NCBI GenBank assembly: GCA_902175065.1
Contig: CABIIJ010000014.1
Span: 1-40,819 of the forward strand
DNA length: 40,819 nucleotides
Reading direction: 5' to 3'
From: an uncultured Comamonas sp.
GTDB lineage: Bacteria; Pseudomonadota; Gammaproteobacteria; Burkholderiales; Burkholderiaceae_C
Position numbers and translations under genes: made by a program. Positions 1 through 40,819 of this stretch are shown here, piece after piece. The first letter of the stretch is position 1, and each line of letters opens with the position of its first letter. The notes beneath the pieces are model-generated. The model was not told the DNA's origin. It ran no database searches and saw only the letters and a list, made by a program, of their open reading frames with translations.

Positions 1-255
1 AAGAGCCATAAACTGCAGCCCAGCATGAGCCGACGGGGCAACTGCCATGACAACGCTGTCGCAGAGAGTTTCTTCCAGTTGCTCAAACGTGAGCGCATCC
101 GCCGTAAAACCTATGCCACCCGGCAAGCTGCCCGCAGCGATATCTTCAACTACATCGAAATGTTCTATAACCCCAGACGTCGTCATTCCAGTGCTGACGG
201 CCTGTCGCCTGCAGAGTTTGAGCGGCGTCACTTCCTGAGGCTCCAAGGCGTCTAG
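1..255 (+). pseudogene. IS3-family transposase (OrfB), C-terminal part only (cut by window edge)
   Basis: The reading frame is open from base 1, so the gene begins outside the window; 84 codons are visible before the TAG at 253-255. The visible protein is the end of an rve/DDE integrase core. It contains the block MSRRGNCHDNAVAESFF, which carries the final catalytic Glu of the DDE triad, and then FNYIEMFYNPRRRHSS, the usual C-terminal signature of IS3-group OrfB. Whether the rest of the element is intact cannot be seen. It is typed as a partial gene because only the C-terminal end lies here. The IS family call is from established motifs; a named element is not claimed. Confidence 0.85.
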
Positions 256-273
256 GAAATCCTGGGCGATTCA
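247..273. repeat. Right terminal inverted repeat of the IS3-family element
   Basis: Read inward from the outer end on the minus strand (273 downward) the sequence begins TGAATCGCCCAGGATTTCC, which has the TG...CC form of IS3-group ends. It lies just after the transposase stop codon. Homology of the neighbouring LysR protein stops at exactly this point, which fixes the IS boundary at about 273. Bases 274-276 (ACC) would be one copy of a 3-bp target duplication; the other copy lies outside the window. Confidence 0.7.
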
Positions 274-932
274 ACCAGGTCTGGCTCATCAGCCAGAGCA
301 AACAGTAGACGAGTGACTTGGCGGCAATAGCCTTCGCATACGTCGGGGTGACACGCAATCACGGGATAGCGCACCACCTCACTCAGTGGAACACGACCGT
401 GTGCAAGCAATGGATGGCGAGCAGGAACAGCCAGCAGTAAAGGGTCGTGCCAAACGGCCTCAGCCACGATTCCATTACCAGCATTGTTAGCACGCGAGAA
501 CCCTGCATCGAAGTGCCCCTCATGTAGCCCACGCAATTGTTCGGCCAATGGAACCTCCGTAATTCGCACCTCTACTTCCGGTTCTTCCGCACGGCAGCGC
601 GCCAACCATGTTGATAAACGTGGTTCAGTTGCGCCGTCGGAAACTGCAATGCGCAATATCCCCCGACGCCCCGTAGCAACGGACTTGGCATTTTCTCGGG
701 CCTGCTCAATCGAGGTAAACAGCTTGCGTACGTCCTGTTGGAATGCTCGGCCAGCTGGGGTGAGCTGAGTGCCACGGCGATTGCGAGCAAAAAGCTTCAA
801 TCCCATGTCATCTTCGAGTTCTTTAATTGCCCGTGAGAGTGGTGATTGTTCGATATGGAGCCTCTCAGCGGCCCGGGCAAAATGAAGTTCCTCAGCTACG
901 GCAAGAAAACAACGAAGATGGCGCAGTTCCAT
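252..932 (-). pseudogene. LysR-family regulator, 3' end removed by IS3 insertion
   Basis: The start MELRHLRCFLAVAEELHF is a standard LysR N-terminal helix-turn-helix (about residues 1-60, with QSPLSRAIKELEDDMGLKLF). A substrate-binding domain of the periplasmic-binding-protein type follows from about residue 90. An AAGGA ribosome site lies about 10 bases before the ATG. The frame yields 226 residues against about 300 for the family. The last codons (after ...ADEPDLV) are translated from the IS terminal repeat, so roughly the last 80 residues of the effector domain are missing. It follows the PPTase gene on the same strand with a 56-bp gap. A dominant or constitutive truncated form is possible, but loss of function is the simpler reading. 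Its original target is unknown; it has no counterpart in classical yersiniabactin loci. Confidence 0.85.
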
Positions 933-988
933 TGGCTTTTTCCTTCTTTCTCACGATTTGATAGATGGAGACCGGTGCAACCAATCAG

Positions 989-1729
989 CTATGAGTGAAT
1001 TGGCTGTGCGTACGGCAAACATATGGCTGTCAGCACCTCATCGTTCAGCCATATGTACTGCACCTTCACGCAGGCCCCACAACGCCATTCTTCGCTCCAG
1101 TCCTCAGTCAAACGCAAAACGAGCGATTTGGTCTCACAATCGACGATCTCCGCAGCATGGAAATCCTTGAACTGGCGCACTAACGGATAAAGTGCCTTGT
1201 AAAGTGCTTCTTTCGCGGAAAAAAGCAACGTCAGGGCCCGGGCGCGGCATGGAATGGCCCCTGCCAGGCAGATCAACTCGCTATCACTGCCAACGCTGCG
1301 CTGTATGTCCGCCACGGTGGAGGGTGAGATCAATGATTCGACATCAACTCCCAAGGCATAGAACCTTGATGTAGGGGCTGCCATGGCCACGGCAATTGAT
1401 GTGCAGTGGCTGATACTGCCCAGCACACCCGACGGCCAAACGGGTAACCGATCCCTTGCAGCCAAGGGAAAGTCAGAGATAACCCCCATGGCTAACAGAG
1501 ATCGGTAGGCGCAGAGGCGTCCAGCGAGGAATTCCCTTCGCCGTTTGGTGCCCATGTCCTTGACCATGCGTTGCAACGCCCAATTGCCCTGGGGAAGCCA
1601 TGCTTCGGCCTGTATCCCCAGGGTAATTGGAAAGGCAAGCACGGTGAGCCGAACGTCAGTCGGCAATTCCAATAGGCCACCAAGATCAGGAATCCACGCC
1701 GTTACCGCGTGATCAAGCCACGAAAACAT
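989..1729 (-). CDS. 4'-phosphopantetheinyl transferase (EntD/Sfp type)
   Basis: It transfers the phosphopantetheine arm of CoA to the conserved Ser of carrier proteins, here the ArCP, PCP and ACP domains of the two megasynthases. The 246-residue protein shows the EntD-type blocks in order: RREFLAGR (about 65-71), GSISHC (104-109), GVDVE (127-131, Mg-binding acidic residues) and FSAKEALYKALYP (170-182). It starts 12 bp after the stop of the ligase-synthase fusion gene; an AAGGAG lies near that stop, so translation is probably coupled. It is the last intact gene of the biosynthetic operon. In Yersinia the PPTase (YbtD) is encoded away from the ybt cluster, so a local copy makes this locus more self-sufficient. 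Confidence 0.92.
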   Translation of the reverse strand: MFSWLDHAVTAWIPDLGGLLELPTDVRLTVLAFPITLGIQAEAWLPQGNWALQRMVKDMGTKRRREFLAGRLCAYRSLLAMGVISDFPLAARDRLPVWPSGVLGSISHCTSIAVAMAAPTSRFYALGVDVESLISPSTVADIQRSVGSDSELICLAGAIPCRARALTLLFSAKEALYKALYPLVRQFKDFHAAEIVDCETKSLVLRLTEDWSEEWRCGACVKVQYIWLNDEVLTAICLPYAQPIHS

Positions 1730-1741
1730 TGGCGCAATGAG

Positions 1742-4678
1742 TCAATGCTCCTTCGAGGCAAACAGGTAAGGCCCCACGGAAGTCAGCTTCTCGCACGTTT
1801 CTTCCCATTCGCGTTCTGGTGTTGAGTGCGGCACCAACCCCGCACCGGCTTGCAGCCATGCCTTGCCTGCCTCACGGTACGCTGATCGCAGCACCAAGGT
1901 GGCATCCAGCGAACCGTCGCTGTCTGCAATCAACACGCATCCGCTGTAAAGTCCTCTCTTGCGGCCTTCATGCCGGCTGATGCTTTCCAGTGCTTCCTTT
2001 TTGGGGATGCCGGATGCCGTGACGGCTGGGAACAGCTTTTCGAATGCAGTCCATGCACTGGCTCCAGGCGCCAGGATGCCTTTCACGTGTGATGCCAAAT
2101 GCTGGACGCTACCGCGCTCCAGCACGTTCATGAAGTCGTCCACAATGACTGATTCACGCTGGCATGCCTGCAACATTTCCTGGACAGCGAGCTTCACCGA
2201 GACCGCGTGTTCGGCGATTTCCTTCACGTCGGACTCCAGTTCTTCGCGAAGTTGCCGGTCTGCATCCTGATTCCCCGTCAATGCGCGTGTTCCCGCCAAG
2301 GGTTGGGTCGTCACATTGCGCTCGCCATCAACGGTCACGACGATTTCCGGGCTGAAGCCGTATGCCTGAAACTCGCCGTCTTGTAACAAGAACGAGCGGG
2401 CAGGCGTATTGGACTGCCGCCCCGCGTAGTAGCTGGCGACCATGTCCACGGTGGACGGAACCTCGACAGGACGGGAGAGGATAACTTTCTGGTAGCGGCC
2501 CTCCTGCATGTCCTGTACGGCAGAGGCCACGATTTCACGGTATTGAACACCGCCCGTTGAACGCACATCCAACGCGATAGGCGTATCACTACTGGACAGC
2601 ACATTTTTTTCGGCCGTCTCGACAATGGCCTTCAAACGGGGGATCTCCTCGGCACTTAGGGCACGCAGTTGCACCGACTCACGCCTGAAGCGGATTTCGC
2701 TGTTTGGAATCACGATTCGCAACAACGGACCAGTATTGTGAGGGTTCTCGACACCATAGGTCAGATAGGCGAACTCGAAATCAGCCCGGCCATAGGCACG
2801 CCAGTGTTCGAAAGGAATATCTGCCAGCGCCTGCTCGATACCTTCACTGGCTGAACTGGTTTGCCAAGTCTTCCCATCACTGCGTCGAACCGCTCCATTC
2901 GAGTCGACCGTAATCTCCATAGCGCTTCCCAGCCCCAGCGTCCATTCTCCATGATGTTCATACAACACATAGTGACTGGCTTCATGACGGATGACGTCGA
3001 CTACTTTCACCGCCAGTTCGAATGGCGATGTATCTGTTGCCATAGCCTCTTGCTGGTAACGTGACGGCACGGTCTCGGCCGCCCCTGAAGCCCGTTGAGT
3101 TGCGATGACCACCAGACGCCGTTTGTCGATTTTTCTGGCGGCGGTCAAAGGCCACTCGTCAATGGTCTCGATCTGGTCTGGCACTTTGTAATCACTCAAG
3201 CCACTTTCGCGCAGTGCCGCCTTGATTCGAATCGGGTCGATTGCCTGACCTTCCGGCTTGATGAAAACGCAGATTCGCTCACCCAGCAAATCGTCGGGAA
3301 CCCCAATGGCCACGGCAGCATGAACGCCATGCAGCGAACTGATGGCTTCTTCAACTTCGGCTGCGGAGATCTTCTCACCGCAGCGGTTGATCTGCTCCTT
3401 GATGCGGCCCTCCACGATCAAATTTCCACTCTTGTCACGACGAACCAGGTCACCGGATCGATAAAAACCATCTTCGGTGAAACTGGATGCGTTCTGTATC
3501 GGTGCTCGGAAGTAGCCTCGAATCGTGTAAGGGCCACGGGTCAGCAGCTGTCCGACTTGTCCTTCTGGAACGTCTCGGTCGTCTTCACCGACAAGTCGAA
3601 CCTCGTCTTTGGGAGACAGAGGCCGGCCTTGGGTGTGAATGATGGTTTCGATCGGGTCGTCCAGTCGCGTGTAGCACAACAAGCCCTCGGCCATGCCGAA
3701 AACCTGCTGCAACGGGCATCCAATGACATCGAGCAGTTGTCGGGCCAGCCCGGCCTCCAGTCGAGCGCCACCAACCTGTATCAGCTTGAGGCTGGACAGA
3801 TCACTGTCTTCCCACTCACGGCCTTCCACCCACAGTTTGGCCAGTGGTGGCACCAGCGCCACATGCGTGACGCCGAGCTGCTCAATCAACGGCATGGCCT
3901 CATCGCAACTGGCAGAGGTGGACGTCACTACTTTGCCGCCACATTGGAAAGTCCCCAGCACGCCAGGCGAAGCGAGCGTGAAATTGTGGGCGGCCGGCAG
4001 CACCGCCAGGAACACCATGTCGCGCTCGAATCCGCACAGGTTGGCAGACGCAGTGAAATTGTAGAAATAGTCCCCATGCGTGCGGGGAATCAACTTCGGC
4101 GTGCCTGTTGTGCCGCCTGAGAGCAGTAGTAAGGCGGTATCACTTTCATCTTGTTCAGGCCATGGGCAGGTGGGCCCCTGCAGTGTGTCCAGGATCAGAA
4201 CGTTGCGTGTTTCGGACTCTGCGTCCCCATCCATGACGACCAGTCGCAGGCTTTCATGTTTGGTTTGCATCCTGCGTGCCAGTTCCAGGTAATCATGCTC
4301 ACCTGTGTCGTCAGGGATGAAATAAGCAACTGGTTGAGCAAGCGCCATCAAGGCATCTATGTCTTGCTCCCGCTGATTGGGCATTGCCATCACGGGAATG
4401 GCCCCCAGGCGCAGTAGCGCAAATACCGTATGGAAGAAACCGAACGTGTTGGGCAAATGGACCATGGCATGGTCGCCAGCACGCAGGCCTGCCGCGTACA
4501 AGCCACCGGCCAGACGTTCGACGCTCTCTTGCAATGCTGCATAGGTCAGGGATTCACCGCTTTCATTGACCAGAGCCGTGCGCTCGCCATAGTCATGTGC
4601 CCATTGCGATAGGCAATGCCCCAGAAGCAACGGTTTGTCGTACTGATTCAAGCTGGTGGCGGTTATGTCGGTTTTCAT
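1742..4678 (-). CDS. ybtE-ybtS fusion: Fused salicyl-AMP ligase / salicylate synthase (YbtE-YbtS-like)
   Basis: One 978-residue frame carries two enzymes normally made as separate proteins. Residues 1 to about 530 are an aryl acid adenylating enzyme of the YbtE/EntE/DhbE kind: core motif LLLSGGTTGTPK (184-195), YRSGDL (406-411), VEGRIKEQINRCGEKI (422-437) and the C-terminal catalytic Lys at about 516 in TAARKIDKR. Residues from about 545 to 978 are a MbtI/YbtS/Irp9-type salicylate synthase: GRYQKVILSR with the catalytic Lys at about 731, GSVQHLASHV (856-865) and VTASGIPKKEAL (886-897). It should convert chorismate to salicylate and activate salicylate as the AMP ester for loading on the irp2-like ArCP. 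AAGGAG lies before the ATG, 12 bp after the thioesterase stop. The joint (about 530-545) is Ala/Ser/Gln-rich and looks like a linker; no stop or frameshift interrupts it. Confidence 0.93.
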   Translation of the reverse strand: MKTDITATSLNQYDKPLLLGHCLSQWAHDYGERTALVNESGESLTYAALQESVERLAGGLYAAGLRAGDHAMVHLPNTFGFFHTVFALLRLGAIPVMAMPNQREQDIDALMALAQPVAYFIPDDTGEHDYLELARRMQTKHESLRLVVMDGDAESETRNVLILDTLQGPTCPWPEQDESDTALLLLSGGTTGTPKLIPRTHGDYFYNFTASANLCGFERDMVFLAVLPAAHNFTLASPGVLGTFQCGGKVVTSTSASCDEAMPLIEQLGVTHVALVPPLAKLWVEGREWEDSDLSSLKLIQVGGARLEAGLARQLLDVIGCPLQQVFGMAEGLLCYTRLDDPIETIIHTQGRPLSPKDEVRLVGEDDRDVPEGQVGQLLTRGPYTIRGYFRAPIQNASSFTEDGFYRSGDLVRRDKSGNLIVEGRIKEQINRCGEKISAAEVEEAISSLHGVHAAVAIGVPDDLLGERICVFIKPEGQAIDPIRIKAALRESGLSDYKVPDQIETIDEWPLTAARKIDKRRLVVIATQRASGAAETVPSRYQQEAMATDTSPFELAVKVVDVIRHEASHYVLYEHHGEWTLGLGSAMEITVDSNGAVRRSDGKTWQTSSASEGIEQALADIPFEHWRAYGRADFEFAYLTYGVENPHNTGPLLRIVIPNSEIRFRRESVQLRALSAEEIPRLKAIVETAEKNVLSSSDTPIALDVRSTGGVQYREIVASAVQDMQEGRYQKVILSRPVEVPSTVDMVASYYAGRQSNTPARSFLLQDGEFQAYGFSPEIVVTVDGERNVTTQPLAGTRALTGNQDADRQLREELESDVKEIAEHAVSVKLAVQEMLQACQRESVIVDDFMNVLERGSVQHLASHVKGILAPGASAWTAFEKLFPAVTASGIPKKEALESISRHEGRKRGLYSGCVLIADSDGSLDATLVLRSAYREAGKAWLQAGAGLVPHSTPEREWEETCEKLTSVGPYLFASKEH

Positions 4679-4690
4679 AACAAGGCTCCT

Positions 4691-5476
4691 TTATTTGCAA
4701 GCGCACGTCGGCATGTGCGCGAAATCCAGTTCAAAACGGCGTCGGATGTGTTCCAGAAAGGCTCTCGGACGCCGAGTGGCATAAAAATGGTCGCCAGCAA
4801 TGGCTACCGGCCCCTTCGCATCGCATAGCCAGCTTTTCCAGGCATCGACCTCCGAGTTCCAGGCTTCCTGGTCTGCACTGCCATAAATCAGCAAGGCAGG
4901 CGTTTGCAGTTGGCGATCAGCAGCCAATGCCTGCGGCAGCCCATAGCTTTCGGTTGCCCGGAAATCCGCCCGCAGCATCGGCATGAATACAGGCCACAGG
5001 CCAGGCTCATTCAGCAGTTCCTGGGCGCTGCCGCCAATGGCAACCAACTGCTCAAGGAAGGCGCGATCTTCCAGATGGCTGATGAGGCGACGGCCCTGAA
5101 GATGCGGCGCATGGCAACCAGAAAGAACCAGGCCATGTGGAGTTGTGCCTTGCTGCTCAAGGCGAGCACAAACCTCATAGGCCACCTGAGCCCCCATGCT
5201 GTGTCCGCCAATGACGAGCTGCTGGTAGTCGATTTTCTGTGTCCGAATCGCCACCAAAACCTGGTCGGCAAGTTCTTCAATGCTCGATGCGCAGGGCTCG
5301 CTCATTCGATGGTCGCGCCCTGGATAAACCGCCAGACTGACTTGCAAGCCGTCAGGCTGAAGATCGCGCCAACTCCGAAAGGCACTGGCGCTCCCACCGG
5401 CAAAGGGGCAAAGCACCAGGTGGAGGTCTCCAGTGCCTGGTTCGCTCGGGCTGCACAGAGGCAACAGGCTATCCAT
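4691..5476 (-). CDS. ybtT: Type II thioesterase (YbtT-like)
   Basis: A 261-residue alpha/beta hydrolase of the GrsT/YbtT family that removes misprimed or stalled acyl groups from carrier domains. Visible motifs are LCPFAGGSA (22-30, oxyanion region), GGHSMG with nucleophile Ser93, LLIYGSAD (Asp of the triad) and AGDHFYA (catalytic His, about 234). Its ATG overlaps the stop of the upstream reductase gene by 8 bp, and a GGAGG site lies inside the end of that gene, so the two are translationally coupled. Length matches YbtT (about 260 residues). Confidence 0.92.
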   Translation of the reverse strand: MDSLLPLCSPSEPGTGDLHLVLCPFAGGSASAFRSWRDLQPDGLQVSLAVYPGRDHRMSEPCASSIEELADQVLVAIRTQKIDYQQLVIGGHSMGAQVAYEVCARLEQQGTTPHGLVLSGCHAPHLQGRRLISHLEDRAFLEQLVAIGGSAQELLNEPGLWPVFMPMLRADFRATESYGLPQALAADRQLQTPALLIYGSADQEAWNSEVDAWKSWLCDAKGPVAIAGDHFYATRRPRAFLEHIRRRFELDFAHMPTCACK

Positions 5477-6602
5477 CCGTGCCTCCTTCCTCTTCCTGAT
5501 CTGGCGCCAATTCTTTCCAACTGATCACTTTCGGTGGAGACAGATGCTGCTCAGTCACAGGTGGAACGATGTGCAGGACATCGAGCCACAAGCGAGCCAA
5601 CGCCAACTGGTGTGCTGCACTGAATCCTGCCGGAGTGCTGGCACCATCAAGAACCTGGCAAAGTCCTTGCAGGACATGCGCAATGCCTGCTGCGCCATCA
5701 ATTTCAAAGGCATCGCGCCAGTTTTTGGCTGCATCGTGCAGAACCATAGAAGTTGGTCGCGCATAGGCATCCTCCTCATGGGCATAGCGGTACATCGTGC
5801 GATCACGGCTGTCGTGCTGCGTGTCATGGAAAAGCCCCGTCCACAGTACAGGCCCATAGCTTGCTTCCAGCGTCAGATAGCCTGACGGCCAAAGCAGGCT
5901 GGCTTGGTGCATTACCAGGCTGTACATATCGGGATCGGACGGGTCCAGATAGGCTTGCAAGCGCAGCACGGCGTGACATCCACCCGGAAGCATCAAGCTG
6001 ATCGGCACGAAGCGTGCGTCGGCACCCTGCAGTAGTTGAACCTGTATCTCGCCGCCCGCAGGAACGCCACACGCTTGCAGCAACAAGTCCAACGTCGAAT
6101 ACAACAACTGGCGACTGGTGGTCAGGTGCGCCGAGCATGGCACCTCACCATCCAGGCAATAGCGGATTCGGGTCGCCCGGTCTATCCAGCAGCGACCTGC
6201 CGGTACATGGGGATAGAAGCTGTTGACCCAGTACAGCAGGTCACGTTCTTCGGCAAGCGTCTGGAGCCGGGCAATATCATCCGGGTGCAAGGGGTGTTCC
6301 TGCACCACATGGATGCCCCGATTCAATAATGCTGCCGCCAATTGACTGCCTTCTCCCTGAGCCACTGTCGAGCGAACCACCACGCAGGCGATGTCGATAT
6401 CGTCCGGCACTTGCTCAAGGCTTGTGTAGAGCGGAATACCAAAGTCATGTGCCAATTGCTGGGCTCTGCGGCTACCGCGGGCCAGCAGACCGGCCAGTTC
6501 AAGACCCGGCCGAGGCTGCATGAAGGCGTTGAGATACACCTCGCCAAATTTGGCACCAACAACCAGCACGCGCCGGTTCTTTCTGATGGCGGGCTGGATC
6601 AT
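5469..6602 (-). CDS. ybtU: Thiazolinyl imide reductase (YbtU/Irp3-like)
   Basis: A 377-residue NAD(P)-dependent reductase of the Gfo/Idh/MocA fold that reduces one thiazoline ring to thiazolidine while the chain is still attached to the synthase. The N-terminal Rossmann segment RVLVVGAKFGEVYLNAF (11-27) is close to the family block as recalled from YbtU/Irp3 and PchG, and QEHPLHPDD follows near residue 100. Length is close to YbtU (about 366). The ATG overlaps the irp1-like stop by 4 bp (ATGA), with AGGAGGG six bases upstream. Position directly after the irp1-like gene is the same as in the Yersinia cluster. Confidence 0.93.
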   Translation of the reverse strand: MIQPAIRKNRRVLVVGAKFGEVYLNAFMQPRPGLELAGLLARGSRRAQQLAHDFGIPLYTSLEQVPDDIDIACVVVRSTVAQGEGSQLAAALLNRGIHVVQEHPLHPDDIARLQTLAEERDLLYWVNSFYPHVPAGRCWIDRATRIRYCLDGEVPCSAHLTTSRQLLYSTLDLLLQACGVPAGGEIQVQLLQGADARFVPISLMLPGGCHAVLRLQAYLDPSDPDMYSLVMHQASLLWPSGYLTLEASYGPVLWTGLFHDTQHDSRDRTMYRYAHEEDAYARPTSMVLHDAAKNWRDAFEIDGAAGIAHVLQGLCQVLDGASTPAGFSAAHQLALARLWLDVLHIVPPVTEQHLSPPKVISWKELAPDQEEEGGTDG

Positions 6603-9600
6603 TGCTCACCCTCCTGGCGATTTGCTTGAGAGGAAAGCCATTGCTGGACCTGGTGCCCCAGTGGGACGGCCACGCTTTCGTCTTCCATGAGTTGCCAGTG
6701 CGTTGCCTGAACGACCAGGGTTTGTGCGTGTGCTTTCCAGTCTGCCCATTCGCATTCGGCGGGCTTCCAGTGATCAGGATGACGATCCGCCTCTATCCAG
6801 AAGATGGGAACAAGCACGGATGGCCCGACACGGTGTTTTGCCAGCAAATTCAGCAGGCGGTAAAGGCGCGTCAGCCACTGGCGTGCCGCATCCACCGGCA
6901 TGGCCTCGTTGATAACCCCTGCCTGAACGGCACCCGTGACGAACGCTTCAATGCGACCTGATTCGTCAAGGTTGTCCCAGTTGTCTGGCAGCACGATCTT
7001 GTGTTCACCGGACAGCATCACCATCAATGCGGACAGATCTGCTACAGCGAAGTCGGCTCCATACACAGGATCTATCAGTACCAGCCGGACGGCCTTGCCA
7101 CGGCCATGCAGTATGCGTGCGACTTCGGCAGCAACCGCCGCACCGTAGGACCAGCCGACCAGCGTGGTCGGTGCAGTGCCAATCTGTGCCTGCATCGCAC
7201 GCAGATAGCCAGCAGCCAACGCAGGCAGCGTGTCCACATTGATCTGTTCCGGCGCTTGCAAGCCCCACACTTGAGCATCCAGTGCCTGAGCAAAGGCCAT
7301 GTATGAGGCCACGCCACCGTCCGAGGCATGGAACACGAACAGGCGTTCATCCGTGGTTCCCTGGGTCAGTGGTACGAGCACATTTTCCATATCCTTATTC
7401 CTGGTTCCTTTGAGCGTGGCGCAGAAAGCGGCCAACGTCCGATGGGCAAACAGCGCTTGCAGGCTGGCACCCACAACGCCGATCCGATTGAGCTGGGCGA
7501 TGACACGGGTTGCTATCAGGCTGTCGCCGCCGCTGTGGAAGAAATCGCTGGCAGGACTCACCGGCCTGCCAAGAAAGGTCTGCCAGACCTGCGCCACGCT
7601 GTTCATCAACACTTCGTCGGGCGTTCCGCCTGCATCGACGGACACAACAGGCGCTGCGGCATCCAAGGGTTGTGTGGCGGTACCTTTGGACGCGCAAGCC
7701 AGATCGGGCGTGAACATGTTCTGCCGTTCGCTCTGCCGCACCTCAACCGCAGGCAGTGCCCCGTTGAAATGCCGGATCAGCGCCTGTTCCACCGCCGCAC
7801 AATCAACATGGGCAGCTCGTACCAGCCGAGCCACGATTACATGCTGGTGAATGGGCGATGCCTCTGATTCCGGCCAGGCCAGCTCCAAAGCAAAGCCGCC
7901 GTCTTGCAGTACCTCGCGCCACTGGGCCAGATCCAACATCGCCCGGTCGTCAATGACGCGCTCATCCTGGTAATTGCCCAAGCCCTCAATGAAGCCCACG
8001 CTGGCCATCTGCAACAAGCTGTCTCGGTGGGTCGCCTCGATCAGCACCAGGCGCGCACCGGGCTTCATCAGACTGCCGACCCGGCGCAGCGAACGCACCA
8101 CATGACTGGCGTCATGCATGACCTGAGCCGCGACCACAAGGTCATAGCCCTCGACCGGGTGCTGCGCGTAATCGACGGGCTGATTGATGTCAAAGATGCC
8201 GTATTGCAGCTCGTCACGCCCGGCGAACCGCTTGCGCGCCTCGTCCAGGAAAAAAGAGGAGACATCGGTGAAGTGATAGCTGTGAAGGCGATTGCCTAGC
8301 GCGTCCAGAACCGCTCCGGTGGTTGCGCCAGTGCCTGCGCCGACCTCTAGCGCGCGCAGCCTATCGGCAGTTCCGTCAAGCTGCCCCAACGCCCGCACGA
8401 TGTATTTCACGTTCCGGGCCACGCATTGGACGGCCGGGTTCTCTGCATACAGGGCGCGAGTGACCGCATAGTCATCGACAAAGAACAACTCCAGAGCCGA
8501 GCATGCACCCTGTAGCAGTTGCGCATGGCGATCCATGCTACGGTCGAGATAATCAGCCAGGGTATCGCCCCAGGCGCTGGAAGGCATAGAAGGCGGCGCC
8601 GACATCTCACCCAAGGGACGCAGGCACATGAAGCTCTGGCCGTCCTGGCTCAACCATCCTGCCTGGACGAGTGCGCGAAGCCATTGACGCACGATGCGCT
8701 CGAACTGCGGCAGCACTTTCAGACGCTGGTAGATGGCATCCAGCTCCGCAGTCTGCCTTTCCTTCACGAACAGACCGTGGCTTGCCAGGGTGCGGGCAAT
8801 CCCGTGCAATGCGCGGGTTTCCAGCGCATCCCATACGGTATCGAACAGTTGCTGTTCGGCAGCATCCAGACCTGTCAATTCTGCCAGGCTTCCCAGTGCA
8901 CGGCCTGGCAGACGGCTCAGCGTATAGTCGTGCTGTGCCGCCACTACTTTCACCAGCACACTATCCGTGCCGTCACGCTGTCGGACATCGGCCTGCAAGA
9001 CTTCAGCCTGTTGGCAGGCAACAGCCTCGATGTCGCGCAGATCGACCTTGCTGTCAGTGCTGTCAGCGAGCCACTGATGCCGCTCGAACGGCTGTGGTTC
9101 TTGCATGCCTTCAGGCAACTTCAACAACCCCGGCAGTTCCATCCGCTGTGGGTGTAGCGCTACGGCCCGCAGGACTTCGTGGAAGTCCTCAAACATGCGT
9201 TGCGCCGTGCCTTCGGCCAGCACTTCATCCATGCAGTACCAACTGAATACCAACTCGCCGTCAATCTCCATGACCTGGTGATCCAGCCAGACTTGCGGCG
9301 TCTGCGTGAAGACATGCACGGGGTCGCCCAGAAGGCTGGTCATCGCCTGGTCGATTGCCAGTCCATCCAATGTCATGCCCAGCATGCTGGTGAACACCAC
9401 TGGCATCAGCGGTTGATGCGATTGCCCGCGAATGCGGCCTACCTCCCGCAGTAACTCCACACCGTTGACCTGGCTGTGTGCCAGATGCTGGCGTAAGCGT
9501 CGCTGGGTGTGCTCAATGGACTGACGCAAGGTGATGGACGGATCACCCAGGTCGAAATCGACCAGGAGTACCGAAGTGAAATCACCAATCAGCTGGCTCA

Positions 9601-12600
9601 TTTGCGGGTGCATCGGACGTCGATTGAAGAACGTCAGGTTCAGCGTAAAGTCCGGCCAGCGTGCCCAACGCTCCAAGGTCCCGGCAAACAAGGTCATCAA
9701 CGCAGCCGACGGCGTTACCCCCCAGGACTGCCATTCCTGTTTCAACCTTCCCCAGCTTTCGCGGTCCAGTACCGCCTGATATGTCGTGAAGTTCGGCTGG
9801 CGGCCATCCAGATCGGATTCGGATAGCGGCAGCGTCGGTGCGGGCGGCAGGTCGGGCAGCAAATCCTGCCAGTAGCACCAGGATTTGAGCCATTCTTCGC
9901 TCTGGCGACGGGCCTGTTCGTCCAGCACGTAATCACGGAAGGTGATCTCCAAGGGTTCCAGGCTGCCGCCCCGATAAAACGCGGCCAGGTCGTCCATCAT
10001 CACCTTGAAGCTCTGCACATCAAACAGCAGCAGATCCAGGTTCATATGCAGTCGGTAGTGCTCACCATCGAGTTCGGTCGCGATCAGTTCGAACAGTGGC
10101 CAGCGATCCGCTGGCAGGACGCGGTAGGACAGTTCGTGCCGGGTCTTGGCCAGAATTCGTTCCCGCTCTTCGGCTGTCAGCGCAGAAAGGTTGCGGCGTT
10201 CGATCCGGTATTCGGGAACGTCCTCCAGAACCCGCTGCTGACCGTCATCACCAATCACCATGCGCAGCATGTCATGGCGGTGCACCAGCGCATTCCAGGC
10301 CTGTTCCAGGCGTTCCAGATCGAATTGATCCCGGTGCAGGTCCCACTCGAACAGCACATGGCAGGCCACGCCACCGTAGTCGATCAAGCTGGTACGGCCC
10401 ATCCAATAGGCATGCTGAATCGGCGTTAGCGGGAACGGTTGGAAGCGTCCCTGTGCATCGTGCTCCAGTTGTGCTGGCTGCGAGAGAATTCCAGGAGTTT
10501 GCGTCGATTGTGCGGCGATCAGGCGGCTCAGGCCGTCGATCGTCAGGTCCTGATAGGCTTGTGCGGCCTCGATACGCACACCCAGGCGGCGCTGAATCGT
10601 GCTGCTCAGTTCCAGAAACAGCAGAGAGTCCAGACCCAATTGCACCAAGTCGCGCTTGGGGGACAAGCGTGCGGGGTTGTCCAGCCGCAATTGCGCCGCA
10701 ATCTGCGCCGCCAGCCATTGCGCCACAGCGCCGGTATCGACCAGCTTGTCTGCTGGCAGATCCATGGCCAGGGCTTGCCCTGCTGTAGGGGCCTCCCTCG
10801 CTACTCGGGTGATGGGTTGCTGCGCTTGCTTCTGCGTCAAGCCCAGTAGTTGCTTGCGACGATCATCCAGATGCTCTGGCAGCACGCGCATCGCCAGACG
10901 ATAGGAAGCGCCTCGTGAGATAGCCTGTTCCAGGTGCCACAGTCCTTCGGCATCACTCAACACGCCCATGCCATCCTGGGCCAGCGCAGCCTGCAAACTT
11001 TCGTCCGCCGCACGGCCGCTCTCTCCCCAGGCTCCCCAAGCAATGGACGTGACCTGAATCGGGTTGCCACTCTGGGCCGCAGCCTCATAAGCCAGGCCAT
11101 CCAGATAGGCGCTTGCCAGTGCATGGCCTGCCTGGCCAGCACTGCCCAGGGCGGCCGCTGCTGAGGAGTACAGCAGCAGATAGGACTGTGCGCCGATGTC
11201 GCTCAGCCTGTCGTAAATGCGTCGCGCCGCATGGGCCTTGACCGCCAGCACCGGGGCCAGCCGATCAATACTCCAAGCCGATATCGGGCCATCATCCAGT
11301 ACCCCCGCAGCATGAATCACGCCCGCCACGCCGCCATCGGCCTGCAGATCGCTCAACACGGCGTCGAGCGCAGCAAGGTCGGCAACATCGCAGATCCGGC
11401 ACGTCAGCGTTGCACCATGGCATTGCTGCTGGTGCGCAATGAAATCGACAGCATCGTCATGCTCGCGAGGCGCGAGCAACGCAATCCGGCGTGCGCCGCG
11501 GCTGGCCAGCCATGCCGCACTCAATCGACCAAGGCCTCCCAAACCGCCTGTCACCACATGCCAGGCATCGCCTTGCAGGCTCCGTCCATCCAGTGCGGCG
11601 GCGGCATGACGATGCGATTGCAGCCGAGGCGTCAGGGCGTTCCCTTGGCGCACGGCAACCCATTGCGCATCGTTCGTTACGCTTTGCAAGCCGATGATCA
11701 GATCCTGCCAAGGCGCAGCGACGGCAAGATCAACTGCCACGATGGTGCGTCCCGCATTCTGAGCGGCCAGTTCAACGGCGGCAGTGCGTGCCAGACCCCA
11801 TGCGGCGTGGTGGACAGCATCGACGGGCTCGTCATCGTCCAACGCCCAGGCCGAGCGTGTCACCATCACGATACGGCCGTTTTGTTGATCGGCAAGCGTG
11901 CCAAGTACGGCGTTGACCACCGTTTCCAGACTGGCGGCGGTAGGCAACACCAGCAACACATCTTCGGCTTTGCCGTCCAGCGCAATGCCTGCCTGCGCCA
12001 GTTCCTCTGCCAAAGCCTCACCCGATTGCTGGGTCAGGCGGAAATTTCCCAGAGGTATCTCGCCTGAACTTCGGCCAATACGCTCCCAGCACCAGTCATA
12101 GTGGGTGTCCGGTGTTGCCAAAAGCATGGGCAGCCCACTGCCGTCATCCGAATGGTTGGCAGCAAAGTCTTGCCAGGCACCATCGGGGGTCAACAACGCC
12201 AATTCGATTTGTGCAGGCTGCATCAGCCTGGCCTGCCACTGCAGGCGCACCAGGCTCAACCATTCTGGCGCACGCGTGGGCACCTCGACGATCGGCACAT
12301 GCCTGCCATCGCCATGGCGGTGTGCCAATTCTCGGCATGCCGCGTCAACTCGATCCATCCATTCACGCTCCTGATCTGCGCAATCAGACCAGTCTGCGAG
12401 GTAGCAACCGTCGTTGGTGAGCGCCTGTCCCAGCAGACCGCTACCCAGTCGCATGGACGCGGCCTGGATGGTAGATGCGTCTGGGGCCGTCGCCAGAACG
12501 ATGTGCTCGCTCATGTCTGCCGTGGCTGTCCCATCCTCCGGCAGCCATTCGACCTGGGCGAACCCCGCGGCCAGGCACTGCTCACGCCAGTGAGCCGTGC

Positions 12601-15600
12601 TCAAGAACAGTTCGCCACCACGGGCTTGTTCATCATGCAGCGGCAGTACCAGCGGGCCAAAGACGAAATCAAACAGTCGCATGGGGCGAGTGATCTCGCG
12701 CATCAGCAGCTTGCCGCCTGGTTTGAGCAAGGGCAGCAAGTTCGTCAGCGTGTCGCCCACATGCTGCGTGGCATGGATGACGTTGGCCGCCACGATCAGA
12801 TCGAAATCACCCGCGGCGAAGCCTTGAGACGCCGCACTTTTCTGCAAGTCGAATTCCCGGAACTCGACGAAATCGAAGTTGGCGAACTTCTGTTCGGCGC
12901 GGCGGGTGAAGATTGGCGAGATATCCGTGAACACATAGTTCACACCTTTCTTGCCGGAAAGCGCAGGCAGCACCCAGGCGGTGGTGCCGCCGGTGCCGCC
13001 ACCCACTTCCAGTACCCGGTATGCCGGTTGCGGCTGACCCGGCTCCCCTCGGCTGCGTATCAGATCGGCAACCGCACCTGCAGCAATCTGGTTGAAGTAG
13101 CGTCCGAAGCTGAAATCCTGGTACAGCACTTCCACACCGCTGGATGCGCCTTCCGGGAAGATGATGGCCACGGGCTCAATCGCACCACTCATCATGTCGT
13201 ACAGGTTTGCACCCGCACGCTGCACAGTGTCGGCAATCACGTCCAAGCCTTCGCAATACCCCTTCAGTTCGTCGAGCAAGCGGTCATGGTCTGTGTGAGG
13301 TGCAGCGGCTAGCGTGGCGTAGCGGTCATCCTGCCGTTGCAGATAGCCATCCTCTGCGCAGGCATTGAGCAGTCTCGCCAGCAACTGCCGATGTCGTGGC
13401 AACAGGCGCCCGTCGCGCAGGATATCCAGCACCGTCACGCCCAGGTCGATGCGATCTCCCACACAACGCCGCACCAACCGATCAACGTAGATGGCATGCA
13501 GTTTGACAACGCAGCGGTACAGCGCTTCCAGGCGCGGCAGGTCCAGCGTTTGTGCTTCCTGCAACATCACACTGCGCGCTTTCGGCAGACTGGTGCTCGG
13601 CAGGAACTGCGGCGCGCTGCTTATCGTCGTTCCCGCAGCAGATGCATCGCGCCAGTAGCGCTGCAACTCAAAGGGATACAGTGGCGCACGGCACTTGCGG
13701 CCCGACCCACCCAATCGCTCAGGCCAGGGCAGATCGAGGCCGGCCACGAACAATTGCATCAAGGCTTGCCGCAGTGGGCGCTGTGCAGGTTGGTTGCGTC
13801 TGGCGCTGGCGATCCAGTGCGCGGCATTGCCCAACTCACGTTGCCCGATACCGGCCAGCGGTGCGTCCGGCCCCATTTCCAGGAACAGGCCAGCGCCGTC
13901 TTCCAGAGCCTTGTGCAGGCATTGGATGAAACGCACTGGACGGCGCATATGGTTCGGCCAGAAATCCGGCTGGTTCAACTGTGCCGCGTCCACCACATCG
14001 CCGGTCAGGCCCGAGATAAACGTGATCGTGCCAGCCTGTGCTTGCAAGCGGCTGGTGGCTTGCCCGAACTCATTCAGTATCGGGTCGAGCATCCGTGAAT
14101 GGGCCGCCCCAGTGACTATCAGCGGCTTGGTGCGGATATCCATGCTTTCCAGTTCAGCAGCCAGCTTTGCGATCAGGTCACGCTCGCCGGAAAACACCAG
14201 ATGCCGCTCGCCATTGCACGCTGCCAAGTCCAGCCCCAGGCGGGTGGCAACGGGCACGGCCAGGGCCTCGTCAGCAAACACCGAGAGCATCGCACCACCG
14301 CTGCATCTGTCCATCAATGCACCGCGCCTGCGCACCAGGGGCAAGACCTGTTCATGGGTGTAGAGTCCGGCCACGACCGCTGCCGCGAACTCACCGACCG
14401 AATGGCCCAGCACCATGTCTGGCATCAAACCTTGCGCCTGCCAATGCGCGGCCATCGCCAACTCGAAGGCCACGATGGCGGGTTGGGCGTACTCCATGCT
14501 CTGGAGCAAACCATCTACGGGCTCCAGCAATGCCTTGCGCAAGCCATCAGCGAATGTGTGGTCTTGAGCGTCGAAAACCGCCAGGCAACGGGCCAGACCT
14601 GCTGCAAATGCCGGTGAACTGTCATGCCAGGTTTTCGCCATACCTGGCCATTGGGAACCCTGGCCGGTAAACAACCACACCTGTCTGCCTGTCGCGCCAT
14701 GCCCGGTCTGAACCAGGATGTCGTCCTCACCTCCAGCAAAGGCATGCAGGGCTTCCACGGTTTCATCGCATACGGGCACAGCCAGGCGCCATGGCATGGT
14801 GAGCAGACGACTAGCCAACGCCGTGCGGGCCACATCAGCGGCAGGCTGCTCTTGCAACGCGGTCGCGAATGCACCCGCCAAGCGCTGCAAGGCCGCCTCA
14901 CTGTTGGCGCTCAACAGCAATACATCCTCGGTGCCGTGTTCTTTGTCGCCGTCAAGCCTGGATTGCTGTTGCAACTCTCGCGGCAAAGACGCCACGACCA
15001 TATGGCAGTTCGTGCCACCGATACCAAAGGACGAAACCCCAGCGACGCGCACCGGAGCCTCCCAGGGCTGGGCATCGTTGGGCACATAGAACGGTCCGCT
15101 CTCCAGATGCAATGCTGGATTGGCCTGGCTGAAATTCACGCAGGGAGGGATCGTGCCATGCTCGACCGCCAGCACCGCCTTGAGGAAACTGGCGATACCG
15201 GCCGCCGTATCCAGATGCCCCATGTTGCTTTTGACCGACCCCAGCGCGCAGGCTGGTCCCTGGTCAGGGGAGTGGAAGACGCCATGCAGTGCCTGCAATT
15301 CGATCGAATCGCCCAGAGGCGTGGCCGTGCCGTGGGCCTCGATCATGCCGATTTGCTGGCTGCGTACTCCGGCCAGACTCCAGGCATCGGCTATCACGTC
15401 GCGCTGCCCGAGTACGGACGGTGCGGTATAGCCAACTTTCTGGCTGCCATCGTTGTTGATGGCGCTGCCCAGCACCACTGCGGCGATCGGGTCACCATCG
15501 CGCAGGGCATCGGATAGGCGTCGAAGCACCACAGCCGCCACGCCATTGCCGCCATAAGTGCCCTGGGCCTGTGCATCGAAAGGCCGACAATGCCCATCTG

Positions 15601-16297
15601 GCGAGAAAATCATGCCCTGCTGGTACAGGTAGCCACTTACTTGCGGGAAGGACACGGCAACCCCACCTGCAATGGCCATGTCGCATTCGCCGGAGCGCAG
15701 GCTTTCGCAGGCCATATGAGTGGCCACGAGCGAGCTTGAGCATGCTGTCTGCACGGTCATGGCAGGACCGCGAAGGTCCAGCTTGTAGGCAGCCCTTGTC
15801 GCCACATAGTCCTTGTCGTTGCCCATCAGCGATTGAAGGCTGCGCACATGGGCCACTTCGGCGATATTGATGGCCTCACGCCCCGGATAAGTACTGATCC
15901 GGCCCGAGCCGAATACGCCAGTCTTGTGTGGCACTGCCTTGGGCGCATAGCCCGCGTGTTCAAGCGCGTGCCAGGCCATCTGCAGAAACAGGCGCTGTTG
16001 CGGGTCGATCAGTTCGGCTTCCTGGCGCGAATAACCAAACAGCTCTGCATCGAAAGCGTCAGCATCGGGCACCACGGTGCCGCGCGGCACATAGGCTGGA
16101 TCGTCGATGACGGATGCAGGAATGCCAGCATCCAGCAGTTCCTGGCGGGAGAATTGCCGATTGCACTCACGTCCGGCAACCAGATTGGCCCAATAGGCAT
16201 CGCTATCAGCGGCTTCAGGGAAGCGACTGGCATAGCCGATCACCGCGATTGGCTCGCAGTCCGGGTAATGATGATTCAAGAGTTCTTCAATATTCAC
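6599..16297 (-). CDS. irp1: Yersiniabactin-type PKS/NRPS megasynthase (HMWP1/Irp1-like)
   Basis: A 3232-residue synthase with the HMWP1 domain order. KS spans about 13-440 (active Cys186 in TACSSS, His322 in EAHGTA, His361 in NMGHLD). AT is about 540-850 (GHSVGE, Ser633). MT1 follows (LEVGGGTGG, 1096-1104), then KR (GGLGGLG, 1584-1590). The ACP has Ser1891. Cy3 is about 1955-2390 with DxxxxDxxS at D2088/D2093/S2096. MT2 follows (LEVGAGTGA, about 2650), then PCP (GGDS, Ser2926) and TE (GWSYG, Ser3050). It should add a dimethylated malonyl unit, reduce the keto group, add and cyclize a C-methylated cysteine, and release the product. The start is GTG and overlaps the irp2-like stop by four bases (GTGA). 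In KR the expected catalytic Tyr position is His1725 and the following Asn is Ser1729 (see findings). HMWP1 is about 3160 residues. Confidence 0.95.
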   Translation of the reverse strand: MNIEELLNHHYPDCEPIAVIGYASRFPEAADSDAYWANLVAGRECNRQFSRQELLDAGIPASVIDDPAYVPRGTVVPDADAFDAELFGYSRQEAELIDPQQRLFLQMAWHALEHAGYAPKAVPHKTGVFGSGRISTYPGREAINIAEVAHVRSLQSLMGNDKDYVATRAAYKLDLRGPAMTVQTACSSSLVATHMACESLRSGECDMAIAGGVAVSFPQVSGYLYQQGMIFSPDGHCRPFDAQAQGTYGGNGVAAVVLRRLSDALRDGDPIAAVVLGSAINNDGSQKVGYTAPSVLGQRDVIADAWSLAGVRSQQIGMIEAHGTATPLGDSIELQALHGVFHSPDQGPACALGSVKSNMGHLDTAAGIASFLKAVLAVEHGTIPPCVNFSQANPALHLESGPFYVPNDAQPWEAPVRVAGVSSFGIGGTNCHMVVASLPRELQQQSRLDGDKEHGTEDVLLLSANSEAALQRLAGAFATALQEQPAADVARTALASRLLTMPWRLAVPVCDETVEALHAFAGGEDDILVQTGHGATGRQVWLFTGQGSQWPGMAKTWHDSSPAFAAGLARCLAVFDAQDHTFADGLRKALLEPVDGLLQSMEYAQPAIVAFELAMAAHWQAQGLMPDMVLGHSVGEFAAAVVAGLYTHEQVLPLVRRRGALMDRCSGGAMLSVFADEALAVPVATRLGLDLAACNGERHLVFSGERDLIAKLAAELESMDIRTKPLIVTGAAHSRMLDPILNEFGQATSRLQAQAGTITFISGLTGDVVDAAQLNQPDFWPNHMRRPVRFIQCLHKALEDGAGLFLEMGPDAPLAGIGQRELGNAAHWIASARRNQPAQRPLRQALMQLFVAGLDLPWPERLGGSGRKCRAPLYPFELQRYWRDASAAGTTISSAPQFLPSTSLPKARSVMLQEAQTLDLPRLEALYRCVVKLHAIYVDRLVRRCVGDRIDLGVTVLDILRDGRLLPRHRQLLARLLNACAEDGYLQRQDDRYATLAAAPHTDHDRLLDELKGYCEGLDVIADTVQRAGANLYDMMSGAIEPVAIIFPEGASSGVEVLYQDFSFGRYFNQIAAGAVADLIRSRGEPGQPQPAYRVLEVGGGTGGTTAWVLPALSGKKGVNYVFTDISPIFTRRAEQKFANFDFVEFREFDLQKSAASQGFAAGDFDLIVAANVIHATQHVGDTLTNLLPLLKPGGKLLMREITRPMRLFDFVFGPLVLPLHDEQARGGELFLSTAHWREQCLAAGFAQVEWLPEDGTATADMSEHIVLATAPDASTIQAASMRLGSGLLGQALTNDGCYLADWSDCADQEREWMDRVDAACRELAHRHGDGRHVPIVEVPTRAPEWLSLVRLQWQARLMQPAQIELALLTPDGAWQDFAANHSDDGSGLPMLLATPDTHYDWCWERIGRSSGEIPLGNFRLTQQSGEALAEELAQAGIALDGKAEDVLLVLPTAASLETVVNAVLGTLADQQNGRIVMVTRSAWALDDDEPVDAVHHAAWGLARTAAVELAAQNAGRTIVAVDLAVAAPWQDLIIGLQSVTNDAQWVAVRQGNALTPRLQSHRHAAAALDGRSLQGDAWHVVTGGLGGLGRLSAAWLASRGARRIALLAPREHDDAVDFIAHQQQCHGATLTCRICDVADLAALDAVLSDLQADGGVAGVIHAAGVLDDGPISAWSIDRLAPVLAVKAHAARRIYDRLSDIGAQSYLLLYSSAAAALGSAGQAGHALASAYLDGLAYEAAAQSGNPIQVTSIAWGAWGESGRAADESLQAALAQDGMGVLSDAEGLWHLEQAISRGASYRLAMRVLPEHLDDRRKQLLGLTQKQAQQPITRVAREAPTAGQALAMDLPADKLVDTGAVAQWLAAQIAAQLRLDNPARLSPKRDLVQLGLDSLLFLELSSTIQRRLGVRIEAAQAYQDLTIDGLSRLIAAQSTQTPGILSQPAQLEHDAQGRFQPFPLTPIQHAYWMGRTSLIDYGGVACHVLFEWDLHRDQFDLERLEQAWNALVHRHDMLRMVIGDDGQQRVLEDVPEYRIERRNLSALTAEERERILAKTRHELSYRVLPADRWPLFELIATELDGEHYRLHMNLDLLLFDVQSFKVMMDDLAAFYRGGSLEPLEITFRDYVLDEQARRQSEEWLKSWCYWQDLLPDLPPAPTLPLSESDLDGRQPNFTTYQAVLDRESWGRLKQEWQSWGVTPSAALMTLFAGTLERWARWPDFTLNLTFFNRRPMHPQMSQLIGDFTSVLLVDFDLGDPSITLRQSIEHTQRRLRQHLAHSQVNGVELLREVGRIRGQSHQPLMPVVFTSMLGMTLDGLAIDQAMTSLLGDPVHVFTQTPQVWLDHQVMEIDGELVFSWYCMDEVLAEGTAQRMFEDFHEVLRAVALHPQRMELPGLLKLPEGMQEPQPFERHQWLADSTDSKVDLRDIEAVACQQAEVLQADVRQRDGTDSVLVKVVAAQHDYTLSRLPGRALGSLAELTGLDAAEQQLFDTVWDALETRALHGIARTLASHGLFVKERQTAELDAIYQRLKVLPQFERIVRQWLRALVQAGWLSQDGQSFMCLRPLGEMSAPPSMPSSAWGDTLADYLDRSMDRHAQLLQGACSALELFFVDDYAVTRALYAENPAVQCVARNVKYIVRALGQLDGTADRLRALEVGAGTGATTGAVLDALGNRLHSYHFTDVSSFFLDEARKRFAGRDELQYGIFDINQPVDYAQHPVEGYDLVVAAQVMHDASHVVRSLRRVGSLMKPGARLVLIEATHRDSLLQMASVGFIEGLGNYQDERVIDDRAMLDLAQWREVLQDGGFALELAWPESEASPIHQHVIVARLVRAAHVDCAAVEQALIRHFNGALPAVEVRQSERQNMFTPDLACASKGTATQPLDAAAPVVSVDAGGTPDEVLMNSVAQVWQTFLGRPVSPASDFFHSGGDSLIATRVIAQLNRIGVVGASLQALFAHRTLAAFCATLKGTRNKDMENVLVPLTQGTTDERLFVFHASDGGVASYMAFAQALDAQVWGLQAPEQINVDTLPALAAGYLRAMQAQIGTAPTTLVGWSYGAAVAAEVARILHGRGKAVRLVLIDPVYGADFAVADLSALMVMLSGEHKIVLPDNWDNLDESGRIEAFVTGAVQAGVINEAMPVDAARQWLTRLYRLLNLLAKHRVGPSVLVPIFWIEADRHPDHWKPAECEWADWKAHAQTLVVQATHWQLMEDESVAVPLGHQVQQWLSSQANRQEGEQ

Positions 16298-19200
16298 ACT
16301 ATGCTCCCACGCCGGCGTTGAGCCCGGGCCTTGCGTTGCGCCAACAGTTCGCGGCGTTCCTCGTTGATGCTGTCGGTGTCATTCGCCACATTCGAATGGC
16401 CGTGCAGGTGTGTCGCCAAGGCCAGCGGAGTGGCCTGGGCAAACAGATCGGTGACCAGCAGACCGTCGTGACCGACCTGGGTCAGATGCACATGCAACTG
16501 AACCAGCTTCAGAGAGGTAGCGCCTGCATCGAAGAAAGACTGGCGCGGCTGAATCGGACGCCCGACTACCATCTCGAAATGCCGGCATAACGCTTGCACC
16601 AGGGCGTCATCAGCCCGCAGCACCGCGGCCTCTGCCGGTGCTTCAGGTGCAGGTTGCGCGGGTGGCGATGAAGCAACCCTGGCGATGCCTTCCAAGCGAG
16701 GAACCAGCGTCTCCAGTGGTTGGCTCCACGCTGCATCGTCGGTCGCCAGCCGCTGTAGCAGTGCCACATAGCGATCAAACATGGTCTGAATCTGCTGCGG
16801 CTCGAACAGCTCCTGTACATAGTCCCAGTTGAAGCGCAGTTCGCCCTCGGACTCGTAAACCTGGTGGTCGAGCCAGACTTGTGGCGTATGTGACAGCCCC
16901 CAGCGCGGCTTCATCCAAGAGGCATGTGCCAGGAAGCGTTCCTGCTCGAAGCCCAGTGCGCTGGTGAACACCACAGGCATGGCCGCTGCCGCCTGTCCTG
17001 CCCGCTGGGCGAGTTGACGCATCACCTGAATGGCTGAAACGTCGCGATGCAAAAGGTCCTGGCGTAGGCGCTGTTGCAATCCATGGGCACTGCTGCGCCA
17101 ATCTGCAGCCGGTTGCCAGGCCAACAGCAACAAGGTCGTGAAGTCGCCCAGCACTTGTTCGATCTGGGGGTGCAGGGGCTGCCGATCAAAGAGCGTCAGG
17201 TTCAGGCACAGGTCGTCGCGTTCCGCCCAGGCCGATAAGGTTGCGGCATACGCAGAGAGCAACAGTGCCGAAGGGGTCAACCCCTCGGCCCGGGCGCGGG
17301 CCTTGAGCGCCCCCCACTGTGGAGCAGAGAGCCAGGCCGAGAGTCGCGCAAAATGCGGAATGCCCACGTCACCAGGCTCACAACGTAGTGGCAGGCGTGT
17401 GGCCGGTGGCAGGCTCTCCACGCGACGAGCCCAATACGCCACCGAGACCTCGTTCACCCTGCGCAGTCGCATGTGCTCCAGATAGTCCCGGAAGCCAATC
17501 TCCAGCGCCGGCAAGGCTTGTTCTGGGCTGGTGTAGAGCTGTTCCAGCTCAGCGAGCAGGATTTGCATGCTCAGTCCATCGAGCATCAGGTTGTCCAGGC
17601 ATACGAACAGGCTGGCCTTGGCTCCGCCATTCACCATGGCGGCCTGAATATCGAATACCGGCCAGCGCGATGGGTCGAGCACTTGCCGAGCCAATCGCTC
17701 GCGCAATGTCACGGTTTCATCATCATTCAGGTCGGCCACTGGGTGACATGGCAACTTGAAGTCCGGCACCTGTGGCAGCACCAGCTGCATACCGTCCTGC
17801 ACGATGGCCCGCAAAGTGTCATGCCGACTGACCAGCCGGTTTATGGCCCACTCGAAACGGGGAACGTCCAGGTCATCGACCTCGAACTCGACGAAGAAGT
17901 GCGAGCCGACCCCGCCCAGCGCAAAGCCCGGCTGACGTCCGACCAGATAGGCTTGCTGGACATCCGTCAGTGGGAAAGGCGTGTAGCGACTGGCTGGATC
18001 ATGGCGCAGGCCATGCGTTGCCAAGGTCTCGCCGCAGTGTACGGTTTCGGCAAATGCCGCCAGTGTCGGGAAGTCGAACAGGTCGCCCAGTCCTGCCGAG
18101 TAGCCACGCCGGCTCAATTCCCCGATCAGGCGAGTCGCCAGCAGGCTATCGCCGCCCAGGCGGAAGAAATGGCTGTCGCGGTAGAGACGTTCCACCTTCA
18201 GCAGGTCGCGCCACAGCGCAGCGATGGCCTGTTCCTTGTCGCCCAGTGGCAATGATCGCTCGGCCCCCACCTGAGAGGGAGATTGGCTGCAGCTTTCCAG
18301 CAAAGCGCGGTGGTCCACTTTGCCATTGGCGGTCAACGGCAAGGCATCCAGGAAGAACAGCCGTTGCGGCACCATGTAGCCTGGCAGCAGTCCTCGCAAT
18401 GCCTGGGCAAGCCTGTCGGCATCTGGGCTCAGAACATCTTGCGGTGCGCGCTCCACCAGGCATTGCACATCGCCCAGCAGCGTTTGGGCTTCGTTGTGCA
18501 TACCTTGTCTGCCGAGCAACTCCTGCCACCAATGGGTGTCGTGCAGTCGCCGGGCCAGACCACCATCAAGGCCATCTGCCAGCAACTCACTGGAGACCAG
18601 TGCCAGACGGGAGACCTGATGCAATTCCTGGACGAAAACCAGAGCCGCAGGTGCAGCCAAGGCCAGCACCGCCTGTACGCCGGCATCCCCCAGCCGGTGC
18701 AAGGCATTGTTGGCCCAGACCAGATCGGCCTGGTGCAATTGTTCTTGCGGCACGTCGGCATGCCAACGCCGACTATCTGCATGCGAGTAATGCTGCAATC
18801 TTTCCGCGGCGCGAAGCACCATCTCCGGCGATTCGTCCCAGGCGGTGTATGCCACATCCGAGACCGTCAGGTGCTGGAGCAACTGTGCCGCAGCCAGACC
18901 GCTGCGAGCACCCACTTCATGCAGCCTTACCGGGCGGCCCAATGTTTTTGCCAGGGACTGTATCGTGGTCGCCAGTATTCTGATGGCTTCCTGCGTTCCT
19001 GGCACACGCAGCAGCAACTGCTCCGGTGCCCAGAACGGATGGTTCAGCAGCGTCTGGGCAGGCCGTTCGCCCCGCAGGATCTGGGCGAGCGCAGCATGGT
19101 GCGTCAACAACATGTTGGCGGCTTCCCGCAACGGGTGCTCGCCAGACGGCTGCCAGACAGGCGGCACAGGCTCCACCAATGTGTAGCCGCCATCGGCCAG

Positions 19201-22200
19201 ACGTTGCAGGTAGCCAGCCTGGCACAGAAACTCCAGCCAGCGTGTCAGCAAGCCTGCCCATTGCGGCTCGGCACCGTATTGGGCCAGCACCTCTTGCACA
19301 GTGATTCGGCCGGATAGCTCCAAGCCTTGGCGGCTCAGGTGTTCATACAGAAAGCCCGCCACCAGACGTGCCATATCGGCTTCTTGCTTTTGCTCGGCTT
19401 GTCCTTCACTCCATTGGGCAATCGGCAGCAATGCGGCATAGTCGGCAGGTAGCAGCGGATTGGCGGGTTGCGCACTGAATAGTGCCGTTCCCTGCGGCAC
19501 CACGAAGGCTGCCAGGGATTTTTCCCGCTCGCCGACAGCCAGCGCGACGGCGCTCTTGACCCCCTCAATTCGCAACAGCGCGGCCTCGATCTCGCCCAGC
19601 TCAATGCGGTAGCCGCCCACCTTGACCTGTTTGTCCCGACGGCCAAGAAATTCCAGCCGACCATCCGGCCAGTAGCACCCCATATCGCCTGTGCGGTACC
19701 AGCGTTCGTCATTCCATGTCACGAACTGCTGAGCGGTGCGCTCCGGGTCGTTGAAATAGCCCAAGGCCACACCTTCGCCGCCAATCCACAGTTCGCCCGG
19801 AACCCAGTCCGGGCAATCGCGCCCTTGCGTGTCGGCAACACGATATTTTTGTCTAGCCAGTGGATAGCCGTAAGGGATGGAGCGCCATTCAGGCGCTACC
19901 GACTCCACGTCGAAAATATTGGACCAGATGGAGGCCTCAGTCGCCCCTCCCATGGCAATGAATTGCCCATCCGGACGGAACGCGCGGTAACGGCCAGGCA
20001 AATCCAGGCCAATCCAGTCGCCTGACAGCATGACTGCTCGCAAGTGTGCTGGTGCCTGGAGATCGAAGCCCTCGCTGTAGGTCAGCAGCATGTCCAGCAA
20101 GGCCGGAACCGTGTTCCAGATCGTCACGCCGTGCTGCTCGATCACCTCGCACCAGCATGCCGGGTCACGTCGCTGGCACTCGCTTACCAGTACCAAGGCA
20201 CCGCCCGCCGACAGCAGCCCGAAAATGTCGTACACCGACAGGTCGAAATGCAGCGCAGACAGGGCCAATACCCGGTCATTCGCCGTCACTGCATAGCGCC
20301 GGTTCAGCTCAACGCAGGTATTGAGCGCCCCTCGGTGGGAAATGATTACGCCCTTGGGCATGCCGGTGGAGCCGGAGGTATAGATGATGTATGCCGGTTC
20401 ATGGGCATCGACTGCTGCCGGCCCGGCCAGCGGCGCATGTTCGGCCGCGTCCTGCCAGGCCAGGAAAGTAATGCCGTCCACCGCATCGGATGGACCATCA
20501 TCGCGGCATACCAGTACCAGCCGCGATCCAGCGCCTTGGTAGATGGTGCGCCGCCGTTCCAGCGGTTGATCCGGCGATACAGGCACATACACCGCACCGG
20601 CATAGAGAATGCCCAGCACGGCCACGATCTGGCCGATACCCTTGGACATGCTGATCGCCACCCGATCACCCGGCTGGACACCGTGCGCTGCCAGTGCGCC
20701 CGCACAACAACGGGCCTGGTGAGCCAACTCGGCATAGCTCAGGCGGCGCTCGCCATGAATCAGCGCCACAGCATCCGGTTGGCTTTGCTCCTGTCGCCAG
20801 AAACCTGCGTGCAGTAACCCTTCGGGAGCTGGCACGTCACCATAGGCATTGATTTGCGCACGCACATCTCGCTGTGCCTGTGGCATCGGATCGGGCAAGG
20901 CCTCGTGCCAAGCCTGCGGGTGATCCAGTAAATGTCGCACCAGCCCCACGTAAGCCTGGAACATGGCTTCGAGCATGCCAGGCGGGAACAGGGCTGCGTT
21001 GCTGTCCCATTGCAGGAAGACCGAACCGCCATGTTCGTAGGCCAAGTGGTCAATCCAGACTTGGGGTGTCTGGGAAATTCCCCAGCCGGGAGCGCCCAGC
21101 GTCCGTTCTACGTCATGGCCGAACAGCGGGCGACCCAGATTGCTGGTGAACACCACTGGCGCGCCATGTGGGTAGGCCCCCGGCGTTTTGCGCAACTCAC
21201 GCAGTAGCTCCACGCCAGACCAATGCCGGTGTTCGTAGGCATCGGTGAAAGTCTGCTGGTTGGTCTGTGCCAACGCATCGAAGTTCGCGCCTTCTCCCGC
21301 AATATCGAGCAACAGGATATTGGTGAAGTCGGCAATCATGCCGTCCACGGCTGAATGCAGCGGCTGGCGGTCGAACAGTGTCAGATTCAACAAAAGCTGT
21401 GGTTGGCTGCACCAGCGTGCCAATACAGCACCGAAGCAGGTCGCCAGCGCCATCGTTGGCGTTACGCCGTATTCGCCCGCGCAAGCCTTGAAGCGTGCCC
21501 AGTCATTGGCTTGAATTTCCACACGCTGGCGTGAAATTCGCACCTGTTTGACCTGTTCTGGCTCGCAGGCCAGGGGCAGTTGTGGTGCATTTGGCAAGCT
21601 GTCCAGGCGTTCCAGCCAGAAGTCCCTGGATTGCTGCCTGATCGGAGCATTTTCCTGGTCAGTCTGCGCCAGATAGCTGCGAAAGTCGTAGTCGGTGCTT
21701 ACGGTGGGCAGGTGCTGGCCGCGTACCAGCGCCGCCAACTCTTCGAAAACCAGGCTGAAACTGGCAGCATCCAACACCAGCAGGTCAATGTCTGCGTGCA
21801 GCCTGTGATTACCGTCGGGCAGCAAGGTGAGCTGAAAATCGAAGTTCTCTCCCTGTTTCACGGCCAGAACCCGGTGACCGTGCCGTTCGCGCATGGCCTG
21901 TAAATGGGCTTGGCACTCTGCAGGCGATGCTGTGCGCAGATCGTGCAGGGTCAAGCCACGCCAGCGCGTCTCGGGACGCCGCTGCTGACGGCCATCGTCC
22001 AGAAAAGTCACCAACAACATCGGGTGACGCTCGATCAAGGCACCAATGGCCTGTTCCAAGGTATCGGCATCCAGGCCCCGGCCATCAAACTCCTGGTACA
22101 GATGGCAACCCACGCCGCCCAGCGTCTGGTGCGGCGCACGGCCCACCAGATAGGCGTGCTGTACGGGTGTCAGGTGAAAAGCTTGCCCATCAGCCATGGT

Positions 22201-22524
22201 CGGCCATGAACGAGAGACGGAAACCTCCGGTTCCTGCACCTTGGCTGTGCCGTTCCCGGCCATGGCTGGGCGCTCCCGTAGCAACTGGCTCCAGCCTCTC
22301 AAGGTCGGCTGCTGGTACAAGTCCCGCAGCTTCACCTTGTGTCCGCGTTTGCGCAGGCGATGCATCCAGGCCATCAAGCGCATCGAATCCAGGCCCAGCT
22401 TGAGAAAGCTGGCATCAGCGTCCAGTTCGTCTGGCGGCATCCCGAGATCGGCTGCGACCTCTTGGCGCAATGCCTCATCCACCTGTTGCGTCTCTTCTTT
22501 GCTGGTTTGCACCGTTTCCGTCAT
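16294..22524 (-). CDS. irp2: Yersiniabactin-type NRPS (HMWP2/Irp2-like)
   Basis: A 2076-residue NRPS with the HMWP2 layout. The aryl carrier domain has LGLDS (Ser47). Cy1 is about 115-540 with D247/D252/S255. The adenylation domain is about 580-1400 (YTSGSTGMPKG 715-725, YRTGD 943-947, NGK with Lys1402). A methyltransferase-like insert lies in the A domain (about 1125-1355, HEVGARSG near 1202), corresponding to the epimerase region of HMWP2/PchE. PCP1 has GGDS (Ser1460), Cy2 has D1644/D1649/S1652, and PCP2 has Ser2004 in GATSL. The pocket residues begin D-L-Y-N (761, 762, 765, 804) and end I-W, matching the cysteine code recalled for HMWP2. It should accept salicylate from the YbtE-like ligase and build two thiazoline rings. 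Start MTETVQTS is chosen because AAGGAG lies ten bases before it; a longer frame to 22599 has no such site. Confidence 0.95.
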   Translation of the reverse strand: MTETVQTSKEETQQVDEALRQEVAADLGMPPDELDADASFLKLGLDSMRLMAWMHRLRKRGHKVKLRDLYQQPTLRGWSQLLRERPAMAGNGTAKVQEPEVSVSRSWPTMADGQAFHLTPVQHAYLVGRAPHQTLGGVGCHLYQEFDGRGLDADTLEQAIGALIERHPMLLVTFLDDGRQQRRPETRWRGLTLHDLRTASPAECQAHLQAMRERHGHRVLAVKQGENFDFQLTLLPDGNHRLHADIDLLVLDAASFSLVFEELAALVRGQHLPTVSTDYDFRSYLAQTDQENAPIRQQSRDFWLERLDSLPNAPQLPLACEPEQVKQVRISRQRVEIQANDWARFKACAGEYGVTPTMALATCFGAVLARWCSQPQLLLNLTLFDRQPLHSAVDGMIADFTNILLLDIAGEGANFDALAQTNQQTFTDAYEHRHWSGVELLRELRKTPGAYPHGAPVVFTSNLGRPLFGHDVERTLGAPGWGISQTPQVWIDHLAYEHGGSVFLQWDSNAALFPPGMLEAMFQAYVGLVRHLLDHPQAWHEALPDPMPQAQRDVRAQINAYGDVPAPEGLLHAGFWRQEQSQPDAVALIHGERRLSYAELAHQARCCAGALAAHGVQPGDRVAISMSKGIGQIVAVLGILYAGAVYVPVSPDQPLERRRTIYQGAGSRLVLVCRDDGPSDAVDGITFLAWQDAAEHAPLAGPAAVDAHEPAYIIYTSGSTGMPKGVIISHRGALNTCVELNRRYAVTANDRVLALSALHFDLSVYDIFGLLSAGGALVLVSECQRRDPACWCEVIEQHGVTIWNTVPALLDMLLTYSEGFDLQAPAHLRAVMLSGDWIGLDLPGRYRAFRPDGQFIAMGGATEASIWSNIFDVESVAPEWRSIPYGYPLARQKYRVADTQGRDCPDWVPGELWIGGEGVALGYFNDPERTAQQFVTWNDERWYRTGDMGCYWPDGRLEFLGRRDKQVKVGGYRIELGEIEAALLRIEGVKSAVALAVGEREKSLAAFVVPQGTALFSAQPANPLLPADYAALLPIAQWSEGQAEQKQEADMARLVAGFLYEHLSRQGLELSGRITVQEVLAQYGAEPQWAGLLTRWLEFLCQAGYLQRLADGGYTLVEPVPPVWQPSGEHPLREAANMLLTHHAALAQILRGERPAQTLLNHPFWAPEQLLLRVPGTQEAIRILATTIQSLAKTLGRPVRLHEVGARSGLAAAQLLQHLTVSDVAYTAWDESPEMVLRAAERLQHYSHADSRRWHADVPQEQLHQADLVWANNALHRLGDAGVQAVLALAAPAALVFVQELHQVSRLALVSSELLADGLDGGLARRLHDTHWWQELLGRQGMHNEAQTLLGDVQCLVERAPQDVLSPDADRLAQALRGLLPGYMVPQRLFFLDALPLTANGKVDHRALLESCSQSPSQVGAERSLPLGDKEQAIAALWRDLLKVERLYRDSHFFRLGGDSLLATRLIGELSRRGYSAGLGDLFDFPTLAAFAETVHCGETLATHGLRHDPASRYTPFPLTDVQQAYLVGRQPGFALGGVGSHFFVEFEVDDLDVPRFEWAINRLVSRHDTLRAIVQDGMQLVLPQVPDFKLPCHPVADLNDDETVTLRERLARQVLDPSRWPVFDIQAAMVNGGAKASLFVCLDNLMLDGLSMQILLAELEQLYTSPEQALPALEIGFRDYLEHMRLRRVNEVSVAYWARRVESLPPATRLPLRCEPGDVGIPHFARLSAWLSAPQWGALKARARAEGLTPSALLLSAYAATLSAWAERDDLCLNLTLFDRQPLHPQIEQVLGDFTTLLLLAWQPAADWRSSAHGLQQRLRQDLLHRDVSAIQVMRQLAQRAGQAAAAMPVVFTSALGFEQERFLAHASWMKPRWGLSHTPQVWLDHQVYESEGELRFNWDYVQELFEPQQIQTMFDRYVALLQRLATDDAAWSQPLETLVPRLEGIARVASSPPAQPAPEAPAEAAVLRADDALVQALCRHFEMVVGRPIQPRQSFFDAGATSLKLVQLHVHLTQVGHDGLLVTDLFAQATPLALATHLHGHSNVANDTDSINEERRELLAQRKARAQRRRGSIV

Positions 22525-22618
22525 CCGAACCGTCTCCTTTAAATCTATGAACAAAGAAGGGTTGTGATGCGGTGCGCTCAACTGCCAACCAGCGCCCAAC
22601 CCTCGGCGTTAAGCGTGA

Positions 22619-23068
22619 TTAGTGATCGCCTCCGGCTTGCAGGCGAGATGTGAGCCAGAACGACCGCAATAGGCGTGAGCCGCCCGTATACGGCCCGATA
22701 CGCCTGGCACGCGTGCGCAGCACAGGGCGGACATCTATTTCGGGTTTGTCTACGCGGGCAAGGTCGAGCAGGTGAGCCTGGTCACGGACTTCGAGCAGGC
22801 CCGTCGCCAACTTGGGAGCCAGGCCATAGTGGCCTGGCGCTCCCTTGACCAACACCTCCCTCAACGCCATGCGGCGCAGCGTCTGGTACATGCTGAAGCG
22901 CGGCATGGGAGAGCCTGATCGAACCAGTTCCGCATGCAGTACTGCGTGCTGAACCCATGCTCCGGGAGCCGTCAGACGCAACATGGCGGCAAGAATCTTC
23001 AGGCGTGCGAGGCTGCTTTTGAGCTTCGCCTCCTGCAACAGCCATCTGGCCTCACGCATATCACTCAT
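22619..23068 (-). CDS. Fur-like winged-helix protein without the metal-binding domain
   Basis: A 149-residue protein whose first half matches the DNA-binding half of Fur. LLQEAKLKSSLARLKILAAML (about 10-30) aligns with the Fur segment around GLKVTLPRLKILEVL, and FSMYQTLRRMALREVLVKG (58-76) with the recognition helix segment around LATVYRVLNQFDDAGIV. The HHHDH metal/dimerization motif and Cys pairs of Fur are absent; the C-terminal half is Arg-rich with no recognised fold. The start MSDMREARW is chosen because AAGGAG lies eight bases upstream; an in-frame ATG eight codons earlier has no such site. It sits 42 bp after the TolC-like gene and about 94 bp before irp2. A regulatory role in the locus is inferred. 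It may bind DNA as a metal-independent competitor of Fur or may have lost that role. Confidence 0.75.
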   Translation of the reverse strand: MSDMREARWLLQEAKLKSSLARLKILAAMLRLTAPGAWVQHAVLHAELVRSGSPMPRFSMYQTLRRMALREVLVKGAPGHYGLAPKLATGLLEVRDQAHLLDLARVDKPEIDVRPVLRTRARRIGPYTGGSRLLRSFWLTSRLQAGGDH

Positions 23069-23110
23069 CGAACCACTCCTTAATCCGATCAAAACGGCTT
23101 CAACACATGT

Positions 23111-24589
23111 TCATGGCCTCTGGGCCACCAAATGGCGGTTCAACACCAGCACGTCGTCCTCCGAGAACCGTCCGGCGTAGAACTGCAGCTTGGCGTAGGC
23201 CTGGAACCACTCCACATAGGTGCGCAGCAAGGCCTGCCTGGCCTGGTAGGACTGGCGCTCGGCATGCAGGGCATCGGTATTGGTGCGTTCGCCGCCAGCC
23301 ACGCTCTTGCGCATGGCATCGACCAGCGCGGTGCTGTCCGTCACGTTCTGGCGCAGCGTGCTCACGCGCTCGGTGCTGGTGGCAAACACCCGGTAGTACT
23401 GCTCCAGGGTGGTGGCGGTGGTCTGGGTGGTGCGCTCCAGGTCGTAACGGGCCTGGGTCAGCCGGTTGCTGGCCTGGCGCGTGCTGTAGTAGCTGGAGCC
23501 GCCGCTGAACAACGGAATCGAGACCTGCAGGCCGATGGTGTTGCTCTTGTAGTCGCGGCCCTTGTTGTTGATGGTGTCCGAGACGATGCGCTCGTGGGAT
23601 GCATACAGCGACACGCGCGGCATGAACTGGCCTTTCTCGCGCTCCACGGTCAGGTCGTTGTAGCGCACCGCCAGGCGTGCGGCCTGGACTTCCGGGTTCT
23701 GCTGTTGGGCATCGCCCAGCAACACCACCAGGTCACCATCGGGCAAGGCAGGCAGCATGGCCGTCTGGTTGATGTCCATCAGCTCGTGGGCATGGATCGG
23801 CCCACCCAGCAGGGCCGATAGCTCGCGCAATCGGTCGGCCAGCGCATTCTCATAGGTCACCAGTTCCGACTGGGTAGCTCCCAATTGCGTGCGGGTCTCC
23901 AGAATGTCGATCCGGGTGCCTTCACCCTGGGCCATCATGCGTTCGTTGCCGCGCAGCATGTCCTGGTACACGCGCAATTGCTGGCGGGCCAGCTCCAGCG
24001 AATCGCGGGCCAGCAAGGCATTCAGGTAGGCGTCGATCAGGGCCACGGCCTGCTGCTGGAGCTGCAGCCGGTATTGCACCTCGGCATATTCAGCCTGGGT
24101 CTTGCCCATGCGATAGGTGCTGATGGCCGAATAGTCGAACAGCGTTTGCTCAATGGTCAGGCCGGCGCGGCGGCCATAGAAACTGTCCTCGATGCTTTGC
24201 CGGCCGGCAGCCGTGGTGCTGTCGTAGTACTCGGTCTGGTTGGTGCGGTTGCGCAGGTAGTTGATCGAGGCTTGTGGCAACAAGGCGGCACGGGCAATGT
24301 TGCCGCTATCCCGCCCAGCGTCACGGGCCGCGCGGGCACTCAACACCTGCGGGTCGTTGAGCAGCATGCGCTCGTAAGCCTGAACCAGATCGAGCGATGG
24401 CGATTGGCTGGCCAAGGCGGTTGAGGCCTGCCCAACCCCTTGCGGTGGTGATGCCATTTGCAATTGATGCAAAGGCGAAGCCGTAGCGGGTGTGGCCTGG
24501 GCCAATACCGTGGGCATGCCATCGACGTACAGATAGAAAGCTAGAGGCGCGACAATGATCAGCTTGAATGTGTGGCTGCGGCTCATCAT
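23111..24589 (-). CDS. hasF: TolC-family outer membrane factor of type I secretion (HasF/PrtF-like)
   Basis: A 492-residue outer membrane efflux protein with a signal peptide (hydrophobic 9-22, cleavage near LAQA 29-32). It has two OEP repeats: LDLVQAYERMLLNDPQVLSA (about 66-85) opens the first half, and the second includes the ATTLEQYYRVFATSTERV region. It forms the trimeric channel through which the ABC/HlyD pair exports the HasA-like protein. The ATG overlaps the fusion-protein stop by 4 bp. A dedicated TolC gene beside the ABC-HlyD pair is typical of protease/lipase-type exporters (PrtDEF) and less common for Has systems that borrow TolC. Confidence 0.9.
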   Translation of the reverse strand: MMSRSHTFKLIIVAPLAFYLYVDGMPTVLAQATPATASPLHQLQMASPPQGVGQASTALASQSPSLDLVQAYERMLLNDPQVLSARAARDAGRDSGNIARAALLPQASINYLRNRTNQTEYYDSTTAAGRQSIEDSFYGRRAGLTIEQTLFDYSAISTYRMGKTQAEYAEVQYRLQLQQQAVALIDAYLNALLARDSLELARQQLRVYQDMLRGNERMMAQGEGTRIDILETRTQLGATQSELVTYENALADRLRELSALLGGPIHAHELMDINQTAMLPALPDGDLVVLLGDAQQQNPEVQAARLAVRYNDLTVEREKGQFMPRVSLYASHERIVSDTINNKGRDYKSNTIGLQVSIPLFSGGSSYYSTRQASNRLTQARYDLERTTQTTATTLEQYYRVFATSTERVSTLRQNVTDSTALVDAMRKSVAGGERTNTDALHAERQSYQARQALLRTYVEWFQAYAKLQFYAGRFSEDDVLVLNRHLVAQRP

Positions 24590-25947
24590 TCCTCCGTCAG
24601 TGCCAGACGGGTACGGTCACGCAGCGGCTTGAGCAGGTAGCTCATCATGGTGCGTTCACCCGTCTTGACGAAGGCGGTCACCGGCATGCCCGGCTGCAAT
24701 TGCAGGCCCGGCAGCACCTCACGGCTGTCCAGGTCATCCACGCTGATCTCAATGTGGTAGTACGGCATCCCCTGTGGGTCTTCCAGGCGGTCGGCGGAAA
24801 CGGTCTTGACCGTGCCCGGCAGCTTGGGGGTGGAAGATCGGTTGAAGGCGGCAAACTCCAGCTCCACCGGCTGGCCGGTTTGAACCTTGTCCACTTCCTG
24901 CACCGGCAGGCGGCCTTCCACCAGCAAGGGCTGGTCCAGCGGCACGATGTCCATCAGCTTGTCGCCCGCGCTGACCACGCCGCCCTGGGTAAAAACTGCC
25001 AGGCCCGCCACGATGCCCTCGGTAGGCGCGACGATCTGCATGTTGGTCACTTCGTACTGCGCGCTGTCCAGGCGCGACCCAAGGTCGGCGGTGCGTGTGC
25101 GGGTTTCGGCCAACGCCGTGCGCAGTTCCTTCTGGTAATCCTCACGCTGCTGAATCAGGCGCAGCTGGTACTCCTGCACCTGGCCCTGCAACTGCGCCAG
25201 GCGGCCCTGGTCATCGGCCACGGAACCGGCCAGTTGCAGGTATTGGCGTTCGGATTCCAGCAGGCGGTTGCGTGCCAGCAGGCCGTCATCGGCCAAGGAA
25301 CGCTGCCCGGCCAGTTGATGCTCAAAGGTCTCGCGCTGGCTGCGGCGCGACTGCAGGATGCGTTGCAAGCTGTCGCTTTGCTCGCGCAGGCCGCGCAAAG
25401 TGGCTTCCAGGCCGCCCAGGGTAGCCTGCTGGGCGCTGCGGCGGCTGTCGAACAACTGCCGCTGCGCCTGGATGATCTCTGCGGCTTGCAAGTTGCCCTC
25501 GCGCTCAGCTTGCCGCAGGCGTTCGTCGAAGCGGATGTCATTCAAGCCGTCCCGCTCGGCTATCAGGCGGTTCTCCGTCGCCAGGCTGCTGAGGAACTGG
25601 AACTGCAAGGAATCCAGTTGGTTGCTCGCCACGTTCGGCTCCAGCACCACCAGCACCTGGCCTTCTTTCACCCGCTGGCCCTCAGTGACCAGAATCCGTT
25701 GCACCTTGCCGCCGCTGATGGGCTGCACCGCTTTGCGGTTGCCGCTGACCACCACCTTGGCATCGACTGGCACGCCGGCATCCAGTGGTGCCAGCATGGC
25801 CCAGCCGAGAAAACCCACCACGCCGACCAGTACGATCAGCCAGCCCAGCCGCACAAAGTGGCGATCATCCACCGACAGCAGATCATCCTTGGGGTCGATC
25901 AGGTCGGCGTCCAGTGAAGAGGCGTCCATATTCATCGTCGTGCTCAT
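24586..25947 (-). CDS. hasE: Type I secretion membrane fusion protein, HlyD family (HasE/PrtE-like)
   Basis: A 453-residue periplasmic adaptor. A short cytoplasmic N-terminus is followed by one membrane segment (about 33-54, WLIVLVGVVGFLGWAML), a biotinyl/lipoyl-like region, a long Gln/Leu/Arg-rich coiled coil (about 120-310) and the beta-barrel end PGMPVTAFVKTGERTMMSYLLKPL, which is the HlyD-family C-terminal signature. It links the inner membrane ABC exporter to the TolC-like channel. The start overlaps the ABC gene stop by four bases (ATGA), and its own stop overlaps the TolC-like start by four bases, giving a coupled D-E-F set. Confidence 0.93.
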   Translation of the reverse strand: MSTTMNMDASSLDADLIDPKDDLLSVDDRHFVRLGWLIVLVGVVGFLGWAMLAPLDAGVPVDAKVVVSGNRKAVQPISGGKVQRILVTEGQRVKEGQVLVVLEPNVASNQLDSLQFQFLSSLATENRLIAERDGLNDIRFDERLRQAEREGNLQAAEIIQAQRQLFDSRRSAQQATLGGLEATLRGLREQSDSLQRILQSRRSQRETFEHQLAGQRSLADDGLLARNRLLESERQYLQLAGSVADDQGRLAQLQGQVQEYQLRLIQQREDYQKELRTALAETRTRTADLGSRLDSAQYEVTNMQIVAPTEGIVAGLAVFTQGGVVSAGDKLMDIVPLDQPLLVEGRLPVQEVDKVQTGQPVELEFAAFNRSSTPKLPGTVKTVSADRLEDPQGMPYYHIEISVDDLDSREVLPGLQLQPGMPVTAFVKTGERTMMSYLLKPLRDRTRLALTEE

Positions 25948-27746
25948 GCTCCCTCCTTGCGTTGCGCAAAGTTCATCGCGGCCCCATAGGTGGGAATGGG
26001 CATGACCCGTTGCTGTGGTTGGGGTTGCCCGGACGTTGGCCTTGGCTGGGCACCGCGTTGCATGCGCTGCATCACCTCGGTCATCGGGCCGAAGTCGGCC
26101 TGAGCACCGGCGTGCAAGATCAGCAGCTTGTCGGCCTGTTTGAGGATGTTGGGTTTGTGCGTGATCAGCACCAGGGTGATGCCAGCGGTCTTCATCCGGC
26201 CAATGGCCTCGGCCAGCATGGCGTCACCGGCTTCGTCGAGGTTGGCGTTGGGTTCATCCAGCACTACCAGGCACGGCTCGCCGTACAGCGCACGGGCCAG
26301 GCCCACGCGCTGGCGTTGCCCGCCAGACAGGCCCATGCCGTTTTCGCCCAGACGGGTCTGGTAGCCCTCGGGCAATTGCAGAATCAGCTCATGCACCCCG
26401 GCCATCTGCGCAGCGGCAATCACCTTGGCTTCATCCACCTCACCGAAGCGGGCAATGTTCTCGGCCACCGTACCTGCGAACAGTTGCACGTCTTGCGGCA
26501 GGTAGCCGACCAGCGCGCCCAGGGCTTCCGGCCGCCATTGGTCGAGCGGGGCGCTGTCCAGCCGCACCTTGCCGCGCAGCGGTGGCCAGGCATTGACCAG
26601 GCAGCGAGCCAGCGTGGTCTTGCCCGCGCCGGAGGGGCCGATCACCACCAGCACCTCACCGGCGTTCAGCTTGAAGTTGATGCCATGCAGCACCGGCTGG
26701 GTCTGGCTGGGCGGGGCGGCCAGCAACTGTTCGACCGCCAGATTGCCTGCCGGGCGGGGAAAATCCATGCCTTTGGCCAGCGGTGGAAAGTCACCAAGCA
26801 ATTGGCTCAGGCGGCGTTCGGCTTCCTTGACCTGCGTCCATTGTCGCGATGCGCCCATGATCTGGTCTATGGGCGCCAGGGCGCGGCCCAGTAGGATGGA
26901 GCCGGCAATCATCATGCCCGCCGTCATCTGGTTTTCCAGCACCAACCAGGCCCCCAGGCCCAAGGCCAGGGACTGCACCGCCATGCGCAGCGCCTTGTTC
27001 CAGCCCTGAATCTTCGCCATGCGGGCACTGGCCAGGTTCTGCTCACGCACATAGCCCAGGTGCTGCTCAGCCCAGCGGCGGCGCAGGTTGGCCAGCATGC
27101 CCATACCGGCAATCACCTCGGCATTGCGCAGGTTGGCCCCGGCATCGCGGCGGGAATTGATCGCCAGTTCCCCGGCTTTCTTCAGGTGCGGGCGGCTCAC
27201 CCGCTCATTGAGCCAGGCCACGCCCATCAGCACCACGGTGCCGCCCAGGGCGAACCAGCCCAGCGCGGGGTGGAAATAGAACATCACCAGCACATACACC
27301 GGGAACCAGGGCGCATCGAACAGCGCGAACAGTGATTGGCCGGTGGCGAACTGGCGCAATTGTTGGAGATCGTCCAGCGGCTGGGCGGCATTGAGCTTGC
27401 CGGTCTTGAGGTTGGCGCTGAAGGCCGCGTCGTAAATGCGTGGGGCCAGCTTGCGGTCAAACCCGGTGCCCAGGCGCAGCACCACCAGCGAACGCACCCA
27501 CTCCAGCGCCCCCATCAGGGCATACATGCCCAGCAGGATGACGGTGAGCATCAGCAAGGTCATTTCGTTGCCGGAGGCCAGTACCCGGTCATACACTTGC
27601 AGCATGTACAGCGCCGGGGCCAGCATCAGGATATTGATGACGCCCGAGAACACGCCGATATGTACGAAACTGCGTTTGTAGGTCAGCAGAGCACGGGCCA
27701 ATTCACCGTGCGCACCCTCTGCCGGCCGGGATTTGCCCGCCGTCAT
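25944..27746 (-). CDS. hasD: Type I secretion ABC exporter (HasD/PrtD-like)
   Basis: A 600-residue fused membrane/ATPase half-transporter of the PrtD/HasD type. The transmembrane region covers about 25-295. The nucleotide-binding domain has Walker A GPSGAGKT (370-377), Q-loop GYLPQDVQLF (414-423), signature LSGGQ (473-477), Walker B LVVLDE (493-498) and the switch His530. A Pro/Gln-rich tail follows. It recognises the C-terminal signal of its substrate, presumably the HasA-like protein encoded just upstream, and energises its export in one step. The 245-bp gap between hasA and this start holds hairpins and partial regulator-site copies. The ribosome site is weak (AAGGG about 12 bases upstream). 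Confidence 0.93.
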   Translation of the reverse strand: MTAGKSRPAEGAHGELARALLTYKRSFVHIGVFSGVINILMLAPALYMLQVYDRVLASGNEMTLLMLTVILLGMYALMGALEWVRSLVVLRLGTGFDRKLAPRIYDAAFSANLKTGKLNAAQPLDDLQQLRQFATGQSLFALFDAPWFPVYVLVMFYFHPALGWFALGGTVVLMGVAWLNERVSRPHLKKAGELAINSRRDAGANLRNAEVIAGMGMLANLRRRWAEQHLGYVREQNLASARMAKIQGWNKALRMAVQSLALGLGAWLVLENQMTAGMMIAGSILLGRALAPIDQIMGASRQWTQVKEAERRLSQLLGDFPPLAKGMDFPRPAGNLAVEQLLAAPPSQTQPVLHGINFKLNAGEVLVVIGPSGAGKTTLARCLVNAWPPLRGKVRLDSAPLDQWRPEALGALVGYLPQDVQLFAGTVAENIARFGEVDEAKVIAAAQMAGVHELILQLPEGYQTRLGENGMGLSGGQRQRVGLARALYGEPCLVVLDEPNANLDEAGDAMLAEAIGRMKTAGITLVLITHKPNILKQADKLLILHAGAQADFGPMTEVMQRMQRGAQPRPTSGQPQPQQRVMPIPTYGAAMNFAQRKEGA

Positions 27747-27759
27747 TACATCACCAGCC

Positions 27760-27873
27760 CTTTTTACGGAAAAAGAATCCCCCTCCCCATAAAAACGGGG
27801 AAAGCCGAAATCTGCCTGCAGCTTGTTTTTGCAGGTGGTTCCGTAAACCGCTAAAATCGACGGCTTCCGGAAG
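27760..27873. promoter_or_regulatory. hasA-hasD intergenic control region with partial copies of the shared regulator element
   Basis: TTCCGTAAACCGCTAAA on the plus strand at 27839-27855 matches the core of the 26-bp element found near ybtA and hasR (14 of the first 15 bases). A minus-strand TTTTTCCGTAAA at 27763-27774 matches part of the same core, so the two lie in opposite orientations. The second copy is part of a small palindrome CTTTTTACGGAAAAAG (27760-27775) just before the hasD leader. A perfect 10-bp palindrome CTTCCGGAAG lies at 27864-27873. This may be an internal, regulated promoter for hasDEF; no confident -35/-10 pair is claimed. Confidence 0.4.
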
Positions 27874-27878
27874 ACGGA

Positions 27879-27961
27879 GCCTGGCCAAAAAGCACCAGGC
27901 CCCGGTACTACCCGGTCAAGTGGTGGATCTTCCCGCTAGAAAATCACCACCACTTTTCCGG
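27879..27961 (-). terminator. Hairpins downstream of hasA (possible attenuator)
   Basis: About 36 bp after the hasA stop lies a strong dyad with perfect 9-bp arms AAGTGGTGG (27918-27926) and CCACCACTT (27947-27955), extended by CCGG on both outer sides (27912-27915 and 27958-27961). A second smaller dyad follows, GCCTGG/CCAGGC (27879-27884 and 27895-27900). Neither is followed by a clear U-run on the minus strand, so a partial terminator or 3'-end stabiliser between hasA and hasD is more likely than full termination. Confidence 0.5.
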
Positions 27962-27991
27962 TCAAACCTCTTGCATTTCTGGAATGGCTGC

Positions 27992-28810
27992 TTACGCGGC
28001 CAGCAGGAGGTTGCTGTCGACTTCTGCTGCAGCAACGGCATATGCATCAGCCGCAACAGCACTGCTGGGAGCGTAGTCGTAGTAGCTGATCGACACGCCG
28101 GTGCCAGACAGTGCATTCTGGATGCCTGCCCACGAGTCGGTGATGTCCGAGCCCTTGGACTCCAGGTACTTGTCCAGCACCCACTCGAAGGCTTGCACGC
28201 CGGTATTGTCAAACGCCAGGCTGTACAGCACCGTGGAGTTCAGCGTTGCGGATTCGTACATGCTGGCGTTGGCCAGAATGCTGGAAAGCGCCGTGCCATC
28301 AGCAGCTGTTGCCGACACGTTGATGGCGCTGTTGCCATTGGCGACACCGAACTGGCTGGCAGCCACAGCGTTCACCGCAACATTGAAGCCGTTGATTACC
28401 AACAGGGGGTAGCTGGTATTGAACGCAGTCAGCGTGGCGGCCTCCGGAGCGGGACTGTCGTCACCGACAGGGGTGTAACCAAGTGACAGCTTGTTGAGCT
28501 GGCCGGAGGTCACGAACTCGTACTTGCCATTACTGTTGGTATCGACGGTATTCCACGCGAAACCGGTGGCCGCAGTGGACTCCACCACAAATTTCCCACC
28601 GCCGTTCGATGGGTTCAGGTGGTCCACACCTTGGCCAGCGTACACCTTGAAGTCGTAGATCTTGTTGCCGGCTTGGTAGATTGCAACACCTTCATAGGTG
28701 TTTCCGTTCGTGGCCTTGACGGAGCCAATGTATGCAGGCAGGTGATACTGATCGATCATCGTTTGATCGTAGGTATCGCGCCAGTCGTTGATAACATTTT
28801 TAAGAGACAT
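27992..28810 (-). CDS. hasA: HasA-like secreted heme-acquisition protein (hemophore), enlarged
   Basis: A 272-residue protein with no N-terminal signal peptide and the C-terminal end DSNLLLAA, closely resembling the ABC secretion signal ending of Serratia HasA (DSPELLAA). Residues about 60-118 align by eye with the HasA core: GVDHLNPSNGGG corresponds to the His-loop region (candidate ligand His64), and GKYEFVTSGQLNKLSLG to the Tyr-loop and following strand (candidate Tyr97). The Tyr loop is about five residues shorter, and the helper His of Serratia HasA (His83) has no counterpart. Serratia/Pseudomonas HasA proteins are about 190-205 residues; the extra length is at the N-terminus and in an Ala/Asn-rich middle part. 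GGAGAAG lies before the ATG. Context (receptor upstream, exporter downstream) supports a hemophore role; heme binding is inferred, not shown. Confidence 0.82.
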   Translation of the reverse strand: MSLKNVINDWRDTYDQTMIDQYHLPAYIGSVKATNGNTYEGVAIYQAGNKIYDFKVYAGQGVDHLNPSNGGGKFVVESTAATGFAWNTVDTNSNGKYEFVTSGQLNKLSLGYTPVGDDSPAPEAATLTAFNTSYPLLVINGFNVAVNAVAASQFGVANGNSAINVSATAADGTALSSILANASMYESATLNSTVLYSLAFDNTGVQAFEWVLDKYLESKGSDITDSWAGIQNALSGTGVSISYYDYAPSSAVAADAYAVAAAEVDSNLLLAA

Positions 28811-28833
28811 AACGTCTTCTCCATATTACGCAA

Positions 28834-28881
28834 GCCGGTCGCAACTCCGGCAAAATTTGTTTCAACCCGGATGGCTGAAAC
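28834..28881 (-). promoter_or_regulatory. Two short dyads in the hasR-hasA gap
   Basis: Between the hasR stop and the hasA ribosome site there are two inverted repeats: GTTTCA/TGAAAC arms (28859-28881) and GCCGG/CCGGC arms (28834-28851). In RNA they would form consecutive hairpins just before the hasA leader. They may stabilise or separate the hasA part of the message, so that the secreted protein is made in excess of the receptor. Function is inferred. Confidence 0.4.
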
Positions 28882-28890
28882 AGCGAAAAC

Positions 28891-31779
28891 TTAAAATCTG
28901 TATTCCAAATTTGCTGTAACGGTGCGGCCTGGATAAAAGTTGTAGCCCAAAGAGGTTGGCGTGCCGTCAAATTTGTCAGTTAGATTGGCAATGTAAATTC
29001 CTGCTTTCAGTTGATCGCTGAAGCGGTAGTTGAAGAACAGATCAAATTTGACAGTTTTTGGCCAAAGATAGGCATCTATCCAGCCATCTCCATTGGGCAA
29101 TGGTGCTGATGAGTCGTTGCTCGGGTCTTGAGCATCCTTGATGTAGTAATAAGATGCGCGTTGTTTGCCTCGAAAATTCAAGGTGCTGCCTATTTCCATT
29201 TTCCCGTTGTAAGGCGTCAAGGCTGCGGTGAAGCTCCCTCGAATAGGCTCAATCAAGCTGGTTTCCATCCAGTTCCAGCCTGAGTAGCATAGGCTGGAAT
29301 TTCTGTTTGTTTGAGAGTAAACGGTGTCGCCATTTGCATTCAGTGATGTGGAGTAATTGCTGCCACTGGGTGAGAGCGAACTGCACATTTTGTTGTTGTG
29401 CCGCAGCGGAACAGTCAGATTCCCTCGTATGTAGAACAAGGGCTGTCGGTAGGCCAGATTCAGTTCAAAGCCATGACGAACAACAGCCTCCAAGTTGTTG
29501 ACGTTGGCAACAGCTCCGCCGATAGTGCCAATTCCGCGCTCCGAAATTACATCATTTTCCATCCAGATGGGGCCGTAGCCGATGTAATTGCGAATGCGAT
29601 TTCGGTAATAGCCAATTCCTGCATGCAGTTGATCAGAAGCTGCCAGCCAAGAGGATTTCTGGTAGTTGATGCCCAATTGCAGGGAAAGATTTTTTTCTTT
29701 ATCAAGATGGGGGTTGGCAACAAATTGCTGCCTCAACCACGGGCCTGATGTGTACATTTCATTACTTGTTGGTGCTCGCTCGCTATATCCGATAGAACCA
29801 TAAGTTGTTAGTCCAGTCCCGATAGCGGTGTATTGCAAACTGAGATGGGCCTGCTTTAGATTAAAGCGGTGATGTTTGTCTTCATCGTTATAGCGAACTC
29901 CTCCTAATCCCTCGGGGTCAATTTTCATTCCATTTGAATACTTTAGGATTTCCGCTTGCGCCATGCGTCGGGCTTCGCTAAAAGAGTAGCCTTGACTGCG
30001 ATAAGCATTTACGAGTGTTGCCAAATTAGGAACTATTCCTTCTCTTGCCATATTTCCTGTAAGGAATCTTGGCGAATCAACATCCATCTTGAGGCGCTGC
30101 CAGCCTATGCCGGCGCTAGCTTGCCATGGACTATCCCCTTCGGTGCTCAAATTCAGCACGAGACCGGAAGATTTATTTTTGGAACTAGGGTCCCATTCTT
30201 GGGCTACGCTGTAGGGTAAGCCACGGTTCTTCTTGTCTTCCTCCAACCAATCGGCTTCACTGAAACTGTCTACATCTTTATGGGCACGTCGGAGTTCGAA
30301 TGCAGAATCCAAACGCAATGGGCCGACAAGTGACGAGTGGAAATGGCTGACATTATTCAGCTTTAACCCATTTGAACTGTTATCCACGAAATAGTGCATA
30401 TCCTGACCTACCGCGCTCGTTCCCGGGATTCCTTTCCAGCGCTGATCTCTTTTTTGCTTTTCGTGATAAATCATGATTTCAGGATTGAAAAAATCCGAGA
30501 TGGCTGCTTTGTATTTCAGACTGACAACCTGATTTTTCATTTCATTGCCAATGGACCAGGGGCGTTCGCCCCATATGGCTCCGCTCGCGCCAGATAAGGA
30601 TGGCAACCATATATTTGGCTCTTGATCCGTCTCATAGCTGGACTTGCTGGCGGTAGCAAACAGCTCAAGGCTCTGACTGAATTCATCGTTGAAGTAATGA
30701 CGCAGGCGTAACATCTGCGATTCGGCCTTCCGTTCTGTGCCTGTCAAAGCACCAGACTTTGCCGCTTGTTTGAGTTGATTCAATCGTTCAGGCGATAGCT
30801 GACAATTATTCAATCCATCCCTGCTTCCGCTTGTAACTCCGCGAATTCCTTGATAACGACAACTTCCCTCCCAATTACTGGTGGGATCATTTATTCCATC
30901 AACGAAGTTTAGATTCGTCGCATGGAAATACTTCAGCATGTCTCCGTCATTAAAGTGACTGCCGATCCGGTACGCATCATTTTCACTGTCGGCTGCGCCT
31001 ACCATCACATCCCAGCGTTCATTACGTCCGCCCAAGAAGAACGACCCCGAAGGTTTTTGACCGTTTCGATATTTGCTGAATCCAGTTGATCCTCGAATCA
31101 TTCCGCCAAAATCTTTGCCGGGCAGCAAAATGTCGTCGAGGTCCATGTATTTGAAATCGGCTGATCCGCCCAGACTGCCAAGAGTGCCGGTGCTGGTATT
31201 CACACCCCTGGTAACGTCAATTGATTTCAAAAACTGAGGATCAACGAAGATTGAGCCGGTCTGGCCAATATCTTTAGTAAAGGCATGGAAGTTCTGTGTA
31301 ATGCCTTCAAGCGACTGAGTAACACGCCCATGCCCCGCAATGCCTTGCACACCAACAGACACTTCTGGCCTGGCATAAAGGCTGTTGACGGACGTGCCTG
31401 ATATCTGATCAATCAAGTCACTCATGTGGCTGGCACCGCGCCGCTCCACATCTTCCTTACTCACCCCGCTGGTGTTGCCTATGGCCTTCTTTTCTTGTTC
31501 GGCTGTGCCGACTACCTCCACGGCGTCCAGCGTGTGAGGGGCATCGGCATCGGTGATATTCAGAACAGACGATTCTTCCTGGTCAGGGGAGGGGCGCTGT
31601 GCTTCCTGGGCCAACGCTTGCTGGCCCGAGAGCACCAGGGCAATGGCCAGGCACAGACGGCTGGGGCGCAGATGCAGGCCATCCTGGCGCTGATGGGCCG
31701 GCCTGCGTGCCGTTTGCCCCTGTCGTCCGGAGAGGGCTATGCCCTCAGTGCTCCCAGCGTTGTCTCCCCTGAATACCAT
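28891..31779 (-). CDS. hasR: TonB-dependent heme/hemophore receptor (HasR-like)
   Basis: A 962-residue outer membrane receptor. A long signal region has hydrophobic residues 42-52 and cleavage near QALAQ (54-58). The TonB box is LDAVEVVGT (84-92) and the plug domain follows (to about 240). The beta-barrel ends in a terminal aromatic (...TANLEYRF). In the barrel, YSERAPTSNEMY followed by NPHLDKEKN resembles the FRAP and NPNL boxes of heme receptors. No N-terminal FecA-type signalling domain is seen, unlike HasR proteins paired with a HasI sigma factor, and no sigma/anti-sigma pair is present. It should take heme from the hemophore or hemoproteins. AAAGGCAG precedes the ATG. The gene is visibly richer in A+T than its neighbours. 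No tonB/exbBD lies in the window. Confidence 0.9.
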   Translation of the reverse strand: MVFRGDNAGSTEGIALSGRQGQTARRPAHQRQDGLHLRPSRLCLAIALVLSGQQALAQEAQRPSPDQEESSVLNITDADAPHTLDAVEVVGTAEQEKKAIGNTSGVSKEDVERRGASHMSDLIDQISGTSVNSLYARPEVSVGVQGIAGHGRVTQSLEGITQNFHAFTKDIGQTGSIFVDPQFLKSIDVTRGVNTSTGTLGSLGGSADFKYMDLDDILLPGKDFGGMIRGSTGFSKYRNGQKPSGSFFLGGRNERWDVMVGAADSENDAYRIGSHFNDGDMLKYFHATNLNFVDGINDPTSNWEGSCRYQGIRGVTSGSRDGLNNCQLSPERLNQLKQAAKSGALTGTERKAESQMLRLRHYFNDEFSQSLELFATASKSSYETDQEPNIWLPSLSGASGAIWGERPWSIGNEMKNQVVSLKYKAAISDFFNPEIMIYHEKQKRDQRWKGIPGTSAVGQDMHYFVDNSSNGLKLNNVSHFHSSLVGPLRLDSAFELRRAHKDVDSFSEADWLEEDKKNRGLPYSVAQEWDPSSKNKSSGLVLNLSTEGDSPWQASAGIGWQRLKMDVDSPRFLTGNMAREGIVPNLATLVNAYRSQGYSFSEARRMAQAEILKYSNGMKIDPEGLGGVRYNDEDKHHRFNLKQAHLSLQYTAIGTGLTTYGSIGYSERAPTSNEMYTSGPWLRQQFVANPHLDKEKNLSLQLGINYQKSSWLAASDQLHAGIGYYRNRIRNYIGYGPIWMENDVISERGIGTIGGAVANVNNLEAVVRHGFELNLAYRQPLFYIRGNLTVPLRHNNKMCSSLSPSGSNYSTSLNANGDTVYSQTNRNSSLCYSGWNWMETSLIEPIRGSFTAALTPYNGKMEIGSTLNFRGKQRASYYYIKDAQDPSNDSSAPLPNGDGWIDAYLWPKTVKFDLFFNYRFSDQLKAGIYIANLTDKFDGTPTSLGYNFYPGRTVTANLEYRF

Positions 31780-31814
31780 CTGAATCTGCCTTTACTACGA
31801 ATAAGAGATTGAAT

Positions 31815-31851
31815 GATAGGCATTTACAATATTGCGTAAAGCATGCCTATC
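31815..31851. repeat. Perfect 9-bp dyad overlapping the hasR promoter
   Basis: GATAGGCAT (31815-31823) and ATGCCTATC (31843-31851) are perfect inverted copies separated by 19 bases, with an inner TTTAC/GTAAA pair. The dyad spans the candidate -10 and -35 of hasR, as expected for a repressor operator. The left arm also falls inside the Fur-box-like sequence. The binding protein is unknown: Fur or the locus-encoded Fur-like protein are candidates. Confidence 0.55.
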
Positions 31852-32007
31852 CCCTGGCTGGCCCCTGTTGCCTCCGAGTGCGTTCCTTGCCCCTTGCGGC
31901 GCGATGTCCGCTGCGATGGGAAGGAGTGAGCGTCTTTCGATGAAGACTCTTGTGGAAGGCTGTCGATTACCAGCTATTCCGGATGATTACCAAATTTCGC
32001 CAACCGT

Positions 32008-32033
32008 GCTAACGGTTTACGGGAAAAATTTGA
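32008..32033 (-). promoter_or_regulatory. 26-bp shared element, hasR copy
   Basis: On the minus strand it reads TCAAATTTTT, then CCCGTAAACCGTTAGC. It is identical to the copy at 33176-33201 except for one base (25 of 26), and similarity continues patchily on both sides (for example GTTGGCG downstream). It points toward hasR, about 230 bp before its start codon. It is a candidate binding site of the AraC-family regulator encoded between the two copies. Confidence 0.65.
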
Positions 32034-32143
32034 CATTTCGGGGTTTTTTGTTGCAGTACACCATGCGCGGCGGGTAAGTGCTTGCTTCCAGCCACGCCGT
32101 GACGCGGCCTGAAGGTGTGTTGTGGCGGTGTGGCAGGCAGGAA

Positions 32144-33157
32144 TTACTGCAGGCCATCACCCGCCAGTTGGCGTTGCAGCTTGGGGGTGATGCCCAGTGC
32201 GCACTGCTTGGGCGAGATGCCGGTGTGGGTGCGGAACAACCGGCTGAAGTGGCTGAGGTTGGCAAAGCCGCAGCTGATGGCGGTTTCGGTGACGCTGGTG
32301 CCGCGTTGCAGCATGGTGATGGCGACGTCGAGTCGGATGCGGGTCAGGCAGGCATAGACCGAGCAGCCATACATGGCATGGAAGCCCGACTGTAGGCGTT
32401 TTTCGTTCAGGCCCACGGCGCGGGCCAGGGTTTGCACGGTCCAGTCCTGGTCATAGCTCTTCTCCAGGAGCGCGCGAGCGTCGATCAGGTGGGGTCTGTC
32501 GGCGGGCACCGGCAGTACAACCTGCTGCGCTGCGAGGTTTTCACGCAGGAAGCAGGCGATGGCCTCGAATGCCTTGGCGCGCAGGTACAGATCACGTGAG
32601 ATGCAGGGGCCGGGGTAAGTGCAGCCAAAGCCCAGCAGGTCGCACGCGATACGCTGCAGGCCGCTGGAGGCCGGCATGACACCGAGAAAGGCGTCGATGT
32701 GCGATTGATCGCCAGCCACGGTGCAGATGCGGCTGCGCAAGTCGTCCATCTGCAGGCCGGTCAGGCCAGCCATGGCGGTTTGCGGCATGTGGATGCTGAC
32801 CATGCGGAAGGCACCTTCAGACTGGCCGTCGAGCACGTCCCAGCCTTTGGCGTATGAGCCTGTCGCCATCATGATGGCCGATCCCGCCTTGGCATCGAGC
32901 ACGGCACCATCGTCGAAGGCTGCCTGCATGCGGCCTTCGAGCAGGATGTTCACGCTGAAGGCCGATGGCCCTTCTGCCTGAAATGCCCATTTGCTGCCTG
33001 GGCGGCCATTGATGCAGCTGATGCACAACCCTTCGCAGGGTTGATACATGTGAACCGCGTGCCTCCAATCTTCGTGTACGTGGTCCAGCCCTTCTTCTGG
33101 CAGTTTGCCTGGATCAAGGGCTGGTTGGCCGGACACTATCTCTGCGTTCCCCGCCAT
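32144..33157 (-). CDS. ybtA: AraC-family regulator (YbtA/PchR-like)
   Basis: A 337-residue regulator. The N-terminal part (about 1-225) would be the ligand-sensing domain, in YbtA and PchR taken to respond to the ferri-siderophore. The C-terminal double helix-turn-helix (about 235-325) includes WTVQTLARAVGLNEKRLQSGF and the family signature region ending AISCGFANLSHFSRLFRTHTGISPKQ. It diverges from the ybtX-led uptake operon, as an activator of uptake and synthesis genes would. AGGAAA lies before the ATG. Its own promoter region includes one copy of the 26-bp element about 19-44 bp upstream of the ATG, which fits autorepression as known for YbtA. Confidence 0.9.
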   Translation of the reverse strand: MAGNAEIVSGQPALDPGKLPEEGLDHVHEDWRHAVHMYQPCEGLCISCINGRPGSKWAFQAEGPSAFSVNILLEGRMQAAFDDGAVLDAKAGSAIMMATGSYAKGWDVLDGQSEGAFRMVSIHMPQTAMAGLTGLQMDDLRSRICTVAGDQSHIDAFLGVMPASSGLQRIACDLLGFGCTYPGPCISRDLYLRAKAFEAIACFLRENLAAQQVVLPVPADRPHLIDARALLEKSYDQDWTVQTLARAVGLNEKRLQSGFHAMYGCSVYACLTRIRLDVAITMLQRGTSVTETAISCGFANLSHFSRLFRTHTGISPKQCALGITPKLQRQLAGDGLQ

Positions 33158-33344
33158 AAAAATTTCCTGAAAACATCAAATTTTTTCCGTAAACCGTTAG
33201 CGCTATTTTTCAGTTGGCGTAATGATGCTCGATATCACTATTACCTATCTTATCGCTAAATATACAAGATAGACATTGGCAATTGTGATTTACCCGCATC
33301 TAGCCCATGACAAAAGCCTTAATCAGGCCACGGACTTTTTCAGT
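33158..33344. promoter_or_regulatory. Divergent ybtA/ybtX control region
   Basis: This 187-bp A+T-rich gap contains the 26-bp shared element (33176-33201). A Fur-box-like 15-mer TGATGCTCGATATCA lies at 33223-33237 (11 of 15 to the consensus core). A dyad CTATCTT/AAGATAG (33245-33251 and 33266-33272) is separated by 14 bases. It must drive ybtA leftward and the ybtX-ybtP-ybtQ-fyuA operon rightward. Iron repression through Fur together with AraC-type activation is inferred from this layout; exact start sites are not claimed. Confidence 0.65.
33176..33201 (+). promoter_or_regulatory. 26-bp shared element, ybtA/ybtX copy
   Basis: It reads TCAAATTTTT followed by TCCGTAAACCGTTAGC on the plus strand, with one mismatch to the hasR copy. 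It faces the uptake operon, about 143 bp before the ybtX start, and lies 19 bp from the ybtA start codon. It is a candidate YbtA-type operator. Confidence 0.65.
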
Positions 33345-34613
33345 ATGTCGATCACTTCCCTAGTTCCGTCGCGCCTGAGTGCGCGGCAGGTTTTACCTGC
33401 TATTGCAGGCATCTATATCAGCCAGACGATTATTACGGCTTTAACTACCCAGGCACTGCCTTCGCTGTTGCGCGATGCCGGAGCTTCGTTGCAAGTGGCC
33501 GGGTTGACTGCCCTGCTATGGATACCTTGGGGGCTGCGTTTTCTGTGGGCACCAGCGGTGGAGCGCTGGCGCTTGCCTGCCGGCCAACTGACGCGGCATT
33601 CACGGACACTGGTCTTGACAGGCCAATGGTTGATTGCGGCGGTATTGCTGCTGTTGGGGCTGGCGGCGCTGGGCGGTGTTCTCTCGCTGTCCGGGCATGC
33701 CGGATGGATTCTGGGCGGCTTGTTGCTGGCGGCCTTGGTGGCCGCAACCACGGACGTGGCCAGCGACGGCTTTACGGTTGAGCAGCTTGCCAGCCAGCAG
33801 CGCGGCTGGGGCAATGTTGCCCAGGTGGGTGGCAGCTATGTCGGAGCGATGCTGGGCGCTGGGGGGTTCCTGTTGGTGGCCGGATCTGCAGGCTGGCCAT
33901 GGGCACTCATGGCCGCCAGCCTGGCGGTATTGCTGCTGAGCATACCGATGCTGCTCTTGCGTGAGCCGCCCCGTGATAGAGCCTTGGCTGTCGGCCACCG
34001 TCCTGGGCTGATGCATGCGCTGCGCCGGCCGGAGATACGCATCGGTCTGGTGTTGATGCTGCTCTCCAGCGTAGGGGTGCGCTTGACGCTGGGGATGTTT
34101 GGCCCATTCCTGCTCGACAAGGGCTTGAGCCTGGAGCAACTGGGCTGGTTGTTCGGCTCCCTGCATATTGGTGCCGGGCTGACTGGGGCTTTCCTGGGTG
34201 GCATTCTGGTACGGGCCGCGCCAGGCTGGCGGGCGGTATGGATTGCGGTGGGCTTGAAGGCACTGGTTCTGGCTGCTTTGACCTTGGCGGCTCCCACGGC
34301 CTCCCTAACGGTGTTGATGGTGCTGGTGGGGCTGATGTTCGCAGTGCTGGGCTTTGTCTGGGTCGCGCTTTACTCAGCGCTGATGGGGCTGACTTCGCCC
34401 TTGCAGTCCGGTGTGGATTTCACCCTGTTCCAGAGTGCTGATGCCTTGCTGGCGGTGGCAGGAGGTGTGGCCGGAGGCTGGCTGTCCCAACATCTTGGAT
34501 ACGAAGTGTGCTTCGGACTGGCAGCGGCTTCAGCCGTGGTCGCAGTACTGGTGGTCAGGCGCAAGGCTCCTTCCCTGGATGACAAAGCGAGGGGGCTTAC
34601 GGCATATGAGTGA
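33345..34613 (+). CDS. ybtX: MFS siderophore permease (YbtX / RhtX-FptX family)
   Basis: A 422-residue inner membrane protein with about 12 hydrophobic segments. The N-terminal block QVLPAIAGIYISQTIITALTTQALPSLLRDAG is typical of the RhtX/FptX group that moves ferri-siderophores into the cytoplasm; RhtX and FptX transport rhizobactin and pyochelin, while YbtX in Yersinia is not strictly required for uptake. MSITSLVPSRL is taken as the start because it gives a length close to YbtX (426); a longer frame needs a TTG start inside the control region. No strong ribosome site is visible. Its end overlaps the ybtP-like start by 8 bp. Confidence 0.9.
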   Translation: MSITSLVPSRLSARQVLPAIAGIYISQTIITALTTQALPSLLRDAGASLQVAGLTALLWIPWGLRFLWAPAVERWRLPAGQLTRHSRTLVLTGQWLIAAVLLLLGLAALGGVLSLSGHAGWILGGLLLAALVAATTDVASDGFTVEQLASQQRGWGNVAQVGGSYVGAMLGAGGFLLVAGSAGWPWALMAASLAVLLLSIPMLLLREPPRDRALAVGHRPGLMHALRRPEIRIGLVLMLLSSVGVRLTLGMFGPFLLDKGLSLEQLGWLFGSLHIGAGLTGAFLGGILVRAAPGWRAVWIAVGLKALVLAALTLAAPTASLTVLMVLVGLMFAVLGFVWVALYSALMGLTSPLQSGVDFTLFQSADALLAVAGGVAGGWLSQHLGYEVCFGLAAASAVVAVLVVRRKAPSLDDKARGLTAYE

Positions 34614-36375
34614 GGGCAATTCTCAGGCGGTTCCGGGTGTCTGGTCCATCATGCGGCCTGTGCAGGACCAGATCCGCCTGGCCATGGTCTTGGCGGGGCT
34701 GGCAGCCGCCTGTGCCCTGGGGGCCTTGTGTGCGCTGGCCTGGTGCGTGCATACCTTGCTGATCGCACCCGGCCAGTGGCCTTGGGCAGCCCTGTCGCTG
34801 GCCGTCGTGCTGACGGTACTGGCGTACGTTCTGCGGCTGACGGCATTCAATCGCTCGCATTTCGCGGCCTTCCAATTGGAAACCCGCTTGCGTACCGATC
34901 TTTCCGAGCATCTGGCGCGGGTGCCGCTGGGCTATGTGCAGCAGACCGGCTCCGGTGCTTTGACCAAGGTGATGATGGATGACGTCAAGGCGCTGCATGT
35001 GTTTGTGGCCGACAGCACGCCTTTGTATGCGCGGGCTTATGTCTCGCCGCTACTGACCTTCGCGCTGCTGTGGTGGCTGGATTGGCGGCTGGCCCTGGCG
35101 GCGACGGCGGTGCTGGCGGTCGGCATGGCGGTGGTGTCGCTTGCCATGCGCGGCAGCGGCGAGATGATGCAGCATTACCACGCCGCCAGCGAGAACGTCA
35201 GCAAGGCCGTGGTGGAGTATGTGCAGGCCATGCCGGTGGTGCGTACCTTCGACACCGGCACAACCACATTCCAGCGTTACCAGCAGGCACTCAATGCCTT
35301 CGTCGAGGTGGTGTTGCAGTGGTACCGGATGGCGGGTGTGTCGTCGCGCCTGTCGATGGCCATCCTCAATCCGCTGCCCACCCTGGCGGTGCTGGTGTGG
35401 CTGGGCGGCTGGCTGATCAGCCGTGACGCGCTGGCGGCTTCGACCTGGTTGGCAGTGCTGCTGGTGGGCACGGGCATGGCCGAATCGCTGCTGCCGCTGA
35501 TGTCGCTCAAGCACCTGGTCGCCAAGACACAGATGAGCATCTACCGCATCCACGAAGTCATGGCCGAGCCGGAGCTGCCAGTGGTGGATAGTGCCCAGGC
35601 CAAGGTGCCGCGAGATGCCAGCGTGTGCTTCGAGAACGTGGATTTTCGCTACATGGCTGATGGCGAGCGGGTGCTGCAAGGTGTGAGCTTCGAGGCACCT
35701 CAAGGCAGTGTCACGGCATTGGTCGGCCCTTCGGGTGCGGGCAAGACGACGGTGGCGCGGCTGATTCCGCGCTTCTGGGACGTGAGTTCTGGCTGTATTC
35801 GGGTGGGCGGCGTGGATGTGCGCGAGATGCTGCCCGAGGTCTTGATGCAGCAGGTGGCTTTCGTGTTTCAGGACACGTTTCTGTTTGCCGACACCATCGC
35901 CAACAACATCCGCCTGGGTCTGGGTGCTGCGACCATGGATGAAGTCATTGCCGCTGCCAAGGCCGCCCAGGCCCATGAGTTCATCATGGCCTTGCCGCAA
36001 GGCTATGACACGCCCGCAGGCGAGCGGGGTGTCTTTCTCTCCGGCGGGCAACGCCAGCGCATCACCATCGCCCGCGCCATCTTGCAGAACCGGCCCATTC
36101 TGGTGCTGGACGAGGCTACGGCCTTTGCCGACCCGGAAAACGAGGCGGCACTGGTGGCGGCACTGTCGAACCTGATGCACGGCAAGACGGTGCTGATGGT
36201 GGCGCACCGGCTATCGACCATCCGGGATGCCGACCAGATTCTGGTATTCGACCAGGGGCAACTGGCCGAGCAAGGCCGACACGATGCGCTGGTGGCACAG
36301 GGCGGCGTGTATGCGCGGCTATGGCATAACTATGAAACAGCGCAGAACTGGTCGCTGGCAGGAGTCATGGCATGA
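34606..36375 (+). CDS. ybtP: ABC transporter half, inner membrane permease/ATPase (YbtP-like)
   Basis: A 589-residue fused permease-ATPase. The membrane part covers about 20-300. The ATPase has Walker A GPSGAGKT (374-381), signature LSGGQ (478-482), Walker B ILVLDE (498-503) and switch His534. The D-loop reads ATAFADPENE rather than the usual SALD, as in the YbtP/IrtA-type siderophore importers. Although built like an exporter, YbtP with YbtQ imports the iron complex. The start MSEGNSQ has GAGGGGG about 12 bases upstream and overlaps the permease gene; a longer frame to 34411 lies inside that gene and is not used. Confidence 0.93.
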   Translation: MSEGNSQAVPGVWSIMRPVQDQIRLAMVLAGLAAACALGALCALAWCVHTLLIAPGQWPWAALSLAVVLTVLAYVLRLTAFNRSHFAAFQLETRLRTDLSEHLARVPLGYVQQTGSGALTKVMMDDVKALHVFVADSTPLYARAYVSPLLTFALLWWLDWRLALAATAVLAVGMAVVSLAMRGSGEMMQHYHAASENVSKAVVEYVQAMPVVRTFDTGTTTFQRYQQALNAFVEVVLQWYRMAGVSSRLSMAILNPLPTLAVLVWLGGWLISRDALAASTWLAVLLVGTGMAESLLPLMSLKHLVAKTQMSIYRIHEVMAEPELPVVDSAQAKVPRDASVCFENVDFRYMADGERVLQGVSFEAPQGSVTALVGPSGAGKTTVARLIPRFWDVSSGCIRVGGVDVREMLPEVLMQQVAFVFQDTFLFADTIANNIRLGLGAATMDEVIAAAKAAQAHEFIMALPQGYDTPAGERGVFLSGGQRQRITIARAILQNRPILVLDEATAFADPENEAALVAALSNLMHGKTVLMVAHRLSTIRDADQILVFDQGQLAEQGRHDALVAQGGVYARLWHNYETAQNWSLAGVMA

Positions 36376-38195
36376 GTACACAGCAACCCACACCGAAGAC
36401 CGCAACTAGGATCACGCCCCTGCGCGAGACCTGGCAGCAACTGATGAGCAGTGCCCGCAGCCGCGCCCCCCAATTGCGGGCCAGCCTGATCGGGCTGGGC
36501 TTGGCTGCTGCCCTACAAGGCCTGGCACTGGCATGCCTGATGCCCTTGTTCCAGGCACTGATTCCGCAGGCGGATTGGACTGCCGCCTGGCCCTGGCTGC
36601 TGGCGATGACAGCATTGATGCTGGCAAGCACGGCAGTGCGTTGGTGGGCCCAGGGCTTCGATTACCGGGGCGACATGGTGCACAACACCCATCAACTGCG
36701 CACCGAGCTGGGCGAGCAGTTGCGGCGGATTCCGCTGGAGGTCTTGCAGGACAAGCGCACCGGCGCGGTGAATGCCACGCTGCTGGGCAATGTGGACGAG
36801 ACGCTGAGCTACATCCTGACCGTTGCCAATATGATGGCAACCGCCCTGGTTACGCCAGTGGTGGTGGCGCTGGCAGCCCTGTGGTTCGACTGGCGCATGG
36901 GGCTGATTCTGCTGCTGGTGTTTCCGCTGCTGATTCCGTTGTACCGCTGGCGGCGTCCGGCCTTCGGGCGCGGCATGCGCATGCTGGCCGATGCCAACGA
37001 GCGCACCAGCAGCGATATTTTGGAGTACGCCCAAGGCCTGCCGGTACTGCGGTCGGCATGTTGTGTGGGTGAGCACGCTGTGGCCTTGCAGGCCAGTTTC
37101 AAGCACCTGGAAATGATCCAGACCATCGGCCAGAAGAAAGGCGCCAAGCCGAACCTGGTCCTGGCAACCGTCATGGAGCTGGCCATCCTGCTGGTGGTGT
37201 TCGTCGGCACGCTGTTGGTCGTGCAAGGTTCGCTGGATGTCGCCATTCTGGCGGCCTTGATGGTGATCGTGGTGCGCTTTGCCGAACCGTTGGCGACTTT
37301 TGTGCTGTACGCCAAGGTGATTGACCTGATCGAGGCCGCTCTGGGCAAGATCAATGCCCTGCTGGCCGTCGCGCCCTTGCCCCAGCAATCGCCCGAGCAG
37401 ATGCCAAAGACTTTTGACGTGGCATTCGAGGGTGTGCGCTTTGGCTATGCCAGTGCCGAGCAGCCCACGCTGCGCGATCTGGATGCGTATCTGCAAGCCC
37501 GCAGCCTGACGGCCTTGGTTGGCCCTTCAGGCAGCGGCAAGACCACGGTGACGCGTTTACTGATGCGCCATGCCGACCCGCAGGCTGGGGCCATCACCAT
37601 CGGTGGCGTGGATATCCGCGCGATCGCGCCGGAGCAGCTCAATGCGCTGATTTCCGTGGTGTTCCAGGACGTGTACCTGTTCGACGACACCATCCTGGCC
37701 AACATCCGCATGGCCCGGCCCGACGCCAGCGATGCAGAGGTCGAGGCCGCCGCCCGTGCGGCCCATTGCCATGAGTTCGTCACGCGCTTGCCCGAGGGCT
37801 ACGCCACACGCGTGGGCGACATCGGCGGGCGGCTCTCGGGCGGCGAGCGTCAGCGCATCAGCATTGCGCGGGCCATGCTCAAGAATGCCCCCATCGTCAT
37901 CCTCGACGAGCCTACCGCCGCGCTGGATACCGAGAGCGAAGTGGCGGTGCAGACCGCCATTGATGCTCTGGTGCGTGAGCGCACGGTGATCGTGATTGCC
38001 CACCGCCTATCAACCATTGCCGCTGCCGACCAGATTCTGGTGATCGACGATGGACAAGTGGTCGAGGCCGGCAGGCATGCCGATCTGCTGTCCTGTAAGG
38101 GCCGTTACGCCCGCATGTGGCAGGCCCAGCAAAGTGCCAAGAACTGGCATGCCAGCCGCGAGGCACAACCAAATTTTGACTTAGCAGGAGATTGA
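36372..38195 (+). CDS. ybtQ: ABC transporter half, inner membrane permease/ATPase (YbtQ-like)
   Basis: A 607-residue partner of the preceding half-transporter. Membrane segments span about 35-315. Walker A GPSGSGKT is at 384-391, signature LSGGE at 488-492, Walker B IVILDE at 508-513, and the D-loop PTAALD is canonical. With YbtP it forms the heterodimer that carries the ferri-siderophore across the inner membrane. ATGA overlap with the ybtP-like stop indicates coupled translation. Length agrees with YbtQ (about 600). Confidence 0.93.
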   Translation: MSTQQPTPKTATRITPLRETWQQLMSSARSRAPQLRASLIGLGLAAALQGLALACLMPLFQALIPQADWTAAWPWLLAMTALMLASTAVRWWAQGFDYRGDMVHNTHQLRTELGEQLRRIPLEVLQDKRTGAVNATLLGNVDETLSYILTVANMMATALVTPVVVALAALWFDWRMGLILLLVFPLLIPLYRWRRPAFGRGMRMLADANERTSSDILEYAQGLPVLRSACCVGEHAVALQASFKHLEMIQTIGQKKGAKPNLVLATVMELAILLVVFVGTLLVVQGSLDVAILAALMVIVVRFAEPLATFVLYAKVIDLIEAALGKINALLAVAPLPQQSPEQMPKTFDVAFEGVRFGYASAEQPTLRDLDAYLQARSLTALVGPSGSGKTTVTRLLMRHADPQAGAITIGGVDIRAIAPEQLNALISVVFQDVYLFDDTILANIRMARPDASDAEVEAAARAAHCHEFVTRLPEGYATRVGDIGGRLSGGERQRISIARAMLKNAPIVILDEPTAALDTESEVAVQTAIDALVRERTVIVIAHRLSTIAAADQILVIDDGQVVEAGRHADLLSCKGRYARMWQAQQSAKNWHASREAQPNFDLAGD

Positions 38196-38198
38196 ACC

Positions 38199-40307
38199 AT
38201 GCCCCCCTTCAAATTGCGTCTTCTCAGCCTGGCGCTGATTTCGCTCCATTCCCTGGCAGGAATGGCTACTGCGCAAGCACAAGACGTAGCAACAGACGCC
38301 GGGGATGTTCAGTCGCTTGCTCCTGTGGTGGTGTCGGCCAGCAAACGCGGCGAAACCCTGGATCAGCTCAACGGTGCCGCCAGTGTGGCCGACCGCCTGG
38401 CCCTGGACGATGCCCAGGTAAGCTCTACCCTGGAGCTGGACCGGGTCTTTCCCGAGTTGTACATGTCGCACAGCGCGACATTCCTGTTCCCCATCATCAC
38501 GCTGCGCGGGGTGACGTCTGCCCAGGATTTCTACAACCCGGCCTTGACGATCTATGTGGATGGCGTGCCGCAACTGCCGACCTTTGCCGCCCAGTCGTTA
38601 CTGGGGGTTGAACAGGTGGAACTGCTCAAGGGGCCGCAAGGCACGCTGTATGGCAAAAGTGCCCAGGGCGGCGTGCTCAACATCGTTTCCCACAAGCCCG
38701 ACAACACACCGCAGTTCGCCGCCCGCGCCGGCGTATCGAGCCGCGACGGCTATCAGGTGCAGGCGGAGGGTTCCGGGCCACTGGTCGAGGATCTGCTGTA
38801 CGGGTCGGTGTCGCTGCTGGGCAATGACGTCAATGGGGATATTCGTAGTGACGTGATCGGCAGTGACAAGCTGGGTGGCGTGCGTTCGCGAGCCGGCAAC
38901 GTGAAACTGCGCCTGGCGCCGACCGGCAGCCCATGGGAGTTGGGCCTGAGTGGTGGACGCGATTGTGCGACGGGTGATCAGGAGGTCTATACCCTGTTCG
39001 ACGACTACAAATCGCGCAGAGCCTATGTCTCGCCCAATCTGCCAGAGGCCTACCGGGATTACCGCCAGAAGCGCTGCGCCAACAGTTTCGCCGCCAATGG
39101 ACAGTACGATTTCGACCAATGGCGCCTGAACGTGATCGCCAGCAGCCAGCGTGTGCATACCTCGCGCCACTGGCCGATCGACATTTATTTCCCGCAGTTC
39201 TCCGAGCACTGGAAGCAAAACACCCAGGAAGTACGCCTGTCGACACGGGCGAATGAGACTGGTGATGCCTCTCCACGCGCCTGGGATGCCGTGTTCGGCC
39301 TGTACCGCCAGGAAGTGGATATGTCGCGGGGTTATCAGTTCGACATGGTAGTGCCCAGCCTGTATCGGGTCGTGGATTCTGCATCGACCAACCGCACCGA
39401 GTCCCTGGCGGCTTATGGGGATGTGACCTGGCACCTCACCTCCAAGGCGGATATCACGACCGGCCTGCGCTTCACCCGGGATGAAGCCCGAACCCGTTTC
39501 GACGGCGAGCAGATGGGCAATGGCTTCCAGGGCCAGGCGTCATCGAGCCAGAACACCTGGCTGGGGCACGTTGCCGCTGGCTATCAGTTTGCACCGCAGT
39601 GGCGCGGCTACATCAACGTGGCGCAGGGTTACAAGCCGCTGGGCTACAACCTGGCACCTTCCAGTGTGGATGATGCCAAGGGCTATGGCCGCGAGCGCTC
39701 AATCAGCTACGAGGCCGGTGTGCGCTATTCCGCCGATACGCTGCGCGCCAGCATGGCCGTCTACCGCGTGGACAGCAAGGACGTGCAGCTCTATGGCGAT
39801 GGTGACATGGGCAACCAGACCTTGCGCAACGTCGGTGACACTCGCTCGGTTGGCGTGGAGTTCAATACCGAGTGGGATATCACCCGACAGTGGACGCTCA
39901 GTGCCGGGGGCTTCGTGAATGACGCCACATTCCGCCGCTTCGAGGACTCCAGCGCCTGCACCGGCTGCACGCACAACGACGTGCCGATGGCGCCTCGTTA
40001 TGGCGTGACCTTGGCCGCCAAGGGCAATGTGCGCGTGGGTGACACGGTATTGCGACCACAGCTCTCAGTGCGCCGTACCGGAGCACATTACTTCGACAGC
40101 GCCAATACCCTGCGCCAGAACGCCTATACCGTGGTGGATGCCGGGCTGGCCTGGAATCCGACCAGCAACCTGGAGTTGATGCTCTACGCCCAGAATCTGA
40201 CCGACAAGGACTACCGGACCTATGGCTTCTCCTACGGGGCAACCGGCAATTTCGCTCAGGTGGCGCCAGGCCGGACCGTGGGGCTGACGGCAACCTATAT
40301 GTACTGA
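38199..40307 (+). CDS. fyuA: TonB-dependent ferric-yersiniabactin-type receptor (FyuA-like)
   Basis: A 702-residue outer membrane receptor. It has a signal peptide 1-28 (cleavage after AQAQ), the TonB box region LAPVVVSASKRGE (40-52), a plug with ITLRGVTSAQDFYNPALT then YVDGVPQL, and KGPQGTLYGKSAQGGVLNIV. These blocks agree almost residue for residue with Yersinia FyuA as recalled. The barrel ends in TVGLTATYMY with a terminal aromatic. AGGAGA precedes the ATG, only three bases after the ybtQ-like stop. FyuA is about 673 residues. The close similarity is the best single clue that the product is yersiniabactin-like rather than pyochelin-like. Confidence 0.95.
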   Translation: MPPFKLRLLSLALISLHSLAGMATAQAQDVATDAGDVQSLAPVVVSASKRGETLDQLNGAASVADRLALDDAQVSSTLELDRVFPELYMSHSATFLFPIITLRGVTSAQDFYNPALTIYVDGVPQLPTFAAQSLLGVEQVELLKGPQGTLYGKSAQGGVLNIVSHKPDNTPQFAARAGVSSRDGYQVQAEGSGPLVEDLLYGSVSLLGNDVNGDIRSDVIGSDKLGGVRSRAGNVKLRLAPTGSPWELGLSGGRDCATGDQEVYTLFDDYKSRRAYVSPNLPEAYRDYRQKRCANSFAANGQYDFDQWRLNVIASSQRVHTSRHWPIDIYFPQFSEHWKQNTQEVRLSTRANETGDASPRAWDAVFGLYRQEVDMSRGYQFDMVVPSLYRVVDSASTNRTESLAAYGDVTWHLTSKADITTGLRFTRDEARTRFDGEQMGNGFQGQASSSQNTWLGHVAAGYQFAPQWRGYINVAQGYKPLGYNLAPSSVDDAKGYGRERSISYEAGVRYSADTLRASMAVYRVDSKDVQLYGDGDMGNQTLRNVGDTRSVGVEFNTEWDITRQWTLSAGGFVNDATFRRFEDSSACTGCTHNDVPMAPRYGVTLAAKGNVRVGDTVLRPQLSVRRTGAHYFDSANTLRQNAYTVVDAGLAWNPTSNLELMLYAQNLTDKDYRTYGFSYGATGNFAQVAPGRTVGLTATYMY

Positions 40308-40314
40308 TGCAGGT

Positions 40315-40352
40315 CTGAGTGCAGGTCTTCGCTTCATTTGGACTGCACTCAG
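40315..40352 (+). terminator. Dyad after fyuA (possible attenuator)
   Basis: Perfect 10-bp arms CTGAGTGCAG (40315-40324) and CTGCACTCAG (40343-40352) around an 18-base loop begin seven bases after the fyuA stop. No T-run follows, so strong intrinsic termination is doubtful. It may protect the receptor message or reduce readthrough into the next gene. The left arm is part of a direct repeat GCAGGTC/GCAGGTC (40309-40327). Confidence 0.5.
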
Positions 40353-40408
40353 GCCCCAGATCACGATCGGCAACCCCCTTGATGAACACATCGGATATGG
40401 AGGCTAAG

Positions 40409-40681
40409 GTGTCAATACACCCTGATTCACGGCATGCAACGGCCTTCAACCTGAAGCCACTGATGGTGGCCTACATGGCCTGCACGATGGCTATGATGGC
40501 GTTCGTGGCGCTGATTGGGCCGATCGCGCGATTGCTGCACCTGCCCGCATGGCAGGCAGGTGCAGTTGTCACGGTGGGCGGTGTACTGTGGATGCTGCTG
40601 TCGCGCCCCTGGGGCACCTTGAGTGATCGGCGTGGGCGGCGCGCGGTGTGTCATGGTCAAGTTTGCCTCAGGCATGTCCTT
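40409..40681 (+). pseudogene. MFS transporter N-terminus, truncated by IS5-family element
   Basis: Only about the first 80 residues of a major facilitator protein remain: two hydrophobic segments (MVAYMACTMAMMAFVALIGPI and WQAGAVVTVGGVLWMLL) and then the loop motif GTLSDRRGRR, a typical MFS signature. The GTG start is chosen because GGAGG lies five bases before it; ATG at 40397 is the alternative. MFS-like sequence stops at about 40648. About 33 bases of uncertain origin follow before the IS end. It directly follows fyuA and could have been a siderophore exporter, which the canonical cluster lacks. Whether a full copy exists on the other side of the IS cannot be seen. Confidence 0.7.
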
Positions 40682-40819
40682 AGAACCTGTTCAAAGTCTC
40701 CCCGAGGATGTGAGAAGCTCGGGGCGTGAGAAAGAACTATCCGAGCGACATCAGTCGCGAACAATTCGAGACCATCAAGCCACTCTTGGAGAGCGCACGC
40801 AGGAAGACTGCGCCGCGCA
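40682..40819 (+). mobile_element. IS5-family insertion sequence, left end
   Basis: The element probably begins near 40682 (GAACCTGTTCAAAGTCTCC), after a TTA that would suit the TNA-type target of several IS5 subgroups. It continues past the window. The boundary is inferred from where the MFS similarity ends and the transposase leader begins; the right end is not visible. Confidence 0.6.
40726..40819 (+). CDS. IS5-family transposase, N-terminal part (cut by window edge)
   Basis: The frame from GTG reads MRKNYPSDISREQFETIKPL followed by LESARRKTAPR, which is the typical start of IS5-family transposases (DUF4096-type N-terminus) with the PSDIS-x-EQF-x-x-I-x-PLLE pattern. Only 31 residues are inside the window, so catalytic residues cannot be checked. 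Confidence 0.75.
   Translation, partial: MRKNYPSDISREQFETIKPLLESARRKTAPR

Follow-up and report, generated by a model that had tools for sequence, protein, structure and literature searches.

A 26-bp Element Common to Siderophore-Transport and hasR-Side Promoters as the Putative Operator of an AraC-Family Regulator in an Uncultured Comamonas sp.

Introduction

Two iron-capture strategies that are usually treated apart, the diffusible siderophore and the secreted HasA-fold carrier, appear to stand under one operator in the locus described here and in unrelated lineages. The locus belongs to an uncultured Comamonas sp. and was analysed as one stretch of 40,819 nucleotides (contig CABIIJ010000014.1), referred to below as the window. 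An AraC-family regulator gene is flanked there by siderophore-transport genes on one side and by genes resembling the Has hemophore system on the other, and nearly the same 26-bp core precedes both. In the initial annotation, this was read either as one siderophore-sensing regulator that also switches on heme acquisition, or as a duplicated promoter segment that brought the Has genes under its control. The questions raised are what the element is, which genes it serves and what the HasA-fold protein carries. Pseudomonas PchR and Bordetella AlcR are AraC proteins that sense a siderophore and act on the promoters of receptor and biosynthesis genes; the window regulator is likened to them by description, as a putative siderophore-sensing AraC protein.

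Gene Content of the Window

The features are collected in Table 1. The regulator carries an AraC/XylS DNA-binding domain, and 116 relatives of it were found. On the plus strand, the MFS gene spans 33276-34613 as the longest open reading frame (ORF), with an ATG at 33346. The minus-strand run has the order hasR, hasA, secretion genes, 149-aa ORF, irp2-like and irp1-like synthetase genes, Irp3-like reductase, thioesterase, AMP ligase/chorismate-binding fusion and phosphopantetheinyl transferase. The HasR-like receptor remains below the cut-off of TIGR01785. The irp2-like gene has about 67% DNA identity to irp2 of E. coli over 52-54% of the 3,971-base query, and the irp1-like label was given by position and length. 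The 149-aa ORF had been taken by eye for a Fur-like protein, a candidate dropped for having no Pfam match at E ≤ 10. The fused protein of 978 aa (1742-4678, minus strand) possesses AMP-ligase and chorismate-binding domains, as if a salicylate activator and a salicylate synthase had been joined.

Table 1. Coordinates of the genes and regulatory features of the window
Feature	Position	Strand	Basis or remark
Phosphopantetheinyl transferase, fused AMP-ligase/chorismate-binding enzyme, thioesterase, Irp3-like reductase	989-6602	-	Pfam
irp2-like and irp1-like synthetases	6599-22524	-	Same strand, downstream of the Has-like genes
149-aa ORF between hasF and irp2	22619-23068	-	
Type I secretion genes (PrtD/HasD-like, HlyD-like, TolC-like)	23111-27746	-	TIGR01842, TIGR01843, TIGR01844 over cut-off
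Structured hasA-hasD spacer	27747-27991	-	Folding z -5.26 against shuffles
HasA-fold secreted-carrier candidate, 272 aa	27992-28810	-	
HasR-like TonB receptor, 962 aa	28891-31779	-	PDB HasR (3ddr), E 4.5e-32; Plug domain only
-10-like AATCAT, core offset 45	31983-31988	-	Consensus resemblance only
26-bp core, hasR-side copy	32008-32033	-	TCAAATTTTTCCCGTAAACCGTTAGC; faces hasR
Upstream half-site (weaker), hasR-side operator	32034-32053	-	CAACAAAAAACCCCGAAATG
AraC-family regulator, 337 aa	32144-33157	-	PF12833 and PF00165
Upstream half-site, transport-side operator	33155-33175	+	CATAAAAATTTCCTGAAAACA; lag 20-21 self-identity in the 14 aligned transport-side sites
26-bp core, transport-side copy	33176-33201	+	TCAAATTTTTTCCGTAAACCGTTAGC; faces MFS-ABC-ABC-receptor genes
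-10-like AATGAT, core offset 45	33221-33226	+	Consensus resemblance only
RhtX/FptX-like MFS and two ABC transporter proteins	33276-38195	+	
FyuA-like TonB siderophore receptor	38199-40307	+	TIGR01783 over cut-off; PF00593, PF07715

Regarding the extent of the minus-strand run, 42 bp separate hasF from the 149-aa ORF and 94 bp separate that ORF from irp2, and the best core matches before irp2 in the window (16/26 and 15/26) are at shuffle level. Since no second operator is seen there and the gaps are short, co-transcription from hasR through the synthetase genes is likely, and the hasR-side operator probably serves both the Has-like and the siderophore synthetase genes. An operator heading a gene run into the siderophore synthetase is absent from the reading of the initial annotation. 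What is new here is the inclusion of a HasA-fold carrier and its receptor in a siderophore regulon, where they lead the gene run of the synthetases.

The Two Copies of the Core

The two copies are identical at 25 of their 26 bases, and at 28 of 31 when the flanks are included. Direct comparison bears out this agreement as first annotated, together with the orientation of each copy towards its operon (the MFS/ABC/ABC/TonB-receptor genes and the hasR-like receptor, respectively) and the position of the araC gene between them. When the core was searched for with up to 3 mismatches, only these two copies were found in the window, against none in 100 dinucleotide shuffles, as well as in the whole genome (3,226,798 bases in 103 contigs), where the reversed-pattern control gave no match. 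Occurrence at many unrelated genomic places, which had been named as an observation that would speak against a regulatory role, is thus not seen.

Anatomy of the Putative Operator

For the anatomy of the element, 14 transport-side, 11 hasR-side and five other sites were aligned, all having a core near TCAAATTTTTTCCGTAAACCGTTAGC and a similar half-site ahead of it. The mean self-identity of the transport-side sites is 0.51 at lag 20 and 0.44 at lag 21, that of the hasR-side sites peaks at 0.39 at lag 20, and that of the five other sites is weaker, 0.37 at lag 21. Half-sites in tandem at a helical spacing, as expected of a regulon of the YbtA/PchR kind, are therefore found, and the 26-bp core looks like the stronger half of an operator of about 46 bp with two half-sites and a period of 20-21 bp. 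The araC start codon, read on the opposite strand, makes up the first three bases of CATAAAAATTTCCTGAAAACA.

Downstream of the core, 10 of the 14 transport-side sites, 5 of the 11 hasR-side sites and 3 of the 5 others have NATSAT at core offset 45, a spacing that places the core end GTTAGC at the position of a -35 box. Neither of the -10-like hexamers of the window was called by a standard promoter scan, a silence that fits an activator-dependent promoter but is no demonstration of one. The similarity in patches beyond the core, as noted originally, can now be read as the upstream half-site and a -10-like hexamer at equal offset. Beyond these operator and -10 positions, the two promoters are unlike and their flanks differ.

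Distribution of the Element among Relatives of the Regulator

Species genomes were scanned with an alignment of 30 AraC relatives, resulting in 426 stretches encoding a relative, of which the best 80 loci were kept. Gene content was examined in 26 of these (L003-L026, L053 and L056), of which 23 were also scanned for the element, taken as present at 18/26 or more. Relatives of the regulator accompanied by the element are found in beta- and gammaproteobacteria. The transport-side element is present in 17 of the 23 loci scanned and falls below the threshold in the other six (L016, L017, L019, L020, L053 and L056), the araC of L056 being a fragment. On the other side, an element precedes hasR in all 11 loci having this gene, with scores of 26, 25, 24, 24, 23, 22, 19, 19, 18, 18 and 16 out of 26. 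The lowest of them, in L020, is at chance level taken alone and shares 22/26 with the site of L016, and the sites of L016 and L017 (18/26) barely exceed the shuffle maximum of 17. In L012 (24/26) and L014/L113 (25/26), hasR lies distant from araC and the element is retained.

The element also stands before irp2 in the three loci where this gene directly follows araC (23, 24 and 24), and before fyuA in one locus, while in L011 a transposase gene comes after the second element. A further mark of a YbtA/PchR-kind regulon, an operator sequence common to transport and biosynthesis genes, is thus observed. When 20 genomes were searched whole, 18 had matches and 33 of the 35 matches lay at these loci, compared to a single match of the reversed pattern; because the pattern was derived from the surveyed loci themselves, its specificity is the informative part. 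One of the extra sites (G079:C11:78649) lies inside a PEP carboxykinase gene. The other (G063:C44:11691, equal to L114:10692-10717), from Stutzerimonas kirkiae, is a core-like site with 2 mismatches to the degenerate pattern, in no Pfam-known gene and some 400 bp ahead of genes resembling dimethylamine monooxygenase, and may be chance or a genuine additional site.

In Pollutimonas, whose regulator is 48% identical, the two copies are identical to each other and have 19/26 in common with those of the window. A general co-change of the copies was tested in 12 pairs, omitting L003 and L004 as duplicates of the window pair, and gave p 0.027, rising to 0.33 without Pollutimonas and to 0.83 without three pairs. 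As it rests on Pollutimonas, the general claim was rejected and this genus retained as a single striking case.

Some relatives were also noted for their gene content. Lampropedia hyalina and Comamonas kerstersii (L003, L004; genomes G061, G062) have araC and importer genes with 96-100% protein identity to those of the window, and no close irp2-like synthetase was found in them, as though their siderophore came from elsewhere. A search of 36 further genomes of the genus found no such regulator, suggesting horizontal gain. The Pantoea-type loci L016, L017 and L020 possess araC and hasR with a variant element and have no ybt importer genes nearby; an irp2-like synthetase (40-45%) occurs elsewhere in the genomes of both Pantoea among them, and FyuA-like receptors (41-42%) elsewhere in all three. 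The genome of L017 has hasR and no HasA-like match.

Other Origins of the Repeat

The near-identity of the two window copies would also be expected if the element were a neutral duplication repeat, or the site of another regulator, such as Fur or an unlinked AraC protein, with the adjoining araC incidental. For Fur, the best consensus match scores 13/19 on the transport side, a value that 21 of 500 shuffles attain, but the hasR-side best of 12/19 was reached by 54 of 500, and neither overlaps a core copy. Against such origins, the whole-genome matches fall at the loci of this AraC regulator, the flanks are unlike, and the copies, in relatives, differ by up to 8 bases within one genome yet hold their position. 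Taken together, such origins are very unlikely. A recent duplication of a promoter segment, the second of the two original readings, was likewise rejected, as the similarity is confined to the operator and -10 positions, the hasR element is found with the same regulator in distant relatives, without exception among the loci with hasR, and two of these have hasR away from araC.

The best explanation is very probably that the element is the main half of an operator of the AraC regulator, common to the transport genes and the hasR-side genes. The original claim of one regulator switching on both sets stands in this part, as the element shows the behaviour expected of an operator for the adjoining AraC protein at siderophore-transport and hasR promoters of several lineages, and this regulatory reading is well supported by the sequence comparisons.

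Comparison with the YbtA Regulon and Proposed Mode of Action

The arrangement is similar to the YbtA regulon of Yersinia and E. coli, where an AraC-family gene lies between divergent transport genes and irp2, with an equal gene order in E. coli, though there no Has genes are found between ybtA and irp2. Published work proposes repeats before both operons as YbtA sites, in addition to autorepression (PMC5634559), and treats Fur and YbtA inputs as separable, with predicted sites, also naming PchR (PMC8725597). The window regulator differs in being 24% identical to YbtA overall, and the DNA-binding end alone gives a local match. The core reaches at best 13-14/26 in the two intergenic stretches of E. 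coli, whose own best shared 26-mers agree at a raw 20/26 (a score that has no shuffle baseline), one of them being Fur-box-like. These values speak against a close relation to YbtA and its operator, so the system would work like YbtA control but is not the YbtA operator. Among the titles and abstract openings covered, a partial sample of the literature, no description of Has genes under an AraC siderophore regulator was found. The system appears to be a regulon of the YbtA/PchR kind, under an AraC protein, that has taken on a new passenger, a HasA-fold family.

Two regulator subunits would bind, one to each of the direct half-sites, which are spaced by about 20-21 bp. The strong half ends at the -35 position, about 19 bp before the -10-like AATSAT, and from there the bound regulator could activate RNA polymerase. 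As the transport-side operator touches the araC start codon, autoregulation would also be possible. By analogy with YbtA and PchR, the ligand is likely the metal-loaded siderophore. The transport-side copy would then drive siderophore import, and the hasR-side copy would drive hasR-hasA-hasDEF and probably the synthetase genes behind them, so that one signal could lead to the siderophore, its importer and the secreted HasA-fold carrier with its receptor being made together.

The HasA-Fold Carrier and Its Receptor

As for the Has-like genes, they resemble the HasA/HasR hemophore systems of Serratia and Pectobacterium in the HasA fold of the 272-aa carrier candidate, the homology of the receptor to the solved HasR, the HasDEF-type exporter and the order receptor-carrier-exporter. 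They differ in a carrier outside Pfam HasA and lacking His32 and His83, and in the AraC-type control. In addition, the marks of HasI/HasS-type control are not found, as the window receptor has no STN domain and there is no FecR among the 17 window proteins scanned, unlike one Pectobacterium-like control locus with STN on HasR and a FecR-type gene nearby; this combination is seen at the control locus L141, and the control HasR of L143 is without STN.

None of the 45 members of the carrier family matches Pfam HasA (PF06438) at E ≤ 0.1, while a control HasA gives 4.5e-101. A search of the class (185 genomes) and of 14 control genomes gave no Pfam HasA match, and for this reason Enterobacterales were used, 5 of 247 having a match. 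Conversely, the HasA-like profile had no match among solved-structure sequences or plasmids, and its two matches in 295 Erwiniaceae were both already known. Tyr75 and His83 are invariant in the 26 true HasA sequences aligned, whereas the carrier family lacks His32 and His83 and has no conserved histidine column, the best being His in 32 of 45 members and Tyr in the other 13. In the weak profile alignment made by hhalign, His83 falls in a gap and Tyr97 (Tyr in 32/45) lies opposite Tyr75; by eye, it is Trp86 (45/45) that lies there, a replacement weakened by the placing of Tyr97.

Two other arguments against heme were dropped. The HasR residues His189 and His603 are absent in the window receptor and in 4 of 4 control HasR as well, and heme oxygenase is missing from all four control genomes with a true HasA. 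What emerges is a largely unannotated family of HasA-fold proteins that has kept receptor and exporter but not His32 and His83 of HasA, through which the question of what HasA-fold proteins carry becomes directly testable.

What the Carrier May Bind

The part of the original claim that concerned heme acquisition is not secure, given the lack of Pfam HasA matches, of His32 and His83 and, in this genome, of HemS and HmuV. It is quite possible, though somewhat short of probable, that the genes, though divergent, form a true heme system controlled by a siderophore-sensing regulator, in which case a siderophore signal would also lead to heme capture. The fold, the receptor homology and the exporter are consistent with it, and both the His/Tyr column and Tyr97 could provide ligands; HasA of Y. 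pestis holds heme via Tyr75 alone (PMC9627568). HemS and HmuV are both over cut-off in 6 of the 9 other genomes with a HasA-like gene and present in all four true-HasA control genomes, but neither is over cut-off in this near-complete genome. The missing Pfam match, the gap opposite His83 and a histidine column of at most 32/45, where true HasA sequences are invariant, also weigh against heme.

It is less likely, and on the whole doubtful, that the cargo brought by the HasA-fold protein to the HasR-like receptor is the siderophore, or some other metal complex. The operator and gene run in common with the siderophore genes, as well as the absence of HasA ligands, would suit such a cargo, and HasA can hold a non-porphyrin iron chelate, as the title of PDB entry 3w8m reads (HasAp with Iron Salophen). 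A precedent is XusB of Bacteroides, which binds a siderophore and supplies a TonB transporter in siderophore piracy (PMC13142918). The XusAB system is alike in having an extracellular carrier for a TonB transporter and differs in that XusB is a beta-propeller lipoprotein, the window carrier having a HasA fold and a siderophore cargo that is hypothetical. Against this cargo, a FyuA-like siderophore receptor is already encoded, and in C. kerstersii this receptor is 99% identical to that of the window while hasR is 52% and hasA 42% identical, indicating that variation in hasR and hasA does not go along with that of the siderophore receptor.

In its most specific form, which is equally unlikely, the HasA-fold protein would be a dedicated extracellular carrier of the organism's own phenolate-thiazoline siderophore (with Fe or Cu), exported by a HasDEF-type pump, co-induced by the putatively siderophore-sensing AraC protein and delivered to the HasR-like receptor, and the receptor-carrier pair would be a specificity cassette exchanged between strains. 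If true, a secreted public good would thereby be kept private.

Possible Exchange of the hasR-hasA Cassette, and the hasA-hasD Spacer

Compared to Lampropedia hyalina in 150-base blocks, the DNA identity is 96-100% from 33600 to about 31470, then 45-77% through hasR and hasA (about 31470 to about 28020) and again 91-100% over most of hasD, with 77% in the final block compared, at the L003 edge. C. kerstersii (L056) carries yet another version, with hasD 96% identical at the protein level beside the divergent pair; its left flank has 84-85% DNA identity, so a clean exchange is visible only against Lampropedia. In the HasR plug, the protein identity of 74-90% against a DNA identity of about 67-77% suggests a swap for an old allele more than rapid change. 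The divergence of the cassette could be due to a privatised secreted carrier, or to escape from phages or bacteriocins.

A further operator between hasA and hasD in the window was considered and rejected, since its core match (17/26) is at shuffle level and inside a predicted RNA hairpin. The match there is 17/26 in Lampropedia, and 6 of the other 7 loci compared have it at shuffle level, like the window; in C. kerstersii it is 20/26, over a shuffle maximum of 16. The spacer itself has no match in Rfam at gathering score, as searched over the window, and it is kept in seven other loci, with changes on both sides of 23 of the 58 predicted pairs in at least one of 8 sequences. It is a candidate RNA element setting the levels of carrier versus exporter.
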